A DNA stretch of 64,000 nucleotides, taken from an uncultured Psychroserpens sp. Lineage in GTDB: Bacteria > Bacteroidota > Bacteroidia > Flavobacteriales > Flavobacteriaceae. Position numbers and translations under genes: made by a program. Each line of letters begins with the position of its first letter. The stretch's first letter is position 1. The stretch spans positions 744,001-808,000 of the forward strand of contig NZ_CANMRL010000001.1 of assembly GCF_947500255.1 (NCBI RefSeq). The letters run 5' to 3'. The notes beneath the pieces are model-generated. The model saw only the letters and a list, made by a program, of their open reading frames with translations, was not told the DNA's origin and ran no database searches. Positions 1 through 64,000 of the stretch are shown here, piece after piece.

Positions 1-450
1 CGTGGAAAAGAAATTCATGGAAAAGATTATTACTTTTTGAGTTTAAAAGAGTTTAAAAATAAAATAAAAGCCGATGAGTTTTTAGAGTGGGAAGAAGTTT
101 ATAGAGATAATTTCTACGGGACTTTAAAAACTGAAGTTGAACGTATTTGGGCTAAAGGTAAGCACGTGATTTTTGATATTGATGTATCGGGCGGACTACG
201 AATAAAAAAGAAATTTCCTGAAGAAACATTGGCAATTTTTGTTAAACCTCCAGATTTGAATGAGCTTATCATAAGACTTAAAGAACGTGGTGAAGAAAGT
301 GAAGCAAAAATTAGCATGCGTGTTGCTAAAGCTCCAGCTGAATTAGCTACTGCACCATTATTTGATGAGATTGTTCTTAATAAAGATTTAGATAAGGCAC
401 TTGAAAACGCCTATGATTTAGTGTCAAATTTTATCAATGAAAAGTCATGA
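1..450 (+). CDS. gmk: Guanylate kinase, C-terminal part (5' end outside window)
   Basis: This is the tail of guanylate kinase, which phosphorylates GMP (or dGMP) to GDP using ATP in the cytoplasm. The frame is open from base 1, so the start codon and P-loop lie upstream of the window. The visible part reads RGKEIHGKDYYFLS, then the GMP-binding and lid region (EFLEWEEVYRDNFYGT), the core strand HVIFDIDVSGG and the lid-like LKERGEESEAKISMRV, all typical of Gmk. The last four bases overlap the nadD start (ATGA), which indicates translational coupling. The gmk-nadD order is usual in Flavobacteriaceae. Confidence 0.95.
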   Translation, partial: RGKEIHGKDYYFLSLKEFKNKIKADEFLEWEEVYRDNFYGTLKTEVERIWAKGKHVIFDIDVSGGLRIKKKFPEETLAIFVKPPDLNELIIRLKERGEESEAKISMRVAKAPAELATAPLFDEIVLNKDLDKALENAYDLVSNFINEKS

Positions 451-1025
451 AGGTAGGCTTGTATTTTGGAACCTTTAACCCAATTCATGTTGGTCATTTA
501 ACTATTGCAAATCATTTAGCAGAATATAGTGATTTGGACAAAATTTGGTTTGTAGTAACACCTCATAGTCCTTTTAAAAAGAAAAGTTCATTACTCGACA
601 ATCGTCAACGCTATGAAATGGTATATCGCGCTACAGAAGATTATGTGAAATTAGAGCCTAGTGATATTGAATTTAATTTACCACAGCCTAATTACACCAT
701 TAATACTCTAACGCATCTTCAAGAGAAATATCCAAAATATGAATTTGCATTAATTATGGGAGAAGATAACTTGAAGAGTTTTCATAAGTGGAAAAATTAT
801 GATCTCATTTTAGAAAATCATAACATATATATTTATCCGAGAATTTCTGAAGGATCTGTAGACACCCAATTTGATGATCATAAAAAGATCCATAAAGTCA
901 ATGCTCCTATAATGGAGTTGTCTTCTACCTTTATTAGAAAATCTATAAAGGAAGGGAAAAATGTTCGCCCTATGCTACCTGAACATGTATGGGAGTATTT
1001 AGATGAAATGAATTTTTATAAATAA
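447..1025 (+). CDS. nadD: Nicotinate-nucleotide adenylyltransferase
   Basis: NadD joins nicotinate mononucleotide and ATP to give deamido-NAD in the NAD synthesis pathway. The 192-residue product has the nucleotidyltransferase motif GTFNPIHVGH near residue 8 and the C-terminal SSTFIRKSI motif (the ISSTxxR signature) near residue 160, and it has the normal family length. The ATG overlaps the gmk stop codon by four bases, so the two are probably one operon. About 140 bases of AT-rich DNA follow before the next gene, and I see no clear terminator there. Confidence 0.95.
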   Translation: MKVGLYFGTFNPIHVGHLTIANHLAEYSDLDKIWFVVTPHSPFKKKSSLLDNRQRYEMVYRATEDYVKLEPSDIEFNLPQPNYTINTLTHLQEKYPKYEFALIMGEDNLKSFHKWKNYDLILENHNIYIYPRISEGSVDTQFDDHKKIHKVNAPIMELSSTFIRKSIKEGKNVRPMLPEHVWEYLDEMNFYK

Positions 1026-1166
1026 ATCTTTCTTTTTTTTTCAAACCTATACAATAATCTCGACGTATATAACGTTAACATCATATTGATGTTAAACTTG
1101 ATGAAAAAAAATTTTATACATCAAAAAAAAATCTATATTTTTATTGTCTAAATATTTAAATCCCAC

Positions 1167-1505
1167 ATGAGTTACACACTTATCATAGGTTTTTCTCTCT
1201 TAGCGCTCTTGCTCTACAAGGTTTATGAATGTGTGAAACGTAATAACCTCACAAAATTAGGACGAATTAAATTTGGAATATCTGCAGCTTTAATATTTGC
1301 ATTTATCACCACAGGTTACTTTTTAACTTACCCAGATTCTTTGTACTGGTTCATATTTTCAGCTGTTATTATTCTCTCTCTTAGTTTGTCTTCTGCTTTG
1401 GTAAGAGATGAAGCAAAACGGTACTTAGCTTTAAGCACCAAAGACAAAATGATCAATGCATGCTATTATGCATTGTTACTAGTATCTCTCAATATCATTT
1501 TTTAA
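1167..1505 (+). CDS. Small multi-pass membrane protein of unknown function
   Basis: This 112-residue protein shows three to four hydrophobic stretches (about residues 3-20, 34-52, 58-78 and 98-112), so it is probably an inner-membrane protein. I recognise no domain. The start ATG follows an AT-rich leader. The gene converges on yraN and their ends overlap by four bases, so no separate terminator is visible between them. It could be a conserved flavobacterial DUF protein, but no function can be supported from the sequence. Confidence 0.6.
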   Translation: MSYTLIIGFSLLALLLYKVYECVKRNNLTKLGRIKFGISAALIFAFITTGYFLTYPDSLYWFIFSAVIILSLSLSSALVRDEAKRYLALSTKDKMINACYYALLLVSLNIIF

Positions 1506-1861
1506 AAATGATAAAACGCATTTTCTAAATGCTCAATATCAAATTGTTTTCCGTTTTTTACTATCGCAATAATATCAAATCGCACCTCAACGTCAAGTGC
1601 ATTAGATTTTACAAATTCATCAACAGCTTTAATTATGCGTTGAATTTGTTTTGGCTTTAAAAAGTCTTGAGGATTCCCAAAATCTTTTGAAGAACGCGTT
1701 TTAACCTCTATAACAGCTAGAACATTCCCTTTTTTAGCAATAATGTCTACTTCGGCTTTTTGAAATACATAATTTTGAGCAAGAATCTCGTATTCGTTTT
1801 TCAATAAAAAATTGATAGCTAATTGCTCACCTCTTTTTCCTAGCTCATTATGATTTGCCAT
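1502..1861 (-). CDS. yraN: YraN family (UPF0102) endonuclease-like protein
   Basis: The 119-residue product starts with GKRGEQLAINFLLKNEYEIL and continues with KAEVDIIAKKGNVLAVIEVKTR. This is the E...D...ExK arrangement of the restriction-endonuclease-like fold of the UPF0102/YraN family. The length matches the family (about 115 to 130 residues). The molecular role of YraN proteins is not settled, although the fold suggests nucleic-acid cleavage or resolution. It is transcribed opposite to the small membrane protein gene and convergent with it. Confidence 0.9.
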   Translation of the reverse strand: MANHNELGKRGEQLAINFLLKNEYEILAQNYVFQKAEVDIIAKKGNVLAVIEVKTRSSKDFGNPQDFLKPKQIQRIIKAVDEFVKSNALDVEVRFDIIAIVKNGKQFDIEHLENAFYHF

Positions 1862-1918
1862 ATCACTAAAATAGAAAAATAGTATTACTTTTAAGTTATT
1901 AATTTAAATACATAATTC

Positions 1919-3103
1919 ATCAATTCATTATTTGACTTTCCGTTTAGCTTTGGTCAAAAAAGCTCTTTACTCCTGATTTTCTTTTTTCATGGCATTGTCT
2001 TTTCGTTTTTATTATTGAGAAAAGGTATAACACATAATAGTAAGTCAAGTAAATGGTTAAGCTTATTACTTTTTTTGTATGCTATGTATATCACACCTTA
2101 TATGCTGGGATATGCCAATTGGTATTCGGAAAAATTGACTAGGGAAATCTTGTTTTTTATACCATTTATGCAAGTCCTATTAATTGGCCCTGTGGTTTAT
2201 TTTTATACGCAAAGTTTATTAAATACCTCATTTCGATTAACGAAAAAAGATTGGATTCATTTCATACCAGCTTTACTTTATCTCATATATAGTCTTATTG
2301 TTTTTGTGACAGATAAATTGGTACTTGACAGTTTTTACTTTTATGCAGATGGCAGAGACAAAGACTTAGCTAATTGGTATCAAGTTGCCGGTTTAATCTC
2401 AATGAGTTTTTACTTAATATTAAGTTTAAAATATTATGCTAACTACAAAAAATTAATTTTTGAGACTGTGAGTTATGCTGATACCATATTATTTCAATGG
2501 ATACGAAATTTCATGATCGCTTTTCTAGGTATTTTAATTTTACGCGTTTTATTTTTCATTCTAAATCCCGATTGGGGCGAATTTGGAAGTCAATTCTGGC
2601 ATTACATCTCTTTCTCTTTTGTTTTTTATTATATCTCAGTTAATGGTTTTTCTAATGCTGTGAAGTCTTCTATACTGTCCACTACAAATTCGGAGAATCT
2701 CGATTTTTTCCCGAAGGAAAAAGAGCAATTAACAACAACTCCAGACAATCCTATCGAAAAAGATATTGAAGATTGGAAACCCAAAATATTGGCCTTAATT
2801 AATAACGATAAAATCTATGAAAATTCTACATTGACCTTGTCTGATGTTGCCAAAAAATTAGAAACAACGACCAAAGTTGTGTCTTCTGTAGTTAATTCAG
2901 GTTTTCAAATGAATTTTAATGACTTTATTAATCATTACAGAGTTGAAGCCGTTATTGAACAGCTAAAAAAGGGAGAACAAAACACCAAAACACTTCTTGG
3001 TATCGCATTAGAATGTGGATTTAATAGTAAAGCCACATTTAATCGAGCGTTCAAAAAAAACACATCACTTTCACCTAAAGAATATCTTGTTAAATTATCT
3101 TAA
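1919..3103 (+). CDS. AraC family regulator with multi-pass membrane N-terminus; unusual start
   Basis: The C-terminal 110 residues form an AraC-type double helix-turn-helix (TLTLSDVAKKLETTTKVVS, then LLGIALECGFNSKATFNRAF and SLSPKEYL). The N-terminal 230 residues hold about seven hydrophobic segments, so this is a membrane-embedded AraC regulator of the kind common in Flavobacteriia. The first usable ATG/GTG/TTG in the frame is TTG at 2015. However, the frame is open back to a stop at 1913, and the stretch 1922-2014 encodes a plausible hydrophilic lead and first membrane helix (NSLFDFPFSF, then SSLLLIFFFHGIVFSFLLL). The codon where a Met would be expected is ATC (1919-1921). Either ATC is used as a rare start, or the start codon has mutated and translation begins at 2015. 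The serine hydrolase 80 bases downstream is a likely target. Confidence 0.75.
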   Translation: MNSLFDFPFSFGQKSSLLLIFFFHGIVFSFLLLRKGITHNSKSSKWLSLLLFLYAMYITPYMLGYANWYSEKLTREILFFIPFMQVLLIGPVVYFYTQSLLNTSFRLTKKDWIHFIPALLYLIYSLIVFVTDKLVLDSFYFYADGRDKDLANWYQVAGLISMSFYLILSLKYYANYKKLIFETVSYADTILFQWIRNFMIAFLGILILRVLFFILNPDWGEFGSQFWHYISFSFVFYYISVNGFSNAVKSSILSTTNSENLDFFPKEKEQLTTTPDNPIEKDIEDWKPKILALINNDKIYENSTLTLSDVAKKLETTTKVVSSVVNSGFQMNFNDFINHYRVEAVIEQLKKGEQNTKTLLGIALECGFNSKATFNRAFKKNTSLSPKEYLVKLS

Positions 3104-3182
3104 AAAGAGGTCTCAAATCTAGATTTGAAGCGTTTTGCATTGTATTTCATATGACTTTTGTATCAAATTAAATTTTTTAGTC

Positions 3183-5309
3183 ATGAAAAAAACAATTACC
3201 CTATTCGCTTTACTAATTTCAATTTCTCTAGCTGCACAACAGCAAATAAAACAAATTGATTCAATAGTTAACTCGAAACTAACTTCTAATGATCCTGGGT
3301 TATTTGTAGGTATTGTTCAAGACGGAAAAATCGTTTACGAAAACTACAAGGGCTTGGCAAGTTTACAGCACCAAGTAAAGATTGATGAGAAATCAAGGTC
3401 GAACATCGCTTCTACAGCCAAACAGTTTACTGCTTTATGTATCCTAAAGCTGAGCATAGAAAATAAATTAAGTTTGGAAGACGATATTCGAAAATATCTT
3501 CCTGAGTTTTATCCTAAAGTCAATGAGGATATCAAAATTAGACATTTGCTTAATCACACCAGTGGTATTAGAGATTTCTATGACCTTATGAGCATACAGC
3601 AAAATCCTTGGTGGAGTCAAGAAGGTTTAGATAATGATGATGCTATTGCATTATTAGAAAAACAGGAAGATTTAGCTTTTAAGCCAGGATCAAGATATAT
3701 GTATAGTAACTCTGGGTATACATTACTTACTAAAATTGTGGCAATCGTTTCTGAAATGTCTTTTCACGACTATTCTAAAAACCTATTTGAAGAATTCGGA
3801 ATGCAACATACAACATTTCTAAAAAACTATATGCATGTGATTCCTAACCAAGCTTTACCGTATTCTGATTGGGGAGATGGTAAATGGCAACAATATCCAA
3901 TGATTACGAATTTATATGGTGATGGTTTTCTATTTACAACATTGAAAGATCAGCTTATTTTCGAACAGGCTATTCAAAATGCTCAAAAATCAAACAATCA
4001 ATTACTTATACAAAGTCAGAAGCCCATCCAAAATAGCAAAATCACTACCTACGGTTTTGGATTAGAATTTGGAAAGCGATTAAATTATGACGCTATTCAT
4101 CATTCGGGTGGAACAGGATCATATCATTCACAAACGATACGAATTCCGAGTCAGAAGTTATCAGTTTTTGTAATGAGTAACAATAGTAACCTCTGGAGTG
4201 GTGCTATTGCCGATGAAGTCGCTAAAATCTTATTACCAAAAAAAGACGTTAAAGAAACTTATGATGATCGTCTAACAGACATCTCAAATAATACACAGCA
4301 AAATCAACTAATTGGACAGTACCTATCGCCTAATGAATATTTGATACGTATTGAATCTAAAGACGGTAAACTCACATGGAGAAACGGTAACAATAACCCT
4401 ATTGAACTTACTAAAGAACAACCTAACGTCTATGCCATTTCCTATAATACTAAACTTAAGATTGGGTTTCTCTCTGATCAATTGATTCTCTTTTATCCCT
4501 CAGGAAAAGCAAATGTATATTCAAAGATGCCTGAAGAAGAAGTTACACTTTCTGACTTAGAAAGCTTTGAAGGTAGTTATTATAGTACTGAATTAGATGT
4601 TGAATTTAGTATTAGACTTTCAGAAAACAACACACTTATGGTTGCATTACATGGATGGAACAATGAGCAAGAACTTGAAGTTTTAAATAGAAATGAACTT
4701 TTGGTTTTTGATTATATCATGAAAGTTGAAAGAGACCAATTTAATAGAGTGATTTCTATTTTACTCACTACAAATCGTGTCTTAAATAATAAATTCATCA
4801 AGAAAACAAACCTGAAATTTCAACCCAAAATTTCTACTGAAAATGGCTCAATAAATGTCACGACGATAGGTTCAAAAAATGGGGAGTCATCACAAATTTT
4901 ACTGACTAAAAATTACGAAAATGGTAATGAAATTTGGTCGCAACAATTTGGCGGTAAAAGTTATGATAAAGCGAGTTCGATTATTAATACCAAAGATGGA
5001 GGGTATTTAATTATTGGATCTACAAGCTCCTATGGTAATGGTAATTATGATGTTTATGTAGTAAAGGTGGATAAAAAAGGAAAGAAACAATGGAATAACA
5101 GCTATGGTGATTTCTATAATGAATATGGTTACACTGCTGAGCTAACTGAAACAGGGTATTTAATCAAAGGAACTAAGCAAAATTGTAGCTCAAATACTGA
5201 TGTTTTAAATAGAACCTGCACAACCAATGCTTGGTTTATAAATATTGATAAAGAAGGGAATGAAATTTCAAATAAAGTTTTGGAAGAAATTAAAGAGGCT
5301 TATAATTAG
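3183..5309 (+). CDS. Secreted class-C beta-lactamase-like serine hydrolase with C-terminal repeat region
   Basis: The start is ATG 3183, which opens a signal peptide (MKKTITLFALLISISLAAQ). Residues 25 to about 350 form a beta-lactamase class C / D-alanyl-D-alanine-peptidase-like domain with S77-T-A-K80, the YSNSGY (YxN) motif and a HSGGTG motif. A middle beta-rich region follows. The last 160 residues contain two blocks of the type GKSYDKASSIINTKDGGYLIIGS / YNEYGYTAELTETGYLIKG, which resemble beta-propeller-type repeats used in Bacteroidota surface proteins. The total of 708 residues is much longer than the usual 380 to 450. The substrate could be a peptide, an ester or a beta-lactam and cannot be told. 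The 3' end overlaps the convergent HEAT gene by 20 bases. Confidence 0.85.
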   Translation: MKKTITLFALLISISLAAQQQIKQIDSIVNSKLTSNDPGLFVGIVQDGKIVYENYKGLASLQHQVKIDEKSRSNIASTAKQFTALCILKLSIENKLSLEDDIRKYLPEFYPKVNEDIKIRHLLNHTSGIRDFYDLMSIQQNPWWSQEGLDNDDAIALLEKQEDLAFKPGSRYMYSNSGYTLLTKIVAIVSEMSFHDYSKNLFEEFGMQHTTFLKNYMHVIPNQALPYSDWGDGKWQQYPMITNLYGDGFLFTTLKDQLIFEQAIQNAQKSNNQLLIQSQKPIQNSKITTYGFGLEFGKRLNYDAIHHSGGTGSYHSQTIRIPSQKLSVFVMSNNSNLWSGAIADEVAKILLPKKDVKETYDDRLTDISNNTQQNQLIGQYLSPNEYLIRIESKDGKLTWRNGNNNPIELTKEQPNVYAISYNTKLKIGFLSDQLILFYPSGKANVYSKMPEEEVTLSDLESFEGSYYSTELDVEFSIRLSENNTLMVALHGWNNEQELEVLNRNELLVFDYIMKVERDQFNRVISILLTTNRVLNNKFIKKTNLKFQPKISTENGSINVTTIGSKNGESSQILLTKNYENGNEIWSQQFGGKSYDKASSIINTKDGGYLIIGSTSSYGNGNYDVYVVKVDKKGKKQWNNSYGDFYNEYGYTAELTETGYLIKGTKQNCSSNTDVLNRTCTTNAWFINIDKEGNEISNKVLEEIKEAYN

Positions 5310-6054
5310 CATCAATATAAGCAATGGCTTCATCTTGCGTTAGCACAGCAAACTTTTTATAACGATCATGTACATCGACAATTTCATCTAATGCCTTTTC
5401 AACGAGTTCTCTGTTTTTCCATGTATTGAGATGTGCCACCACTGTTTTTAAGCAACCATTCTTATAGGCTATTTGACCAAGTACATGCACCAATGTATCA
5501 GAAACACGTCGTGTGTCGTCAAACTCAAGTTCTTTTAACAATGGCAAAATGTCTTGTGGATGTGTACGTCCTCGAAGTTCAATACCATGGCAAATTTCTC
5601 TTCGTATTTCTTTATCAGCATGTTTAAGGTACGATTTTGCCCAAGTTAAAACAGGCTCTGGATTTTTCTCTCCCATTTTCTTTATAGAGCCTATTACGGC
5701 ATTACGCACACGATGATGGTCATCAAACAAACCCATGTCCATGAAATCTTGAATTTTATCAAAATGAAATTTCCCTATTTCTCCGGCAGCATTGATTACA
5801 GTTTGACGTATTAATTCATCATCAGATTGCATCAAAGTGTTTAATACTGAAAAAATTTTGGTTTGTAATGATGATTGTGAATAAAAGATCTTGCCTATAG
5901 CTAGATAGCCCGTTTTGCGTATATAAGTATCTTCATCTGAAAAATAGGCAAGAATATGTTCTATTTTGTCTTGAGATAAGTCGCTCGCAATTTCAGTATT
6001 TATTTGGGTAACTAAGAGATTCCGTTCTTCTTTTGATAAGTCGTAGAATGCCAT
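5290..6054 (-). CDS. HEAT-repeat protein (DNA alkylation repair/adaptin-like)
   Basis: I chose the ATG at 6054, giving MAFYDLSKEERNLL and 254 residues, because a longer start would run into the upstream gene. The protein is built of helical repeats with regularly spaced signatures such as DTYIRKTGYLAIGKIF, DDELIRQTVINAAGEIG and DHHRVRNAVIGSIKKMG, typical of HEAT/ARM repeats of the AlkD-like or PBS-lyase type. Such proteins act as scaffolds or bind DNA. I cannot confirm alkylpurine glycosylase residues. It lies one base downstream of the LD-carboxypeptidase gene in the same orientation, so the two are probably co-transcribed. Confidence 0.75.
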   Translation of the reverse strand: MAFYDLSKEERNLLVTQINTEIASDLSQDKIEHILAYFSDEDTYIRKTGYLAIGKIFYSQSSLQTKIFSVLNTLMQSDDELIRQTVINAAGEIGKFHFDKIQDFMDMGLFDDHHRVRNAVIGSIKKMGEKNPEPVLTWAKSYLKHADKEIRREICHGIELRGRTHPQDILPLLKELEFDDTRRVSDTLVHVLGQIAYKNGCLKTVVAHLNTWKNRELVEKALDEIVDVHDRYKKFAVLTQDEAIAYIDANYKPL

Positions 6055-6055
6055 G

Positions 6056-7069
6056 TTAATCTTTAAAAGTAATTGTTGTTTTACCTTTTTCAACCTTCAA
6101 CTCGATCACTTTTCCTAAAACCATAGCACGATTATCCTTTTCATGACCTGCTGGCATATTAAACGCAATTGGAAAATCATAATCTGCTAAAGCATCAATA
6201 ACTAATTGCTCAACTGAGGTTCCCCAAAGTGTTGTGTTCTTCCGTAGTTTACTCATGTCGCCTACAATAACACCTTTACAGTTATTAAAATAACCTGCGC
6301 GCTTTAAACTCTGCAACATACGATCTATATGGTATTTATACTCCCCTATTTCCTCAATAAATAAAATCTTACCAGACACATCAATACTCGTTTTTGAGCC
6401 TAACATGGTATGCAACATTGTCAAATTTCCACCAACTAGAGGCCCACTAGCTTCACCAACCTTATTGTAATTAGAACCTTCTAAAGTATAATTAACCGGG
6501 TTGCCAAAAATTGTCGCTTTAAACGTATCTACTGTTTCTTTGATCTCTTCTAAATCTTTAGTTAAACTCACACACATTAATGCATGTATAGATTGAAATC
6601 CTTCATTGTGGAATTGATTGTGCAATGCCGTAATATCACTATAGCCTATCAACCATTTAGGGTGTTCCTTAAATTTTGTGTAGTCTAACTTATCTAATAT
6701 TCTAACGGTTCCGTAACCTCCTCTAGCACACCAAATCGCACTAATTTTTGGATCATCTAATGCCTTTTGAAAATCTTCACAACGTTCATCATCGGTTCCT
6801 GCAAAATGATCATCTTTATTAAACACATGTTTTCCTACCACAACATGTAATCCCCAACTTTTTAATAAGGCTGTTGCTTGCTCTACTTCATCATTTCTGT
6901 TTTTTAATATCCCTGAAGGTGCTACAATAGCAATGGTATCTCCAGCTTTCAAGTATGGTGGTTGTATCAAAGTAATTAGATTTTGTTGTTCAGATTGTTC
7001 TTGTGCTGTTACATTTCCGAAGAAAAAAATCAGACAAATTAAAAGTAAAACATTACACATTTTAGACAT
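6056..7069 (-). CDS. LD-carboxypeptidase family (MccF/LdcA, S66) protein
   Basis: The product has a signal peptide ending at about VTAQ, followed by LKAGDTIAIVAPSG, WCARGGYGTVRILD and WLIGYSDITALHN. The Ser in GYSDIT is the S66 nucleophile, and LFIEEIGEYKYHIDRM and AGHEKDNRAM supply the Glu and His of the S66 Ser-Glu-His triad. Members cleave the L,D bond of murein tetrapeptides during peptidoglycan recycling or hydrolyse microcin C. In a secreted form the first is likelier. The likely start is ATG 7069 (alternatives 7084 and 7060), placed by the signal peptide. It is divergent from metG. Confidence 0.88.
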   Translation of the reverse strand: MSKMCNVLLLICLIFFFGNVTAQEQSEQQNLITLIQPPYLKAGDTIAIVAPSGILKNRNDEVEQATALLKSWGLHVVVGKHVFNKDDHFAGTDDERCEDFQKALDDPKISAIWCARGGYGTVRILDKLDYTKFKEHPKWLIGYSDITALHNQFHNEGFQSIHALMCVSLTKDLEEIKETVDTFKATIFGNPVNYTLEGSNYNKVGEASGPLVGGNLTMLHTMLGSKTSIDVSGKILFIEEIGEYKYHIDRMLQSLKRAGYFNNCKGVIVGDMSKLRKNTTLWGTSVEQLVIDALADYDFPIAFNMPAGHEKDNRAMVLGKVIELKVEKGKTTITFKD

Positions 7070-7112
7070 ATTGTAAATGTACATTTTTTTTCTAAAACGC
7101 TTGTAAAATGCT

Positions 7113-7120
7113 TACTTTTG
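7113..7120 (+). promoter_or_regulatory. Probable Bacteroidota -7 promoter box for metG
   Basis: The octamer TACTTTTG matches the Bacteroidota housekeeping -7 consensus TANNTTTG exactly. It ends 23 bases before the metG ATG, which suits the short leaders seen in this phylum. I see no clean TTTG -33 box at the usual spacing. Confidence 0.45.
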
Positions 7121-7143
7121 TAGCTTGTTAAAACGAATTCGAA

Positions 7144-9189
7144 ATGTCTAAACGATATACAATTACTGCAGCTTTACCTTACACTAATGGTCCAATTCAT
7201 ATTGGGCACTTGGCAGGTGTTTATGTGCCAGCAGATATTTACGCACGTTATAAACGATTAACTGGTAATGATGTGGCTTTCATTTGTGGAAGTGATGAAC
7301 ATGGCGTACCTATTACAATCAAAGCAAAAAAAGAAGGCGTAACACCTCAAGATGTTGTAGATAAATATCATGCTATTATTAAAAAATCGTTTGTAGACTT
7401 CGGAATTACATTTGACAACTACTCCAGAACCTCAGCAAAAATTCATCATGAAACAGCATCAGAGTTTTTTAAAACCTTATATGATAAACATGAGTTTGTT
7501 GAGGAAGTAACAGAACAACTCTATGACGAAGAAGCTAATCAATTCTTAGCCGATAGGTTTGTTACCGGAACTTGCCCAAAGTGTGGTAATGAAGAAGCTT
7601 ACGGAGATCAATGTGAAAATTGTGGTTCGAGTTTAAATGCTACAGACCTTATAGGTCCTAAATCGGCAATTACAGGAAATGTTCCTACTTTAAAAGAGAC
7701 CAAACACTGGTTTTTACCACTTAATAAACATGAGAGTTTTTTAAGAGAATGGATATTAAAAGGCCATAAAAAAGATTGGAAACCAAATGTTTACGGACAA
7801 GTAAAATCATGGATTGATGATGGCTTACGTCCAAGAGCTGTAACACGTGACTTAGATTGGGGAATTCCTGTTCCAGTACCTGGAGGTGAAGGAAAAGTAC
7901 TTTATGTTTGGTTTGATGCACCTATTGGTTATATCTCTGCGACTAAAGAATGGGCTGCACATGAAGGCAAAGACTGGGAACCTTATTGGAAAGATAAAGA
8001 CACTAAATTAATTCATTTTATTGGTAAGGATAATATTGTGTTTCACTGCATTATTTTTCCATCAATGCTTAAAGCTGAAGGGTCTTATATTTTGCCAGAT
8101 AATGTGCCTGCCAATGAGTTTTTAAACTTAGAAGGCAATAAATTATCGACCTCAAAAAACTGGGCGGTTTGGTTACCTGATTATTTAGAGGATTTTCCAA
8201 ATCAACAGGATGTATTACGTTATGCATTAACAGCAAATGCTCCTGAGAGTAAGGATAACGATTTTACTTGGAAAGATTTTCAAGCAAGAAATAATAATGA
8301 GTTGGTAGCGATCTTCGGAAATTTTATTAATCGCGTTGTAGTGCTTACCAATAAATATTATGATGGTGTGATACCTGAAACTTCAGAATTTTCAGAAATT
8401 GATACAGAAACTTTAGCTACTGTTAAAGCCTATCCATCTGTTATAGAAAGCTCTATCGAACGTTACCGATTTAGAGAAGCGAGCCAAGAATTAATGAATC
8501 TAGCACGTTTAGGGAATAAGTATTTAGCCGATGAAGAACCTTGGAAGTTGGTGAAAACTGACGAAGCGCGTACAAAAACAATCATGTTTGTAGCACTTCA
8601 AATTGCGAGTGCGTTAGCCACGTTGAGTGAGCCATTTTTACCATTTACTTCTGAAAAATTAAAACGTATTTTAGATATAGATACAAATTCATGGACCGAT
8701 ATTTCAACTAAGGATATTCTATTGCCATCGGGTCATCATATTGGAAAAGGTGAATTATTATTTTCTAAAATTGAAGATAAAACCATTCAAGAGCAATTAG
8801 ATAAATTAGAAGCAAGCAAGAAAGCTAACGAAGCAGCGAATAAAGAAGTAGAGCCTCAAAAAGAAACAATCACTTTTGACGATTTCACAAAACTCGACAT
8901 GAGAGTTGGAACCATTCTCGAAGCTGAAAAAATGCCAAAAACTAAAAAACTTCTAGTGTTAAAAGTAGATACAGGTATTGATACACGAACTATTGTTTCT
9001 GGTATTGCCGAAAGTTTCACTCCTGAAGAAGTGGTTGGAAAACAAGTTACTGTTTTAGTGAATTTGGCGCCAAGAGCGTTACGAGGTGTGGAGAGCGAGG
9101 GCATGATTTTAATGACCGAAACACCTGAAGGGAAATTGGTATTCGTTAATCCAGATACTACGGTAAATAGTGGGTTGCAGATAAGTTAG
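7144..9189 (+). CDS. metG: Methionyl-tRNA synthetase with C-terminal tRNA-binding domain
   Basis: MetG charges tRNA-Met. The 681-residue protein has the class I HIGH element (PIHIGHLAG, about residue 18), a zinc knuckle ([17 protein letters not shown], about residues 144-160), a KMSKS-equivalent LSTSK (about residue 336) and the anticodon-binding helices. The last 110 residues are an EMAP/Trbp111-like tRNA-binding OB fold ([20 protein letters not shown]). This is the full-length dimeric form of the enzyme. It follows a well-formed -7 box and is divergent from the LD-carboxypeptidase gene. Confidence 0.97.
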
Positions 9190-9193
9190 ACCC

Positions 9194-9532
9194 TTATTTA
9201 ACGACTAGTTTTTTAATGGCTTGTTGGTCGTATTTGTCTATCGCCTTTAGAAAATAAATACCGCTTTCTAGTTGTGCAACATTCATTCTAATAATGCTTT
9301 TATCAAATTGGTGTACAGCCACACTCTTGCCTAGTGCATCCATAATTTCTATGCTCTTTATTTTATGTGTACCTATAACGAATAATTCATCTTCCACAGG
9401 GTTGGGATGAAACTTGAAAACTTCAATTTTTTCTGGAAGTTGATTTTCTTTAGGCGGTTCTGGTTGTTGTTCTTGAGAAAATGAATAGTTACAAATGATT
9501 AAGATTAAAAAAGCAAAGCGCGCATTTTTCAT
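9194..9532 (-). CDS. Small T9SS-sorted protein (Por secretion tail)
   Basis: This 112-residue protein has a signal peptide (MKNARFAFLILIICNYSFSQ), a short proline- and glutamate-rich linker and a C-terminal type A T9SS sorting domain: FKFHPNPVEDELFVIG, then IEIMDALGKSV and LESGIYFLKAID, ending in KKLVVK. There is almost nothing between the signal peptide and the sorting domain. It is therefore either a minimal surface-anchored module or the remains of a larger cargo protein. It converges on metG with a gap of only four bases. Confidence 0.8.
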   Translation of the reverse strand: MKNARFAFLILIICNYSFSQEQQPEPPKENQLPEKIEVFKFHPNPVEDELFVIGTHKIKSIEIMDALGKSVAVHQFDKSIIRMNVAQLESGIYFLKAIDKYDQQAIKKLVVK

Positions 9533-9715
9533 GATGTTTAAATTTAGTGATTGATGAATAGGGTTATCAATAACGATTTAAAAATCAAATAATTATGCGA
9601 TTAAAGTTAAAATCGCTATTGTTAATTCATTACACAATCAAATGTCTCAACCAAAAAAACACTAGTAAATAGCAAACTGTAAATTAATGAGTTATCAACA
9701 CGTTCTTGTTAACTT

Positions 9716-9723
9716 TAACTTTG
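9716..9723 (+). promoter_or_regulatory. Possible -7 promoter box ahead of T9SS protein
   Basis: TAACTTTG fits the TANNTTTG -7 consensus and lies 65 bases before the ATG at 9789. The surrounding region, 9533-9788, is otherwise AT-rich with no ORF that I can support. Confidence 0.35.
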
Positions 9724-9788
9724 AAAAAGTAAAAGTATATTGATAAAAAATGTAATTTGGTCACTCATAACTCAATACGTATTTCAAT

Positions 9789-10622
9789 ATGAAAAAAACT
9801 ACCTCTTTAAAATTATCAAAACAACTTGCCAAGTATGGTGCCTTAACTGTAGCCATAGCAGGTGTAGCTGATGCTAGTGGGCAAATAAGCTACACAAATG
9901 TAGATCCCGATTTTTCTTCATCTGGTGTTGGAGGAGAATACTTTTTAGACTTGGACAATAATGGTACAAATGATTTTAGAATTTTCCAAAACGGCGTAAG
10001 TTCATCTAGTAGTGCTGCTGTTTTAATTTCACCTCTAACAGCAAGTAATGATGTACTTGGATCAAGTGGTGCAACCTATGCATATCCTTTTGTTTTAAAC
10101 TCTGGAGATGCTATTTCAAGCGGAGGGTCTGCCTGGAATAATAATGGATTTTCTAATGGTTTTCAATCTTTAAATTATGGCAGTAGCTGTAGTATTGGTA
10201 ATTGGTGTAGCGTCACAGATGGCTTTATTGGTTTACGTTTTAATATTGGCGGAAGCATCCATTATGGTTGGGCAAGATTAGACGTAGGAGCAGGACCTTT
10301 AGATACTTGGACAGTAAAAGACTTTGCTTATAATCAAACCGCTAACCAAAGTATCATGGCAGGTCAACAAACCTTAAGTGTAGAAACAAATATTTTAGAG
10401 AATGTTAGAATAGTTGCTTTAAATAAAAGTATAGGACTTTATAATTTGACAGATACAGCCAACTATAAGTTGTTTAGTATGACTGGAAAGCAAGTTTTAG
10501 AAGGGACTGTTACTGATAATACTTATGTAATAGAAGCGAACACAGTTGCTTCAGGTGTTTATATTATTGAACTTATTGATGTGAACTCAAAAGCAGCAAT
10601 AAGAAAAAAAGTGGTATTATAA
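9789..10622 (+). CDS. T9SS-exported protein, type A sorting domain
   Basis: The 277-residue product starts with a long signal region (MKKTTSLKLSKQLAKYGALT, with AIAGVADASGQ near the cleavage site). It continues with a Gly/Ser/Asn-rich central domain that includes LDLDNNGTNDFRI (a possible Ca-binding loop) and HYGWARLDVG. The end is a T9SS type A tail (GLYNLTDTANYKLFSMTGKQVLEG to SGVYIIELID and IRKKVVL). It is expected at the cell surface or secreted. The GWARLDV element occurs in many Bacteroidota surface proteins of unknown role. A strong terminator follows. Confidence 0.8.
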   Translation: MKKTTSLKLSKQLAKYGALTVAIAGVADASGQISYTNVDPDFSSSGVGGEYFLDLDNNGTNDFRIFQNGVSSSSSAAVLISPLTASNDVLGSSGATYAYPFVLNSGDAISSGGSAWNNNGFSNGFQSLNYGSSCSIGNWCSVTDGFIGLRFNIGGSIHYGWARLDVGAGPLDTWTVKDFAYNQTANQSIMAGQQTLSVETNILENVRIVALNKSIGLYNLTDTANYKLFSMTGKQVLEGTVTDNTYVIEANTVASGVYIIELIDVNSKAAIRKKVVL

Positions 10623-10640
10623 AACAAGATAAAATTGATA

Positions 10641-10673
10641 AAAAAAGGGACTGTAATTGCAGTCCCTTTTTTT
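10641..10673. terminator. Rho-independent terminator, bidirectional
   Basis: An A-tract precedes the perfect stem GGGACTG/CAGTCCC (10648-10667) with a TAATTG-type loop, and a T-tract follows. It lies between the convergent T9SS gene and the phosphodiesterase-sulfotransferase gene and can serve both strands. Confidence 0.9.
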
Positions 10674-10678
10674 ATGGT

Positions 10679-13195
10679 CTAAGATTTATTTCTATACAAA
10701 GATGTATCTACACATCCAATCATGGCATCAAGATCGAGATCTTCTCCTAAAAACGAAGATACTTTTGAGGTCACTTCTCTAGTACTACTTAATACATCTT
10801 TATAATTGATATATATAAGCTCTACTCCTGGTTCTTTATTCTTCCAGGTTTCAACCAAACTAAGATGCTTTTTGTAGGATTCAAACAATCGTATTGGCAA
10901 CGTTTCGGTATCCTTACCAATCATTTTTTGTTGAGATTGTACCACTTCATGTAAGTCTCTATTCATGAAAATTACTTTGTAGCGATACTGAGGATCCAAA
11001 AACTTAAGTAAGGGAGCCACAACCTTAACAGACTTATTTTGCGCTTTATGTAACCAAGTATTATCCTTATGTAAGGACATAACAGGGTCGTATTCGAAAT
11101 AGCCTTTAGGATTCGAAATATCAGCCTTACGATTAGAATCGGTTAACACTGTTTTGCCTCCTTTATGAAGCATTTGCATCATTAGGGAGGTTCCAGATCT
11201 TGGCAACCCAGAAACCACAATGATTTGGTCTTTATGATTGGTTGAATTTATTTTATCCTCAAACCGATTTTGCAACTCAATGTTTTCTATGGCCTTTTCT
11301 GCGCGATGATGTGTTTTAGGCTTTAATTTAGCAGCTGTTTGATAAGCTTTCTTTGCATTTTCGGTGTCTCCTAATTTTTCTAAGGCTTCACCCAATGTGT
11401 AATGTGCTTCGGGAAAGTACTTTACCAGTTCTATAGAAGTTAAAGCATGTTCGGCGGCTTCTTCAAAATGTTCAAGACGAATTAATGTAACGGCTAATGC
11501 ATTATGAAATTTCGCATTATCTACTTCTAATTCTAAACTCTTTTCAAAGGCATTTTTGGCATTAGAATAGTCACCAATCTGAAGGTATATTTTACCTATT
11601 TCATACCATACTTGAGCATTAGGTTTTTTATTCTTTGCCTCAATCAACAACTTTAAAGCCTTATCTATACGACCCTTGTGCATTAAAATTTTAGCCTCAG
11701 AGAAGTACGTATTTATTTTAAATTTTTTATCTCTTGTTCTCAATTCATTCAAGTAGATCTCTGCTTTGTCATAATCGCTTTCAGAAAAACTAATCGCTAA
11801 TAAATCCATATAATATGGAATAAGATCTATGGGATCTTTTTCTTCAATTAATTCTAACAATATGGTTTTTGACTTATCGTAGTCTTTTTTCCCAAGATAT
11901 ACTCGAGCTAAATTATGTTTTAAATCACATTTAACCTTTACTATTGAATTTTCAATTTTCTCATCAGGACGATCTATATAACCTAACTCTATAAGCTGTT
12001 CCATAGTTTCTTGATCGTTCAAGAAATCTTTATAATCTGTGTTTTTTGACTCACCAAAATCACCTTCTATATGTTCCCAACTCTCAATATAATTAGGTGG
12101 TGATGTTTCCTTAAAAATATCTAGTGCGACTTTACCATCCATATCTTTACCAATAGGCAAATCAAACATATGTAATAGGGTTGGCGCAATATCAATGAGT
12201 CCTAAACCAAATATTTTTTCGTTGGTTTTAATATTAGGTCCAGCTGCTACAAACATCCCAAACTGACGGTGTTCTAATGAAGGAGCTGCTTGATATTTAG
12301 GCATCTCCAAAATGCGCTTGTGATCAGATTCATAACCATGATCAGACATAATGATAATGGTTGTGTCTTCACTTACAAGCTCTAAGGTTCGCTCTAACAT
12401 CATGTCTTGAAAACGATAGGCACTATTCACACAATCTTTATATATCTCATATAAATCTTGAGGAACGGGATTTAGCTTAGGTGGATGAAACTTCATAAAT
12501 GCGTGACAAAAATGATCTATCAAATCGTAATAAACAGCCATAAAATCCCATTCAGAATTTTGCATGGTATATGTGGCTGCTGAGTGTATAGACACATTTT
12601 CTGCCATAATTTTAGCAAATGCGCGTAAACCTTTGTCGTTTTTCTGGTCAATGTTTTTTGCTTTGGGCATGAAAGGCAATATATGAGCTTCTGTTATTTC
12701 ATAAGGAAACAATCTTAAGTCACTCATCTCTTTCACTAATGATTCGGGATGTATGGTACCAGAAACTATAGGGTTTTTAGCTTTTGGATCCATACTTACT
12801 TTTTGAAATCGATCTGTAACAACAACACCATTAATAGGTTCTGCAGGAAAGCTTGGCCACCAACCTACTAAGTTACTTTTAAAGCCTTGATTATGTAATA
12901 TATTCCATATAGCTCTTGATTTTCTTGAATTAACAGTTACTGGGTGAACTCCTTTCATGTCTGGCATGAGCTCTAAAAATCCTAAAACACCATGTTTATC
13001 TGGAGTTTTCCCAGTAGCTACGGTAGACCACAACATAGGAGAATACGGAGGATTCATCGTAGCCATGTTTCCATAAACACCTCTATCTATAAGTTTTTTT
13101 AGTGCTGGCATTTGACCTTTTGCTAATAAAGGTCCCATAATTTTCCAATCAGCCGCGTCCCAACCTAACAACAAAACTTTATTCTTCTTCTTCAT
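10679..13195 (-). CDS. Phosphodiesterase/alkaline phosphatase-superfamily, TPR and sulfotransferase fusion
   Basis: This 838-residue protein has three parts. Residues 1 to about 400 form an alkaline-phosphatase-superfamily domain of the type I phosphodiesterase kind, with metal ligands in LLGWDAADW, YYDLIDHFCHAF and MSDHGYESDHKR and a candidate nucleophile in NPPYSPMLWSTVATG. Residues 420-640 are tetratricopeptide repeats (for example AQVWYEIGKIYLQIGDYSNA). Residues 645-838 form a sulfotransferase domain with the 5'-phosphosulfate loop VVSGLPRSGTSL and the 3'-phosphate-type segment FMNRDLHEVVQSQ. No signal peptide is visible, so it is probably cytoplasmic. Removal of a phosphate or sulfate together with sulfo-transfer to a glycan or lipid is a plausible but unproven role. 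Its start overlaps a 48-codon gene. Confidence 0.85.
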   Translation of the reverse strand: MKKKNKVLLLGWDAADWKIMGPLLAKGQMPALKKLIDRGVYGNMATMNPPYSPMLWSTVATGKTPDKHGVLGFLELMPDMKGVHPVTVNSRKSRAIWNILHNQGFKSNLVGWWPSFPAEPINGVVVTDRFQKVSMDPKAKNPIVSGTIHPESLVKEMSDLRLFPYEITEAHILPFMPKAKNIDQKNDKGLRAFAKIMAENVSIHSAATYTMQNSEWDFMAVYYDLIDHFCHAFMKFHPPKLNPVPQDLYEIYKDCVNSAYRFQDMMLERTLELVSEDTTIIIMSDHGYESDHKRILEMPKYQAAPSLEHRQFGMFVAAGPNIKTNEKIFGLGLIDIAPTLLHMFDLPIGKDMDGKVALDIFKETSPPNYIESWEHIEGDFGESKNTDYKDFLNDQETMEQLIELGYIDRPDEKIENSIVKVKCDLKHNLARVYLGKKDYDKSKTILLELIEEKDPIDLIPYYMDLLAISFSESDYDKAEIYLNELRTRDKKFKINTYFSEAKILMHKGRIDKALKLLIEAKNKKPNAQVWYEIGKIYLQIGDYSNAKNAFEKSLELEVDNAKFHNALAVTLIRLEHFEEAAEHALTSIELVKYFPEAHYTLGEALEKLGDTENAKKAYQTAAKLKPKTHHRAEKAIENIELQNRFEDKINSTNHKDQIIVVSGLPRSGTSLMMQMLHKGGKTVLTDSNRKADISNPKGYFEYDPVMSLHKDNTWLHKAQNKSVKVVAPLLKFLDPQYRYKVIFMNRDLHEVVQSQQKMIGKDTETLPIRLFESYKKHLSLVETWKNKEPGVELIYINYKDVLSSTREVTSKVSSFLGEDLDLDAMIGCVDTSLYRNKS

Positions 13196-13325
13196 TCTTA
13201 CGGTTTTGTTTTGCTTCTTTTTTTACTTCCCTCCAAGCCCTCAAACCTAGGTCACCAAGTGCTAGAAGTCCGAGTGATCCTTTTTCAGTAATCTCTATAG
13301 GTTGCTTTTGTAATTCTTCCTTCAT
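13179..13325 (-). CDS. Small 48-residue protein overlapping the phosphodiesterase-sulfotransferase gene
   Basis: An ATG at 13325 opens a 48-codon frame that ends with TAA 17 bases inside the next gene. The product begins MKEELQKQPIEITEKGSLGL and continues LALGDLGLRAWREVKKEAK to an acidic, lysine-rich tail. It is predicted to be a short amphipathic helix with no signal peptide. The 17-base overlap with the downstream start and the lack of another promoter in between suggest translational coupling to the fusion enzyme. I know of no family assignment. It could be an accessory subunit or a leader peptide. Confidence 0.6.
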   Translation of the reverse strand: MKEELQKQPIEITEKGSLGLLALGDLGLRAWREVKKEAKQNRKNEEEE

Positions 13326-13394
13326 TTAATTCATTTTAATCGTCATAAAAATAGAATAAATCTTAGACGTATATTTACATTTTTAAAATTTTAA

Positions 13395-14297
13395 ATGCTT
13401 AAAATAGCTTTCCATCCTATTTACAAACATTCATTGCCAGAAGGGCATCGTTTTCCCATGTTAAAGTATGAGTTGCTTCCTGAGCAATTACTGTATGAAG
13501 GCACCTGTACGGAGGCTAATTTTTTTAAGCCAGAAACACCAAGTGATACTCACATTCTAAATGTACATACTAAAGACTACTACCAAGATCTAAAACAACT
13601 AACCTTAGATAAAAGGGCAGCTCGTAAAATAGGGTTTCCTTTGAGCTCTGTTTTGGTTGAACGTGAAGTCATTATAGCAGATGGGTCTATAAAAGCGAGT
13701 GAATACGCATTAGAATATGGAATTGCAATGAATATTGCAGGCGGGACACATCATGCCTATACCAATCGTGGTGAAGCCTTTTGCTTGTTAAATGATCAGG
13801 CTATTAGTGCACGATATCTTCAAGATAAAGGATTAGTACATAAGATTTTAATTGTAGATCTGGATGTACATCAAGGTAACGGAACAGCAGAGATTTTTCA
13901 AAACGACACTTCTGTTTTTACATTTTCCATGCATGGAAAAAGCAATTATCCATTTAAAAAAGAAATGAGCGACTTAGATATCGCTTTAGAAAATGATACT
14001 GATGATGATACCTATCTCAATATCTTATATGATATACTTCCAAAATTAATCAAGCAAGAAGAACCCGATTTTATTTATTACCTCAGTGGTGTAGATGTAA
14101 TTGCAACTGATAAGCTTGGTAAATTAGGACTAACATTAAATGGCTGTAAAACACGTGATCAATTTGTTTTAAGCACTTGTAAATCTCATAACATTCCTGT
14201 GATGTGTAGTATGGGAGGTGGTTATAGTCCAGATATCAAAACTATTGTCGAAGCACATGCCAATACTTATCGCTTGGCTCAAGAGATTTTCTTTTAA
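13395..14297 (+). CDS. Histone deacetylase-like (AcuC/HDAC superfamily) amidohydrolase
   Basis: The 300-residue product has the HDAC-fold core: GGTHHAYTNRGEAFCLLND with the catalytic His pair, ILIVDLDVHQGNGTAEIF with the zinc-binding Asp/His, SMHGKSNYPF, and YLSGVDVIATDKLGKLGLT with a further Asp, then MGGGYS. These bacterial enzymes deacetylate acetyl-lysine proteins (AcuC), polyamines or other acyl amides. The motifs are complete, so it is probably active and cytoplasmic. It is divergent from the small ORF at 13325 and convergent with ppc, from which it is separated by seven bases. A TATATTTA box near 13371 may be its -7 element. Confidence 0.88.
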   Translation: MLKIAFHPIYKHSLPEGHRFPMLKYELLPEQLLYEGTCTEANFFKPETPSDTHILNVHTKDYYQDLKQLTLDKRAARKIGFPLSSVLVEREVIIADGSIKASEYALEYGIAMNIAGGTHHAYTNRGEAFCLLNDQAISARYLQDKGLVHKILIVDLDVHQGNGTAEIFQNDTSVFTFSMHGKSNYPFKKEMSDLDIALENDTDDDTYLNILYDILPKLIKQEEPDFIYYLSGVDVIATDKLGKLGLTLNGCKTRDQFVLSTCKSHNIPVMCSMGGGYSPDIKTIVEAHANTYRLAQEIFF

Positions 14298-14304
14298 AAA
14301 CAAC

Positions 14305-16887
14305 TTAAGCCGAATTACGACTCGCATTAATATTTCCGAAAAGCGAACGGGTTACGATTTTCTCAAAAATGGCTATCTGTTCTTCATCTCTAACTTCTGC
14401 TTTTTCCAACTCTTGTATTTTTTTAAGCGCATATTGTTGTATAGTCAATAATGGCAATACAATAGCCTCTCGCATATCTATTGATGCTTTTCCTGCAGGC
14501 TCTTCTTCCATGAGTTCTTTTGAATTAGTAAGCTTTAACAATAAACGCTTAGAAGTTTCATATTCTTTAAAAATAATGGTCCAGAATTCACCAAATTCTT
14601 CATTATCTGCCATATATTTTGTGAGATCAAAAAATGATTTAGACAATGACATCATACTGTTTTCAATAAGCGTTTTAAAGAAATTTGAATTATTATAAAG
14701 GTCTTTTACTTTTTTAAATTCGCCTTTATCTTCATAGTATTGAAGTGCTGTACCAACGCCAAAAAAACCTGGAACATTTTGCTTTAGCTGACTCCAACTA
14801 CCTACAAAAGGAATCGCTCTTAGGTCTTCAAAAATGAGCTTATCTGATTTCCCGCGTTTAGAAGGTCGACTTCCAATATTCGTCTTTGCATAGTATTTTA
14901 ATGTGCTCATACGTTCTAAATATGGTACAAACATGGGGTGTTTTTTAAAGTTTGAATACGTTTCATAACTTAAGCTAGCCAAATCGTTCATCACTTCGGT
15001 ATGGTGTTTAGCCATAGCTGTATTAGTCTCATTGAGATGATTTAAAATACCAGAACTTATCAATTGCTCTAAGTTATACTGAGAAGAATCTGATGTGCCA
15101 AAATTAGAACTAATCGTTTGCCCTTGTATAGTTAATTGCACTTCTTTATCTTCAATAGTTGGTCCTAACGATGCATAAAATTGATGGGTTTTCCCTCCTC
15201 CTCTAGCTGGAGGTCCTCCACGACCATCAAAGAAAATCACAGTTACATCATACTTTCTGGAAACAGCAGTTAGACGCTCCTTCGCTTTAAATATCGCCCA
15301 ATTAGCCATTAGGTATCCACCATCTTTAGTGCCATCGCTAAAGCCCAACATAATGGTTTGTTTATTCCCTCTTTTCTTTAAATGCTTTGCATAATCTGGA
15401 TTTGTATAAAGCTCCTCCATTACTGTTGGCGCATTCTCTAAGTCGGTAATAGTTTCAAATAATGGCCCTATATCAACTGTTAACTCATTTTCAAAAGCCA
15501 CTAATTTTAACATAGCAAACAATTGCATAACATGAAGTGTAGTTTGATTGTTACTAATAATATATCTATTAGCTGCACGTTCGCCATTGGTCTCTTGGAT
15601 CGTTTTTATGGCCTCAATAGTTTTCAGCGTTTTTACAACAGTGTCATCTTCAAATAATGAAAGATCAATACTGCCTTTAATTTTTGAAAGTACTTTTACC
15701 TGTTCTTTTTCTGGTAATTCTTGATAGTTCTTTGGGAAAATAGCATTTCCTGAAGCGATTAATGTATCGACCATAGCATTAAAAACTGAAGCATGAGCAC
15801 GACTATCCTGTCGGATGTCTAATGTTGCAAAATGAAATCCGAACAACTGAATTTTATTTAAAAGACTATTAATTTCATCAAGATATAACGACTGATGCTC
15901 ATTAATAACCATCGATTTAATAGCCTCTAATTCTGATTTAAAATGTGTTAATGTCAACTCACTTTTTTCTAAAGATGTAAACGCTTTATAAAGTTGAATT
16001 TCTAATTTAGTCATGCGCTCGCCTATCCCTTTAAAGGTTAGCTTTCTTTTTAATTTTCTAATATCACGATAGTAATTTTTAAAAATAGTTTCACGCAATC
16101 TTCTAGCAACTTTTAAGGTTATCTCTGGAGTAACAAATGGATTACCATCACGATCACCTCCAGGCCAAAAGCCAATATTTATAATGTCATTATCAATATG
16201 CTGCCCATCAAAAATATTTTGCTGAATGTAGTTATAAATGCTTCCGAAAGAATAATAAAACACATGCTCTAAATACCAAATTAGGCTAACCGCTTCATCA
16301 TATGGTGTAGGCTTTTTGTGTTTAAAAAATGGTGTCTTACCCAATTGTGCAAGTAAGTCGTTAATGACGAGCAGATCATTTCTTTTGATCGCTTCGGTTA
16401 AATCTGTAATAATCCCTAAAACAGATCCTGGATAAAATTGCGTAGGGTGCGCTGTAAGTACAATTCGAACTTTAAATTCTTCGAGATACCGTTGTAATTC
16501 TTCAAGTTTATTTTCTGAAATAGCCGATTCTTTTAAACTTCGTAACGTTCCAATACCATCCATGTTATTTACAATTGAGAACGCAGCATCTTCAATAGCA
16601 TCAAATAGCACTACTTGTCTTTCGATATATTGAATAAATCGAAACAGTAAATTGATCTGACTTTGTGTTGAGCGTCGCGCTTGGTACTTCTTAAAAAAAG
16701 TTTCTACTATGGTTGTGGGATCGTCGCCTGCTTTAAATCCTTTTTGACAGGTTTCATGAAATAATGGTAACAAAGCACCTGTTTTTGTAATCGTATCAAA
16801 AGGTAATGTCATAAAAATACTATTGTAAATTTGGTATTTAGACATGACATTTTGCTTGAATCTTGTCAATTTTGGCTGCGTAGACAT
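14305..16887 (-). CDS. ppc: Phosphoenolpyruvate carboxylase
   Basis: Ppc converts PEP and bicarbonate to oxaloacetate, an anaplerotic reaction. The 860-residue protein has the catalytic His region VLTAHPTQFYPGSVLG (about residue 140), WPGGDRDGNPFVTPE, the second signature MLGFSDGTKDGGYLMANW and the glycine-rich loop FFDGRGGPPARGGGKTHQF. The length is near the bacterial norm, and the C-terminus ends in RNSA, close to the RNTG-type allosteric end of the family. The ATG at 16887 begins MSTQPKLTRF. It is convergent with the deacetylase gene. Confidence 0.97.
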   Translation of the reverse strand: MSTQPKLTRFKQNVMSKYQIYNSIFMTLPFDTITKTGALLPLFHETCQKGFKAGDDPTTIVETFFKKYQARRSTQSQINLLFRFIQYIERQVVLFDAIEDAAFSIVNNMDGIGTLRSLKESAISENKLEELQRYLEEFKVRIVLTAHPTQFYPGSVLGIITDLTEAIKRNDLLVINDLLAQLGKTPFFKHKKPTPYDEAVSLIWYLEHVFYYSFGSIYNYIQQNIFDGQHIDNDIINIGFWPGGDRDGNPFVTPEITLKVARRLRETIFKNYYRDIRKLKRKLTFKGIGERMTKLEIQLYKAFTSLEKSELTLTHFKSELEAIKSMVINEHQSLYLDEINSLLNKIQLFGFHFATLDIRQDSRAHASVFNAMVDTLIASGNAIFPKNYQELPEKEQVKVLSKIKGSIDLSLFEDDTVVKTLKTIEAIKTIQETNGERAANRYIISNNQTTLHVMQLFAMLKLVAFENELTVDIGPLFETITDLENAPTVMEELYTNPDYAKHLKKRGNKQTIMLGFSDGTKDGGYLMANWAIFKAKERLTAVSRKYDVTVIFFDGRGGPPARGGGKTHQFYASLGPTIEDKEVQLTIQGQTISSNFGTSDSSQYNLEQLISSGILNHLNETNTAMAKHHTEVMNDLASLSYETYSNFKKHPMFVPYLERMSTLKYYAKTNIGSRPSKRGKSDKLIFEDLRAIPFVGSWSQLKQNVPGFFGVGTALQYYEDKGEFKKVKDLYNNSNFFKTLIENSMMSLSKSFFDLTKYMADNEEFGEFWTIIFKEYETSKRLLLKLTNSKELMEEEPAGKASIDMREAIVLPLLTIQQYALKKIQELEKAEVRDEEQIAIFEKIVTRSLFGNINASRNSA

Positions 16888-17125
16888 CTTATCGTAGTTT
16901 GTATAAAGATACTAAAGCTTGCAAGGTTAAAGTAACCTCATCTTATTTTTTATGGATTCTTCAATTTTTATAAACCTTAATTATCAAAATATCAATTAAA
17001 ATAAATTTTAACTATAAATTAATAACGGTTTTGTAAGAAAATAGCTCATTTTAAAGTATCTTTATGTTCTATGTCAACGCTTTAAAGCGTTGATATTTAA
17101 AATGCTAGACTAAAAACCATCAACT

Positions 17126-19534
17126 ATGAATTTTAATCTTTTTAAGCACTTCCGTTTTTATCATTTCTGCTTTTTTCTAATTAGCTCTTCACTTTTAAAT
17201 CTCAACGCACAAAACAATTTCGATGAAGAATCATTGGTAGATGCCTATGAAGATTATACCGAAGCTCCAAGAGAAACTATTTATGCACATTTAAATAAAT
17301 CAACATATATAAATGGTGAAATGTTAGGTTTTACGGCTTATGCTTTTGATAAATTCACAAAAGAAAGATCTAATTTAACATCAAACCTCTACTGTATCAT
17401 TTCAGATCTTAACGGAAATGTGATTAAACAAAAACTAATACGTGTTGTTGATGGTGTTGCTTCAAACGTATTCTATATTGACGAAAAACTGAAAAGTGGC
17501 AACTTTATGTTTAAGGCTTATACGAATTGGATGCTCAACTTTGAAGAGCAAAATCATTTTCAGCAGGTCTTTAGTGTACTTGATGCTGATACGCAATCTG
17601 AAATAGCATCAAAAGCGATAGATAATGACCTTGATATTCAAATTTTAGGCGAAGGTGGTCACTTAGTATACAATACGCTTAATACCGCTGGTATTATTGT
17701 TAAGAACAAATCTGGTAAAGGCCTACCTTATGCAAAAGCAAAAATTATTGATGACAATAACCTAACGATTAATGAATTTGAGCTTAATGCGTTAGGAATT
17801 TCAAAAGTTATTTTCAACCCAGAACCAAATCGTAAATATTTTGTGAACGTCTATCATAATGACGCTGTTAATACTATTGAAATTAAAGATATTAAAGCTA
17901 TAGGTTTTAATATGACTGTTAATAATCTACAAGACAGGCTACTCATTAACTTTGCAACTAACGACGCTTCAATTGCTATTTTAAAAACTAAAACATTCAA
18001 ACTTGCTATTCATAATGGAAATGATATAAGTGTTGTTCCGTTTAAAATGAATGAACATGCTAAAACTTTGACTGTTCCTAGATCTGAATTATTTTCTGGC
18101 ATTAATATTTTCACTGTGTTTGACGAAAAAAACAAACCCATTTTGGAGCGCTTAGTGTTTAACCACATCAATATCAATAAAGGAAAAACCAACTATATGT
18201 CTTCGGTTCAAGACAAGGATTCTCTATTGATAACTCTAAAAGTTGACAACAATAAACTTAATCAATTTAACAACGTGAGTGTATCGATATTGCCTTCAGA
18301 AACTAAAAGCTACAATCATCATCACAATTTACTATCACAATTATACTTACAACCTTATATAAAAACACCAATACAAAATGCTGGATATTACTTTAAAGAT
18401 AAGAGCCGTAAAACAACATATGAGTTAGATAATTTATTACTTACTCAGGGCTGGAGCAGTTATAACTGGACTAACATTTTTAATTTTAGTAATATCTATA
18501 AATACGAGTTTGAACAAGGTATTAGAATAACATCAAATATAAATGGAGAAGTCAAATCTGGTATTTACATGACTTATCCTCTCAAGGAAAGTACATCACA
18601 GATTTATACCGTTACTGAAAATGATAGAACTATTTTAACCAAAGGACTTTTCCCAGATAGCGAAGAGAAATTTAAAATAGGTTATCTCAACAAAAAAGGA
18701 GAGCCTAGAGCACCTTCAGTGTATCCACAATTTTATCCATCAACGTTTTCTCAATTCGATAAAACATATGACTATGCCTTATTTGATAGTTCAAGATTGA
18801 CTACTAGCACTAGAATTCCCAATACACCAAGTTCTTGGAGTGATATTGAAACCTTAGATGAAGTTGTGATTACTGGAAAAAAGGAAAAAACCAGAATAGA
18901 GAAACTCCAAGAGAAAAAAATTAAAGGCAAAATTTTTGAGGTTACTAATAGACAGCGTCTTCGAGGCACACCTTTGGATGTGTATTTAACCTCCATTGGT
19001 TTTGTAGCCAGATATGATCTCGTAAATGGTATATTTTCCATTATAAACCCTAGGGTGAATTGGGGCAACCCTGTACCGTTAGTTTACTTGGACGATGTCC
19101 TCTTGTGGGAATCTAACTTTGATATTTTAGCTACGATTAATCTGTCATATGTAGATTATGTTGATGTAGAGTATTACGGTTTTGGTGGAGGTATTAGAGG
19201 CCAAGCTGGTTTTATAAAGATTTATACTAGTCCAGAGTTTTTCTATAGAAATGATGGAAAAGCCAATACCATTTCTACATTTGATTTTCCGCTAACATTT
19301 GATGAAGACAAACAATTCTATACACCAAAGTATCAGTTTTACAATACAAAGTTTTTTAATGAATATGGGACTATAGATTGGAAACCAAATTTAAAAGTCG
19401 ATAGTGAAGGTTTGATTCGTTTTAAAATTAAAAACTCAAGTATTGAACGTATCAATCTCTATATTAATGGTATTGTAAATGGTAATGAATTACTATCAGA
19501 AATTAAAACGATAGAAAACACTAATTCTAATTAA
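17126..19534 (+). CDS. Surface protein with MG2-like domain and TonB-plug-like domain, no beta-barrel
   Basis: The 802-residue product has a signal peptide (through about LLNLNAQ), then an alpha-2-macroglobulin MG2-like domain (ETIYAHLNKSTYINGEMLGF, with a second segment near residue 180) and long beta-rich regions. Near residues 580-710 comes a plug-like segment starting ETLDEVVITGKK and containing VPLVYLDDVLLWESNFDIL and FGGGIRGQAGFIKIYTSPEF. The 600-residue barrel of a TonB receptor is missing. Proteins of this layout are common in Flavobacteriia and are thought to work at the outer membrane with TonB-type systems. The AraC gene follows 50 bases later. Confidence 0.75.
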   Translation: MNFNLFKHFRFYHFCFFLISSSLLNLNAQNNFDEESLVDAYEDYTEAPRETIYAHLNKSTYINGEMLGFTAYAFDKFTKERSNLTSNLYCIISDLNGNVIKQKLIRVVDGVASNVFYIDEKLKSGNFMFKAYTNWMLNFEEQNHFQQVFSVLDADTQSEIASKAIDNDLDIQILGEGGHLVYNTLNTAGIIVKNKSGKGLPYAKAKIIDDNNLTINEFELNALGISKVIFNPEPNRKYFVNVYHNDAVNTIEIKDIKAIGFNMTVNNLQDRLLINFATNDASIAILKTKTFKLAIHNGNDISVVPFKMNEHAKTLTVPRSELFSGINIFTVFDEKNKPILERLVFNHININKGKTNYMSSVQDKDSLLITLKVDNNKLNQFNNVSVSILPSETKSYNHHHNLLSQLYLQPYIKTPIQNAGYYFKDKSRKTTYELDNLLLTQGWSSYNWTNIFNFSNIYKYEFEQGIRITSNINGEVKSGIYMTYPLKESTSQIYTVTENDRTILTKGLFPDSEEKFKIGYLNKKGEPRAPSVYPQFYPSTFSQFDKTYDYALFDSSRLTTSTRIPNTPSSWSDIETLDEVVITGKKEKTRIEKLQEKKIKGKIFEVTNRQRLRGTPLDVYLTSIGFVARYDLVNGIFSIINPRVNWGNPVPLVYLDDVLLWESNFDILATINLSYVDYVDVEYYGFGGGIRGQAGFIKIYTSPEFFYRNDGKANTISTFDFPLTFDEDKQFYTPKYQFYNTKFFNEYGTIDWKPNLKVDSEGLIRFKIKNSSIERINLYINGIVNGNELLSEIKTIENTNSN

Positions 19535-19583
19535 ATCTTAAATTCTATTGTAATGTTTCAATGTTAAATGAGACCATTAGTTC

Positions 19584-20423
19584 ATGTCAAAAACATTTAC
19601 AGAGTTTTCTACCAATGCTATTTTAAATGTAGGTGATGAACAATTACTTTCTAAGTATACCTCATCAAAACCTATTGGACTATACACATTTGTGTGGGCT
19701 ACAAGTTCGCCCATTAAGGTTATTGTAGATGGTATACCACTAACTCTAGAACCTCATCAAATTTTATCACTTACAGCCATTCAGTATTTTCAATTTGTAG
19801 AAGGTAGCGACGTGATTGTTTATCAGTTTAATAGAGAATTCTATTGTATAAAAGACCATGATAAAGAAGTAGGATGTGCAGGTTTATTGTTTTTCGGAAA
19901 TGAGCATATTCCCATTATAACGCTAAACACAACAGAACAGCAGAAATTTTCCATATTACATGAAGTGTTTTTAGACGAATTGGAAACAACAGATACCATT
20001 CAAGCAGAAATGTTACGTATGCTTATGGCACGATTTATCATTAAAACGACACGTTTATTGAAATCTAGTTCTGAAGACACCAAACCTTTAAAAGGAAGCA
20101 ATGACACATTACGACATTTTAATTTTTTAGTAGAGACGCATTATAAACAGGAACACAGTGTCTCTTTTTATGCTGAAAAATTAAACAAATCACCAAAAAC
20201 GCTATCTAATAGTTTTTCAAAATATCAAAAGAGTCCGTTACAAATCATTCATGATCGTATAGTACTAGAAACTAAACGTCAATTATTGTATACTGATAAA
20301 TCTTCAAAAGAAATCGCATACGATATTGGATTTGATGATGCGTCGCATTTAAGCAGGTTGTTTAAAAAGCAAACATCATTAACACCTTCAGAATTCAAAA
20401 AAGGAAGCAAATTATACGTTTAG
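19584..20423 (+). CDS. AraC family transcriptional regulator
   Basis: This 279-residue cytoplasmic regulator has a beta-rich cupin-like sensor half (residues 20-120, with PIKVIVDGIPLTLEPHQILS) and a C-terminal AraC DNA-binding domain (VSFYAEKLNKSPKTLSNSF, then SSKEIAYDIGFDDASHLSRLF and SLTPSEFKKG). The TAG stop runs directly into the first of two near-identical promoter copies (20423 and 20694). This regulator is the obvious candidate to bind the GGGAAAAATTGACA element present in both, and so to control the 50-codon ORF and the AhpD-like gene. Confidence 0.9.
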   Translation: MSKTFTEFSTNAILNVGDEQLLSKYTSSKPIGLYTFVWATSSPIKVIVDGIPLTLEPHQILSLTAIQYFQFVEGSDVIVYQFNREFYCIKDHDKEVGCAGLLFFGNEHIPIITLNTTEQQKFSILHEVFLDELETTDTIQAEMLRMLMARFIIKTTRLLKSSSEDTKPLKGSNDTLRHFNFLVETHYKQEHSVSFYAEKLNKSPKTLSNSFSKYQKSPLQIIHDRIVLETKRQLLYTDKSSKEIAYDIGFDDASHLSRLFKKQTSLTPSEFKKGSKLYV

Positions 20424-20508
20424 GGAAAAATTGACAATTCATAAGGAAGTCCTTCCATTTTTTAAACCACGTACCTATCGCATCTTTGTAGTGTTAAATC
20501 AAAACACA
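20423..20508 (+). repeat. Promoter-region direct repeat, copy A
   Basis: It begins GGGAAAAATTGACAATTCAT and ends near AAAACACAT, with GCATCTTTG (a -7-like CATCTTTG) about 57 bases into the unit. It shares spacing and core elements with copy B at 20694 and drives the 50-codon ORF at 20516. The repeat overlaps the TAG stop of the AraC gene. Confidence 0.65.
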
Positions 20509-20515
20509 TATAAAG

Positions 20516-20668
20516 ATGAATTTAAAACACATATCTATTTTCAATTTAATTGAAATATTTAGAACAAGTCAAAAAAAAATTGTTCAAACCATAAGTCCGA
20601 AAACACATTGCGAGCAGAAACATATTCACGATTACTATTGTGATGCTGAAAAACCTCATATTGGTTAA
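20516..20668 (+). CDS. 50-residue ORF with Cys/His-rich C-terminus
   Basis: An ATG at 20516 opens 50 codons. The product begins MNLKHISIFNLIEIFRTSQK and ends with THCEQKHIHDYYCDAEKPHI plus Gly. The C-terminal 20 residues carry two Cys and four His in a layout (HCx4HxHx3C...H) that could bind a metal, while the N-terminal half is an amphipathic helix with no signal peptide. It sits just downstream of its own copy of the duplicated promoter and has a good start position, which argues that it is expressed. I recognise no family. An antisense frame covers part of it, but that frame has no promoter support. Confidence 0.5.
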   Translation: MNLKHISIFNLIEIFRTSQKKIVQTISPKTHCEQKHIHDYYCDAEKPHIG

Positions 20669-20693
20669 TTTTCAGAAGTAAAAAAAGTGATTC

Positions 20694-20780
20694 GGGAAAA
20701 ATTGACAACTCAAAAGGAAAAAAGACCATTTCAAAACCATAACAGTCATTGCATCTTTGCAATGTAAATAATAACAAACA
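20694..20780 (+). repeat. Promoter-region direct repeat, copy B
   Basis: It begins GGGAAAAATTGACAACTCAA and includes GCATCTTTG at the same offset as copy A, then AATAACAAACAT. It lies directly ahead of the AhpD-like gene (ATG 20797). Conservation is strongest in the first 20 bases (presumed activator site) and in the -7 region. The segment between differs. Confidence 0.65.
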
Positions 20781-20796
20781 TTTAAAAACAAATATT

Positions 20797-21345
20797 ATGA
20801 ATACATTCAATGTACCAACAAGAGAAAACGTAAGCGAAAATAATCAAGCTATTTTTGATAACCTTAATAAAGCATTAGGCTTTGTTCCTAATTTATATGC
20901 AACTTATGCTAATAGTGATACAGCTTTAGAGAACTACCTTAACTTTTCTAATGCAAAAACTTCATTATCTGCAAAAGAAAAAGAAGTTGTGAATTTGGCC
21001 GTAAGTCAAGTTAACAATTGTATTTACTGTTTATCTGCTCATACAGCCATTGGAAAAATGAACGGCTTTAATGATGATCAAATCTTAGAATTAAGAACAG
21101 GTAAAGCTTCATTTGATACTAAATTAGATGCTTTAGCTAGATTAGCTAGAAACATTACTGAAAATAGAGGAAATACAGATCAAGACGTATTAGACAACTA
21201 TTTCGAAGCAGGTTACACAAAAGCTAATTTAATTGATACTATTTCATTGGTTGGAGACAAAACCATTTCTAACTACATTCATAGTACGACTAAAGTTCCT
21301 GTAGATTTTCCAGTAGCTCCTTCATTAGAAGACGTATTAGTATAA
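20797..21345 (+). CDS. Carboxymuconolactone decarboxylase/AhpD-like protein
   Basis: The start is ATG 20797 (MNTFNVPTRENV), giving 182 residues. The core VNLAVSQVNNCIYCLSAHTA holds the AhpD-type CxxC followed by His (NCIYCLSAH), with a helical all-alpha fold on either side. This peroxidase-related group uses the Cys pair in alkylhydroperoxide or disulfide reduction, so a redox-stress role is likely. An AraC gene and a duplicated promoter stand upstream, and a cupredoxin-like secreted protein follows 40 bases later, probably in the same transcript. Confidence 0.87.
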   Translation: MNTFNVPTRENVSENNQAIFDNLNKALGFVPNLYATYANSDTALENYLNFSNAKTSLSAKEKEVVNLAVSQVNNCIYCLSAHTAIGKMNGFNDDQILELRTGKASFDTKLDALARLARNITENRGNTDQDVLDNYFEAGYTKANLIDTISLVGDKTISNYIHSTTKVPVDFPVAPSLEDVLV

Positions 21346-21385
21346 ATTCAAAATATAAATTAAACACATAAAAACTTATAAAAAG

Positions 21386-21775
21386 ATGAAAAAAGTAATT
21401 TCAATATTCGTAATGGTTTTAGCATTTACATTAACTACAAATGCTCAAGATAAAATGATGACAAAAGGTGATGTAAAAATAGTATCACTAGAGCAAACTA
21501 CAGGTGAGTTCACACAAAAGGCCTTAACAGTAAGTGAAGGGACTTATATTTTTGAAGTTGCAAACAACAATGTAGGAAAAGAGGTTGGTTTTGTTTTAGT
21601 ACCCAAAGGGAAAGATGCTTCTAAACCAGAGAATCATATTAAGACTGCTTATGTAACACAAGTAGTAAAAGATGGAGAAACACAAAGCTCAAATAAAACG
21701 AAGTTAACAAAAGGAGAGTACATATATTTTTGCCCTCTAAATAAGACGCCACAATATACCCTAATTGTTAAGTAG
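21386..21775 (+). CDS. Secreted cupredoxin-like protein
   Basis: The 129-residue product has a signal peptide (MKKVISIFVMVLAFTLTTNA, then Q) and a beta-sandwich with TYIFEVANNNVGKEVGFVLV and LTKGEYIYFCPLNKTPQYTLIV. The single Cys in YFCPLNKTPQY sits where a type 1 copper Cys-x-x-(His/Met) loop would be, but the partner His and Met are not evident. It may therefore be a copper-free relative. It follows the AhpD-like gene and ends at a strong terminator, so these two genes form a unit. Confidence 0.7.
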   Translation: MKKVISIFVMVLAFTLTTNAQDKMMTKGDVKIVSLEQTTGEFTQKALTVSEGTYIFEVANNNVGKEVGFVLVPKGKDASKPENHIKTAYVTQVVKDGETQSSNKTKLTKGEYIYFCPLNKTPQYTLIVK

Positions 21776-21799
21776 GCTAACTAAAGTTGATTAATTGCG

Positions 21800-21827
21800 A
21801 AAAGACTTTCCCTAGGGAAAGTCTTTT
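21800..21827 (+). terminator. Rho-independent terminator
   Basis: AAAGACTTTCCC TA GGGAAAGTCTTT is a perfect 12-bp stem with a two-base centre (effectively a four-base loop), followed by a T-run. It ends the AhpD-cupredoxin unit. Confidence 0.9.
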
Positions 21828-21932
21828 TTGTTTTATAGTCCTTTGTAATTATATTATTTTTATTACGACTTTTACATAATACGTAGTTATTTCGTAACTT
21901 TAGCGTTCAAAAAATTTAAAAAAGAAGAATTA

Positions 21933-23249
21933 ATGAAAAGTAAAACTACTTACCCACGAGATTTTTTTTCAAAAGCATTAGCATTTGTTTTAATGATATC
22001 TTGCACAACATTAGTATTCGCTCAAGATTATCAAATTGTAGGCGAAGCTGTTTATTTAGATGGACCTACTTGTGAATATCCAAGAATATTTGATCCAAAC
22101 AATGAGCAGATTTCTATACCCAACGATTTAATTTTAGCAAGAGATGTTGCAGATTCTAATGGAGCAGCATGCTCAACTTTTGTAGTCTCTTATAATGGAT
22201 TTACTCCTGAAGCTCAAGCTGCATTTCAATTTGCTGTAGATATTTGGTCTAATACTATAGAATCTTCAGTGCCAATTAGAATAAATGCAAATTACACCGC
22301 TTTAGGTCCTGGTGTTTTAGGAAGTGCTTCTGCAAACGGATTTTTTGAAGTGACTGGAGCAGGTATTCCACCTAATACACTTTTCCCAAGAGCACTTGCG
22401 GAAAAGTTAACGGGTTCTGATACAGATCCATTTCCACCGCAAGCATCAATTGATATCAACTGTAATTTTAGCAATTCGATAAATTGGTATTTTGGAACTG
22501 ATGCTAATCCGTTTAATAATCAATTCGATTTTGTATCGGTTGTATTGCATGAACTAGGACATGGATTAGGTTTTGCTGGTTTTGCAAGGCCAAATGGTGC
22601 TAACACAGAAGGATTGCTTAGAAACGGTGGTTTTGTAAGTGCTTACGATAATTTTGTAGAAAATGGAGCAGGAACTTCTATTTTAGATTTTCCAGATCCT
22701 TCGTTTCAATTATTACAACAACTAACTGGTGGAAATTTATTTTCTAATAGTCCAGCAGCTGTCGCAGCAAATGCAGGAGTACCACCAGAATATTGGGCAC
22801 CAAACCCTTTTAATCAAGGATCTAGTTATAGCCATTGGGATGATAATATTTTTCCAAACGCCAATATTAATTCATTAATGACGCCTTCTATAGGTAATGG
22901 TCAAGCCAACCATAATACTGGCCCTATTACACGTGGATTATTTCTAGATATGGGCTGGACGCTTTGTCCTGCACTTAGTGTTAATGACTTTACTTTAGAA
23001 AGCTTAGAAGTGGCACCAAACCCTTTTAATGACAATATTAGAATCACTTTACCAGGAAACTATAATGATAGTGATTTTAACATCTCGATATTTGATGTTA
23101 ATGGTCGCGTTGTTTTAGATAAAGATGTATCAAGTATTAACAGAACTATTGATATGGACTTATCTCAGTTAAAAACATCTATTTACTTTATGACTATAGA
23201 AGATGATGTTAATGGTTTATCTGTAACAAAAAAGATTGTTAGACAGTAA
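21933..23249 (+). CDS. T9SS-exported zinc metalloprotease
   Basis: This 438-residue protein has a signal peptide, a catalytic region with the zinc motif HELGHGLGF (His206, Glu207, His210), and a C-terminal type A T9SS sorting domain (LEVAPNPFNDNIRITLPG to LKTSIYFMTIEDD, ending KKIVRQ). The HExxHxxG layout and the ATDKF-like substrate-pocket region (DVADSNGAACSTFVVSYNGF before it) resemble the PA-domain-type metallopeptidases common in gliding marine flavobacteria. It is probably secreted or surface-bound and degrades proteins. A TAACTTTA box about 40 bases before the ATG may be its promoter. It is followed by a strong terminator. Confidence 0.85.
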   Translation: MKSKTTYPRDFFSKALAFVLMISCTTLVFAQDYQIVGEAVYLDGPTCEYPRIFDPNNEQISIPNDLILARDVADSNGAACSTFVVSYNGFTPEAQAAFQFAVDIWSNTIESSVPIRINANYTALGPGVLGSASANGFFEVTGAGIPPNTLFPRALAEKLTGSDTDPFPPQASIDINCNFSNSINWYFGTDANPFNNQFDFVSVVLHELGHGLGFAGFARPNGANTEGLLRNGGFVSAYDNFVENGAGTSILDFPDPSFQLLQQLTGGNLFSNSPAAVAANAGVPPEYWAPNPFNQGSSYSHWDDNIFPNANINSLMTPSIGNGQANHNTGPITRGLFLDMGWTLCPALSVNDFTLESLEVAPNPFNDNIRITLPGNYNDSDFNISIFDVNGRVVLDKDVSSINRTIDMDLSQLKTSIYFMTIEDDVNGLSVTKKIVRQ

Positions 23250-23269
23250 AGGAGTTTACTTCATAAAAT

Positions 23270-23306
23270 AAAAAAAGCCCGCGATTTTAAATCGCGGGCT
23301 TTTTTA
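23270..23306. terminator. Strong bidirectional terminator
   Basis: A-tract, then GCCCGCGATTT / AAATCGCGGGC, then T-tract, giving a perfect 11-bp GC-rich stem. It lies between the convergent zinc protease and the truncated ssb fragment. The GC content is much higher than in the surrounding DNA. Confidence 0.93.
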
Positions 23307-23318
23307 TAAAGATGTTGT

Positions 23319-23510
23319 TTATTTACTAAGCATCAACAACTCATTACAAATTATCTCGGTCGTATAACGCTTTTGTCCGTCTTTATCATCCCAAAAACGA
23401 TTAGTGAGTTTACCTTCTATTGCAATTTCCTTTCCTTTAGTTACGTACTCTTCTACTACTTTTACTAGTCCGCCACGAACCACAATATTGTGAGTAGATA
23501 CCAATTGTAG
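23319..23510 (-). pseudogene. ssb: 5'-truncated single-stranded DNA-binding protein gene
   Basis: The frame encodes the C-terminal half of a short flavobacterial SSB: (Q)HNIVVRGGLVKVVEEYVTKG, then KEIAIEGKLTNRFWDDKDGQ, KRYTTEIICNELLMLSK. The first half of the OB fold (about 50 residues) is absent, an in-frame TAA lies at 23511-23513, and no ATG precedes the homology. A TTG at 23504 could start a 61-residue peptide, but this would not be a functional SSB. The fragment marks the junction between ordinary chromosome and the accessory region. Confidence 0.75.
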
Positions 23511-23562
23511 TTAGTTACCGTTTTAAATTTATTTTTTGCAACTTTTTGACAGTTCTCTATTT

Positions 23563-23922
23563 TTATTTTAATAAATATCCAACAAAGGTTACTCCAGGTA
23601 AATACCAAAAATCTACAGCTCCAAAATTAAGAATGTAAGGACTACTTTTAACATCCTTAAAACCAAAAACATAATCAAGGATTAGAGCAAGTAAAAGCAA
23701 TAGTATTGGAAATATAAAAACCCAAAGAATACTAACATTCAAAAAGTGCCAGATAATAACCAAATAACTAAGACATATCCAAAAAGAAAAACTGAAAATA
23801 AAATAACAGGATAGTTTAAATATTTTTGGGCTATCCTTGAAGTTTACATATTTAGTCTTTATAGATATACTCAGAGAAATCAAAACGAAAATATAAAATA
23901 CATAATAGTATCTGAGGATCAT
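23563..23922 (-). CDS. Small multi-pass membrane protein, unknown function
   Basis: The 119-residue product has three or four hydrophobic segments rich in Phe, Tyr and Ile (about residues 3-20, 36-60, 64-86) and no recognised domain. It lies three bases downstream of the NHL/T9SS gene on the same strand and is probably the last gene of the unit that starts at 25539. The role is unknown. Confidence 0.6.
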   Translation of the reverse strand: MILRYYYVFYIFVLISLSISIKTKYVNFKDSPKIFKLSCYFIFSFSFWICLSYLVIIWHFLNVSILWVFIFPILLLLLALILDYVFGFKDVKSSPYILNFGAVDFWYLPGVTFVGYLLK

Positions 23923-23924
23923 TG

Positions 23925-25031
23925 TTATTGCTTGATGAGTTTACCTGTATAAGTATTATTGTCTTTAAAACCTTGTAACTTATAGAAAAATATACCTGAA
24001 GACAGATTAGCGAAATCCAATTTTAGATTTGTTTCATTTGATAACTCAATTTTGATTAATTCCTGTCCTGTTACAGAAAAAAGCTTAAAAACACCATCAA
24101 ATGTATTATCAAAATTTATTTGTACATAGTTTTCATTAATTGGATTTGGGAAAATTTTAAATAATTCTTTTTTAGAATTATCAATTGATAGGTTTAAATT
24201 ATCTATAGTTCTTATTCTGTTTAATTCGACAATATACAACGTTAGACCATCCGGCGATATACCAATTCCTGTTGGATTATCAAAAGACGCCAAATTTATA
24301 TCCCCATCCATATTTCCTTGAACTCCACTTCCAGCAAAAACTGTATATGTTCCGTCAGAGGTTATATGATAAATTTTATGATCTATTGAACCAGTAACTA
24401 AGATATCATCTCCAAAAAAGGTCAAGTATTGGAACTTTGTATTGGGAATATTCACAAATTCTGTTTGAATTCCATTTGGAGTTATTTTATTAATGACATG
24501 TGAGGATTCATGAGACACATATAAATTATCATTCTCATCTATAATAATTCCTACAGGTTCATCAGGTGTATTAGCAAAAATACTAGCATTACCATTTGGT
24601 TCAACTTTAATGATTAAGTCGTTTTGGAAACTAGCCACAAATAAATTCCCCTGACTATCAAAAGCAAGTCCAGCAGGAACTCCCATTCCAGAGGTATAAA
24701 TTGAAGCTGTACCATCTGGTAAAATTTTCCAAACTCTACCAAAATTCAGCTCTGAAACATATAAATTTCCCGAAGAATCAATAGCTAGTCCTGAAGCTCC
24801 TGAAATACCACTTGCGAATAGCGTTGTAGTTCCATCAGGTAGTGTTTTATATATATTGTCTCCATTGAACGATCCATTGCCTAATAAATCTGTAGAATAA
24901 ATACTTCCATCATCACCAATAACACAACCGTGATTCATAGTAAATGTAGAGTTATTTACTAAAGTATCTACGTTTTGAGAAAAGGTATTGAATGATATTA
25001 AGAGTACTATAAACAAGTTAAATTTTCTCAT
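23925..25031 (-). CDS. NHL-type beta-propeller protein with T9SS sorting domain
   Basis: This is a 368-residue secreted protein. A signal peptide (ending NTFSQ) precedes six repeats of about 40 residues such as ASGLAIDSSGNLYVSELNFG and PAGLAFDSQGNLFVASFQND, which are NHL/SMP-30-like propeller blades. It ends with a T9SS type A tail (FKIFPNPINENYVQINFD to LSSGIFFYKLQG, GKLIKQ). It probably binds a ligand or surface partner, since propellers of this class seldom have clear catalytic residues. It lies two bases after the lipoprotein gene in the same unit. Confidence 0.85.
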   Translation of the reverse strand: MRKFNLFIVLLISFNTFSQNVDTLVNNSTFTMNHGCVIGDDGSIYSTDLLGNGSFNGDNIYKTLPDGTTTLFASGISGASGLAIDSSGNLYVSELNFGRVWKILPDGTASIYTSGMGVPAGLAFDSQGNLFVASFQNDLIIKVEPNGNASIFANTPDEPVGIIIDENDNLYVSHESSHVINKITPNGIQTEFVNIPNTKFQYLTFFGDDILVTGSIDHKIYHITSDGTYTVFAGSGVQGNMDGDINLASFDNPTGIGISPDGLTLYIVELNRIRTIDNLNLSIDNSKKELFKIFPNPINENYVQINFDNTFDGVFKLFSVTGQELIKIELSNETNLKLDFANLSSGIFFYKLQGFKDNNTYTGKLIKQ

Positions 25032-25032
25032 C

Positions 25033-25539
25033 TTAATTTGATTTAGTTAATTGTATTTCACCTCCAGTATGAAATCCTTCACAATCAGTTCCAATGAAAT
25101 TTATAGTCATCGTATTAGATGTAAATAATCCTGTTCCAGTCAATATACCTTGACAGATAATATTGTTAATACTTGACGTTTGTTGAATAACTGCATTGCT
25201 CAACTTTCCATCATCAAAATATTGTGCCGTAATCTGCCCATCATTTTCTTGTCCACAGCAGGATGTTATAGTGTCTGAGAAATAAATTTTCCCAATGATA
25301 TAATCACCAGGAACATTACCGTCAGCTATAATTAATTGTTGCTTCACATCAATTGTGAAATTTATACCATTGGGATAGCCTGTATTTTCATTGTAAAAGC
25401 TATCTTTAAGATTGCCGTTCCATATACCAATTAAATTTGTTTGTTGTTCATTTGGTGCTACAGTATCATCATCATTGCTACATGAAGACATACTGATAGA
25501 CACTAGGAATACTAAAAAAAGTAAAAAAGAATTTTTCAT
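25033..25539 (-). CDS. Lipoprotein with lipocalin-like fold (hypothetical)
   Basis: The 168-residue product has a lipoprotein signal peptide with the lipobox residues SMSSC (Cys at about 20), then an acidic SNDDDTVAP linker and a beta-rich domain beginning LIGIWNGNLKD, which resembles small lipocalin-like proteins of Bacteroidota. Two Cys in SCCGQENDG may form or shield a disulfide. It is the first gene of a three-gene unit with the NHL/T9SS gene and a membrane protein. The 16-bp motif lies 57 bases upstream in the same orientation. Confidence 0.7.
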   Translation of the reverse strand: MKNSFLLFLVFLVSISMSSCSNDDDTVAPNEQQTNLIGIWNGNLKDSFYNENTGYPNGINFTIDVKQQLIIADGNVPGDYIIGKIYFSDTITSCCGQENDGQITAQYFDDGKLSNAVIQQTSSINNIICQGILTGTGLFTSNTMTINFIGTDCEGFHTGGEIQLTKSN

Positions 25540-25596
25540 ATTAATATGATTTGATTAATGATTACCTCTAAATAATCAAAAATTAATATGCAAAGA

Positions 25597-25612
25597 GTGG
25601 TGATTATTGCTT
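25597..25612 (-). promoter_or_regulatory. 16-bp regulon motif, AAGCAATAATCACCAC
   Basis: The exact consensus form on the minus strand ends 57 bases before the lipoprotein start at 25539. A weaker, partly similar sequence lies at 25643-25658, next to the stop codon of the upstream serine hydrolase. Confidence 0.75.
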
Positions 25613-25650
25613 GTTATTTAATGTCTAAAAGTTTTAACAATCGTAGTCAT

Positions 25651-27054
25651 TTATTTGGAAATTTCATCACTATCTTTTTCCAACATGTAGGCATCTGTAA
25701 CACCATTGTATATCCATAGGCATTTACCTTTTTCAGAAAAATCTAATTGTAAATCATAGTTTTTGGAGAAGAAATAATTGGGTTTATAGAGAAAAAGCTC
25801 TTCTAAGGGCTCGTTATTGGAAAACACAAATACTCTTGCATCTTTAATGATTATTTCAAAAAAATCTTCAACATCGTCAGGATACATATATTTGCCTTTA
25901 ATGAAATTATAGCTTGAGATATCTTCTATAGGAATTTCACTCCTAATTTGAGGATTATAAATCTTTTTCTCGTCCACAATAGCGCTCATGGTTCTACTAA
26001 TATTAAAGACATCTGTATTTTGATGATTATTTAAAGCAATGATACTTCTATTTTTATCCAAATATCTATACATAACAGACTCAAAGCCATTAGAAACTCC
26101 AGAGCAATAAGACAAAATACCATTCGTTTTCGTTTCAACATTCAACCAACTTCCCAGTGTATATTCTGAATTAGGCAACTTACTAAGCATTAATTGGGTA
26201 GAGGACTCATTAAGTAATGTTTTATTTTTTAAGGCCAAATGATAGTTATATAAGTCTTTAACTGTTGAATAAGCCGAGGCCTGTCCTTTAAGGTTGGGAG
26301 TAAAAACATATTGAGCTTCTATATTGGTATTGTAACCATCCTTCCCTTCTCCGTATTGATAACCAGATGCAAAGTTTTCGTATGTTTCCTGAGGGTTAAA
26401 AACAGCTCCAGTGTTTTTCATCTTTGCAGGTAAAAAAATGTATTTTTCGCAATACTCCTCATATGTTAAACCAGACACTTGTTCTATAATTTTGGTCAAC
26501 AAGGCATACCCTCCATTAGAATATTCTTCTGAAGTACCAGGCTTAAAGAGGAGTGTTTGTTTACCTATAATACTAATGATACTATCAAAATTAAACACTC
26601 TACTTTCATGCCAACTCTCTCTCCAGTCTTGTGGAAGTCCTGAACTGTGGTTGAGTAGATGTTTAATTTGTATATTTTGAGAATTAGGAAAATCAGTTAA
26701 AAACTTGGAAAGTTTATCTTCAACAGACAGTTGACCTTTTTCTTGTAATTGCAAAATAGCTACTGCAGTAAATGTTTTTGTGATTGATCCTATCTTGAAT
26801 TTTGTGTCTTTATTATTTGCTATTTGTTGTTCTCGATTAGCAAAGCCAAAACCTTTAGAAAAAATAACAGAATCATTTCTTGCTACTAATACAGTTCCAC
26901 TATATGATGCTGTTTGTGATCTAAGATTTAGATAGTCATACATCTGAAGCCTCTCTCCTTTGTATATGTTTTGATTGTTTTTGGTATTAGAATTACAGTT
27001 TATCAGTAATATCGAAAACATTAATACTTTAAAAATCTTAGAGTTATAATTCAT
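25651..27054 (-). CDS. Class-C beta-lactamase-like serine hydrolase, lipoprotein
   Basis: The 467-residue product has a lipobox (FSILLINC, Cys20), so it is probably membrane-anchored. The hydrolase domain carries S90-I-T-K93 and the YSNGGY (YxN) motif. The usual HxG/KTG third motif is replaced by YCSGVSNG, with Cys where His or Lys stands in relatives. About 100 beta-rich residues follow the catalytic domain. Substrates of this family include D-amino-acid peptides, esters and beta-lactams, and none can be chosen here. Confidence 0.87.
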   Translation of the reverse strand: MNYNSKIFKVLMFSILLINCNSNTKNNQNIYKGERLQMYDYLNLRSQTASYSGTVLVARNDSVIFSKGFGFANREQQIANNKDTKFKIGSITKTFTAVAILQLQEKGQLSVEDKLSKFLTDFPNSQNIQIKHLLNHSSGLPQDWRESWHESRVFNFDSIISIIGKQTLLFKPGTSEEYSNGGYALLTKIIEQVSGLTYEEYCEKYIFLPAKMKNTGAVFNPQETYENFASGYQYGEGKDGYNTNIEAQYVFTPNLKGQASAYSTVKDLYNYHLALKNKTLLNESSTQLMLSKLPNSEYTLGSWLNVETKTNGILSYCSGVSNGFESVMYRYLDKNRSIIALNNHQNTDVFNISRTMSAIVDEKKIYNPQIRSEIPIEDISSYNFIKGKYMYPDDVEDFFEIIIKDARVFVFSNNEPLEELFLYKPNYFFSKNYDLQLDFSEKGKCLWIYNGVTDAYMLEKDSDEISK

Positions 27055-27077
27055 TATTTTTTGCCTTGAAAAGTTAT

Positions 27078-27212
27078 TTAGTAGGTAGAGTACCTATGTG
27101 CTTCTACTTGAACATCACTAAACCACCAACCATACCAGATCCCTCCAAATATGCTTAGAAAAAGTGCAGATAAAATAATCGAAATTGGACGAATTTGTAT
27201 TTTTTTTTTCAT
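27078..27212 (-). CDS. 44-residue single-pass membrane peptide
   Basis: An ATG at 27212 opens 44 codons. The product begins MKKKIQIRPISIILSALFLS and continues IFGGIWYGWWFSDVQVEAHR to a Tyr-rich end. It has a positively charged N-terminus and one hydrophobic, Trp-rich helix (about residues 10-31). It is either a small membrane protein or an uncleaved signal-anchor peptide. A copy of the 16-bp motif lies 53 bases upstream, the standard distance for the regulon, and the serine hydrolase gene follows 23 bases downstream, so the pair may be one unit. Confidence 0.55.
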   Translation of the reverse strand: MKKKIQIRPISIILSALFLSIFGGIWYGWWFSDVQVEAHRYSTY

Positions 27213-27265
27213 AAATACCTTATTTAGATTTCCAATCAAAATTGAGGTTATACATTTCTACTAAT

Positions 27266-27281
27266 GTGGTTAAAGTTGCTT
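27266..27281 (-). promoter_or_regulatory. 16-bp regulon motif, AAGCAACTTTAACCAC variant
   Basis: It is identical to the copy at 61974. It starts two bases after the stop of the truncated amidohydrolase gene and ends 53 bases before the 44-codon ORF (minus strand). Confidence 0.75.
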
Positions 27282-27282
27282 T

Positions 27283-27540
27283 TTATTCTAAATTCTGAGC
27301 AGATAATAAAATTCTATCTATTGGTTTACCTTTTATTTGGGGAGCTTTTTCTCCAACATAAACTATAGAATCACTTTGAACTACAAGATGGCTTTGTTGA
27401 TTTATAATGTCTCCGTGCTGATTGGCTGTTATGATGGTTGCATTTTTGAAATAAATAGCATCGTCTATTAATAAATAACTATTTTCATGGTTGCATCCAA
27501 ATAGAAGTATCCCGAAAATTAAAACTATGCTTTTTTTCAT
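27283..27540 (-). pseudogene. Truncated amidohydrolase-like lipoprotein (N-terminal fragment)
   Basis: The 85-residue frame starts with a lipoprotein signal (MKKSIVLIFGILLFGC) and then reads IYFKNATIITANQHGDIINQ and SDSIVYVGEKAPQIKGKPID. This matches the small N-terminal beta domain of secreted imidazolonepropionase/amidohydrolase-type enzymes (about 430 residues). The sequence then diverges (RILLSAQNLE) and stops just before the 16-bp motif, so the metal-binding barrel is missing. It is best read as a gene remnant, or less likely as a short lipoprotein. It follows the TPR-tailed serine hydrolase by two bases. Confidence 0.55.
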
Positions 27541-27542
27541 AT

Positions 27543-29096
27543 TTAGCGGATTATTTTTTTATCCATTTCATTTATTTTTTCAATTAAGAATTCATCTGTA
27601 GAGTCTATTTCCATCCCTCTTTCAAAAACCTCTTTTGCTAGCTCATAATTTTCATTTCTTCTGTAGGCCATTCCTAAATTAATATAAGTATCTAATGAAT
27701 CTTGAAACAATTCATTATTCATTTTAAAGAGTGAAATCGCTTCTTTCATTCTCCATATTTGATATTGAGAAGCTCCAAAGTCACTTAATTCATTGTATAT
27801 AACTTCTTTGTAAGTTTTATTTTTGGAACTAGCACTCAATCTGGATTTAAGCTTTTTTAAATCCTTATCACTTAAAAATTTATTTATGTAATTGGAAACT
27901 ATTGACTCTTCTTTTATATTCACTTTATATGACGGCCAATTATAAACATAAGAAGCCGCTCTCATAATTTCTGGGATTAAATACCACGCGTTGTCAGAAT
28001 TTGCCATAATAACAATTCCTTGCTTAGTTTGCGGTATATAATACATCATTGTTCTATAACCCATATTTCCACCCGGATGGTAAATAGCAGTATACTCATC
28101 ATTAATATCTAAAAAGAGCCCCAATCCAAAAGCCTTATTAGTGGTTTGTTTGGTTTGCATTTCTTTTGCTTGTTCTTGAGATAAACTGATTGCTGTGGGC
28201 TTAAATCTAGATTTATTTAGAGTAATGATAAATTTTGCCAAATCTTTTGGTGTTGTCCATAATCCGCCTCCTGCACCATTTGAAGCCAAATTAAACCAAC
28301 CACCTTCTAACATTTCATTTCCTTTATGATATTCTTTGGAGACCTTTAAGTAATACTTACTTTCTAATTGAGTTTGCCAGACCGTATTGGTTAATTTTAA
28401 AGGCTTTATGAGTTTCTCTGTGACGACATCCACAAAAGGTTTGCCTGTTATATCTTCAATAATAAGTTGTATGACTTGATAACCACCTCCAGAATACTCC
28501 CATTTAGTTTGTGGTTTCCTTTTAGATACTACTTTACTAGAATTTGCAGGTGGTTTACCATTTAAAATTTGATAAATATTTGGCAAAGAGTCTGTTTTCT
28601 TGTATCCATCAAAACCATGAGTGGACAATCCTGAAGTATGACTAAGTAACATTCTTAGTGTTATAATTTCATTTTTATTGTATTCATTTTCAGGAATCCT
28701 CCATGTTTTTAAATATTGATTTATATCTGTGTCTAAGTCTAGTAACCCTTCATTAACTAGTTGCATTACCAATGTAGCTGTTAATGATTTGCCTGTAGAG
28801 GCAGACTGAAACATGGTATTAACATTCCCTCTGAATTTTAAATTTAAATCTCTATAACCATAAAAATTAGATTGAATAATATCACCATTTTCGATAATAG
28901 ATAGACTTAAACCAGGAACTTTGTAATAATTCATTCTAGCTTCAAGGCTCATAAATGATAAACTATCAAATGAATTTGAATACTTTGACAATAAACTATT
29001 TTCAATTGTTCTTTCTACTAGTTTTTCTGGCTCGCTGTTTTTACATGATAAAATCACTATCAATAAACTTACAATACAAACTATTTTTTTATTCAT
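27543..29096 (-). CDS. Serine hydrolase (class-C beta-lactamase-like) with TPR tail, lipoprotein
   Basis: This is a 517-residue lipoprotein (lipobox VILSC, Cys18). The catalytic domain has S100-T-G-K103, the YSGGGY motif in place of YxN, and HPGGNMGYR as the third motif. Residues 430-510 contain TPR-like helices (LDTYINLGMAYRRNENYELA). It lies in the middle of a compact minus-strand operon (32682 to 27283) with gaps of a few bases. A peptidase, esterase or D-stereospecific hydrolase activity at the membrane is plausible. Confidence 0.87.
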   Translation of the reverse strand: MNKKIVCIVSLLIVILSCKNSEPEKLVERTIENSLLSKYSNSFDSLSFMSLEARMNYYKVPGLSLSIIENGDIIQSNFYGYRDLNLKFRGNVNTMFQSASTGKSLTATLVMQLVNEGLLDLDTDINQYLKTWRIPENEYNKNEIITLRMLLSHTSGLSTHGFDGYKKTDSLPNIYQILNGKPPANSSKVVSKRKPQTKWEYSGGGYQVIQLIIEDITGKPFVDVVTEKLIKPLKLTNTVWQTQLESKYYLKVSKEYHKGNEMLEGGWFNLASNGAGGGLWTTPKDLAKFIITLNKSRFKPTAISLSQEQAKEMQTKQTTNKAFGLGLFLDINDEYTAIYHPGGNMGYRTMMYYIPQTKQGIVIMANSDNAWYLIPEIMRAASYVYNWPSYKVNIKEESIVSNYINKFLSDKDLKKLKSRLSASSKNKTYKEVIYNELSDFGASQYQIWRMKEAISLFKMNNELFQDSLDTYINLGMAYRRNENYELAKEVFERGMEIDSTDEFLIEKINEMDKKIIR

Positions 29097-29099
29097 CTT

Positions 29100-29678
29100 T
29101 TAAATCATTATGTTAAGAGAAAGACCTGCGCCTAATTGAGTTAACTTAGACTTAGTTAGGGGTAAGTAAGCCATTAACTCAAGGCCCCAAGATTTTCCTA
29201 ACCTATACCCTATTCCTATTTGAGATTGTATTGTAAATTCAGTTTTACTAAATTCGTATGTGTTGTTAATTTCCAAATTAGAATCATTTAATGTTGCTTT
29301 TTGGTGAAAATTACTTGGCCCAAATTTTATACTTGATAACATAGACAATCGTTTATTAAAAAATAAAAAACGATGTCCTACATTAGCTTGTATATATTGC
29401 CAATAACTCGTTCTAGATTGAACAATCTGTGAATTATCATTACCAATAATAGACACGCCATATTGCATAGATATTCCAACATGTCCTTTACCAAAACCCC
29501 AATGATAGATATCTCTATTAACTTCTATTTCAATACTTGTAATAATATCATCGGCAATCCTATTAATATTAGTCCTAAGCAATAATTCATCTATTAATTG
29601 CCTTTCATTTTGTGCACTTACTATGGTTAATGAAACCATTGATATAAATAATAAAAAGCATAATTTCAAACTACTCAT
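29100..29678 (-). CDS. Outer-membrane beta-barrel-like protein
   Basis: This is a 192-residue secreted protein with a signal peptide (ending IVSAQ). The remaining sequence alternates polar and hydrophobic residues with aromatic-rich strand ends (for example YWQYIQANVGHRFLFF and FTIQSQIGIGYRLGKSWGLE) and finishes on a hydrophobic strand (LGAGLSLNIMI), as in small outer-membrane barrels. The overlap of eight bases with the esterase gene places it in the same operon. The ligand or substrate is unknown. Confidence 0.65.
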   Translation of the reverse strand: MSSLKLCFLLFISMVSLTIVSAQNERQLIDELLLRTNINRIADDIITSIEIEVNRDIYHWGFGKGHVGISMQYGVSIIGNDNSQIVQSRTSYWQYIQANVGHRFLFFNKRLSMLSSIKFGPSNFHQKATLNDSNLEINNTYEFSKTEFTIQSQIGIGYRLGKSWGLELMAYLPLTKSKLTQLGAGLSLNIMI

Positions 29679-30483
29679 TTTGATAGATATAGGTTAATAC
29701 TTCTGGGTTATTTCTAACATCACTATGATTTGCATTGGGAAGGATTCGAAATTTAGATGTTAAACCTAAATAATTTCTACTCAATAGTTGTGTCTTAAAA
29801 GTTTCAAAATATAGTTTTTGAATTACTTGTTCTAACTCGCCAACACTCACATATATTTTTGTATCTAAACTAGTATTAGCTTCTGAAAATTCTTGCTCTT
29901 CACTAAGCATTAAACCATTATCCCACCATAAGCTAGGGCTTTCAATAATATAATTCTTAAAAACATTAGGGTTTTGGTTGTGTTTCAATAGAGCTGTTGT
30001 TGCAAATAAACCGCCTAGAGAATGTCCTTTTAAAGTATTACCAAAATTAGAGTCTACTCTATAATTTGAATTTATATAAGGAATGAGTTCTGTTTTTAAA
30101 AAATCGTAAAAAGCATCTGCACCTCCACTATCATGAAAATCTTCTTGATATGTCGGAGTAAAATCTCTTTCTCGTTTATTGTTTCCTAAGTAATCAATTC
30201 CAACTATAATAAACTCTTCAATACTTGATAAAGATTCTGCATTTTCTATTGTAAGTTCAACGGTAAAATCTCCATCGAGCTGATACAGTACTGGAAAATC
30301 ATTAGAACTATTCTCATAACTTGGTGGCAAGTAAACATATAACACATAATCTTCATTTACAATATTGGAATGAATATTAATAATGTCTACTTTATCTGTA
30401 GTGACACTATCATCCGCTTTAGAGCAACTAATGAAAATTAATAAAAAGAAGAGCTTGGTAAATATGATGAATCTAAACTTCAT
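29671..30483 (-). CDS. Esterase-like alpha/beta hydrolase, lipoprotein (PF00756-type)
   Basis: The 270-residue lipoprotein (lipobox LIFISC, Cys20) has YVLYVYLPPSYENSSNDFPVLYQLDGD, as in the putative-esterase family. It has the nucleophile elbow GHSLGGLF, a catalytic Asp region in KIYVSVGELE and a His in PNANHSDV. This family includes siderophore esterases (IroE/Fes) and carbohydrate feruloyl/acetyl esterases, and the exact substrate cannot be chosen. It lies in the operon with the GLPGLI and serine hydrolase genes. Confidence 0.85.
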   Translation of the reverse strand: MKFRFIIFTKLFFLLIFISCSKADDSVTTDKVDIINIHSNIVNEDYVLYVYLPPSYENSSNDFPVLYQLDGDFTVELTIENAESLSSIEEFIIVGIDYLGNNKRERDFTPTYQEDFHDSGGADAFYDFLKTELIPYINSNYRVDSNFGNTLKGHSLGGLFATTALLKHNQNPNVFKNYIIESPSLWWDNGLMLSEEQEFSEANTSLDTKIYVSVGELEQVIQKLYFETFKTQLLSRNYLGLTSKFRILPNANHSDVRNNPEVLTYIYQNE

Positions 30484-30491
30484 AACAAAAA

Positions 30492-31190
30492 TTATTTATT
30501 GTTATCAAAAACTTTTTTGAATACTTTTTGACTTATAGATGCACCTTCTTTTGGTGAAACTATTTCGACCTCATCATCAAATTCTAGAGATTTCAATTTA
30601 TAATTAAAGTCATTTGTTGTTAACTCAACAATAGTTCCATTTAATCCAAAATATTTGCTAGGAAAAACAATCGTTTTGTTCTCGACAAACCAAGCTATAA
30701 CTTTAGTGTCCTTTAAAAAATATTCGTTAGCTTTTAATGTTGCAGTCGCTTTTTTGCATTTATAACCATCAATCTCTTTTTCAACGTTATGAATTTTCCA
30801 TTCTATTTTAGGCAAATCATCCTCAATCAAATATAACTTTGATCCATTAAAAAGCTTTTTATGAATAAAGTTTTTAGATTTTAAATTAGAGAATAATGTA
30901 TCAGATCCCGTTACTTCTAAATCTGCAAAATTGATATTAATTCTTGTGTTTTTAGACACTATTGGCTTTTCTCTTTTAAATGAAATTATATTATTGCTAA
31001 ACAGGACTTCATAATCTGCATTAGACATTTCGTAAATTAACTCATCCATCTCTTTACTAATAAACATACCACCTGCTGAGACTTCAGTATCACGTTTTAC
31101 ATGATAAACTGCTTTTCCTGATTTGTTTTGAGCTCCTATATTTAAAATAAAAAAGCTGATTAAGAGAGTGGAACAAAATTTTGATTTCAT
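30492..31190 (-). CDS. GLPGLI family protein
   Basis: The 232-residue product has a signal peptide (ending NIGAQ). The body contains the family features: GKAVYHVKRD near the start, the central IEWKIHNVEKEIDGYKCKKATATL and the region TKVIAWFVENKTIVFPSKYFG. GLPGLI proteins are secreted, are found only in Bacteroidota and have no proven biochemical role. They often sit next to TonB-type or hydrolase genes, as here. It is separated from the upstream serine hydrolase by one base. Confidence 0.85.
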   Translation of the reverse strand: MKSKFCSTLLISFFILNIGAQNKSGKAVYHVKRDTEVSAGGMFISKEMDELIYEMSNADYEVLFSNNIISFKREKPIVSKNTRININFADLEVTGSDTLFSNLKSKNFIHKKLFNGSKLYLIEDDLPKIEWKIHNVEKEIDGYKCKKATATLKANEYFLKDTKVIAWFVENKTIVFPSKYFGLNGTIVELTTNDFNYKLKSLEFDDEVEIVSPKEGASISQKVFKKVFDNNK

Positions 31191-31191
31191 A

Positions 31192-32682
31192 TTATTTTTG
31201 TTTTTTAAATATTTCTCCTCCGTAAGAAATAGATATAGCTTCGTTGTTTTCTATAATAAATTTTATGACTGTTCCCGAATTAGGAATTAGTTCTACACGC
31301 ATTGTATCTAACTGAGGGAAAGGGGTGCATACAGCTTTTAGATTTCCAATTTCTATATAATTTTTATCTTCATTAAAAGTTACAATGGCAGTGCCAAATT
31401 TCTCATTATAATAATGACCTATATAATTTTGTTTTTCTAGTGAAAGTTCCCAACGTCTTGCTGCTTGTTTTTTTTCGTGTGCAACTTGAGATTTTTGTGC
31501 AGATTTCAACAACTTAGGAAGCTTTTTTTCTAAAGTTTTTTCATGCTTTTTCAAATTGGAGTCATTTCCTAGATACAAATCGTAAGTATAGTTCGCTATA
31601 AGGTTAGCAACTGGCAATCCGAATTCATGATTTATGAAAACTGCCACCCCTAAGTTCTGTTCTGGTAAAAAAGAAAGATGTGAATAATAACCAGAATAGC
31701 CTCCAAAATGATAAATGACATTATACTTATTGAAATTTCCTATTCGCCAACCTTTACCATAAGCTTTCCCATCAAATACTTTAATCCCATCATGTGCAGC
31801 AGAAATATGTTTTGCATAGGTGCTTTCAATTAATTCTTTTGAAACTAAAGTTTCATTATTATACATTCCTTTACTTAGGAAAAATGATAAAAACTTACCT
31901 ATATCATTAGCGTTACTTACTAAACCTCCAGCAGCATGCATAGTAGCATCAGATTTTTGCAAGTGTATTGTTTTTAATTGCTCAGGAAACACACTAATAT
32001 AAGGCTTAGCAACATTTTTTGCGCGAGATATATAAGCTGTTGTATTTTGCATATCTAAAGGTTTGAACACCTTCTCATGAAGTAAACCTTTCCAACTTAG
32101 CCCAAGTTCTTCCTTGATAAGAACATCAAACAGGTAATATCCAAAATTACTATACGCAAAGGCTTTTCCTTTTTCATTTTTAAAGGTTTCTTCTTCAATA
32201 AGTTTTAGTATAGTTTCATTGGTGTAGTCTCCAGAATATGCTAATAAAAAAGAAAGATAATGGTTATCAATACCGCTTTGGTGTGTAATTAAATCTAAAA
32301 CAGTTATATTTTTAAACAAGTCTGTATTAGAAAAATTCTTAAATGGTTTGTAACTCGTAATTTGTTCATTGAGATTTATTTTTCCTTCATTATCTAATAA
32401 TGCAGCTAATAACCCTACAAAGCTTTTGGTAGTAGAAGCGATATAAAAATTAGTATTACTATCACATTTAAAATTATTTTCAATATCATATTTCCCAAAG
32501 CCATTTGTATAAAGTGTTTCGTTATTATTAGATATGGCTATGCTTACACCAGGTATTACCGGAAAAGCTTCTAGAACTTCTTCAATAAAATTTGATAACC
32601 TTTCTTCTTTACTATCTTGTGCTATTAAGTTTTTGGACAGCACAATTAGTACGACAATTATAAATAAAGTTCTTTTTTTCAT
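31192..32682 (-). CDS. Secreted class-C beta-lactamase-like serine hydrolase
   Basis: I start at ATG 32682, the beginning of a signal peptide (MKKRTLFIIVVLIVLSKNLI). The 496-residue protein has S83-T-T-K86, YSNFGY and HFGGYSGYY as the three active-site motifs, and a C-terminal beta-rich domain of about 100 residues (IGHYYNEKFGTAIVTFNEDK) similar to the lipocalin-like tails found on such enzymes. It heads the minus-strand operon down to 27283. A degenerate copy of the 16-bp motif lies 97 bases upstream (32779-32794). Confidence 0.87.
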   Translation of the reverse strand: MKKRTLFIIVVLIVLSKNLIAQDSKEERLSNFIEEVLEAFPVIPGVSIAISNNNETLYTNGFGKYDIENNFKCDSNTNFYIASTTKSFVGLLAALLDNEGKINLNEQITSYKPFKNFSNTDLFKNITVLDLITHQSGIDNHYLSFLLAYSGDYTNETILKLIEEETFKNEKGKAFAYSNFGYYLFDVLIKEELGLSWKGLLHEKVFKPLDMQNTTAYISRAKNVAKPYISVFPEQLKTIHLQKSDATMHAAGGLVSNANDIGKFLSFFLSKGMYNNETLVSKELIESTYAKHISAAHDGIKVFDGKAYGKGWRIGNFNKYNVIYHFGGYSGYYSHLSFLPEQNLGVAVFINHEFGLPVANLIANYTYDLYLGNDSNLKKHEKTLEKKLPKLLKSAQKSQVAHEKKQAARRWELSLEKQNYIGHYYNEKFGTAIVTFNEDKNYIEIGNLKAVCTPFPQLDTMRVELIPNSGTVIKFIIENNEAISISYGGEIFKKQK

Positions 32683-32778
32683 CTTTTTCTGAATTTTAAG
32701 TTTCTGAAACAAAACTATTAATGAAAAAAACTTCTTTTCTATGAAATGTATTAAAGTGCATAATTTATGTAACGAACC

Positions 32779-32794
32779 GTAGTCAAAGTCTATT
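32779..32794 (-). promoter_or_regulatory. Degenerate copy of 16-bp regulon motif
   Basis: The minus strand reads AATAGACTTTGACTAC, which matches the AAGCAACTTTAACCAC variant at 11 of 16 positions. It overlaps the stop codon of the SnoaL-like gene and precedes the serine hydrolase operon. On its own it is weak evidence. Confidence 0.35.
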
Positions 32795-33296
32795 TATGTA
32801 TTAAACTCTCAGGTATTTTATTATTTGTAGACTCATCTTCCCAAAGTAAACTGGTAATCCACCAGCGCCCTTTTTCTTTTATAAGTTGAATGCAATTGAT
32901 TCCTCTAGCTTCAATTTTACCATCTTTTGAAAACTTATATTGAAAAGCACTATATGCCATTGCCACACCTCCAAACCCCATTACTCTTCTTCCAATTTCT
33001 TCTTCATAAAAATCGCTTTTCTTTAAAAAAGCATCATTATTTAAAATATATTGGTCTACTGTAAAACCATAAAAAGTTCTTTTATCATCTTGCCCCAAAA
33101 TAGTGGCTCCCATCTTGGCAGACTCATGAAAAAGTGATTTGAAACTTTCCCAATCACGTTCTCCCGCTTCACCGGAGAGAATATCATATGTGGCGTTTAT
33201 GACCTCATCTATAGATTCAGTATTATATGTTGTTTGAGAATATGAATTAATTTGACTTGTTAGAATTAATGAAAATGTGATGAGAATTTTTTTCAT
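32790..33296 (-). CDS. SnoaL/NTF2-like secreted protein
   Basis: The 168-residue product has a signal peptide (ending NSYSQ). The mature part is a cone-shaped NTF2-like fold: DVINATYDILSGEAGERDWE, FKSLFHESAKM, then RVMGFGGVAMAYSAFQYKF and GRWWITSLLWEDE. Members are small ligand-binding or catalytic domains with varied roles. The motif at 33395 lies 98 bases upstream in the same orientation. The operon downstream begins with a serine hydrolase. Confidence 0.82.
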   Translation of the reverse strand: MKKILITFSLILTSQINSYSQTTYNTESIDEVINATYDILSGEAGERDWESFKSLFHESAKMGATILGQDDKRTFYGFTVDQYILNNDAFLKKSDFYEEEIGRRVMGFGGVAMAYSAFQYKFSKDGKIEARGINCIQLIKEKGRWWITSLLWEDESTNNKIPESLIHK

Positions 33297-33394
33297 GGTC
33301 TATGTTAAAGTTTTTATAATATATGTTACGAATTGTACTTTTTAGCGTTAAATAATATTAGATAGCTAAAATCATTGTATTGCATATAAATTAT

Positions 33395-33410
33395 GTGGTC
33401 ATTATTGCTT
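33395..33410 (-). promoter_or_regulatory. 16-bp regulon motif, AAGCAATAATGACCAC
   Basis: The motif reads on the minus strand toward the SnoaL-like gene. On the plus strand it lies eight bases before the ATG of the AraC gene at 33419. It could serve both divergent transcripts and allow autoregulation. Confidence 0.75.
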
Positions 33411-33418
33411 TTTTATTT

Positions 33419-34324
33419 ATGAAAACACTCAAAATACATACATATAAAGGAGAAAAGGTTAGAAATGATAAAGAAATTAAGTCTTCTAATAGTATTGTGT
33501 ATTCTGAATTAAATACTTTTGAAACACAGTTGTATTCTGGTCATTATGGAATAAAATTACCTTTAGAAGGCAGTGAAAACTATGTCATAAATGGTAAAAA
33601 GTTTCATGTAAAAGAAGGACATTATCTATTAACAAATCCTGGTCTTAAAACTGAAGTTTCAGTTAACTCAAATAAACTTGTAAAAGGTATATGTATCGGA
33701 TTTACTGAAGATTTCTTAAAAAACCTATATACAAATATGAATTCTGATTTTAAAAGCGCTTTAGAATTAAAAGAAGATTCATCAGATTTCATGTTAGTGA
33801 GTCACAACTATGCTATTAAAAATAGTCTTCTTTCTTGTTTTCTTGGAACCTTAAAATCAAAATTAACGACTAATCATTTAACTCAGGATTATAATGAAGA
33901 ACTTTTTTTCTTAGATCTTGGCGAAATGCTTATCAATGATCAACTAGAACTTAGATCAAAAATTAATAATTTAAATCAATCCAAATTTTCTACTCAAGAA
34001 GAAATCTATCGAAGAATCGATTTAATGAATCAATATATTCATGATAATTATAACAATAATATTTCTTTAGAAGAATTAGCAAAAATCGCTTGTTTATCTA
34101 AGTATCATGCCGTTAGATGTTATCAAAAAATAGAAGGTATTTCTCCTTATAAAAAAATCATAAATCTTAGACTTAGTAAAGCTGAGGAGCTTTTGTTAAA
34201 GGGTTACAGTATTAACGAAATTTCGGATTCCTGCGGATTTGCAGATTATAGAGCTTTTTCAAAATTATTTAAAAAGGTTTATCATACAACACCTTCTCAA
34301 TACAGACAAATCATTGAGCAATAA
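33419..34324 (+). CDS. AraC family regulator (paralog 1)
   Basis: I start at ATG 33419, since the longer frame runs through the 16-bp motif. The 301-residue protein has a cupin-like N-terminal sensor half (residues 20-160) and a C-terminal AraC domain: ISLEELAKIACLSKYHAVRC (first helix-turn-helix) and INEISDSCGFADYRAFSKLF (second). It is closely related over its whole length to the AraC protein at 35033, and the two recognition helices differ at only a few residues. The two are likely to bind the same DNA site. The most probable site is the 16-bp motif beside both genes and the downstream units. Confidence 0.92.
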   Translation: MKTLKIHTYKGEKVRNDKEIKSSNSIVYSELNTFETQLYSGHYGIKLPLEGSENYVINGKKFHVKEGHYLLTNPGLKTEVSVNSNKLVKGICIGFTEDFLKNLYTNMNSDFKSALELKEDSSDFMLVSHNYAIKNSLLSCFLGTLKSKLTTNHLTQDYNEELFFLDLGEMLINDQLELRSKINNLNQSKFSTQEEIYRRIDLMNQYIHDNYNNNISLEELAKIACLSKYHAVRCYQKIEGISPYKKIINLRLSKAEELLLKGYSINEISDSCGFADYRAFSKLFKKVYHTTPSQYRQIIEQ

Positions 34325-34331
34325 TTACCAC
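34317..34331 (+). promoter_or_regulatory. 16-bp regulon motif, (A)AGCAATAATTACCAC
   Basis: The copy overlaps the stop of the AraC paralog 1 gene (TAA at 34322-34324) and lies 32 bases before the ATG at 34364. A TATACTTC segment about 15 bases downstream could be a weak -7 box. Confidence 0.7.
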
Positions 34332-34363
34332 GTATTTTTTTATGATATACTTCAATTTTGAGT

Positions 34364-34621
34364 ATGATAAAAAGAGTCACAGAAAAAGAGGTTATAGAAT
34401 TATCTGGAGATGCCATAGAATTTCCTGTAATCATAAAAAAGGAAAATGATAAAACTCAATCTGCTGTTTGCTTAAAAAAAATGCCTATTGGCTACCTTTT
34501 AGGCATTAGCAGTGAAATTAAAAATAAATTAGAACTATATTATTCCAATGATTGCAATGCGATTCATAATAAATGTAATGAGTGTATAGAACTAATGTTA
34601 AAAACAGGATTTCCTTTTTGA
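34364..34621 (+). CDS. Small Cys-containing protein of unknown function
   Basis: I start at ATG 34364 (MIKRVTEKEVIELSGDAIEF), giving 85 residues. A TTG two codons upstream is also possible. There is no signal peptide. The C-terminal half contains four Cys, three of them within YYSNDCNAIHNKCNECIELM, close enough to bind a metal or form a disulfide. The protein lies between the two AraC paralogs and behind a copy of the regulon motif, so it may be a regulatory or ligand-sensing partner. That is inference only. Confidence 0.6.
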   Translation: MIKRVTEKEVIELSGDAIEFPVIIKKENDKTQSAVCLKKMPIGYLLGISSEIKNKLELYYSNDCNAIHNKCNECIELMLKTGFPF

Positions 34622-35010
34622 TTTTTTAAAGAAATACATTTAAAAAACTGTCAAAAGAAATCCATCGATATTTTTGAGTGCTTCTAACATTTATAGTAAG
34701 GTTATGTGGGTTTTTATCTCTATGCTTGAAACATAATCTATAAACCATAGCTTAGCTCATTTCCCTTCTGTTTTTTTACACAATACATTAAGTAAATCAA
34801 CTTCTTTTCTTAATGCGCTTATAAAATTTGCGAGTTGGCCCCATTGTATACGTGAGTAAGTTATGCTTGACGATTTAATTCTTCTAACTTAAAAAATTGT
34901 TTAAAACACAAATTGTTTTATAAAGATGTGTTAAATTTTAATCGTTTTTTGTTACTGTTCAAATCTTTTATTTATTTATATCTAAATTCAGATAATTTAG
35001 TTGAATTAAT
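34622..35010. other. Intergenic region with probable gene remnant
   Basis: This gap of nearly 400 bases between the 85-residue ORF and AraC paralog 2 contains no intact gene. The minus strand carries one protein-like remnant (34757-34888). The rest is AT-rich sequence in which I see no clear terminator or RNA. Confidence 0.5.
34757..34888 (-). pseudogene. Possible decayed small gene
   Basis: A minus-strand frame without ATG, bounded by a TAA upstream and ending in TGA at 34757-34759, reads ITYSRIQWGQLANFISALRK, then EVDLLNVLCKKTEGK. The composition looks like a real helical protein and not random AT-rich translation. A copy of the 16-bp motif in the same orientation lies upstream at 35011-35026. 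It could be the 3' part of a gene whose start was lost. A chance open frame cannot be excluded. Confidence 0.3.
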
Positions 35011-35026
35011 ACGGTAATTATTGCTT
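35011..35026 (-). promoter_or_regulatory. 16-bp regulon motif, AAGCAATAATTACCGT
   Basis: The copy differs from consensus at the last two bases. On the plus strand it ends six bases before the ATG of AraC paralog 2, mirroring the arrangement at paralog 1. On the minus strand it faces the remnant at 34757-34888. Confidence 0.65.
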
Positions 35027-35032
35027 ATCAAA

Positions 35033-35944
35033 ATGAAAACATTGCAAATAAATGAGTTCAAAGGACAAGAAACTGTAAGAAAGAATAAAACGCTCCCTAA
35101 GAATATTATTTTTTATTCAAAAATTAACCTTTTTGAAGGTAAGTTGTCTTCGTCACGTTATTCAGTAAAAATACCAATAAATGGTATTGAAACCTATTAC
35201 ACCATTAATAAAAAGATTCAAATTGATAATCAAAGCTATCTTATTACTAACCCATATGTTGAATTAGAAGCTTTAGTAAAGAGTAAAACTCCAGTTGTAG
35301 GAATTTGTGTTGGTTTAACAGATAAGTTTTTAAATAACCTAGCAGTTTCAATTGGTCAAAAAATAAACCTATGTCTTGATAACCCTTTCATTAACAGCTC
35401 AAATAGTTTAGATTTCTTTACCCAAAAAAATAGAATTACAAATACAAGATTTAGTAATGTATTGCAAAGTATAAAGTATACTTTATTACATAATACAATT
35501 AGTGATGTTTATAACGAAGAATCATTTTATTTAAATTTTGGAGAGTTGTTGATAGAGAATGAACTTAATATTCATTCTAAGATCTCTCAATTACCACATT
35601 CAAAATTATCAACTAGAGAAGAGATTTATAGACGTGTTGATGCCATGAATCATTACATTCATGATAATTATACAGAACAGATAACTCTAGAAAATTTATC
35701 TCAAATGGCTTGTCTATCTAAATATCATTCATTGAGGTGTTATCAAAAAATAATGGGTACAACACCCTATAAAAAGATAATAGAACTTCGAGTTAAAAAA
35801 GCTAAAGAGTTGTTAAGCAAAGGGTACTGTATTAATTTGGCCTCTGACTTGTGCGGTTTCACAGACTATCGTGCTTTTTCTAAGGTTTTTAAAAAGTACT
35901 ATGGCCTTTTACCCTCTATCTACCAAAAACAGATAAAAATTTAG
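35033..35944 (+). CDS. AraC family regulator (paralog 2)
   Basis: I start at ATG 35033 (MKTLQINEFKGQE). The 303-residue protein has the same layout as the paralog at 33419. Its AraC domain reads ITLENLSQMACLSKYHSLRC and later INLASDLCGFTDYRAFSKVF, with CYQKI, PYKKII and DYRAFSK shared word for word. The shared recognition helices suggest overlapping targets, while divergence in the N-terminal half suggests different effector responses. The pair and the motif arrangement look like the regulatory core of the accessory region. Confidence 0.92.
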   Translation: MKTLQINEFKGQETVRKNKTLPKNIIFYSKINLFEGKLSSSRYSVKIPINGIETYYTINKKIQIDNQSYLITNPYVELEALVKSKTPVVGICVGLTDKFLNNLAVSIGQKINLCLDNPFINSSNSLDFFTQKNRITNTRFSNVLQSIKYTLLHNTISDVYNEESFYLNFGELLIENELNIHSKISQLPHSKLSTREEIYRRVDAMNHYIHDNYTEQITLENLSQMACLSKYHSLRCYQKIMGTTPYKKIIELRVKKAKELLSKGYCINLASDLCGFTDYRAFSKVFKKYYGLLPSIYQKQIKI

Positions 35945-35999
35945 TAGTCTAAATTTATAATACACATTAAAACATTACTTTTTTAAGTCTAATAGTTTT

Positions 36000-36015
36000 A
36001 AGCAATAAAGACCAC
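36000..36015 (+). promoter_or_regulatory. 16-bp regulon motif, AAGCAATAAAGACCAC
   Basis: It ends 45 bases before the ATG at 36061, in the gene's orientation. Confidence 0.7.
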
Positions 36016-36060
36016 ATAAATCATCAATTGTTTCTTCATTTTTCTGAAAATTGGGAAACA

Positions 36061-36804
36061 ATGAAAACAACAACTACAACCCTAATCATTGTACTTTTCT
36101 GGCAGTCAATGATTACATCTCAAAATGATATTATAACAATCAATGAGAAAAATCTAAACACTACATATTTAACAGAAGGAAAGAAACAATATCTAGTTTA
36201 TAGAGAAAACAAAGATGGTGATGTTGTAAACATTTCTATTTGGGAGAGAGTAATTAAATTTTCAACGCACAATAATAAAGACGCCATTATTATTGAGCAA
36301 CATTGGAAAAAACCTAAAGTTGGAAAATTTAGAACTGTTTATTCTATCTGTAAAAAAGAAAATTTTTATCCTATTTATCATTCTGCAATAGTAGGGATAA
36401 CTAAAAAAGATGCTTTCAATTTTACTTCAAATCATATAAAAGGGTCAGATAGTATTATTCAAAACTCTAAGAGGGATTTCTATTTAAAGCTAAAAGAACC
36501 TACACTTAACTGGGAATTAGACTTAGAAACTTTTCAATGTTTACCATTTAAAAAAAACACAGTTTTTAGGATTAATTTTTACCATCCAGGCAGTACTAAT
36601 GGTCCTACGTATTACAACTATGAGGTAATTGGAGAAGACACCATAACTATTGGAAGTACTGGTAAAGTTAACTGTTGGTTACTTAAAATTAAATATGAAA
36701 GAGAAAATCATGCTATATTCTGGATTGATAAGAACAATAGGGAAGTCTTAAAAATGGTAGAGGTTTGGGATGGTGTAAAACGTTATAAAATCAAACTATT
36801 TTAA
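36061..36804 (+). CDS. Secreted protein of unknown function (beta-rich)
   Basis: I start at ATG 36061 (MKTTTTTLIIVLFWQSMITS), which opens a signal peptide. The 247-residue product is mostly beta-strand with many charged residues (KKPKVGKFRTVYSI, PTYYNYEVIGEDTITI, HAIFWIDKNNREVLKM) and looks like a DUF3108-type or LolA-like outer-membrane-associated fold. There is no catalytic signature. The motif 45 bases upstream marks it as a regulon unit of its own, because the next copy lies 58 bases after its stop. Confidence 0.65.
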   Translation: MKTTTTTLIIVLFWQSMITSQNDIITINEKNLNTTYLTEGKKQYLVYRENKDGDVVNISIWERVIKFSTHNNKDAIIIEQHWKKPKVGKFRTVYSICKKENFYPIYHSAIVGITKKDAFNFTSNHIKGSDSIIQNSKRDFYLKLKEPTLNWELDLETFQCLPFKKNTVFRINFYHPGSTNGPTYYNYEVIGEDTITIGSTGKVNCWLLKIKYERENHAIFWIDKNNREVLKMVEVWDGVKRYKIKLF

Positions 36805-36861
36805 AAATTGTAACACATCATAAAATCAATACAAATCACTTTTAGTCTCAATTATACTATT

Positions 36862-36877
36862 AAGCAATAATCACCAC
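36862..36877 (+). promoter_or_regulatory. 16-bp regulon motif, AAGCAATAATCACCAC
   Basis: This exact-consensus copy is 84 bases before the ATG at 36962 and heads an eight-gene run that ends at 45945. Confidence 0.75.
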
Positions 36878-36961
36878 ATCATTTCAACAACTTTTTTTTT
36901 GATTTGGCAGATAGATTCCACTTGGACAAAACCATTTACAAATCATTAAATATTTTAAACA

Positions 36962-38083
36962 ATGAAAAAAATCCTAATTGCTCTTCTATTTGTCAGTTTT
37001 AGTATAAATGCTCAAGATGCTAAAGTTAATTCCATACTAAAAAAACACTTTAAAGCTCTTAATCAAACAAAACTAAGTACTGTTAACAGCTTGAAAATAG
37101 AAGGCACTTTTATACAAAACGGTACAATATTAAACTTAGAGATAATCAAACAACGGCCAGATAAATGGCGACGAAAAATAGAATTAAATAAAACAAAAAT
37201 GCTTGTAGTTATTAATGGAAACTCTGGCTGGGAGATTAATCAATTTGCTGGAGCCAATGATCCTGTTGATTATGACCAAGCAAAACTAAACGCTTATTCA
37301 ACAAGTGCAACCATTGATAATCAACTTTGGTATTATAAAAACAATGGCGCTAAAATCAAATACTTAACAGATGAAGTCGTTAATGAAAAAAAATCAATTA
37401 AGTTGGAAATTACCGATGTCTTAGGAAAGACATCCCATGTGTGGTTAGATTCAAAAACCTATTTTATTAATCAAACAGAAGATGTAGAAAGTAAACAAAA
37501 ACTTGTTTACAAAGAACATCAAATCATTGATGGTATGTATTTTCCAAAAAAGGTTAGTGCTGGAGTTTATGAGTTAGAATTTAGTAAGATTGAATTAAAC
37601 CCAAAATTGGAAGTATCTCTATTTACCAAAGGAGACCATATGTCGATAAAAGATGTTACAAAAACATACCTAAAAGCATTTTACGATTTAGACTATGAAA
37701 AACTAGAAACCTTTTACACTGATGAATCTTTTTGGTTCGATCCTTCAACTGCTGTAATAAACCCAAATGTTAAAAAAAGCATTGGTAAAGACAAAATTAT
37801 AGCTGATTTAAAAAGTGGATTCAATGGTGTACAAGATGCTAAATATACATTCGAAAAAGAATTTTATTCAGGTCCATATGTAGCAATTTGGGGTAATTAT
37901 TATTATAGAATTCCTGCAAAATTTTTCCAAGGAATGATGCACTCTGATGCTGTTTTTGAGTTCAATGTTCCTATGGTAACTAATTTGGTAATCAAAGATG
38001 GAAAGGTTTTAGAACATTTTGAATATGCAGATTGGACAGATTGGGCAAAGCAAGCTCAAGCCAATGCTCAAAAAGCAAAATAA
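36962..38083 (+). CDS. Secreted LolA-like domain fused to SnoaL-like domain
   Basis: The 373-residue product has a signal peptide (ending SINAQ). Residues 20-220 form a LolA-like half-barrel (SLKIEGTFIQNGTILNLEII, WEINQFAGAN, VWLDSKTYFINQTEDV) of the outer-membrane-lipoprotein-sorting superfamily. Residues 225-365 form an NTF2/SnoaL-like domain (VTKTYLKAFYDLDYEKLETF, VAIWGNYYYRIPAKF). The LolA-like domain usually holds a hydrophobic ligand or acyl chain. Both domains are ligand-binding types, so the protein may carry or modify a small hydrophobic molecule. It is the first gene of the run. Confidence 0.72.
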   Translation: MKKILIALLFVSFSINAQDAKVNSILKKHFKALNQTKLSTVNSLKIEGTFIQNGTILNLEIIKQRPDKWRRKIELNKTKMLVVINGNSGWEINQFAGANDPVDYDQAKLNAYSTSATIDNQLWYYKNNGAKIKYLTDEVVNEKKSIKLEITDVLGKTSHVWLDSKTYFINQTEDVESKQKLVYKEHQIIDGMYFPKKVSAGVYELEFSKIELNPKLEVSLFTKGDHMSIKDVTKTYLKAFYDLDYEKLETFYTDESFWFDPSTAVINPNVKKSIGKDKIIADLKSGFNGVQDAKYTFEKEFYSGPYVAIWGNYYYRIPAKFFQGMMHSDAVFEFNVPMVTNLVIKDGKVLEHFEYADWTDWAKQAQANAQKAK

Positions 38084-38096
38084 AATATCATTAAAA

Positions 38097-39263
38097 ATGA
38101 AACTTCGATTTACATACTTAATCATAGTTGTTCTTGTATTATTTACAACAAGCATAAGTCATTCACAAGATTTAAAAAATGGAACAGACGTGGTGAAAAA
38201 AGTAACTGAGATTTTTGATAAAATTAAGACCATTAGCTATACAATGACCGTAGAAGACAATTATGGTAATATAGCTAAAAGTGAGAATTTACAGGAAAGA
38301 ACAGATATTGACAATAACAATGGATTTGGTTACTCAAAACAAAAAGCGATAATACGACTAACGGACAAGGTTTCAAAAACTTCAACATTTAGTTTTTCTT
38401 ATGATGGTAATACGTTGTTTGTGCAGCCAAAACAGAATGGAGAAATAACTATTATAGACGACCCAACAATGGAATCTGTTATCGATTTATTAGGCAGTTC
38501 GTTGTTCATCTATAGAAGACCATTACTTCTTAAAAAAGGTTTTATAGTTCATGATGATGTATCATTACTAGCAATAGAAAAAAAAGATGGTCAAAACTGT
38601 TATAAACTTCTTGCAAAGAAATCAATTGCTTCTCCTCTTTCTGGTGAAAATAAAATATATGAATACACATGGTGGATTAACTCTAAAACATTCTATCCTG
38701 TAGCTCATGAAAGTAAACTTCAAAAATTTTCAATAAAGGTAAATCAAGTTAACCAAACTCATCCTAATGACGCATTTAAATTAGTTAAACACGATAAGAT
38801 AAACTATACCACAAATGAAACCATTGAAAATACTGGTCTGCTAAACATTGGAGAAAAATTCCCAGTATGGTATCTAAAAGATGCTTCTAGCAATCTGAGA
38901 TTATCTTCAGAGTTTAAAGGAAAGATAGTTGTTATTGATTTTTGGGGGACTTGGTGCCCTCCTTGTAAGAAAGCGATGCCAGATATTCAAAAATTACATG
39001 ATAAATACAAAAACAAGGATGTTGTAATCATAGGTGTTTCGGTTAACGACAAACCCAATGCAGCCGAAAAGTATTTTAAGTCTAAAGGTTATACTTATTT
39101 ACATTTACCTTATGGTGAAGAACTTGCAGAACAAATAAAAGTAAAAGTGTACCCTACATTATATATTCTAAATAAAAAAGGAAACATCATTTATGCAGAA
39201 AAAAAATATAATGAAAATGGATTACATGATTGGAGTAAAATTATAGACGTAGCACTAAAATAA
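38097..39263 (+). CDS. LolA-like domain plus TlpA-type thioredoxin
   Basis: I start at ATG 38097 (MKLRFTYLIIVVLVLF), a signal peptide. The 388-residue protein has an N-terminal LolA-like half-barrel (KTISYTMTVEDNYG, FSFSYDGNTLFVQP, YTWWINSKTFYPVAHES) and from about residue 250 a TlpA/ResA-like thioredoxin domain with WCPPC at Cys287 and Cys290 and the VYPTLYILNKKG cis-Pro loop. The enzyme is expected to be periplasmic or at the outer membrane and to reduce or make disulfides. Four further relatives lie in this region. It follows the LolA-SnoaL gene by 13 bases. Confidence 0.85.
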   Translation: MKLRFTYLIIVVLVLFTTSISHSQDLKNGTDVVKKVTEIFDKIKTISYTMTVEDNYGNIAKSENLQERTDIDNNNGFGYSKQKAIIRLTDKVSKTSTFSFSYDGNTLFVQPKQNGEITIIDDPTMESVIDLLGSSLFIYRRPLLLKKGFIVHDDVSLLAIEKKDGQNCYKLLAKKSIASPLSGENKIYEYTWWINSKTFYPVAHESKLQKFSIKVNQVNQTHPNDAFKLVKHDKINYTTNETIENTGLLNIGEKFPVWYLKDASSNLRLSSEFKGKIVVIDFWGTWCPPCKKAMPDIQKLHDKYKNKDVVIIGVSVNDKPNAAEKYFKSKGYTYLHLPYGEELAEQIKVKVYPTLYILNKKGNIIYAEKKYNENGLHDWSKIIDVALK

Positions 39264-39271
39264 AATTTCAT

Positions 39272-40450
39272 TTGAAAGCAAAAATCTACATAGTTGTCCT
39301 TTTACTAATATCTATAACCTTAAATGCGCAAAAACTTGAAGAAGTTACATTTACCCATTTGCCACAAGCCGCGAAACTTCCATATAATTCAATGGATGCC
39401 AATGTAGCAGATATTGATAATGACGGAGATCTAGATATAGTGGTAGCTATAGAGTTTTATAAAAATTTAATTTTTATAAATGATGGCAAAGGACACTTCT
39501 CTGACGGTAGCTATATGTTACCAGACAAGATTGCAAAACAAACAACTAAACCTTATCAATATTATCCTTATCACGATTCGGAGGATGTCGCAATAAAAGA
39601 TATAGACAATAATGGCAAACTTGATATATTATTCATAACAGAAGATGATAAAATAAATGAACTATACTTACAAAACGAGAGTAATAAGTTCATTGATGCA
39701 TCAGATAAATTTCCTGTAAAAGGAATTTCAAACGCTTTAATGGTTAGTGATTTTGATAATGATGGCTGGAAGGATTGTATTATAGGTAATAATGGACAAA
39801 ATTATTATCTAAAAAATGAAAAAGGAACCTTGGTTGATGAAACTGAAACAAGACTTCCAGCTATATCTGATGTAACTCAAGATTTAGAAGTAGGCGATTA
39901 TGATAATGATGGCGACCTTGATATTTTGGTTGGCAATGAAGATGACAATCGTTTATTAATAAATGATGGGAAAGGCTATTTTAAAGATATTACCTATCAA
40001 GCATTTAGTTCTGGTATTTCTGAAGAGACTAGAGAAGCCGACTTTGCCGATGTAGATAATGATGGTGATTTAGACATCTATTTTGCGAATGTAAAAATGT
40101 TTACTCAAAAAGAACCCATACAGCGATTGTTAATCAATGAAAATGGAAAATATATCGATAAAAGTAAAGAGCTGCTCCATTTTAAAAACACCATAGCTGC
40201 TGTTGATGCCGATTTTTTTGATTTAGATAACGATGGTGACTTAGATTTATTACTAGGTAAAATGAATGGTTTCTCTATTGGCATCAATGATGGAAAAGGA
40301 AATTTTAAAGAACATACAGAACAATTTATAAAGTATCCCATCAATGGTTTAATTGTCGATATAGAGGTCGCGGATTTCAATCAAGATAACAAACCAGATA
40401 TCTATTTAGCATGTTTTGGAATCAATGATAAATTATTCTTAAGTAAGTAA
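39272..40450 (+). CDS. VCBS/FG-GAP repeat protein (calcium-binding)
   Basis: A TTG start (39272) gives a signal peptide (ending TLNAQ) and 392 residues. Seven repeats carry DxDxDGxxD loops, for example DIDNDGDLDIVVA, DYDNDGDLDILVG, DVDNDGDLDIYFA, DLDNDGDLDLLLG and the degenerate DFNQDNKPDIYLA, which are EF-like calcium sites in a seven-bladed beta-propeller. Such propellers mediate adhesion or protein interaction at the cell surface. The gene lies eight bases after the thioredoxin gene. Confidence 0.85.
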   Translation: MKAKIYIVVLLLISITLNAQKLEEVTFTHLPQAAKLPYNSMDANVADIDNDGDLDIVVAIEFYKNLIFINDGKGHFSDGSYMLPDKIAKQTTKPYQYYPYHDSEDVAIKDIDNNGKLDILFITEDDKINELYLQNESNKFIDASDKFPVKGISNALMVSDFDNDGWKDCIIGNNGQNYYLKNEKGTLVDETETRLPAISDVTQDLEVGDYDNDGDLDILVGNEDDNRLLINDGKGYFKDITYQAFSSGISEETREADFADVDNDGDLDIYFANVKMFTQKEPIQRLLINENGKYIDKSKELLHFKNTIAAVDADFFDLDNDGDLDLLLGKMNGFSIGINDGKGNFKEHTEQFIKYPINGLIVDIEVADFNQDNKPDIYLACFGINDKLFLSK

Positions 40451-40453
40451 TTA

Positions 40454-41857
40454 ATGGGGCATAAAAAAGCATTCATAATAGTTTTATTAACCTTTATAAA
40501 TATATCCTTAGGCCAAAATTCTAAAATGGCTACAATTAACACTAAAATAGAGTCTCAATTAAAAAAGTTCAATAGAACATATAACATAAGCTCTACGACT
40601 CCAGGTTATGCTGTAGGTCTAATAACTCATGATACCATATTACAATATTTTGAAGGGCTTTCAGATTTAACTTCAAAACATAGGATACATTCTCTTACTA
40701 AATTTAGAATGGCCTCGGTATCAAAACAATTTGTTGGAGCAATTGTTTTAACACTCATTGAAGAAAAAAAACTGAACCTAGATGACAATATTATTGATCA
40801 CCTTCCAAATCTAAATAAGGCTTATAATAATATAACTATTGAAGATCTAATACATCATGTATCAGGAATTAAAGACTATGTAGAACTTTTAGCTTTAATG
40901 GGCTACCCTGAAAACCAATTACCAATTCCCGAAAAGGTATTTGAAATTATTAATGCTCAAGGTTCATTAAACTTTGCTCCCAAAACAGATTACAGCTATT
41001 CCAATTCAAACTATTTTTTACTAGCCAGAATTATAGAAAAAGTACTAGGGAAACCATTGCATATTATTGCCAACAAAAGATTGTTTGGTCCATTGAAAAT
41101 GAAGAACACCACATTTCTTCATAAGGATTATGATTTCAACTCAATTGCAAAAGGCTATTATTTTCAAAATATGTTCTATCATCCTTTCAGCTCTAATGAC
41201 TATGTCACTGGAGACGGAGGCTTAGTTTCCAATTTAAACGACATGTGTATTTGGGCTAAAAACTATCTAACCAATTCATTTCCAACACAAAACCTTTTAT
41301 ACAAGATGGTAAATGTCAAAAAACCTTTAGACACTCTTACTAACAATTATGGTTATGGATTTTATAAAGAAACTATTAATGATTATTCCATTTACAAACA
41401 TGGTGGAATATTTTGTGGATACACCCATGATATCGCAGTAGTGCCCAATAAAGATTTTGCTTTAGTCATTTTAACAAACAGTAATCCAAAATACAGTGTA
41501 GAAGAGCTTACTTACAGTATCATAAGTAGTATAACTAATTGGAATCTATCTAGAACTGTATCAAAAGAAAAAAATATGGCAAAATTAAATATCATTCCTT
41601 CGGGTAACTTCTCGGTAAACGAAAAAATAAATGGCAATTGGCTTTCAAACGAAATAAAGACCAGATGTAAAATTGAAATCGAAAATAATACTTTGGTTAA
41701 TGTTTACTTTGAAAAGAGTAAATATCAATTCACTCCAATTAATAGAAACACTATAATTCTAAACGATATGCAATTCACTTATGATGAAAATAAAAAATTA
41801 ATGTTCTTAAATACAACCAAAACAAAAAATATAATATTTAAAAAAGAAGTGAAATAA
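40454..41857 (+). CDS. Secreted class-C beta-lactamase-like serine hydrolase
   Basis: The 467-residue product has a signal peptide (ending ISLGQ). Its active-site motifs are S88-V-S-K91, YSNSNY and KHGGIFCGY, and about 100 beta-rich residues follow the catalytic domain. The start ATG lies three bases after the VCBS gene. The high similarity in layout to the other five hydrolases suggests ancient paralogy, but the sequences have clearly diverged, so they probably have different substrates. Confidence 0.87.
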   Translation: MGHKKAFIIVLLTFINISLGQNSKMATINTKIESQLKKFNRTYNISSTTPGYAVGLITHDTILQYFEGLSDLTSKHRIHSLTKFRMASVSKQFVGAIVLTLIEEKKLNLDDNIIDHLPNLNKAYNNITIEDLIHHVSGIKDYVELLALMGYPENQLPIPEKVFEIINAQGSLNFAPKTDYSYSNSNYFLLARIIEKVLGKPLHIIANKRLFGPLKMKNTTFLHKDYDFNSIAKGYYFQNMFYHPFSSNDYVTGDGGLVSNLNDMCIWAKNYLTNSFPTQNLLYKMVNVKKPLDTLTNNYGYGFYKETINDYSIYKHGGIFCGYTHDIAVVPNKDFALVILTNSNPKYSVEELTYSIISSITNWNLSRTVSKEKNMAKLNIIPSGNFSVNEKINGNWLSNEIKTRCKIEIENNTLVNVYFEKSKYQFTPINRNTIILNDMQFTYDENKKLMFLNTTKTKNIIFKKEVK

Positions 41858-41937
41858 AACCATTAATCGTTTCTTATTAAGAATTAAATTATAATCAAAT
41901 ATTCTGCAGCCATAAACAAAATCAAAAACACTAAAAA

Positions 41938-42600
41938 TTGGGTCGATTAAAAAGAATAATTTCTAGAACAAATGCAAAATACTTACTATCAGAAGTCATA
42001 CTGATTTTTGTAGGTATAAGCTTAGCAATATGGTTTAATAATTGGAATGAAAGCAGAAAGACAAATACAACAAAAGATATTGCTTTATCAAAAATATATA
42101 TCGAAATAAATAACAATTATGCCGAAATAGAGAACAGTATTCAACATTTAGATACACTAATTAAAACTCTTGGTGACTTTAAAAAAATAAGTGATTTCAA
42201 TACTGCATTTGAAGCTTCAGTAGAACAACTAAATGAGTTTCAAAAAAATCACCCAAGTTTTTATAAAATAAATGATTCCAAAAAAATCATAGGCAGTAAC
42301 CTCTACAAATTTGATGGGGCAATAACAATGTATTTTGAAATAACAAACCTTAGATTTATTGCATTAGAAACAGCAAAGTCAACAAATGCATTAGGAAAAA
42401 TCAACTATGACTGCCTCTATAATTTAGAAGATTTATACAGCCAAAAGTATCGTGTTTCAAGGTTAATTAATAGAGCCGTAGAGTTAATGCAAGAAGGTGA
42501 CTTTGAAGGACTCCTTCGAAACTTGAAACAAATACGTCAATTACAAGTACAACTTATACAACATTATGAAAAAACAAAATATATCTTTAGTGATTGTTAA
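41938..42600 (+). CDS. DUF6090-type membrane protein
   Basis: The start is TTG 41938, since the frame is closed four bases upstream. The 220-residue product begins with a short basic segment and one membrane helix ending in the family hallmark VGISLAIWFNNWNESRK, then a periplasmic alpha-helical domain. Many flavobacterial DUF6090 proteins share this N-terminus (about 250 residues), and their role is unknown. It overlaps the next gene by 35 bases. An 80-base gap separates it from the serine hydrolase. Confidence 0.72.
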   Translation: MGRLKRIISRTNAKYLLSEVILIFVGISLAIWFNNWNESRKTNTTKDIALSKIYIEINNNYAEIENSIQHLDTLIKTLGDFKKISDFNTAFEASVEQLNEFQKNHPSFYKINDSKKIIGSNLYKFDGAITMYFEITNLRFIALETAKSTNALGKINYDCLYNLEDLYSQKYRVSRLINRAVELMQEGDFEGLLRNLKQIRQLQVQLIQHYEKTKYIFSDC

Positions 42601-43573
42601 AATCAGATTGTTAAAATATATATACTTAATCTTCTTCACAAGTTTAAACGTTGTTGCACAAAAACCTACAGTTGAAGCAGAGTTAGAAGAAGATTATAGA
42701 TATCAGTTCAAACCTGTTGAAAACAACCATAATATGACTGTGATGATAGATAGTATTCATAATACCATTTATTCTAAACCTTATGGTAAGGAAACTGCAA
42801 GAGAAATGCTTCGCATTATTAAAGCAGACGGTTTTAACATCAAATTTTCTGGAGAGAAACTATTAGAAAAACATCTCAACAATGAGAGTACTGATTTACT
42901 TATAATCCATGGTATGCCAAATGACGAAGAGGTCCTAGATAATGGAACCAAAAAGGAGATATTGTATACTTCACCCTTAAATACTAAAGAAGTAAGTAAT
43001 ATTGGAAAGTTTGTATTTAATGGCGGAAGTTTACTCTTATTTCTTTCACATTTCCCTGAAGGAAGTGGTGCATTACCACTTGTAGAAGCCTTACAAGTTA
43101 AGCTTAGAGATGGTTATGCGTTTCAAGAACAATATCACACAAGTGAAGATGGGGTATGCGGTCATTTTATGATGAACAAAAATAATAAAATGCTTAACCT
43201 CGATCACCCAATTTTTAAAAACTCGTTAGAGAAAAGAACAATCCCAAATAATATTAGGTTCTATTGTGGCGCAGCAATTTTTAGAAACCCCGAAGATGTG
43301 ATTTTGCCTTTTCCAGAAAACACGATTAATTACACTCCTGAAATAGGTAAAAAGGAATATATCGAAGAAAACTCAAACAACTATGCAGGAATGATTGGTT
43401 TTGAATATGGAAATGGACGTGTAGTAATATGCACAGATCAAGGAATTTTTAGAAGCATGAACCTGCTTATTAAAGACAAAAAAATAGCGGTTACCATTCA
43501 TGACCCCGAAGCCAATAATGCTGGCCTATTCTTAAATACACTACGATGGTTAACAAAACTTCAAAACCCATAA
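42566..43573 (+). CDS. Secreted protein with glutamine-amidotransferase-like (DUF4350/ThuA-type) domain
   Basis: The 335-residue product has a signal peptide (ending VVAQK). The core contains TDLLIIHGMPNDEEV, VSNIGKFVFNGGSLLLFLSH and GMIGFEYGNGRVVICTDQGIFRS, which match the flavodoxin-like alpha/beta fold of class I amidotransferase or ThuA/DUF4350-like proteins. No nucleophilic Cys is evident in the expected GxC position, so it is probably a ligand-binding rather than catalytic member. It starts inside the DUF6090 gene (35-base overlap). Confidence 0.6.
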   Translation: MKKQNISLVIVKIRLLKYIYLIFFTSLNVVAQKPTVEAELEEDYRYQFKPVENNHNMTVMIDSIHNTIYSKPYGKETAREMLRIIKADGFNIKFSGEKLLEKHLNNESTDLLIIHGMPNDEEVLDNGTKKEILYTSPLNTKEVSNIGKFVFNGGSLLLFLSHFPEGSGALPLVEALQVKLRDGYAFQEQYHTSEDGVCGHFMMNKNNKMLNLDHPIFKNSLEKRTIPNNIRFYCGAAIFRNPEDVILPFPENTINYTPEIGKKEYIEENSNNYAGMIGFEYGNGRVVICTDQGIFRSMNLLIKDKKIAVTIHDPEANNAGLFLNTLRWLTKLQNP

Positions 43574-43591
43574 TTCACTTCGTACTTAATA

Positions 43592-44845
43592 ATGAAAAAT
43601 ATACAACTATTTTTTATCTTGATATTAATTCAATTCTCAAATGCGCAAGATATAAGTTTTGATTTAAAAAATTTATATGTGACACCATTTGGTATGTCAT
43701 CTGACCTTGTTGGATTTAACCCGTTATTTAAATTAGATTCAGATTCTATCCATAACAAAGTGAAAAGTGAAAAAATAAGAAAGCTTCCCAAAAACTTAGA
43801 TGTATCACAAACGTCCTATTGCTTTTTCTATTTTACAGGAGTAAGCTCTTCTTCATTTAAAAATGAGTTGGTGGCTTTAATCGAAAATTATACTACAGAT
43901 AATCCTTCAATTTTTATAGATAGAAATGGAAACTTAGATTTTACAGATGATGGAACTCCGATCATTTTCAAAAATAATTCAACATTAGAATTAGCAAATA
44001 ATAATAGTATTTCAGCTATTTATCACTATCAACTTTCTAAAAGTCAAATAAGCCCTCAATATGAAAGTAAGCTTAAACAAAATTTTGCGGAAAAATTCCC
44101 AAAAAGCAACATACTACCTGCTAAATATTGGTTAGCATACAAACGTCTTTCAGTTAGAATTTCAAAACATTTTTTAGATAAAAAGCCAATAACTATTCTT
44201 TTAGTAGATAATTCTGTTGATGGAATGTTTTCTTTTCAAACAAATAAACTAGGTGATCGTGTTCTCGTTTTAGAGGGACATATTGATACAGATAAAACAC
44301 TAACATCAATATTAAGATTTGCAGAACCTATAAGCCATAATGCAATCTTCAAAATATATGATAAAAAATACCACATAAAGAATGTGACATCCAACGGAAA
44401 CAAAATTACATTATCACAAACCCATAAAAAGCCAAGTTATGACTTTAAAAAGATTAAAGACTTGACTTCTTTATCAATTACCCTGCTGGATGACACTTTA
44501 GTGACTTTAAAAGATTTAATAAAAACAAAAAAATATTTACTAATAGATGTTGGTGGTACATGGTGCAGAGGTTGTGTTTCTCAAGAGCCAATCGTAAAAA
44601 ACATGTATAAAAATGGCGATATTGAAGTTTTAGGGGTTTTTAAACATGACACGTTTAAATCGGTAGAAGAGTATATTAAGAATCATGAGCTAAAATGGCC
44701 AGTTGCTCTTGCAGATGAAAACTTTGATGATATTTTCAGAATAAACATGTTTCCTACATATATTTTAATTTCTAGTGGAGGGAAAGTTGTATTAACAGCT
44801 ATTGAGGCCGAAGAAATTGAAAAATATATTAATGAAATAAATTAA
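43592..44845 (+). CDS. TlpA-type thioredoxin with unusual CRGC active site
   Basis: The 417-residue product has a signal peptide (ending SNAQD), a long N-terminal beta-rich region (residues 25-290) and a C-terminal thioredoxin-like domain (DVGGTWCRGCVSQEPIVKNM). The active site is Cys325-Arg-Gly-Cys328, whereas TlpA/ResA proteins nearly always have C-x-P-C. Loss of the Pro before the second Cys should change the redox potential or pKa. The NMFPTYILISSGG segment holds the cis-Pro. It is 18 bases after the amidotransferase-like gene. Confidence 0.78.
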   Translation: MKNIQLFFILILIQFSNAQDISFDLKNLYVTPFGMSSDLVGFNPLFKLDSDSIHNKVKSEKIRKLPKNLDVSQTSYCFFYFTGVSSSSFKNELVALIENYTTDNPSIFIDRNGNLDFTDDGTPIIFKNNSTLELANNNSISAIYHYQLSKSQISPQYESKLKQNFAEKFPKSNILPAKYWLAYKRLSVRISKHFLDKKPITILLVDNSVDGMFSFQTNKLGDRVLVLEGHIDTDKTLTSILRFAEPISHNAIFKIYDKKYHIKNVTSNGNKITLSQTHKKPSYDFKKIKDLTSLSITLLDDTLVTLKDLIKTKKYLLIDVGGTWCRGCVSQEPIVKNMYKNGDIEVLGVFKHDTFKSVEEYIKNHELKWPVALADENFDDIFRINMFPTYILISSGGKVVLTAIEAEEIEKYINEIN

Positions 44846-44850
44846 GTAGT

Positions 44851-45945
44851 ATGTTAAAAGAATATCATTTAATGTCTAATAAGAATAATACTACCTCTTT
44901 TCACTTTTTAAAGATGTTATATGTTTTTTCAGTATTATTTTTTTCAGTAACAATAAAAGCTCAAAACATAAAAACTTACAACGACACACTATTTGTAAAT
45001 TATAAGTCAACTATTAAATTAGACAGTGTACATTTTAACATCAAAGGAGATCGCTTATATCAACTATCTCATAATGGCGAAAAAAAGTTATGGAAACTCA
45101 CCAAACATATACCAAATGTTAATGAAGTGATATTACAATATCAATTTTCAACGTACAAAAATTCTAACCATTTCTTAAGTATCAAAAGTCACTTTTTAGG
45201 AGATAGTTTGCATTTAACAAATCAAAAAGTAAGTGCATTAAAAGGTCATATAATTCATGATTCAATACATAGTAAATGGTTAAAAGAAAACCGCAGTATT
45301 AGTATATACCTTCCACCAAATTACAATAAAACCTCTAAAAACTGTCCAGTAGTTTATTTAACAGATGGTGCTTGGATTACTAATTATGCGACGTATATAG
45401 AGCAGCTCATCATAAATAAACAGATCCCTCCTATTGTCTTAATTGGAGTACACTCAAATGATAACACTATAAAGCAATTTAGAACATTAGCCTACCTAAA
45501 AGACATTCATAAATATATACCTGATACAGATAGCACTTTATACTCGAAACACATGAAGTTTTTTAATGAAGAAGTTATTGAGCATATTGAAGCAAAATTT
45601 AACGTATCAAATCAACAAACTGATAGAATGATTTTTGGATGTTCTAACGGGGCAGCCTTTTCTTTGGACGCAAGCATAAATTACCCAAATATGTATCAAC
45701 ACATTATTTTAGGATCGTTTGGTTGGCTACCATTAATAGAAGTAAAGTTTAAAAATACCACATCGAAGTACCATTTATGCGCTGGCACATTAGAAAAAGA
45801 TTATTCTGAACTAACAAAATTATTAAATGAATTGTTGCTCAAAGAAGGTATAACATCCCATTATCAAATATACGTCGCTGCTCATGATGATATAATGTGG
45901 CGCGATTTTTTTCTTAAATCTTTGATTAAAATTTTTAAGCAATAA
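44851..45945 (+). CDS. Esterase-like alpha/beta hydrolase (PF00756-type), secreted
   Basis: This is a 364-residue protein with a membrane or signal segment near residues 22-38. Residues 130-360 form the putative-esterase domain: SIYLPPNYNKTSKNCPVVYL, the nucleophile elbow GCSNGAAFS and a late His in VAAHDDIMW. GCSNG fits the GxSxG elbow. It is the last gene of the eight-gene run and starts five bases after the thioredoxin gene. Its stop codon overlaps a copy of the 16-bp motif. Confidence 0.82.
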   Translation: MLKEYHLMSNKNNTTSFHFLKMLYVFSVLFFSVTIKAQNIKTYNDTLFVNYKSTIKLDSVHFNIKGDRLYQLSHNGEKKLWKLTKHIPNVNEVILQYQFSTYKNSNHFLSIKSHFLGDSLHLTNQKVSALKGHIIHDSIHSKWLKENRSISIYLPPNYNKTSKNCPVVYLTDGAWITNYATYIEQLIINKQIPPIVLIGVHSNDNTIKQFRTLAYLKDIHKYIPDTDSTLYSKHMKFFNEEVIEHIEAKFNVSNQQTDRMIFGCSNGAAFSLDASINYPNMYQHIILGSFGWLPLIEVKFKNTTSKYHLCAGTLEKDYSELTKLLNELLLKEGITSHYQIYVAAHDDIMWRDFFLKSLIKIFKQ

Positions 45946-45952
45946 TCACCAC
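45937..45952 (+). promoter_or_regulatory. 16-bp regulon motif, AAGCAATAATCACCAC
   Basis: This exact-consensus copy overlaps the stop of the esterase gene and ends 45 bases before the ATG at 45998. Confidence 0.75.
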
Positions 45953-45997
45953 TTTTTCTAACTAATTTTTTAGTTGATTAGCTAAAATCAAAAAATC

Positions 45998-47209
45998 ATG
46001 AAAGTACTGAAAATCGTTTTTTACCTTTTTACTTTTTTAGGTGTCTCATCATTTTCTTATTCTCAAGAAACTGCAGAAGAAATATTAGAAAAATCTAATG
46101 AAATATGCAAGACAATCTCATCTATAGAATATACAATACATCAGAAAGGTGCTCCAGGCAAATTTGGTTATGGTATGCCAAAAATTCAAGCTACGATCAT
46201 TCAAAAAAAAGATAGCTGCTTGGACGATATTGGTTTTGACAAAGCTTTAATAAAAGCAACTGGAATAATTACAGAAAATAGAAATGAAAAGCCATTTAGC
46301 TTTAGCTACGATGGGGAAGATTTCATGTATCAAATAGGGAAAAAGGCAAGACAAAAAAGCATCTCGGGACCAACAAGAAATGTAACCATGGGGAAATTAC
46401 AACAACATCTATTTATGATGAGAATTTTTCCTTTTGCAGAAGAAGACCCATATAAAATGATATCTGGTAAAGGGAAGGTTGATATAAATTTAATTACTAC
46501 CGAAGAAAAAGATGGACACCCATGCAATAAAATAGAAACATCTGTGACTTTTAAAGCTCCAAATGGAAAAGAACTTATTACAAAAAATATTTGGTGGATA
46601 AGTGAACTAGATTGCTTACCAAGGGCATATTCAGATGGTTTTATCTATAAAGACATCACTCTAAAAAAGATAAACTATCCCATCCCAAATTCCTTTTTTA
46701 CACTATCTAATAAAAATTCAAATACAGATTATTTAACTGGAAATGAAGTAGAAAATGAACTGACAAAGGCAAATCTATTACCAATAGGTAAAATCCCAAC
46801 TCAATGGAGCGCCAAAGATCAATTTGGAAAAACTATTAGTTCTAAGCAACTCCAAGGAAAAGTTGTATTGTTAGATTTTTGGGGCAGTTGGTGTACGCCA
46901 TGTATTCAAGCTATGCCAGATATACAAAAACTTCAAGATCATTATAAACATAATCCAAATGTGATTATTATTGGTATTTCAGCAGGAGAAAGAGATAAAG
47001 AAGCAGCTCTTAAGCTATTTAAGGAAAAAGGATATAATTATACACATATACCCAATGGAGATGATATCGCTAAATCAAACTATAAAGTAAAAGAATACCC
47101 TTCTTTATACATTTTAGATAAGCATGGAAAGATAGCTAGTGCAGAGAAAGGGTATCACCCAAACAGTTTTGAACGCTGGAAAACAACAATAGATAAACTA
47201 ATTGAGTAA
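45998..47209 (+). CDS. LolA-like domain plus TlpA-type thioredoxin
   Basis: The 403-residue product has a signal peptide (ending FSYSQ), an N-terminal LolA-like half-barrel (ICKTISSIEYTIHQKG, FSFSYDGEDFMYQIG, NIWWISELDCLPRAYS) and a thioredoxin domain with WCTPC at Cys299/Cys302 and VKEYPSLYILDKHG. It is a close relative of the proteins at 38097, 47373 and 57328. It is preceded by the regulon motif and followed by a decayed paralog. Confidence 0.87.
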   Translation: MKVLKIVFYLFTFLGVSSFSYSQETAEEILEKSNEICKTISSIEYTIHQKGAPGKFGYGMPKIQATIIQKKDSCLDDIGFDKALIKATGIITENRNEKPFSFSYDGEDFMYQIGKKARQKSISGPTRNVTMGKLQQHLFMMRIFPFAEEDPYKMISGKGKVDINLITTEEKDGHPCNKIETSVTFKAPNGKELITKNIWWISELDCLPRAYSDGFIYKDITLKKINYPIPNSFFTLSNKNSNTDYLTGNEVENELTKANLLPIGKIPTQWSAKDQFGKTISSKQLQGKVVLLDFWGSWCTPCIQAMPDIQKLQDHYKHNPNVIIIGISAGERDKEAALKLFKEKGYNYTHIPNGDDIAKSNYKVKEYPSLYILDKHGKIASAEKGYHPNSFERWKTTIDKLIE

Positions 47210-47222
47210 TTGCAATTTATAT

Positions 47223-47356
47223 ATGATATCATCGCTATACTTTAGGTTAATAGTATTGTTTTTTTAGTGTTGAATTTTAGCTCTTTTGCTCAAGATATTA
47301 ACTCAATAGATAAGATATTAATTGAGAGCAAAAGAGCTATTTCTAAGTTAAAGTAG
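47223..47356 (+). pseudogene. Decayed N-terminus of a LolA-like paralog
   Basis: An ATG at 47223 opens MISSLYFRLIVLFF and stops at 47265, within a run of seven T. If the run held one more T the frame would continue LVLNFSSFAQDINSIDKILI, then ESKRAISKLK, and stop at 47354-47356. That is a normal signal peptide followed by the start of the LolA-like domain seen in the neighbours. The homology ends 16 bases before the next gene. It is therefore a frameshifted and truncated fragment of the same family. A base-calling error could explain the frameshift but not the missing body. Confidence 0.65.
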
Positions 47357-47372
47357 TTTAAAAATCAATTAA

Positions 47373-48608
47373 ATGAAGAAACAAATTTCTATTAGAATAG
47401 TTGCATTCTTATGTGGCATATTATCAACTTTTTCTCAAGAATCAATAAATAGAAAATCAAGAATACCAATTTCAATTGAATCAATATCGTTAAGCGATAT
47501 ATTAAATAAATCAAGAGAAGCACTATCCTCAATTGAATCAATAAAATATCAAATCATACAACAAAAAGCACTTAAAGAACGTTATGGGCAACCCTACATT
47601 GATGCTATCTTCACTTGTCAAAAAGACTCAAGAGTTAAAGACGTTGGTTTTGGGAAAGCAAAGTTAAAGGCTCAAGGAACCATTGAATTAAATGGAAAAA
47701 AAGAAGATTTTTCATTTTCTTATGATGGTAACACATTCAAGTATTCTCGAGGCAATATTAAAAACAAAGTGATTAAGAGTCCTACTCGCAAAATAGTCAT
47801 GGGGTATTTACAACAACATTTATTTATGTTGCAGGCATTTCCCTATACTGATGAAGTACCTTATATGCCTTTAGGTTTTGGCTATAAATATGAAGGAATT
47901 GAAATGTATAACGGAGAAAAGTGTTTTAAGGTTAAAACAACTAGCGCTGTAATAAATGCAGAAGGAGAGATTGTAAAAGGAAAGAGAATAAAGATATGGT
48001 ACATTAGTACTCATAGCTTTTTACCAATTGGCTTCTCAGATGAGAAATTTTATAAACAAGAAATCAGTATCAAAAACATCAATAAAAGCGATAAAAAACC
48101 TTTTAAAACCAAAAGTGCTAATGAAAATACTATGAGTGTTAGCCAAGCTCGAATGGAACTGGCTGGTGAAAAACTACTAAAGCTTATGACTAATTCTCCT
48201 AAATGGATTGCTAAAGATCAAGATGGGAAAATTTGGAACTCAGTAGACCTCAAAGGGAAAGTAGTTTTTATAGATTTTTGGGGTTCTTGGTGTGCACCAT
48301 GTAAAAAAGCAATGCCGCAGATAGAACAACTTTATAAGCATTATAAAAACAATAAGAATGTAATTATTTTGGGAATATCGGCCAATGAGAAAGATAATAG
48401 CGCTTCAATAAAATACTTCAATAACAAAAAATATAGCTATACTCATATTCCAAATAGAATTGATATAGCGAAAAAATTCAAAGTAGAATATTACCCAACC
48501 GTATACATAATAAACAAACAAGGGAAGGTGTCGTATTATGAAACCGACTTTTCTCAAGATGGATTTCACAACTGGAAAAAGATGATTAATAGCTTATTAA
48601 ATCAATGA
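47373..48608 (+). CDS. LolA-like domain plus TlpA-type thioredoxin
   Basis: The 411-residue product has a signal peptide (ending TFSQE), a LolA-like half-barrel (ALSSIESIKYQIIQQKA, FSFSYDGNTFKYSRG, KIWYISTHSFLPIGFS) and a thioredoxin domain with WCAPC at Cys307/Cys310 and VEYYPTVYIINKQG. It is most similar to its neighbour at 45998, which suggests tandem duplication. It overlaps the membrane LytTR gene by four bases (ATGA), so the two are coupled. Confidence 0.87.
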   Translation: MKKQISIRIVAFLCGILSTFSQESINRKSRIPISIESISLSDILNKSREALSSIESIKYQIIQQKALKERYGQPYIDAIFTCQKDSRVKDVGFGKAKLKAQGTIELNGKKEDFSFSYDGNTFKYSRGNIKNKVIKSPTRKIVMGYLQQHLFMLQAFPYTDEVPYMPLGFGYKYEGIEMYNGEKCFKVKTTSAVINAEGEIVKGKRIKIWYISTHSFLPIGFSDEKFYKQEISIKNINKSDKKPFKTKSANENTMSVSQARMELAGEKLLKLMTNSPKWIAKDQDGKIWNSVDLKGKVVFIDFWGSWCAPCKKAMPQIEQLYKHYKNNKNVIILGISANEKDNSASIKYFNNKKYSYTHIPNRIDIAKKFKVEYYPTVYIINKQGKVSYYETDFSQDGFHNWKKMINSLLNQ

Positions 48609-49459
48609 TTTTGACAAAAGGCCTTTTTTATCGTATAAATTCAAGAGTTTTAGAACCCTTAATGTTAGGTGTTTTATCTAATATTTTGATAAATATTTGC
48701 TTTAATCCTAAACATCCTGACTTTATTTTTAAAGAGTTTCTAGTTGCTATATTTTTCGCAACAATAATTACTGAACTTACCAGATATGCCTCTAACAAAC
48801 TCGACAAAAAACTAAATTGGAGTTCAAATTTTAAATTGCATTTATTTTTAAACTTCATTGTTCTTAGTGCCCTTTTATTCGTAATAGTAAATGGTTTTGG
48901 GAATCTTTATATCTGGCTTTCCGGAGATACGTTTCACTCAATAGACGAAACTTTATTAATAAACCTCATAGTACTTAGTATAGTGTTGATCTCATCACTC
49001 ATAAAATGGTGTTTCTTTTTATATAACAAATGGGTATTAGTAAATAAAAACTTAATTAATAATCTAAACGAAAATCAAAAACTCAAAAGTTATATAGATA
49101 AATCTTCAAAAGAAATAGAGCTTGTTAAAGGCAACTTTATCATTCATGCTCCTGTCTCAAAAATTAGATATGCAATTATAGAATCCGGTGTAATAAATGT
49201 ATACAATACAAATAAAAAATTGGGCTCGTTTAATGGTTCTTTAACATACCTAGAATCACAACTGCCAGAATGTGATTTTTTTAAACTATCTCGTCATCTT
49301 ATCACACACAAAGAAGGTATTAAAAAAACCAGATCATCTACCTATGGGAAAATAGAAATTGAGTTAAATAATGAGTTTATTGACCATACAATTGTTACTG
49401 TAAGTAGACTAAAAGCAGCTAAATTTAGACAATGGTATAGCAGTTCGGTCATAAATTAA
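48605..49459 (+). CDS. Membrane-anchored LytTR DNA-binding protein
   Basis: The 284-residue product has four predicted membrane helices in the first 145 residues (for example LHLFLNFIVLSALLFVIVNG), a charged linker (KNLINNLNENQKLKSYIDKS) and a C-terminal LytTR DNA-binding domain (FFKLSRHLITHKEGIKKTRS, SRLKAAKFRQWY). There is no receiver domain and no phospho-acceptor Asp, so it is expected to sense through its membrane part. It is translationally coupled to the LolA-TlpA gene. Possible targets are nearby promoters. Confidence 0.85.
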   Translation: MILTKGLFYRINSRVLEPLMLGVLSNILINICFNPKHPDFIFKEFLVAIFFATIITELTRYASNKLDKKLNWSSNFKLHLFLNFIVLSALLFVIVNGFGNLYIWLSGDTFHSIDETLLINLIVLSIVLISSLIKWCFFLYNKWVLVNKNLINNLNENQKLKSYIDKSSKEIELVKGNFIIHAPVSKIRYAIIESGVINVYNTNKKLGSFNGSLTYLESQLPECDFFKLSRHLITHKEGIKKTRSSTYGKIEIELNNEFIDHTIVTVSRLKAAKFRQWYSSSVIN

Positions 49460-49535
49460 TAGCAGTTCAAGAAAATTCTACTTCGGTACAAAAAGAAATA
49501 AGAGCTCTTTTCTTCCCTTTGAAAAAAACTGAATT

Positions 49536-50681
49536 ATGAAATATTTAAACAAAACAAAAAAAATCGCTCTATTTATTCTTATTGGGTGTGTTTCATTTGC
49601 ATTACTTTCTTTTGAATCAAACAATTCAAAGTTCAAAAAAATCCAGTCTATCATTGACAAGGCTACAGATGGAAAATTACAAGGCGTTCTAATATCTATT
49701 GAAAGTCCAGAATATGGTAAATGGATCGGCAAATCTGGTTATGCAAATACCAAGACCAATACATTAATTGATAAAAATGCCATTTTTAGCCTAGCCAGTA
49801 TAGGGAAAACTTATACTGCAACAGCTGTTTTAAAATTAGTCGAAGATGGAAAATTACAACTAGATGATAAAATTGAAAATTATCTCCCCAGAGAGATTAT
49901 AGAAGGTTTACCTAATGCGGAAAAAGTAACCATAAGAAACTTATTAGGCCATACTTCTGGGTTCTACAATTACAATTCTAACCCAGAACTAAACAAACTT
50001 TACCTTTCTGGGAATTTAAAACTAGACACTTTATCTCATATAAACGCTCTAAGACGCTATGCATATGGAAAAACATATTCAAAAGCCATATATGGTAAGT
50101 TTAATTACTGTAGTACAAATTACCTCTTATTGACCATGATAATGGATACAATATTACCAGATGGTCATGTGAAATATATGAGAGATTTCTTAAAGCATCA
50201 TGGTTTTAAAAACACCTACTATAAGCAAATACCAGATTCTAGCAATCTACAATATTATGGCGACATTAATTTAGATGAAACTCTAGAAAACCTAACATCT
50301 CAAACCATAGAAACTACCAATTGGTATAGTGGTGATGATGGTATTTATGCCACGATTGATGACGCTACTAATTTTTTAAAAAAACTTGTAGATGGTAAAA
50401 TTTTAGGAAAAGAAATACTAAAAGAAATGATGACATGGAATGATGAAAACGATCCTGATTATGGGTTAGGGCTAATGGCTGACAAAAGCTTTCCTTACAA
50501 ATTTCTTCTTGGACACTCCGGTCGTGGTATTGGCATAACAACAGATTTATATTACTTTCCACATAAAGATATGACCATAGCTATATTTTGCAATACAGGT
50601 CTTAGATCAGCATCTCCAATATTTAAAAAAGAGTATAGTAAAATGAGAAATAGGATTATAAAAAAACTCTTCTTGTTTTAG
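49536..50681 (+). CDS. Class-C beta-lactamase-like serine hydrolase
   Basis: The 381-residue product has a hydrophobic N-terminal segment (IALFILIGCVSFALLSF) that can act as a signal or anchor. It carries S88-I-G-K91, then FNYCSTNYL where most relatives have YxN (the Asn position is Ser, as in some esterases of this fold), and LGHSGRGIGI as the third motif. It is the shortest of the six hydrolases, with no extra C-terminal domain. Its TAG stop overlaps the next motif copy. Confidence 0.85.
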   Translation: MKYLNKTKKIALFILIGCVSFALLSFESNNSKFKKIQSIIDKATDGKLQGVLISIESPEYGKWIGKSGYANTKTNTLIDKNAIFSLASIGKTYTATAVLKLVEDGKLQLDDKIENYLPREIIEGLPNAEKVTIRNLLGHTSGFYNYNSNPELNKLYLSGNLKLDTLSHINALRRYAYGKTYSKAIYGKFNYCSTNYLLLTMIMDTILPDGHVKYMRDFLKHHGFKNTYYKQIPDSSNLQYYGDINLDETLENLTSQTIETTNWYSGDDGIYATIDDATNFLKKLVDGKILGKEILKEMMTWNDENDPDYGLGLMADKSFPYKFLLGHSGRGIGITTDLYYFPHKDMTIAIFCNTGLRSASPIFKKEYSKMRNRIIKKLFLF

Positions 50682-50694
50682 CAATAATAACCAC
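50679..50694 (+). promoter_or_regulatory. 16-bp regulon motif, TAGCAATAATAACCAC
   Basis: The first two bases form part of the serine hydrolase stop codon. It lies 173 bases before the ATG at 50868, the longest spacing in the set. The intervening sequence contains no gene. Confidence 0.65.
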
Positions 50695-50867
50695 AATTAT
50701 CAAATAGCCGTTTTATATCATTAACTCTTACAACACTATTAATCTATTGCTTAAACTAAATATTAACGGCTTAATACATGAAAATAACGATTGGTTACCA
50801 TTTATTTTTAACAGAGACTAAGTGCCACTACTTTTGGTAATAATTAATGTAAAAAATAATAAAGGTT

Positions 50868-52082
50868 ATGAAAAAAATAGTAATCAAACTATTGATGATA
50901 ATTATAGCAACAGGTTACACTACACAAGTAAATGCTATATCTGTAGATACAACTAAACGAAATAAGGACGATTATTTCAATGTGCATTTTGAAGGAGATA
51001 TTGTGGTCTCAGAAGATGACAAAAATATAATAAGTATCTCCAATTATGGCTTCATAGAAATAAAGCAATCCTCATTTGGTGTTGAAAGAAGGCTTGTTAT
51101 TAAATCTGATAATAATGGCGGGCTTATTAAACAGTTTTTTATTAAAAATGAAAAGCAAAACTTTGTTCCTAAGGGAAAGAAATGGTTGTCAAAAGTGTTA
51201 CCAAAAATTATTAAAACAACATTTCTTGGAGGCAAAAGTCGAGTGGATAGGTCATTTAAAAAAGGAGGCGTCAATGCCGTATTAAAAACTATAGAAGATT
51301 TATCTTATGATTTTGTAAAATCAAAGTATATTGATTTTCTTCTCAAAAAGCGACTATCTGTTAATGAATTAAATACAATATTAAAAAACTTAAATGGGCT
51401 TATAAAGCAACAACTTTATATATTTGAGGTATTAGAGAAAAATCAAAATAGTTTTCTGAAAGATTCCCGAGTAAGCGCTACATTCATAAAAACAATCTCT
51501 CAATACGAATCAGACTTTTATAAATTTTCTTTACTTCAAAATGCTATCAAAACGAGCAACGAGCTTACAGAGATGCCAAGCTCTCAAGATATAATGGCTA
51601 TTTCAAAAAGCATTACCTCCGAAAATTACATAACAAAATTATGTTATAGTTTAATTGAAATTCAGGGCGCAAATAAATCTCTAGATCAAATTTTAACTCT
51701 ATTTAATCAAATTAATTCTGAAGAGTTCTACAGTAATAATGTTATAAGAAAAATTTTAACCCAATCATTAGACATCTCAGCATTAAGAAAACTACTTATT
51801 GCAATCCAAACGAGTCCACAAAAAGAATCTAACGCCATAACTTTTTATGAATATGTTTTTTCTCATAATACCTATACGGAAAGTGAAATATTAGAAATAC
51901 TAAACACTATTCTAAAAAATACGGTTAAACCTATCAGTTTATACAAATCAATGATGGGAGTTTCAAAAACTATTTCAAAATCAACTGAAAACGTAAAAGA
52001 ACAATATCGAAAAATTGCCATGAGACTAAAACCCAATTATGAATTTTACTATGATAAAGTACTAAATGCCATTGAAAAATAA
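50868..52082 (+). CDS. Secreted protein of unknown function, first gene of signalling operon
   Basis: The 404-residue product has a signal peptide (ending QVNAI), a beta-rich start (YFNVHFEGDIVVSEDDKNII) and a long, mainly helical remainder without known motifs. Its stop overlaps the sensor kinase gene by 17 bases, which suggests coupling. It is a candidate for the periplasmic input or output of the LytS-like system that follows. I recognise no family. Confidence 0.6.
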   Translation: MKKIVIKLLMIIIATGYTTQVNAISVDTTKRNKDDYFNVHFEGDIVVSEDDKNIISISNYGFIEIKQSSFGVERRLVIKSDNNGGLIKQFFIKNEKQNFVPKGKKWLSKVLPKIIKTTFLGGKSRVDRSFKKGGVNAVLKTIEDLSYDFVKSKYIDFLLKKRLSVNELNTILKNLNGLIKQQLYIFEVLEKNQNSFLKDSRVSATFIKTISQYESDFYKFSLLQNAIKTSNELTEMPSSQDIMAISKSITSENYITKLCYSLIEIQGANKSLDQILTLFNQINSEEFYSNNVIRKILTQSLDISALRKLLIAIQTSPQKESNAITFYEYVFSHNTYTESEILEILNTILKNTVKPISLYKSMMGVSKTISKSTENVKEQYRKIAMRLKPNYEFYYDKVLNAIEK

Positions 52083-53115
52083 TATATCAATAATACCATT
52101 TTTAAAAAAAAGTATAAGTAAAAATATCTTTACGCTTTTAATTGGCTTTTTATTTGGAGCTCTAATAGGTTCTTTACTATTACTTGATATCTTTAATAAT
52201 GATTTTGGTTGTATGGTTATTATATCTGGAAGTACAGGAGCCATAGCTCTGTGCAGCGTAAACTATATAAATACAATACTAGATAACAAAATATCCTGGA
52301 ATAAGAACATAATTACACGCTTTATATTTAGTATCATCCTAAACTTTATTATCGTTTTTATCGTTTTCATTTGCATTTTAATGATTTATAGAGCGCTGTT
52401 TTTTGATTCCGTTGTTTTTAGTGTTTATAAACAAGATATTTTAAAACTAGGCATTACACTTCTTTTTATAATGTTAATGTACACTATAGGTCATTTTGCT
52501 TTATATACCTACTCTTTCCATACCTTATCAAAACTAAAATTAATAGAACAAGAAAATCGACAAATCAACTTAAAGTTAGAAACATTAAAATCACAGCTTA
52601 CCCCTCATTTTTTATTTAATGGATTAAATGCAATATCATCTTTAATTGACAAAGACAAACTTGAGACAGAGCAATTTATAAGGCATCTGGCTAATCTATA
52701 TAAATCAATACTAGATTCAAGTACAACAGACTTAATTTGTTTGAAAAAAGAGCTAGAAATTGTAAAATCATATACGTTTTTATTTGAAGCAAGGTTTCAA
52801 AATAAGTTTTCATGTATTATCAATGTAAATGACAACTATTTAAAACAAAAGATTCCTCCTTTAACACTGCAATTACTTGTTGAAAATGCCTTAAAACATA
52901 ATGAATTGAGAGAAGACAACCCTCTTTTAATAACAATATCCACAAATCACAAAGGGGTTTTAGTAAAAAATAATATCAATAAAAAAAGAAATCTAGAAGA
53001 GTCTTTACACATAGGAATGCACAACATAGTTGAACGCTATAAATTATTAGGAAAAAAAATTACAAACATTAATAGTGATGAAGAGTTCATTGTTGAAATT
53101 CCATTTTTAGTATGA
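52066..53115 (+). CDS. LytS-like sensor histidine kinase
   Basis: The 349-residue kinase has about four membrane helices (residues 20-160). The HisKA-type signature is LTPHFLFNGLNAISSL, with phospho-acceptor His181. The ATP-binding region has LLVENALKHNEL near residue 270 and a C-terminal GMHNIVERYKLL. The catalytic motifs are intact. The start (ATG 52066) overlaps the upstream gene, and the stop overlaps the next gene by four bases, so the four genes 50868-54913 are one coupled operon. Its cognate regulator is likely the LytTR protein at 54143. Confidence 0.9.
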   Translation: MPLKNNISIIPFLKKSISKNIFTLLIGFLFGALIGSLLLLDIFNNDFGCMVIISGSTGAIALCSVNYINTILDNKISWNKNIITRFIFSIILNFIIVFIVFICILMIYRALFFDSVVFSVYKQDILKLGITLLFIMLMYTIGHFALYTYSFHTLSKLKLIEQENRQINLKLETLKSQLTPHFLFNGLNAISSLIDKDKLETEQFIRHLANLYKSILDSSTTDLICLKKELEIVKSYTFLFEARFQNKFSCIINVNDNYLKQKIPPLTLQLLVENALKHNELREDNPLLITISTNHKGVLVKNNINKKRNLEESLHIGMHNIVERYKLLGKKITNINSDEEFIVEIPFLV

Positions 53116-54137
53116 AAAAAATGCTCTTAGATCATCCTGGCTTTCGTTTGCTTAATCCCATATTTAATGGAACCGCAGTATATTTACTTATACTCTTAGT
53201 AAATAATAGTCTAGAACAACTTCATTCTTCATTTATAAGTAACGAACTGTTTATTTGTATTGGTTTATCATATATAACTCTAGAACTGCTAAGAGTAGAA
53301 ATCATTGTATTTAATAAAACACGGTTTTCTCAGGGTATGATTAGTTCTATTTTATTACAAATATTTTTCGCAATTATGGTTTGTGTATCCGCAGTAACAA
53401 TATCCATAAGTATTTACTATACTTACATTTTTGGCTTTCTTCCTAGCACCAACGAAATATTGCTATTTAATTGTGTTTTTTCTTTAATTACATTAACTCA
53501 CATTTTATTGGTTATAAGCTCAAATTATTTGCAAAAATCAAGAGCCCTAAAGCTTCAGACAGAACAACTAAAAAATGACAATATAAAACGTAATTATTCT
53601 GATTTTAAAAAAGAAATTAATCCGAGTCTATTATTTTCAAGTTTAGAAGCACTTATCATCTTGGTGAAATTAGAAGATCATAAATCAAATGATCTAGTGA
53701 ATCACCTAGCCAGCTTGTATAGATATACCTTAGTGCATAAAACTAGACAGCTAGTTTCTTTTAATAAGGAGTTACAAATTTGTACTAAACTACAAGCACT
53801 TATAAATACCATTCCACATAAAAATATTTCAATAGTGAATCGGGTTTTATTATTAGATTTCTTAGTGGTTCCTGGTATTCTTTTACAAACAATGCAAAAG
53901 GTCATTAATAGTTCTATAACCAATTCTAGAATCGAATTTGTAATTGAAATAAATGACACAGACAACGATATCATTTTAAAATACCTTAAAAATGATCGAT
54001 TAAATAAAAAGCTAATCATAGAAAGTTTAGGTGATATTCAAAATATCTATTCAATATATACTGAACGACAGATTCAAATTATTGAAAAAAATGAGTTCAG
54101 AATAATTAGTATACCAAAATTGTTAACCACAAAATAA
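53112..54137 (+). CDS. LytS-like pseudokinase lacking the phospho-acceptor His
   Basis: The 341-residue protein has the same layout as the preceding kinase, with four membrane helices and a HisKA-like region, but the signature reads INPSLLFSSLEALIIL. The acceptor His is Ser172 and the FN is FS. The ATP-binding N-box (NALKH in the active kinase) is replaced by MQKVINSSIT, and no G-box is visible. It should be unable to autophosphorylate. By analogy with paired sensor proteins it may dimerise with or inhibit the active kinase. Confidence 0.8.
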   Translation: MKKMLLDHPGFRLLNPIFNGTAVYLLILLVNNSLEQLHSSFISNELFICIGLSYITLELLRVEIIVFNKTRFSQGMISSILLQIFFAIMVCVSAVTISISIYYTYIFGFLPSTNEILLFNCVFSLITLTHILLVISSNYLQKSRALKLQTEQLKNDNIKRNYSDFKKEINPSLLFSSLEALIILVKLEDHKSNDLVNHLASLYRYTLVHKTRQLVSFNKELQICTKLQALINTIPHKNISIVNRVLLLDFLVVPGILLQTMQKVINSSITNSRIEFVIEINDTDNDIILKYLKNDRLNKKLIIESLGDIQNIYSIYTERQIQIIEKNEFRIISIPKLLTTK

Positions 54138-54142
54138 TAGAT

Positions 54143-54913
54143 ATGAATGTAGTAATTATTGAGGATGAAGTTTTAGCCTCTGATAAACTAGAACGCTATC
54201 TGTTAAAATATAACTCTAAAGTTAAAATTGTTGCTAAAATAACTAGCGTAGAAGAAGCTATTAATTGGTTTACAATGAGTAGTATTCATTACGACATTGT
54301 ATTTATGGATATACAGCTAACAGATGGACTAAGTCTTGAAATATTTAATAATGTAATCATAAAGAAGCCTGTTATTTTTGTTACTGCCTATGATGAGTTT
54401 GCCATTGATGCATTTAAGGTAAATAGTATAGATTACATCTTAAAACCCATCCATTTTACAGATGTATCTACAGCTTTAAATAAACTTAAAAACATGACCT
54501 CCTTTTACTCTATAAATGAAAGTATTACAAGCTTAAAAAGAGAGGTTGAAAAAAGAAAAAACAAAGAGCGGTTTATGGTGAAATTAGGAAACTATATTCA
54601 TACTGTAAATTCTGAAACAGATATCGCTCTATTTTATGCCGAAGGCAGAACGATTTACCTTATCACAAATCAAAACAAGAAATATATTATTGATTTTACC
54701 ATAAAGGATTTGGTTAAAGTTTTAAATTCTAAAACATTTTTTAGAGTGAATCGAACATTTATAGTTAGTATAAATACTATTGCCAATGTTATTGTTTACT
54801 CAAACAGTAGATTGAAGATTAATTGCAAAGTAAAAACAGATGTAGCAATTATAGTAAGCCGAGATAATGTTGGAGATTTTAAAAAGTGGTTTGAAGGTGA
54901 TTTAATATTCTGA
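54143..54913 (+). CDS. LytTR family response regulator
   Basis: The 256-residue product has an N-terminal receiver domain (MNVVIIEDEVLAS; phospho-acceptor Asp56 in IVFMDIQLTDG; VTAYDEFAIDAF; YILKPI) and a C-terminal LytTR DNA-binding domain (FFRVNRTFIVSINTIANVIV). It is the usual partner of LytS-type kinases. It lies five bases after the pseudokinase in the same operon. LytTR sites differ from the 16-bp motif found here, so this regulator probably has its own sites. Confidence 0.93.
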   Translation: MNVVIIEDEVLASDKLERYLLKYNSKVKIVAKITSVEEAINWFTMSSIHYDIVFMDIQLTDGLSLEIFNNVIIKKPVIFVTAYDEFAIDAFKVNSIDYILKPIHFTDVSTALNKLKNMTSFYSINESITSLKREVEKRKNKERFMVKLGNYIHTVNSETDIALFYAEGRTIYLITNQNKKYIIDFTIKDLVKVLNSKTFFRVNRTFIVSINTIANVIVYSNSRLKINCKVKTDVAIIVSRDNVGDFKKWFEGDLIF

Positions 54914-54916
54914 AAT

Positions 54917-54932
54917 AAGCAATTATAACCAC
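54917..54932 (+). promoter_or_regulatory. 16-bp regulon motif, AAGCAATTATAACCAC
   Basis: It begins three bases after the response-regulator stop and ends 56 bases before the ATG at 54989. Confidence 0.7.
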
Positions 54933-54988
54933 ATGTATCCTAAAGGCTATTTCTATTTTAGAATGTCTAAACAAGCACAGTTCTTATC

Positions 54989-55669
54989 ATGAAAACAAAA
55001 TCATTTCTTATAACTCTTATGTGTTTTGCTATGTTTCAACTGAACGCGCAGGAACAGGCAAAAGCCGATGCCATTATTGTTAAATCTGTAAATGCGTTAA
55101 AATCCATATACTCAATAGAATATGAAGTTGTTCAAGAAAAAAATCATGAATTGCGACCAAACATTAATGCCACTTTCATATGTAGCAAAGATGAAAATGT
55201 TGAAGATGTTGCTTTTGGTAAAGTAATGGTAATTGCCAAAGGCAATATTGAACAAAATGGAAAAACCGAAGAATTTGCTTTTTCATATGATGGAGATCAA
55301 TTCAAGTATAATAAAGGCAAAAAGTTTAAAAAGGTGCTCAACACACCTGCTAAAAATTTAGTCATCTCTTATTTGATGCCCTTCGTATATAGTATGAATG
55401 TCCTTCCTTATACAAAAAATAGTTATGCCAGTAAATCAACCCGATACGAATACCTAGGTAAAGAGCAATATAATGGAGAACAATGTTATAAAATCAAAGC
55501 TAGTATCTTAAAGAACGGTCAAAAGAAAGTAACATATACTCAATATTGGTACATCCAATGCGATAATTACTTACCAATAGGATTAACCAACAAGGCATTT
55601 ACTCAGAAAATAAACATAACAGCTCTAAACAAAGAATACCCAAAAACGGTATTCAATATTAACCCTTAA
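54989..55669 (+). CDS. Secreted LolA-like protein without thioredoxin domain
   Basis: The 226-residue product has a signal peptide (ending LNAQE). The rest is the same LolA-like half-barrel as in the TlpA fusions (LKSIYSIEYEVVQEKN, FAFSYDGDQFKYNKG, YWYIQCDNYLPIGL). It ends where the thioredoxin domain would begin in its relatives. It is therefore a single-domain family member, perhaps a ligand carrier for the fusion proteins. The regulon motif is 56 bases upstream. Confidence 0.8.
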   Translation: MKTKSFLITLMCFAMFQLNAQEQAKADAIIVKSVNALKSIYSIEYEVVQEKNHELRPNINATFICSKDENVEDVAFGKVMVIAKGNIEQNGKTEEFAFSYDGDQFKYNKGKKFKKVLNTPAKNLVISYLMPFVYSMNVLPYTKNSYASKSTRYEYLGKEQYNGEQCYKIKASILKNGQKKVTYTQYWYIQCDNYLPIGLTNKAFTQKINITALNKEYPKTVFNINP

Positions 55670-55772
55670 TACTATATTTTACGTTAAGTAACTAACTAAT
55701 TTATTACATGTATTAGTTTTAGGTGTGGACTCTATGATGGTAGAGTTCACATCTTATATAAACCTCATCCAA

Positions 55773-57323
55773 ATGCAAAAACATAGCTTAAATATAAAAG
55801 GAATGCTTGTGGTTTTATTATTAACATCACTCCAGATTAATGCCCAAAAAAAGGGAGTAGCGTTTACTCTCGATTTAACAACAGACACATCCAAAGACAC
55901 CATTCTTGTAACAGGTAAAATCCTTAAAAAACTACCACGAAAGAGTCATATCTTTCAATTTGCCTCTACAGCGCCAGGTGCTTACCAAACTATGAATATG
56001 GGACGATTTGTAAATCACTTTAAAGCATATGACAAAAAAGGGAATGAAATTGATGTAGAGAAAATCAATGTAAATCAATATTACATTTCAAAACCAAGAA
56101 AAGTTTCTAAAATAGAATATAAAATTGCAGAAACATGGGATACGCCTGTAAAAGAGTTTCCTATTCATGCTATGTGTGGATCTTCATTAGAAAACGATCA
56201 TGCGTATATAAGCCTGCATACTGTTATTGGATATTTTGAAGGTACTCAAAATCGTTCAATACACATTCAGTTTTTGAAACCTACATCATGGGAAGTAGGT
56301 ACGGCATTAAAAGAAACCAATGGTAAATATTATGCTGAAAATTTTGACCACGCCGTAGATTCTCCCTTTTTATTAGGAAAGCTCTCTAAAGCTGAAAAAT
56401 TAGTGTCTGGAACTAATATTGAAATCTATACATACTCTCAAAACGATAAGATCAATTCTAGTCAAATACTCAATGGTATGTCAAAAATGATTTTGGCAAC
56501 TGAAGAATTTCTTCAAGAATTACCTGTAGACCGTTATGTGTTTCTATATCATTTTGAGCCAAATACATCAAAACAGTTAGGAGCGTGGGAGCATTCATAT
56601 AGTTCTCAGTATGTTTTACAAGAATCGGAACCTACCGAACCTTTTATGAAACAAATTCAAGATTTAGCCTCTCATGAGTTTTTTCATATCGTAACACCTT
56701 TAAATATCCATAGTGAAGTTATTGAAGAATTTAATTTTAAATCACCTGTGCCGTCTCAACATTTGTGGCTATATGAAGGCGTTACAGAATGGGCCTCTAA
56801 AATATTGCAATTTAGAGCTGGTTTAGTAAACTTTGAAACATTTCTTGAAGAACATATTAAAAAGAAAATACAGATTAACAAAAATTACTTTAATCCAAAG
56901 TGGAGTTTAAAACAAATAGCCGACAAGTCTTTTACCGAAGCAGGTGCAAGGGAGTACGGGAATATTTATTTCAAAGGCGCTCTTACCGCCTTATTTCTTG
57001 ATATAGAATTATTAGAGTTAAGTAATGGAGAATTAGGTCTTAGAGAATTGCTTCAAAAACTAATTAAAAAATACGGTAAAGGAAAGCCTGTTTCAGAAGA
57101 AAACTTCATTAACGATTTGGTAGAAATGACCTATCCAGAAATTAGAGCTTTTTTTGATGAATGCGTTTATACAGACAAAGAGTTGCCTTATGATAAGTAC
57201 CTGGAAAAAATTGGGATTGTTTATGAGCAAAAAGAAAGCAGTGTTTCTAGCATAAAAATATATAAAACTGAAACCCCTACTCCAATGCAAGAAAAATTAT
57301 TTAATGCTTGGAAAAGTAATTAG
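55773..57323 (+). CDS. M61-like (glycyl aminopeptidase-type) metallopeptidase
   Basis: I start at ATG 55773, before a signal peptide (LVVLLLTSLQINAQ), giving 516 residues. The N-terminal half is beta-rich, and the catalytic half has LASHEFFHIVTPLNIHSE with the HExxH zinc motif (His301, Glu302, His305) and LWLYEGVTEWASK supplying the third Glu ligand. The PDZ domain found in many M61 enzymes is absent. It probably trims peptides in the periplasm or at the surface. It lies between LolA-like genes. Confidence 0.82.
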   Translation: MQKHSLNIKGMLVVLLLTSLQINAQKKGVAFTLDLTTDTSKDTILVTGKILKKLPRKSHIFQFASTAPGAYQTMNMGRFVNHFKAYDKKGNEIDVEKINVNQYYISKPRKVSKIEYKIAETWDTPVKEFPIHAMCGSSLENDHAYISLHTVIGYFEGTQNRSIHIQFLKPTSWEVGTALKETNGKYYAENFDHAVDSPFLLGKLSKAEKLVSGTNIEIYTYSQNDKINSSQILNGMSKMILATEEFLQELPVDRYVFLYHFEPNTSKQLGAWEHSYSSQYVLQESEPTEPFMKQIQDLASHEFFHIVTPLNIHSEVIEEFNFKSPVPSQHLWLYEGVTEWASKILQFRAGLVNFETFLEEHIKKKIQINKNYFNPKWSLKQIADKSFTEAGAREYGNIYFKGALTALFLDIELLELSNGELGLRELLQKLIKKYGKGKPVSEENFINDLVEMTYPEIRAFFDECVYTDKELPYDKYLEKIGIVYEQKESSVSSIKIYKTETPTPMQEKLFNAWKSN

Positions 57324-57327
57324 AGTT

Positions 57328-58518
57328 ATGAAAAAAATATACCTAGCAATTGTGTTGATTATTCCATTAGTCATGCATACACAAGAAAATAATAATGCAT
57401 CTGAAATAATACTAAAATTCACAAAAAAAATTGAGCAGATTAAAACTATTAAATATAATGCTCGCTTAGAGGAAAAAGCCACTAACAATGGTCCTAATAA
57501 AAAGAGTTTTTCAATTCAATCCAAAATTAACTACAAGGCACCATCAGCAAAAAACATGAAAGATTGGAAAGCTTTAGTTGATGCCAATATATGCTATGAC
57601 GGCGAAGAGACCAAGATTAAATATGCATATCAAAACAATACCGTTTTTATAGATCATTCAGGATACACTAATCTTATCAGAATAAATGAAGGCAGTATAA
57701 GATCTGCGGTAAGATATATACCTCTAAGCCTCGTAACCTTAAGCATAGATAATCAATCAGGAAGTCTTATAAAAAATAAAGACTATCTATTGCATGATAT
57801 AAAACATCAGCTGCTCGGAGAAGAAAAGATTAATGGCATAAACTGTTACAAAATAAAAGAAATAAAAGTATCAAAACACTCAAAAAAGATTGAAAAGAAC
57901 CAAAGCTCTAAGGTGCTTTGGATTGGGAAAGTTGATTATATAATTAGGGCTTATGAGACTCATAAAGTATTTGTTTCATACACAATAACAGATATAGATT
58001 TCATGCCAAATTCGGATGATTACAATATTGATAGTAATAAAAAAGAGGTTTTCATCACATCTCATGATGAGATATTTAAACGTCCAAAAAAACCACTCTT
58101 AAAGGTTGGGCAGGCCGCTCCAAATTGGGAATTATATTCAGGAAAAGGAGAGCTTAAAAAATTGTCCGAATTAAAAGGAAAAATAGTAGTTTTAGATTTT
58201 TGGGGTACTTGGTGTGCACCCTGTATTAAAGCTATGCCAACTATAGAAAAACTTCATAAAAACTATCTTAATAAGGATGTCGTGGTAATTGGTATTTCGG
58301 TTAATGACGCCATTGGTGATGCCGAAAAATTCTTTTCCGAAAACAATTACACTTATTTGCATCTTAGTCAAGGAGATCAAGTCGGTTATAACTATAATGT
58401 TAGAGCATATCCTACTCTATACATTCTAGATAAACAAGGTAAAGTTTTGTACTCTGAGATTGGGTTTAATTCAAAATCCTACGAACATTGGAAAAGTGTT
58501 ATTAATAAGCACCTATAA
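57328..58518 (+). CDS. LolA-like domain plus TlpA-type thioredoxin
   Basis: I start at ATG 57328 (MKKIYLAIVLIIPLVMHTQE), a signal peptide, giving 396 residues. The LolA-like half-barrel (KIEQIKTIKYNARLEEK, IKYAYQNNTVFIDHSG, VLWIGKVDYIIRAYETH) is followed by a thioredoxin domain with WCAPC at Cys296/Cys299 and VRAYPTLYILDKQG. It follows the M61 gene by four bases, so the two may work together. Confidence 0.87.
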   Translation: MKKIYLAIVLIIPLVMHTQENNNASEIILKFTKKIEQIKTIKYNARLEEKATNNGPNKKSFSIQSKINYKAPSAKNMKDWKALVDANICYDGEETKIKYAYQNNTVFIDHSGYTNLIRINEGSIRSAVRYIPLSLVTLSIDNQSGSLIKNKDYLLHDIKHQLLGEEKINGINCYKIKEIKVSKHSKKIEKNQSSKVLWIGKVDYIIRAYETHKVFVSYTITDIDFMPNSDDYNIDSNKKEVFITSHDEIFKRPKKPLLKVGQAAPNWELYSGKGELKKLSELKGKIVVLDFWGTWCAPCIKAMPTIEKLHKNYLNKDVVVIGISVNDAIGDAEKFFSENNYTYLHLSQGDQVGYNYNVRAYPTLYILDKQGKVLYSEIGFNSKSYEHWKSVINKHL

Positions 58519-58556
58519 ATGAGCAGTATTCTATCTCCGAATAAAACAATTTACTA

Positions 58557-60452
58557 ATGAAAAACACATCGACTAGTCTTATTTCTCTTGTGATTTATTT
58601 ATACTTGGTGTCAAACGTAATTTATTCCCAAAACTCTAGCTCATATAATAGACTTACAAATCAAAATTTAGCAATAACCCTGTGTGATGAAGACGCTGAT
58701 GGGTATATGTCTATTAATGTTCATGAAATAGAAAACTACGTTATACAAACAGTAGGAGTAGAAAATAATTATTTTTTAGAAGAAGTATTAGTTTCAAGTT
58801 CAACCGGAAATATTTATTCTATTTATTCTACTTCTAATGATCCTTACATTTCTACATTATGTAATTTAAATGGAAGTTTTTCAGATATAGCAGTTAACTC
58901 AAACCAACAAGTTTTTGTTTGCGATGATTATTCAATAATTAGCGTTGATAATAATTGTAGTGCTTTTTATTATGACGATTCTTCTTTTCAAAACAATGCA
59001 CTTTCATTTGACGATTTAGACAATTTATATACAGGTAACGGAGTTGAATCTCGTATATATAGATATAGTAATATTAATGACACAACACTATCTAATTATG
59101 AACTTTGGCATGATTTCCAAATGGGAACTTCTGGAGGTGATTTTGTGTTACTCAATAACAAAATGTATATATCATGGAGATTAGCTAATGACAACTTTAG
59201 ACTATATGAAGTAACTGTAAACGAGGATAGAGATTATATCTCCCATATTGATTTAGGTCAACTACCTAATCAAACTTACGGTTTGGCATCAGAATTAGGT
59301 AGCCTTTATGGTGTGACACCTAATAAACTGTTTAAAATAAATCTGTCAGATTTTACATTTTCAGATATTATTCAAAACCCCAATCCAGAAGACAAATGGT
59401 TTGGCGCAGCAGGATTACATGAAGCTATAGTATTTGACATAAATACATATTTAACTTTAAATGATGCTGAAAATGAAGTGAATAGTATAGCTGGAACTTG
59501 GACAAACATAACACCTGGAGAAGAAACTCTCTATATAAGAATAAAAAGTACAACTACTGGAACAGATGATATTATTATTTTAGATATTACTATTTCTTCT
59601 TATCCAAACGTTAATCAACCACTAGATCTCATAAAATGTTTTGATGATGTTCTTGACCTATCTGAGGTGTCCACTCAAATGCAAATAAATCCTGATGATA
59701 ATTTAACCTTTACATATTATAATACAGATCTTGAAAGTAATAATGTTAGTAACCCCTTACCTCTTCAATATAGCAGTATTACAAATCTGGAAACTCTCTT
59801 TGTTAATGTAGAAAATAATAACGGTGGTTGTAATTTGGTTTATAGCTTTCAGGTTATAAATAATGACATTCCGCTTTTACTTCCATTATCAAGTATGCAA
59901 TCCACTTTAATACTTGATTTTTGTTACTTTGATGAAAACAGTAATGGGTATTTTAACCTAAACGATATTGAAAATGATACCATTTTAAGTGAAGGGAACT
60001 TTGAAACCACATTTTATTTAAGTCATTTAGATGCCGAAAACGATACTAACGAAATATCAAACATCTACTATTTAGAAAACCCTATTCAAGAAATTTTCAT
60101 TAAAGTCACCAACGAACATGACTGTTATACAATAACAAACTTTTACTTAGACATAGATTGTTTTACTAATATTGAGATTCTTTCTATTGTTTTTCCAAAA
60201 TTTTTTACACCAAATGGAGATAATCTAAATGATTTTTGGAACATTAAAGGTGCAACAGATAGAATAAAAAGAGAATCCATAATAACGATATTTGATAGAT
60301 ATGGAAAAATGCTATTCTCTTTTATACCCGATTCAATAATTGGTTGGGATGGTACTTTCAATGGTCTCCAACTCCCTGCATCAGATTATTGGTTTGTCTT
60401 CAAAACTAAATCTGGATTAGAAAAAACGGGGCATTTCACATTAAAAAGGTAA
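58557..60452 (+). CDS. T9SS type B sorted surface protein (CHU_C/gliding-type C-terminus)
   Basis: This is a 631-residue protein with a signal peptide, long beta-rich repeats and acidic Asp-rich loops (DEDADGYMSINVHEIENYVI, CYFDENSNGYFNLNDIEN). The last 90 residues are a type B T9SS sorting domain (FFTPNGDNLNDFWNIKGATD, ITIFDRYGKMLFSF, GWDGTFNGLQLPASDYWFV). It is probably exported to the cell surface, where it may act in adhesion or gliding-associated functions. It is 38 bases after the LolA-TlpA gene. Confidence 0.87.
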   Translation: MKNTSTSLISLVIYLYLVSNVIYSQNSSSYNRLTNQNLAITLCDEDADGYMSINVHEIENYVIQTVGVENNYFLEEVLVSSSTGNIYSIYSTSNDPYISTLCNLNGSFSDIAVNSNQQVFVCDDYSIISVDNNCSAFYYDDSSFQNNALSFDDLDNLYTGNGVESRIYRYSNINDTTLSNYELWHDFQMGTSGGDFVLLNNKMYISWRLANDNFRLYEVTVNEDRDYISHIDLGQLPNQTYGLASELGSLYGVTPNKLFKINLSDFTFSDIIQNPNPEDKWFGAAGLHEAIVFDINTYLTLNDAENEVNSIAGTWTNITPGEETLYIRIKSTTTGTDDIIILDITISSYPNVNQPLDLIKCFDDVLDLSEVSTQMQINPDDNLTFTYYNTDLESNNVSNPLPLQYSSITNLETLFVNVENNNGGCNLVYSFQVINNDIPLLLPLSSMQSTLILDFCYFDENSNGYFNLNDIENDTILSEGNFETTFYLSHLDAENDTNEISNIYYLENPIQEIFIKVTNEHDCYTITNFYLDIDCFTNIEILSIVFPKFFTPNGDNLNDFWNIKGATDRIKRESIITIFDRYGKMLFSFIPDSIIGWDGTFNGLQLPASDYWFVFKTKSGLEKTGHFTLKR

Positions 60453-60628
60453 TTGAATACAATATTTAAAGAATTGACCAACTTATTTGTTGAGTTTCTT
60501 CTTCTAAAAACCTTACACTTTTATAATGTTAAGACATTCCACTACATTAAAACAACGTTTCGTTACAAATCGTTTTTCTAAACTAAGCCGCTCATTTAAT
60601 TTAGATACCATATCTAAAAAAATCGACA

Positions 60629-61975
60629 ATGATAACATCAAATACTTTTAAGACACTATTTGTCATTGCAATATTATTATGTTTAACCTGTAAAAATAAT
60701 CCTCATCAGGTTGAAAAAAGCGTAAATGAAATTCATCAAACTATAACAGAAACTGCAGAGTATATCACAAAAGAAGATTTTAGTCGGTTATTTAAAGAGA
60801 CAGATTCTATTGCCACAGCCAACGCCCATATTTGGGATAAAAACATATATGGTCCCATGCTCTTTATTGATCATAAAACAAAAACATATTATGCCAATAC
60901 AAATCCAGACAATGATAGTTTTACACCAGGGTATAAATGCTTTGAAGGAAAGTTTCCTAAAGAAATAATTGTAAATGGAAACACAAATATAAATTGGAAA
61001 GAAAAAAAATGGGCTGTATTAGAATTACCACTATCAAACATGCCTCCTCTATATGCCAAGTTATTAAATCTTCATGAATTAAGTCATATTGCCTTAGGAG
61101 AGCTAGGGTTTCCAAAACATACTGTTGATATCAGTCATTTAAATAAATACAAAGGACGATTATTAATGCGTATAGAAATAGAGTTGTTAAAACGGTTTAT
61201 AAACTCCAATCAAAAAGACCTAAGTTTAATAAAGGATGCTTTGTCTGTTAGGAAAATAAGACATATGGAATTCCCTCTCTATAAAGATCAAGAAAATAGC
61301 TTAGAACTCAATGAGGGTCTTGCAGAATTTATGGCATTGAGCATTGCAACCGATTTTTATGAGCAAAGCTATACCTCATTTTATACAATGCTTATAGATA
61401 ATTATATCAATCTCGATAACTATAATAGGCAGTTCGCCTATTTTTCCATACCAATTTATGGTAATGCTATTAATAAAATAGATGCTTTGTGGCATAAAAA
61501 AATAACACCTAAGACAAATTTGACAAACTTTTTTTCCGAAAAACTAAATCTAACAAGTAATAACGATATAGAATATTATATCTCTAAATACGATTTACAT
61601 AAAATCTCAGACAAAGAGTTTAAACGCGCCGCTCAACAACAAAAAATAACAGATACAATTATTCAAAACTACAAAATACAACCACATTTATTCGTGCCTT
61701 TTTTTAAACAGAGTTTTTCTGCTATGCCTCCAGAATATAGTATTGAAAATGAAGGGAGGTATTTTGGTGGCGTAAAGCTTCAAGATTCATGGGGAACTCT
61801 TAATGCTCATAGCGGTATTTTAATATCCTTAGATTTTAAAAGCTGTTATTTAAAGGCCCCAAAAACAATAACTAAAGACAGTATCGTTGGTGATGGCTAT
61901 GTATTGCGATTTAAAGGCGATTTTGAAATCGTAAAAGAATCAGAAATAAGATATGTTTTAAAAAAGAAAGAATAA
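60629..61975 (+). CDS. Lipoprotein with gluzincin-like HExxH domain
   Basis: The 448-residue product has a lipobox (LLCLTC), then a domain with LNLHELSHIALGELG (HELSH; His149) and a downstream ELNEGLAEFMALSIATDF that offers the third, Glu ligand, as in gluzincin metalloproteases. It follows a 176-base gap that holds no gene I can support, and its stop codon overlaps the next motif copy. Protease activity is inferred from the zinc motif only. Confidence 0.65.
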   Translation: MITSNTFKTLFVIAILLCLTCKNNPHQVEKSVNEIHQTITETAEYITKEDFSRLFKETDSIATANAHIWDKNIYGPMLFIDHKTKTYYANTNPDNDSFTPGYKCFEGKFPKEIIVNGNTNINWKEKKWAVLELPLSNMPPLYAKLLNLHELSHIALGELGFPKHTVDISHLNKYKGRLLMRIEIELLKRFINSNQKDLSLIKDALSVRKIRHMEFPLYKDQENSLELNEGLAEFMALSIATDFYEQSYTSFYTMLIDNYINLDNYNRQFAYFSIPIYGNAINKIDALWHKKITPKTNLTNFFSEKLNLTSNNDIEYYISKYDLHKISDKEFKRAAQQQKITDTIIQNYKIQPHLFVPFFKQSFSAMPPEYSIENEGRYFGGVKLQDSWGTLNAHSGILISLDFKSCYLKAPKTITKDSIVGDGYVLRFKGDFEIVKESEIRYVLKKKE

Positions 61976-61989
61976 GCAACTTTAACCAC
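61974..61989 (+). promoter_or_regulatory. 16-bp regulon motif, AAGCAACTTTAACCAC variant
   Basis: It is identical to the copy at 27266. It overlaps the preceding stop codon and ends 60 bases before the ATG at 62050. A TAACTTTA box 21 bases downstream resembles a -7 element. Confidence 0.75.
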
Positions 61990-62049
61990 TTCAAAGGTCT
62001 TCCTTTAATATAACTTTACTAGACAATTTTATCAAAGATTTTCATAGTT

Positions 62050-63051
62050 ATGAAAAATAAAGCCTTTAGTTGCGTCGTAATATTAATTATGTCTCTATCA
62101 TGCAACAAAAATGCAATTGAGCCATTTACAATTGATGTTAATATAAAAAATCCAGTCAATGGAGAGGTTATCGTATTTATCGAAGATTCTCTAAAGAACG
62201 ACAGAACAAAATGGGAAGTCCAAAACATAAATTCAAACGGGAAATTTCATTTTTCAGATACAATTAACGAACCAAGGTTTTATTATTTTCAATTAGGAAA
62301 AACACCTGTTTATAATGATCTCATAGTTTTCCCAGGTGATAATATAAAAATTAATATTTCTGATGAAGAAATGGATATTGAAAGTAATAAAAGTCAAATA
62401 CACTTAACAAAAACATTTCATCAATTTAAAATGGCAGATGTAGAGGAGAAAAAAGAAATTTTCAAGAGTAAACTTAGAGGATCTCCAATAATTCTGAAAG
62501 CATTAGAGGTATGGCCTTACTATCTAGAATTAGATGATGAAATAACAGAAATAATTGAAGATTTCATAAGCACTCATCCAGATTGGAATATTACTTCACT
62601 TATAAAAAAGGAATATTTTAGTCTAAAAAGAACATCTATAGGTTCTTTAGCACCTAATTTAATTTTACCCAACTCAACAGGCGATTCTATTTCCTTGAAA
62701 GATTATAGGGGCAAGTTTATTTTACTCGATTTTTGGGGTACTTGGTGTAAGCCATGTATTAAAGAAGTTCCAAACACAAAACTGCTATACAAAAATTTAA
62801 AAAATAAACATTTTGAAATTATAGGAATTGCTGTACAAACCGATAAAGTGAAATGGGAGAATTTTATTAGCAATAATGAAATGACTTGGACACAAGTAAT
62901 TGATCAAGGTAAATCTTCTAATAATTTATTTAAACTAAATTCATTTCCATCTACATTCTTGATTGATCCTAAAGGAAGAATTATTGCTAAGAATTTAAGA
63001 CCACACAATAATTGGGAACAAACAATAAATGAAATCTTAACTAATAATTAG
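62050..63051 (+). CDS. TlpA-type thioredoxin lipoprotein with DUF4369-like N-terminus
   Basis: This is a 333-residue lipoprotein (lipobox IMSLSC). The N-terminal domain (NIKNPVNGEVIVFIEDSLKN, RFYYFQLGKTPVYNDLIVFP) resembles DUF4369, and a TlpA/ResA-like thioredoxin domain with WCKPC (Cys233/Cys236) and FPSTFLIDPKG follows. Such proteins are common in Bacteroidota and are placed in the envelope. It belongs to a separate subfamily from the LolA-TlpA proteins here. The regulon motif lies 60 bases upstream. Confidence 0.85.
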   Translation: MKNKAFSCVVILIMSLSCNKNAIEPFTIDVNIKNPVNGEVIVFIEDSLKNDRTKWEVQNINSNGKFHFSDTINEPRFYYFQLGKTPVYNDLIVFPGDNIKINISDEEMDIESNKSQIHLTKTFHQFKMADVEEKKEIFKSKLRGSPIILKALEVWPYYLELDDEITEIIEDFISTHPDWNITSLIKKEYFSLKRTSIGSLAPNLILPNSTGDSISLKDYRGKFILLDFWGTWCKPCIKEVPNTKLLYKNLKNKHFEIIGIAVQTDKVKWENFISNNEMTWTQVIDQGKSSNNLFKLNSFPSTFLIDPKGRIIAKNLRPHNNWEQTINEILTNN

Positions 63052-63137
63052 TATTGTTAATAATATCAACTCTTGATGAGTTAAAATCAAAAAAGATAAT
63101 AATGACAAAACTCATTCAAAGAACAAAAACTGACAAT

Positions 63138-63153
63138 AAGCAATTTTCACCAC
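63138..63153 (+). promoter_or_regulatory. 16-bp regulon motif, AAGCAATTTTCACCAC
   Basis: It ends 49 bases before the ATG at 63203. A TACTTCTTTG stretch about 18 bases downstream resembles a -7 box, which puts the motif in the activator position. Confidence 0.72.
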
Positions 63154-63202
63154 ATAAATAAGCACTCATTTTACTTCTTTGCACCAAACAAAAAATTTAA
63201 AC

Positions 63203-63706
63203 ATGAAAAAAATACTATTACTCTTATGCGTAACATGTACTATTAACATCCTAAGCGCACAAGATAAAGAAACTACTACTACTACAACATATTTCTTCAT
63301 TCGTCATGCCGAAAAAGCTAATGATGGTAGTAAAAATCCGCATTTAACAGATAAAGGAAAAGAAAGAGCTGCACATTGGGCAAACATTCTTAAAGGATAT
63401 AAAATAGACGCTGTGTATTCTACAGATTACTTTAGAACAAAAGAAACAGCAGAACCAACAGCTGAAGCTAATAAACTAGAAACAACATTATACGATCCAA
63501 GAGCTTTTGATCTGCAAAAATTTGTTAATGATACCAAAGGCAAAAATGTACTTATTGTAGGTCATAGTAATACAACACCAATGTATGTCAACACATTTAT
63601 TGGTAAAAACAAGTATGGCCAAATTCAAGAAAATGATTATGGTAACCTCTATATTATTACCATTAAAGACAATGTTGTTAATGATCTTCAACTCTGCAAC
63701 CTTTAA
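63203..63706 (+). CDS. Histidine phosphatase (SixA/PGAM-like), secreted
   Basis: I start at ATG 63203, which opens a signal peptide (MKKILLLLCVTCTINILSAQ). The 167-residue mature-length protein has the histidine-phosphatase signature YFFIRHAEKA (catalytic His in RHAE), PHLTDKGKERAAHWANIL and the second catalytic His in LIVGHSNTTP. The substrate could be a phosphoprotein or a small phosphate ester. A secreted form is unusual for SixA relatives but normal for Bacteroidota envelope PGAM-like proteins. The regulon motif is 49 bases upstream. Confidence 0.85.
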   Translation: MKKILLLLCVTCTINILSAQDKETTTTTTYFFIRHAEKANDGSKNPHLTDKGKERAAHWANILKGYKIDAVYSTDYFRTKETAEPTAEANKLETTLYDPRAFDLQKFVNDTKGKNVLIVGHSNTTPMYVNTFIGKNKYGQIQENDYGNLYIITIKDNVVNDLQLCNL

Positions 63707-63712
63707 TATGTT

Positions 63713-64000
63713 ATGAAAGCCCTTTATAGAACAATAGTATTTATTTTTTTATTCATGAGTTGCTCATTGGCTTTTTCGCAAGAGTTAAACCTTGATGATC
63801 CAAATATTATCTATAAAACTCCTGATGGCACTATACTTAGCAAACAAGAAGTAGAAGATATTAAAGAAAAAAAAACACCTTATAAAACATATAACAAACA
63901 GCTATCTAATGGAAAAACAGTTGTATATATTATCAAAGGAGAAGTCTTAAATGAAGCCCGGCAAAAACAATCAGAATCTCAAGATTGGATTAATAAATGG
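63713..64000 (+). CDS. Secreted protein, 5' part (runs off the window)
   Basis: An ATG at 63713, seven bases after the phosphatase gene, opens a frame that is still open at base 64000 (96 codons). It begins with a signal peptide (MKALYRTIVFIFLFMSCSLA, then FSQE) and continues DPNIIYKTPDGTILSKQEVE and TYNKQLSNGKTVVYIIKGEV. I cannot identify the family from this portion. It is probably co-transcribed with the phosphatase gene. Confidence 0.75.
   Translation, partial: MKALYRTIVFIFLFMSCSLAFSQELNLDDPNIIYKTPDGTILSKQEVEDIKEKKTPYKTYNKQLSNGKTVVYIIKGEVLNEARQKQSESQDWINKW

Follow-up and report, generated by a model that had tools for sequence, protein, structure and literature searches.

A conserved LytS-type kinase and pseudokinase pair encoded with a LytTR regulator in Bacteroidota

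The window analysed here, a 64,000-nucleotide stretch of genomic DNA from an uncultured Psychroserpens sp., encodes a four-gene unit in which an intact LytS-type kinase is accompanied by a catalytically defective relative. As read from its sequence, the latter protein (53112) is a pseudokinase of the PF06580 family and not a kinase, because its acceptor His, N-box and G-box are lost. The unit probably constitutes an autoregulated envelope sensor split between two proteins, in which the pseudokinase would receive the signal and the LytS kinase would carry out phosphorylation. The four genes are arranged as follows:

50868..52082, + strand: gene 1, probably exported repeat protein
52066..53115, + strand: gene 2, LytS-type (PF06580) membrane histidine kinase, intact (Pfam and conserved residues)
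53112..54137, + strand: gene 3, LytS-type membrane pseudokinase (Pfam and lost catalytic residues)
54143..54913, + strand: gene 4, REC and LytTR response regulator (Pfam and phosphorylation-pocket residues)

The genes are tightly packed, with overlaps of 17 nt (genes 1 and 2) and 4 nt (genes 2 and 3) and a gap of 5 nt (genes 3 and 4), confirming the original prediction that all four overlap or nearly touch. Gene 1 lay within the region covered by that prediction but was left uninterpreted there, yet it is part of the unit. The order repeat protein, LytS-type kinase, pseudokinase, REC-LytTR regulator is found in all 77 loci (the window and 76 from a genome scan) wherever the contig allows; one locus (L136) has an additional gene inserted in the unit. 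The 4-nt overlap of the kinase and pseudokinase genes recurs in 64 of 75 loci. Included in the 76 scan loci are the 11 other genomes of a 199-genome family sample (the window's genome included) that hold a full-length relative of the pseudokinase, and the same four-gene order is present in 11/11 of them. The recurrence of this order is not due to chance. Many of the carriers are marine relatives of Flavobacterium. The loci are labelled as Flavobacteriaceae, Saprospiraceae, Cyclobacteriaceae and others, spanning at least three Bacteroidota families. No orthologue was found among 22 congeners, two of which gave a weak match to another protein, which suggests that the unit is dispensable or mobile. 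A first contig scan of genomes with the window protein alone gave no match; the 76-locus scan used two peptide patterns, neither of which fixes the His position.

The kinase at 52066 scores 74.8 bits against His_kinase (PF06580), and its translation contains the LTPHFLFN and VENALKH boxes. The intact LTPHFLFN and NALKH signatures originally proposed are thereby borne out, also among orthologues: the acceptor His, the N-box Asn and the G-box Gly are each present in 75/75 partner kinases, as is the N-box pattern. The pseudokinase matches PF06580 at 31.5 bits (cut-off 25.2). Here, the translation reads NPSLLFS and is without a NALKH-type box, in agreement with the predicted loss of the ATP-binding box. 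Among its 77 sequences the acceptor His occurs once, at a locus likewise without the N-box, the N-box pattern in 0/77 and the G-box Gly in 1/77. In a tree with 25 of the 77 loci, the kinases form one group (support 99) and the pseudokinases another (support 100). The AF2 model of the pseudokinase (pLDDT 87.6), whose best PDB match is the kinase domain of GanS, retains a kinase-like DHp-CA fold. Hydropathy locates three membrane stretches in the window pseudokinase, and a fourth (9-30) comes from the model only. The pseudokinase and the regulator also gave weak PADLOC matches, of 18 and 17 bits respectively, which look fortuitous.

The two proteins differ in which parts are conserved. Over 71 of the 77 loci (those left out are four that lack the first gene and two that are incomplete), pseudokinase identity is 54% in the membrane part, 51% in DHp and 34% in CA, while kinase identity is 34% in the membrane part and 47% in CA. 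In these alignments the two show opposite patterns, with the membrane part better kept in the pseudokinase and the catalytic parts in the kinase. Residual correlation between the membrane parts of kinase and pseudokinase reaches 0.55, only the largest among values that are mostly positive; it may reflect shared history, the data being too few to claim contact. Constant pairing, the 4-nt overlap and a membrane part more conserved in the pseudokinase than in the kinase agree with a hetero-oligomer in which the inactive protein is the receptor. In the mechanism favoured here, the signal would be read by the pseudokinase, as the receptor half, through its conserved membrane domain and a short conserved loop. 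The kinase, with its His and ATP site, would be the catalytic half and phosphorylate the LytTR regulator (54143). The two proteins, made from overlapping genes, would associate via the DHp helices as well as the membrane domains, and the putatively exported solenoid protein (50868) would probably assist signal reading by the pseudokinase.

The DHp and YRY motifs of the pseudokinase are highly conserved, as a regulator-binding surface would be, and the protein could instead act on the regulator or as a brake, holding the LytTR regulator or blocking the kinase; it would then not be the receptor within a joint complex. A precedent is the RetS-type inhibition of GacS (PMC12675982, in excerpt). Such a role seems doubtful: conservation of the membrane part (54%) is no lower than that of DHp (51%), which would be needless for a decoy on the soluble side.

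The repeat protein gene is present in 73/77 loci, and the contigs of the other 4 start inside the operon; 13 genomes have one copy each. The protein consists of a hydrophobic N terminus, a small beta domain and a helical solenoid (AF2 pLDDT 85.6). A hydrophobic stretch precedes the beta domain in 72/73 repeat proteins; that of the window protein was unflagged by a 19-residue hydropathy scan. The protein is probably exported, and we propose that it serves the system as a partner in either signal input or output. In a fold search against the PDB no match reached E<=1e-3, the 50 matches listed having query TM-scores of 0.12-0.40, and a sequence search for solved relatives gave none that convinces (best E 0.026). 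The window protein has no Pfam domain over the cut-off, its family gives scattered weak Pfam matches (best E 1.2e-4, Fibrillarin, 3/12 members), and NCBIfam, PHROGs and PADLOC yielded nothing useful. Repeat protein and pseudokinase co-occur in every locus whose contig reaches both, and the first inter-helix loop of the pseudokinase holds conserved residues. Both observations would suit a pseudokinase that offers the repeat protein a docking site in the membrane and acts independently of the kinase. This is improbable, as it explains neither the DHp-CA fold that the pseudokinase retains nor the 4 nt that its gene shares with that of the kinase.

Within an otherwise almost invariant motif of the pseudokinase, only the His position varies freely (2.98 bits), with 12 residue types among 77 sequences and E or D in 39/77. 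Of the His-to-Ser change originally described, the absence of His stands, while Ser is only one of the 12 residue types; with the position free, the change to Ser is incidental. Ser as a new phospho-acceptor was rejected on the same ground. Four residues past the His site, Glu or Asp is found in 76/77 pseudokinases, a count biased by one scan pattern that demands E or D there, as compared to Asn in 75/75 kinases; in the 11 orthologues found with the whole window protein, E or D is present in 11/11. The E or D at the His position, the fold retained in the model and the N-box remnants (Glu kept in 74/77, Asn alone in 4/77) would be consistent with an unconventional activity of the pseudokinase itself, via another acceptor residue, as a phosphatase or in nucleotide binding. 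It is very unlikely in view of the 12 residue types, the loss of the N-box pattern and G-box Gly, and the acidic residue that replaces Asn past the His site.

Scarcely any weight attaches to a recently inactivated, decaying spare copy: the terminal branch of the window copy is long (1.14), and this copy is without some family-conserved residues, but the loss is common to the other 76 loci (one with His and without N-box), reading frames are long in nearly all, and the orthologues' shared loss refutes this reading. The original prediction had turned on whether orthologues keep the His, and 76/77 sequences are without it; recent inactivation is rejected, and by this comparison the catalytic loss is old.

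The proposed output of the sensor is the regulator, which carries Response_reg and LytTR domains (Pfam). Its phosphorylation pocket is intact as judged from its residues, the Asp, acid pair, Thr and Lys each being present in 77/77. Its own promoter contains a predicted LytTR-type operator, a direct repeat with a period of ~21 bp, in 73/73 loci holding the first gene. The corresponding features of the window are:

50766..50800, + strand: the operon's LytTR-type operator, a direct repeat of two 14-nt units with a 21-bp period (alignment with 68 orthologous operators)
50829..50836, + strand: -7 promoter box TACTTTTG, Bacteroidota-type, 63 nt from the operator start
60534..60568, + strand: second operator copy, 95 nt before the ATG of 60629-61975 (weight matrix and genome rank)
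60597-60604: TAATTTAG, one letter off TAnnTTTG, downstream of the second operator copy (sequence read)
60629..61975, + strand: lipoprotein-like 448-aa protein, predicted target
32746..32780, - strand: third operator copy, 98 nt before the ATG at 32682 (weight matrix and genome rank)
32710-32717, - strand: TAGTTTTG, offset 63 from the third operator copy (sequence read)
31192..32682, - strand: S12 serine hydrolase (PF00144), predicted target (Pfam 173.8 bits)

TAnnTTTG is what we take to be the Bacteroidota -7 promoter consensus. The box lies at the same offset from the operator in 69 aligned loci, a fixed spacing, with A at the second position in 68/69 and TTTG in 68, 69, 66 and 67 of 69. The phosphorylated regulator would bind the direct repeat of 21-bp period, which starts 63 bp upstream of the -7 box. 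It would activate its own operon (positive feedback) and a few other genes, including S12 serine hydrolases. It is the position of the operator that suggests activation rather than repression.

By weight matrix, the second and third operator copies score 22.5 and 19.7 against a shuffle maximum of 12.9; the operon's own operator scores 4.9, within the shuffle range and weak alone. When a profile built without the window is ranked over the 4.0-Mb genome, the 60534 site is first (E 4.9e-4), the operon operator second (E 0.0039) and the S12 site (32746) fifth, with an E of only 0.038. Profile scoring, in this genome as in 19 genomes, considered 150 first-look candidates per genome. The lipoprotein gene at 60629 and the S12 gene at 31192 are predicted targets of the regulator. 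The former product has no Pfam family; by eye it is lipoprotein-like and has a HELSH (HExxH-like) motif. The S12 hydrolase has an SxxK motif (STTK) and is probably exported.

Extra operators are few and differ between genomes. In the 19 genomes, whose operon sites match the 19-genome profile by construction, there are 9 full-length extra sites. Two of the 9 precede S12 genes (one at 173 nt from the ATG, as compared to the usual 90-100 or so), for which P is about 0.002 with the background as measured and 0.013 with a background of 2%. In two other genomes S12 genes are preceded by this operator, and in a further two they are part of the operon; with the window's genome, five genomes tie the hydrolase to the system by operator or operon. 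A pattern search found the operator in 18/19 genomes, with 4 hits in the reversed control. In the window's own genome, the window-operator pattern matched three sites with 2 mismatches in addition to the operon, as compared to four for the reversed control; among the three was the S12 site, which the weight matrix later backed. A later pattern gave 3 hits, all in the window, and 0 in the control, and as it was written after seeing the window sites it is not independent. The operator and the linked S12 hydrolase genes were absent from the original prediction.

Partial counterparts of the proposed split sensor exist. FasBCA of group A Streptococcus comprises two neighbouring membrane kinase-like proteins and one response regulator, with evidence for a heterodimer in which one protein gives the membrane sensing part and the other the catalytic part (PMC12675982, in excerpt). 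A FasBCA-like layout, two kinase-like genes adjoining one regulator gene, is present at the loci described here. In the FasB/FasC pair the sensing partner, FasC, retains a required H246, only its kinase domain being dispensable, whereas the window partner has lost His, N-box and G-box; the window unit also differs in having PF06580-type kinases and a repeat protein in the operon. In RocA-CovS of group A Streptococcus, a membrane pseudokinase acts through an active kinase, and their contact was positive by co-immunoprecipitation and negative by two-hybrid (PMC7028121, in excerpt). The 53112 protein resembles RocA in being a membrane pseudokinase. RocA keeps a dispensable H246, whereas the window-unit pseudokinases have the His in 1/77, and the window unit has a predicted operator and a probably exported partner, neither of which we know to be described for RocA-CovS.

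An incomplete literature search returned no paper with a pseudokinase, a histidine kinase and LytTR together, and none joining LytS, catalytically inactive, heterodimer and histidine kinase. We know of no pseudokinase partner for BtsS/BtsR or YpdA/YpdB. BtsS combines a large LytS membrane receptor domain with GAF; that layout was not found in the window kinase, where only PF06580 passes the Pfam cut-off. DivL and CckA belong to a different kinase class, and their genes are unlinked. The window kinase has about four hydrophobic stretches. BtsS, in contrast, is a 7-transmembrane receptor; BtsS/BtsR and YpdA/YpdB are LytS/LytTR-type systems of E. coli, and YpdB has one target, its sites being repeats of 9-11 nt with spacers of 11-13 nt (PMC5552118, PMC10653868, PMC4847170, each in excerpt). 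LytTR Regulatory Systems such as HdrRM are described as a membrane inhibitor together with a transcription regulator, unlike the present kinase pair, whose regulator has a receiver domain (PMC6193735, in excerpt). In Alphaproteobacteria, the pseudo-histidine kinase DivL regulates the active kinase CckA (PMC4211667, PMC9430884, in excerpt).

A dead kinase fixed beside an active partner across at least three Bacteroidota families makes its role open to comparative and simple genetic tests. To our knowledge, the dead histidine kinases with a worked-out role (DivL, RocA, RetS) are single cases. The operator from 68 loci provides for a reporter and a small predicted target set, and signal screens are feasible. 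Speculatively, and with low confidence, the unit may represent a new Bacteroidota-wide sensor class in which receptor and catalyst are permanently divided between LytS-type paralogues, with the exported solenoid protein as a third input part. Its minute regulon, including exported S12 hydrolases (beta-lactamase/DD-peptidase fold), would make it a two-component counterpart of the BlaR job, detecting extracellular cell-wall peptides or compounds resembling beta-lactams, and the design would have arisen independently at least once more in this genome.

The four genes of the operon lie where the original prediction placed them, overlapping or nearly touching: their coordinates agree with successive junctions of a 17-nt overlap, a 4-nt overlap and a 5-nt gap.

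50868-52082, (+), repeat protein; no Pfam domain above cut-off
52066-53115, (+), LytS-type kinase; Pfam PF06580, 74.8 bits against a cut-off of 25.2
53112-54137, (+), second LytS-type protein (pseudokinase); Pfam PF06580, 31.5 bits against a cut-off of 25.2
54143-54913, (+), LytTR regulator; Pfam Response_reg and LytTR

Full-length pseudokinase relatives occur in 11 other genomes of a 199-genome family sample that includes the window's own (E 3e-54 or better, 28-42% identity; the remaining matches are at 2e-16 or weaker), and all 11 have the four genes in the same order. No orthologue was found among the 22 congeners searched; of 395 genomes sampled across the phylum, six give a match at 1e-69 or better, the window's genome counted. 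A wider scan with alignment yields 76 loci in named genomes, including those 11. These are mostly Flavobacteriaceae (Tenacibaculum, Polaribacter, Flagellimonas, Allomuricauda, Aquimarina, Croceitalea and others), joined by Saprospiraceae, Marinoscillum and one Cyclobacteriaceae bin. A bin labelled Rickettsiales (L144) also carries the module, probably through mislabelling or because it is a mixture. Counting the window, all 77 loci hold the regulator, 75 the kinase and 73 the repeat protein, genes being absent where their positions fall beyond contig ends. Of 75 loci, 64 show a 4-nt overlap of the kinase and pseudokinase genes, an arrangement consistent with coupled translation.

All 75 partner-kinase sequences retain the acceptor His, the N-box Asn and the G-box Gly. 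The predicted loss of the ATP-binding box from the second protein holds throughout: the N-box pattern is present in 75/75 kinases versus 0/77 pseudokinases, which retain the N-box Asn alone in four cases and the G-box Gly in one. Orthologues do not keep the His, as they would had the window copy been inactivated recently; the sole pseudokinase with His (L090) is without both the N-box Asn and the G-box Gly. The proposal that Ser replaces the acceptor His holds for the window copy, and the loss is general (76/77), but the residue found instead varies. The site is occupied by Glu (20), Asp (19), Thr (9), Lys (7), Ser (5), Asn (5), Gln (4), Ala (3), Met (2), His (1), Arg (1) and Leu (1). The surrounding motif, I-N-P-x-L-L-F-E-S-L-E, is almost fixed (0 to 0.7 bits); the His site alone is free within it (2.98 bits, a variability exceeded by 55 of the protein's 340 columns), making the Ser incidental. 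An Asn four residues after the acceptor His may serve phosphatase activity. This Asn is present in 75/75 kinases; the pseudokinases have Glu or Asp in 76/77, and the window copy has Ser.

Conservation is distributed differently in the two proteins. Across 71 loci, mean pairwise identity is 54% (membrane part), 51% (DHp) and 34% (CA) for the pseudokinase, versus 34%, 58% and 47% for the kinase. By this measure, the membrane part is preserved by the dead protein and catalysis by the live one. Pseudokinase residues N31, N32 and F41 are nearly invariant and E45 is invariant; all four are located in or beside the first inter-helix loop of the model, which we infer to face outside. The model (pLDDT 87.6, pTM 0.63) retains DHp-like and CA-like folds. 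Its top PDB matches are kinase domains, with GanS first (E 1.5e-5); TM-scores by query are about 0.2-0.4, because the cytoplasmic part alone can match.

The repeat protein is likely exported, since 72 of 73 copies have a hydrophobic stretch ahead of the beta domain. Its model (pLDDT 85.6) combines a small beta domain with a helical solenoid; comparison of this model with PDB structures found no similar solved fold at E<=1e-3. The SDH(H/Y) repeat signature carried by most orthologues is eroded in the window copy. The gene is single-copy in each of 13 genomes, second matches being fragments of the same gene. This protein may be a sensor outside the membrane, or the chief product of a feedback loop.

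The predicted operator is ACARTTCANTACAT twice, as a direct repeat with a 21-bp period in aligned upstream regions. By sequence, it is present in 73/73 loci holding the repeat-protein gene: 69 at first pass; L096, L137 and L144, where it lies inside over-long ORF starts; and L086, where it precedes the operon's first gene, which is of the S12 type. In the 69 aligned loci, a -7 box lies 63 nt from the operator start. LytTR regulators are described as binding two 9-11 nt repeats with spacers of 11-13 nt (PMC4847170), and LytTR systems that have repeats directly upstream of their own promoter activate themselves (PMC6193735).

Further candidate targets were sought with a weight matrix trained with the window left out and controlled by 30 shuffles. 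Sites at 60534-60568 (+), before a lipoprotein-like gene, and 32746-32780 (-), before an S12 serine hydrolase gene, score 22.5 and 19.7 (best shuffle 12.9); the operon's own operator scores 4.9, below the best shuffle. An operator-plus-promoter profile, likewise trained with the window excluded, was applied to the whole 4.0-Mb genome; scoring 150 first-look candidates out of 6168 gave 41 matches at E<=10. The three sites in the window take ranks 1, 2 and 5 (E 4.9e-4, 0.0039 and 0.038); ranks 3 and 4 cover the promoter half alone. Rank 6 (C2:110322, E 0.058), a candidate fourth operator site, lies before a gene whose product resembles a TonB-dependent receptor.

In 19 other genomes, the operon operator is recovered 19/19, by construction of the profile, alongside 13 additional matches at E<=0.005. 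Three match only part of the model, and another is an additional site within the G618 operon promoter. The other nine precede: S12 hydrolases in two cases (G608, E 6.6e-12; G607, E 1.6e-7, 173 nt from the ATG); similar secreted-looking ~235-aa proteins in two Tenacibaculum genomes (L260/L261, the same as L216/L218; no Pfam match for the L218 copy); a DUF5916 protein; three small proteins (62-139 aa); and, once, no clear gene. Against 8 S12 genes per about 991 in the 76 loci, two in nine has P about 0.002 (0.013 were the background 2%). At L136, an S12 gene is inserted between repeat protein and kinase. Compared with that background, the 64 kb of the window contain six S12 genes, which lowers the weight of its operator-linked copy.

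3135-5309, 25651-27054, 27543-29096, 31192-32712, 40454-41857, 49536-50681: S12 (PF00144) genes
48605-49459, (+): membrane LytTR protein, four hydrophobic stretches then LytTR; overlaps a thioredoxin-like gene
45998-47209, 47373-48608, 54989-55669, 57304-58518, 62050-63051: clustered Pfam matches, four AhpC/thioredoxin-like and one shorter LolA-like relative (LolA-like matches under cut-off)

Pfam found no receiver domain in the membrane LytTR protein, which resembles Bacteroides LRS-like regulators (PMC6193735).

The favoured interpretation is a split sensor, with receptor and catalytic halves on separate LytS-type proteins. The pseudokinase (53112) would be the receptor half, the kinase (52066) the catalyst and the repeat protein (50868) the input partner; the regulator (54143) would activate the operon itself together with a small number of other genes, including S12 hydrolases. 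The closest analogue with heterodimer evidence is FasB/FasC, in which the membrane and DHp parts of one partner and the DHp and kinase parts of the other suffice (PMC12675982). The window pair would separate these roles more fully, because its proposed receptor half lacks even the His. Another membrane pseudokinase, RocA, acts on the active kinase CovS (PMC7028121). A literature search found no account of such a pseudokinase/LytS/LytTR system, judged by title among the matches listed for Bacteroidetes and flavobacteria.

A second trio in the window's genome, at C1:86471-89417 (-) (loci L003, L008), comprises a LytTR regulator, a dead LytS-type copy and an intact kinase. The dead copy has a QPIFIFN motif, with Ile at the His position, and has lost the N-box. 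The same trio occurs in one of seven congener regions fetched (G202, locus L290), with identities of 93.6% for the dead copy and 88.3% for the kinase. A further 114 LytS proteins, collected from small loci, include 95 with the His; the remaining 19 comprise copies or orthologues of the window-type pseudokinase and two readings of this dead copy. A quick tree was built from 82 kinases: 25 window-type pseudokinases, 25 of the partner kinases and 32 others. It unites the pseudokinases with support 100, on a long stem (2.36), and the partner kinases in a separate group with support 99. The second-trio dead copy groups apart from the window-type pseudokinases, with its neighbour kinase (support 97). 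A dead LytS partner next to a live one therefore probably evolved more than once, with at least two origins.
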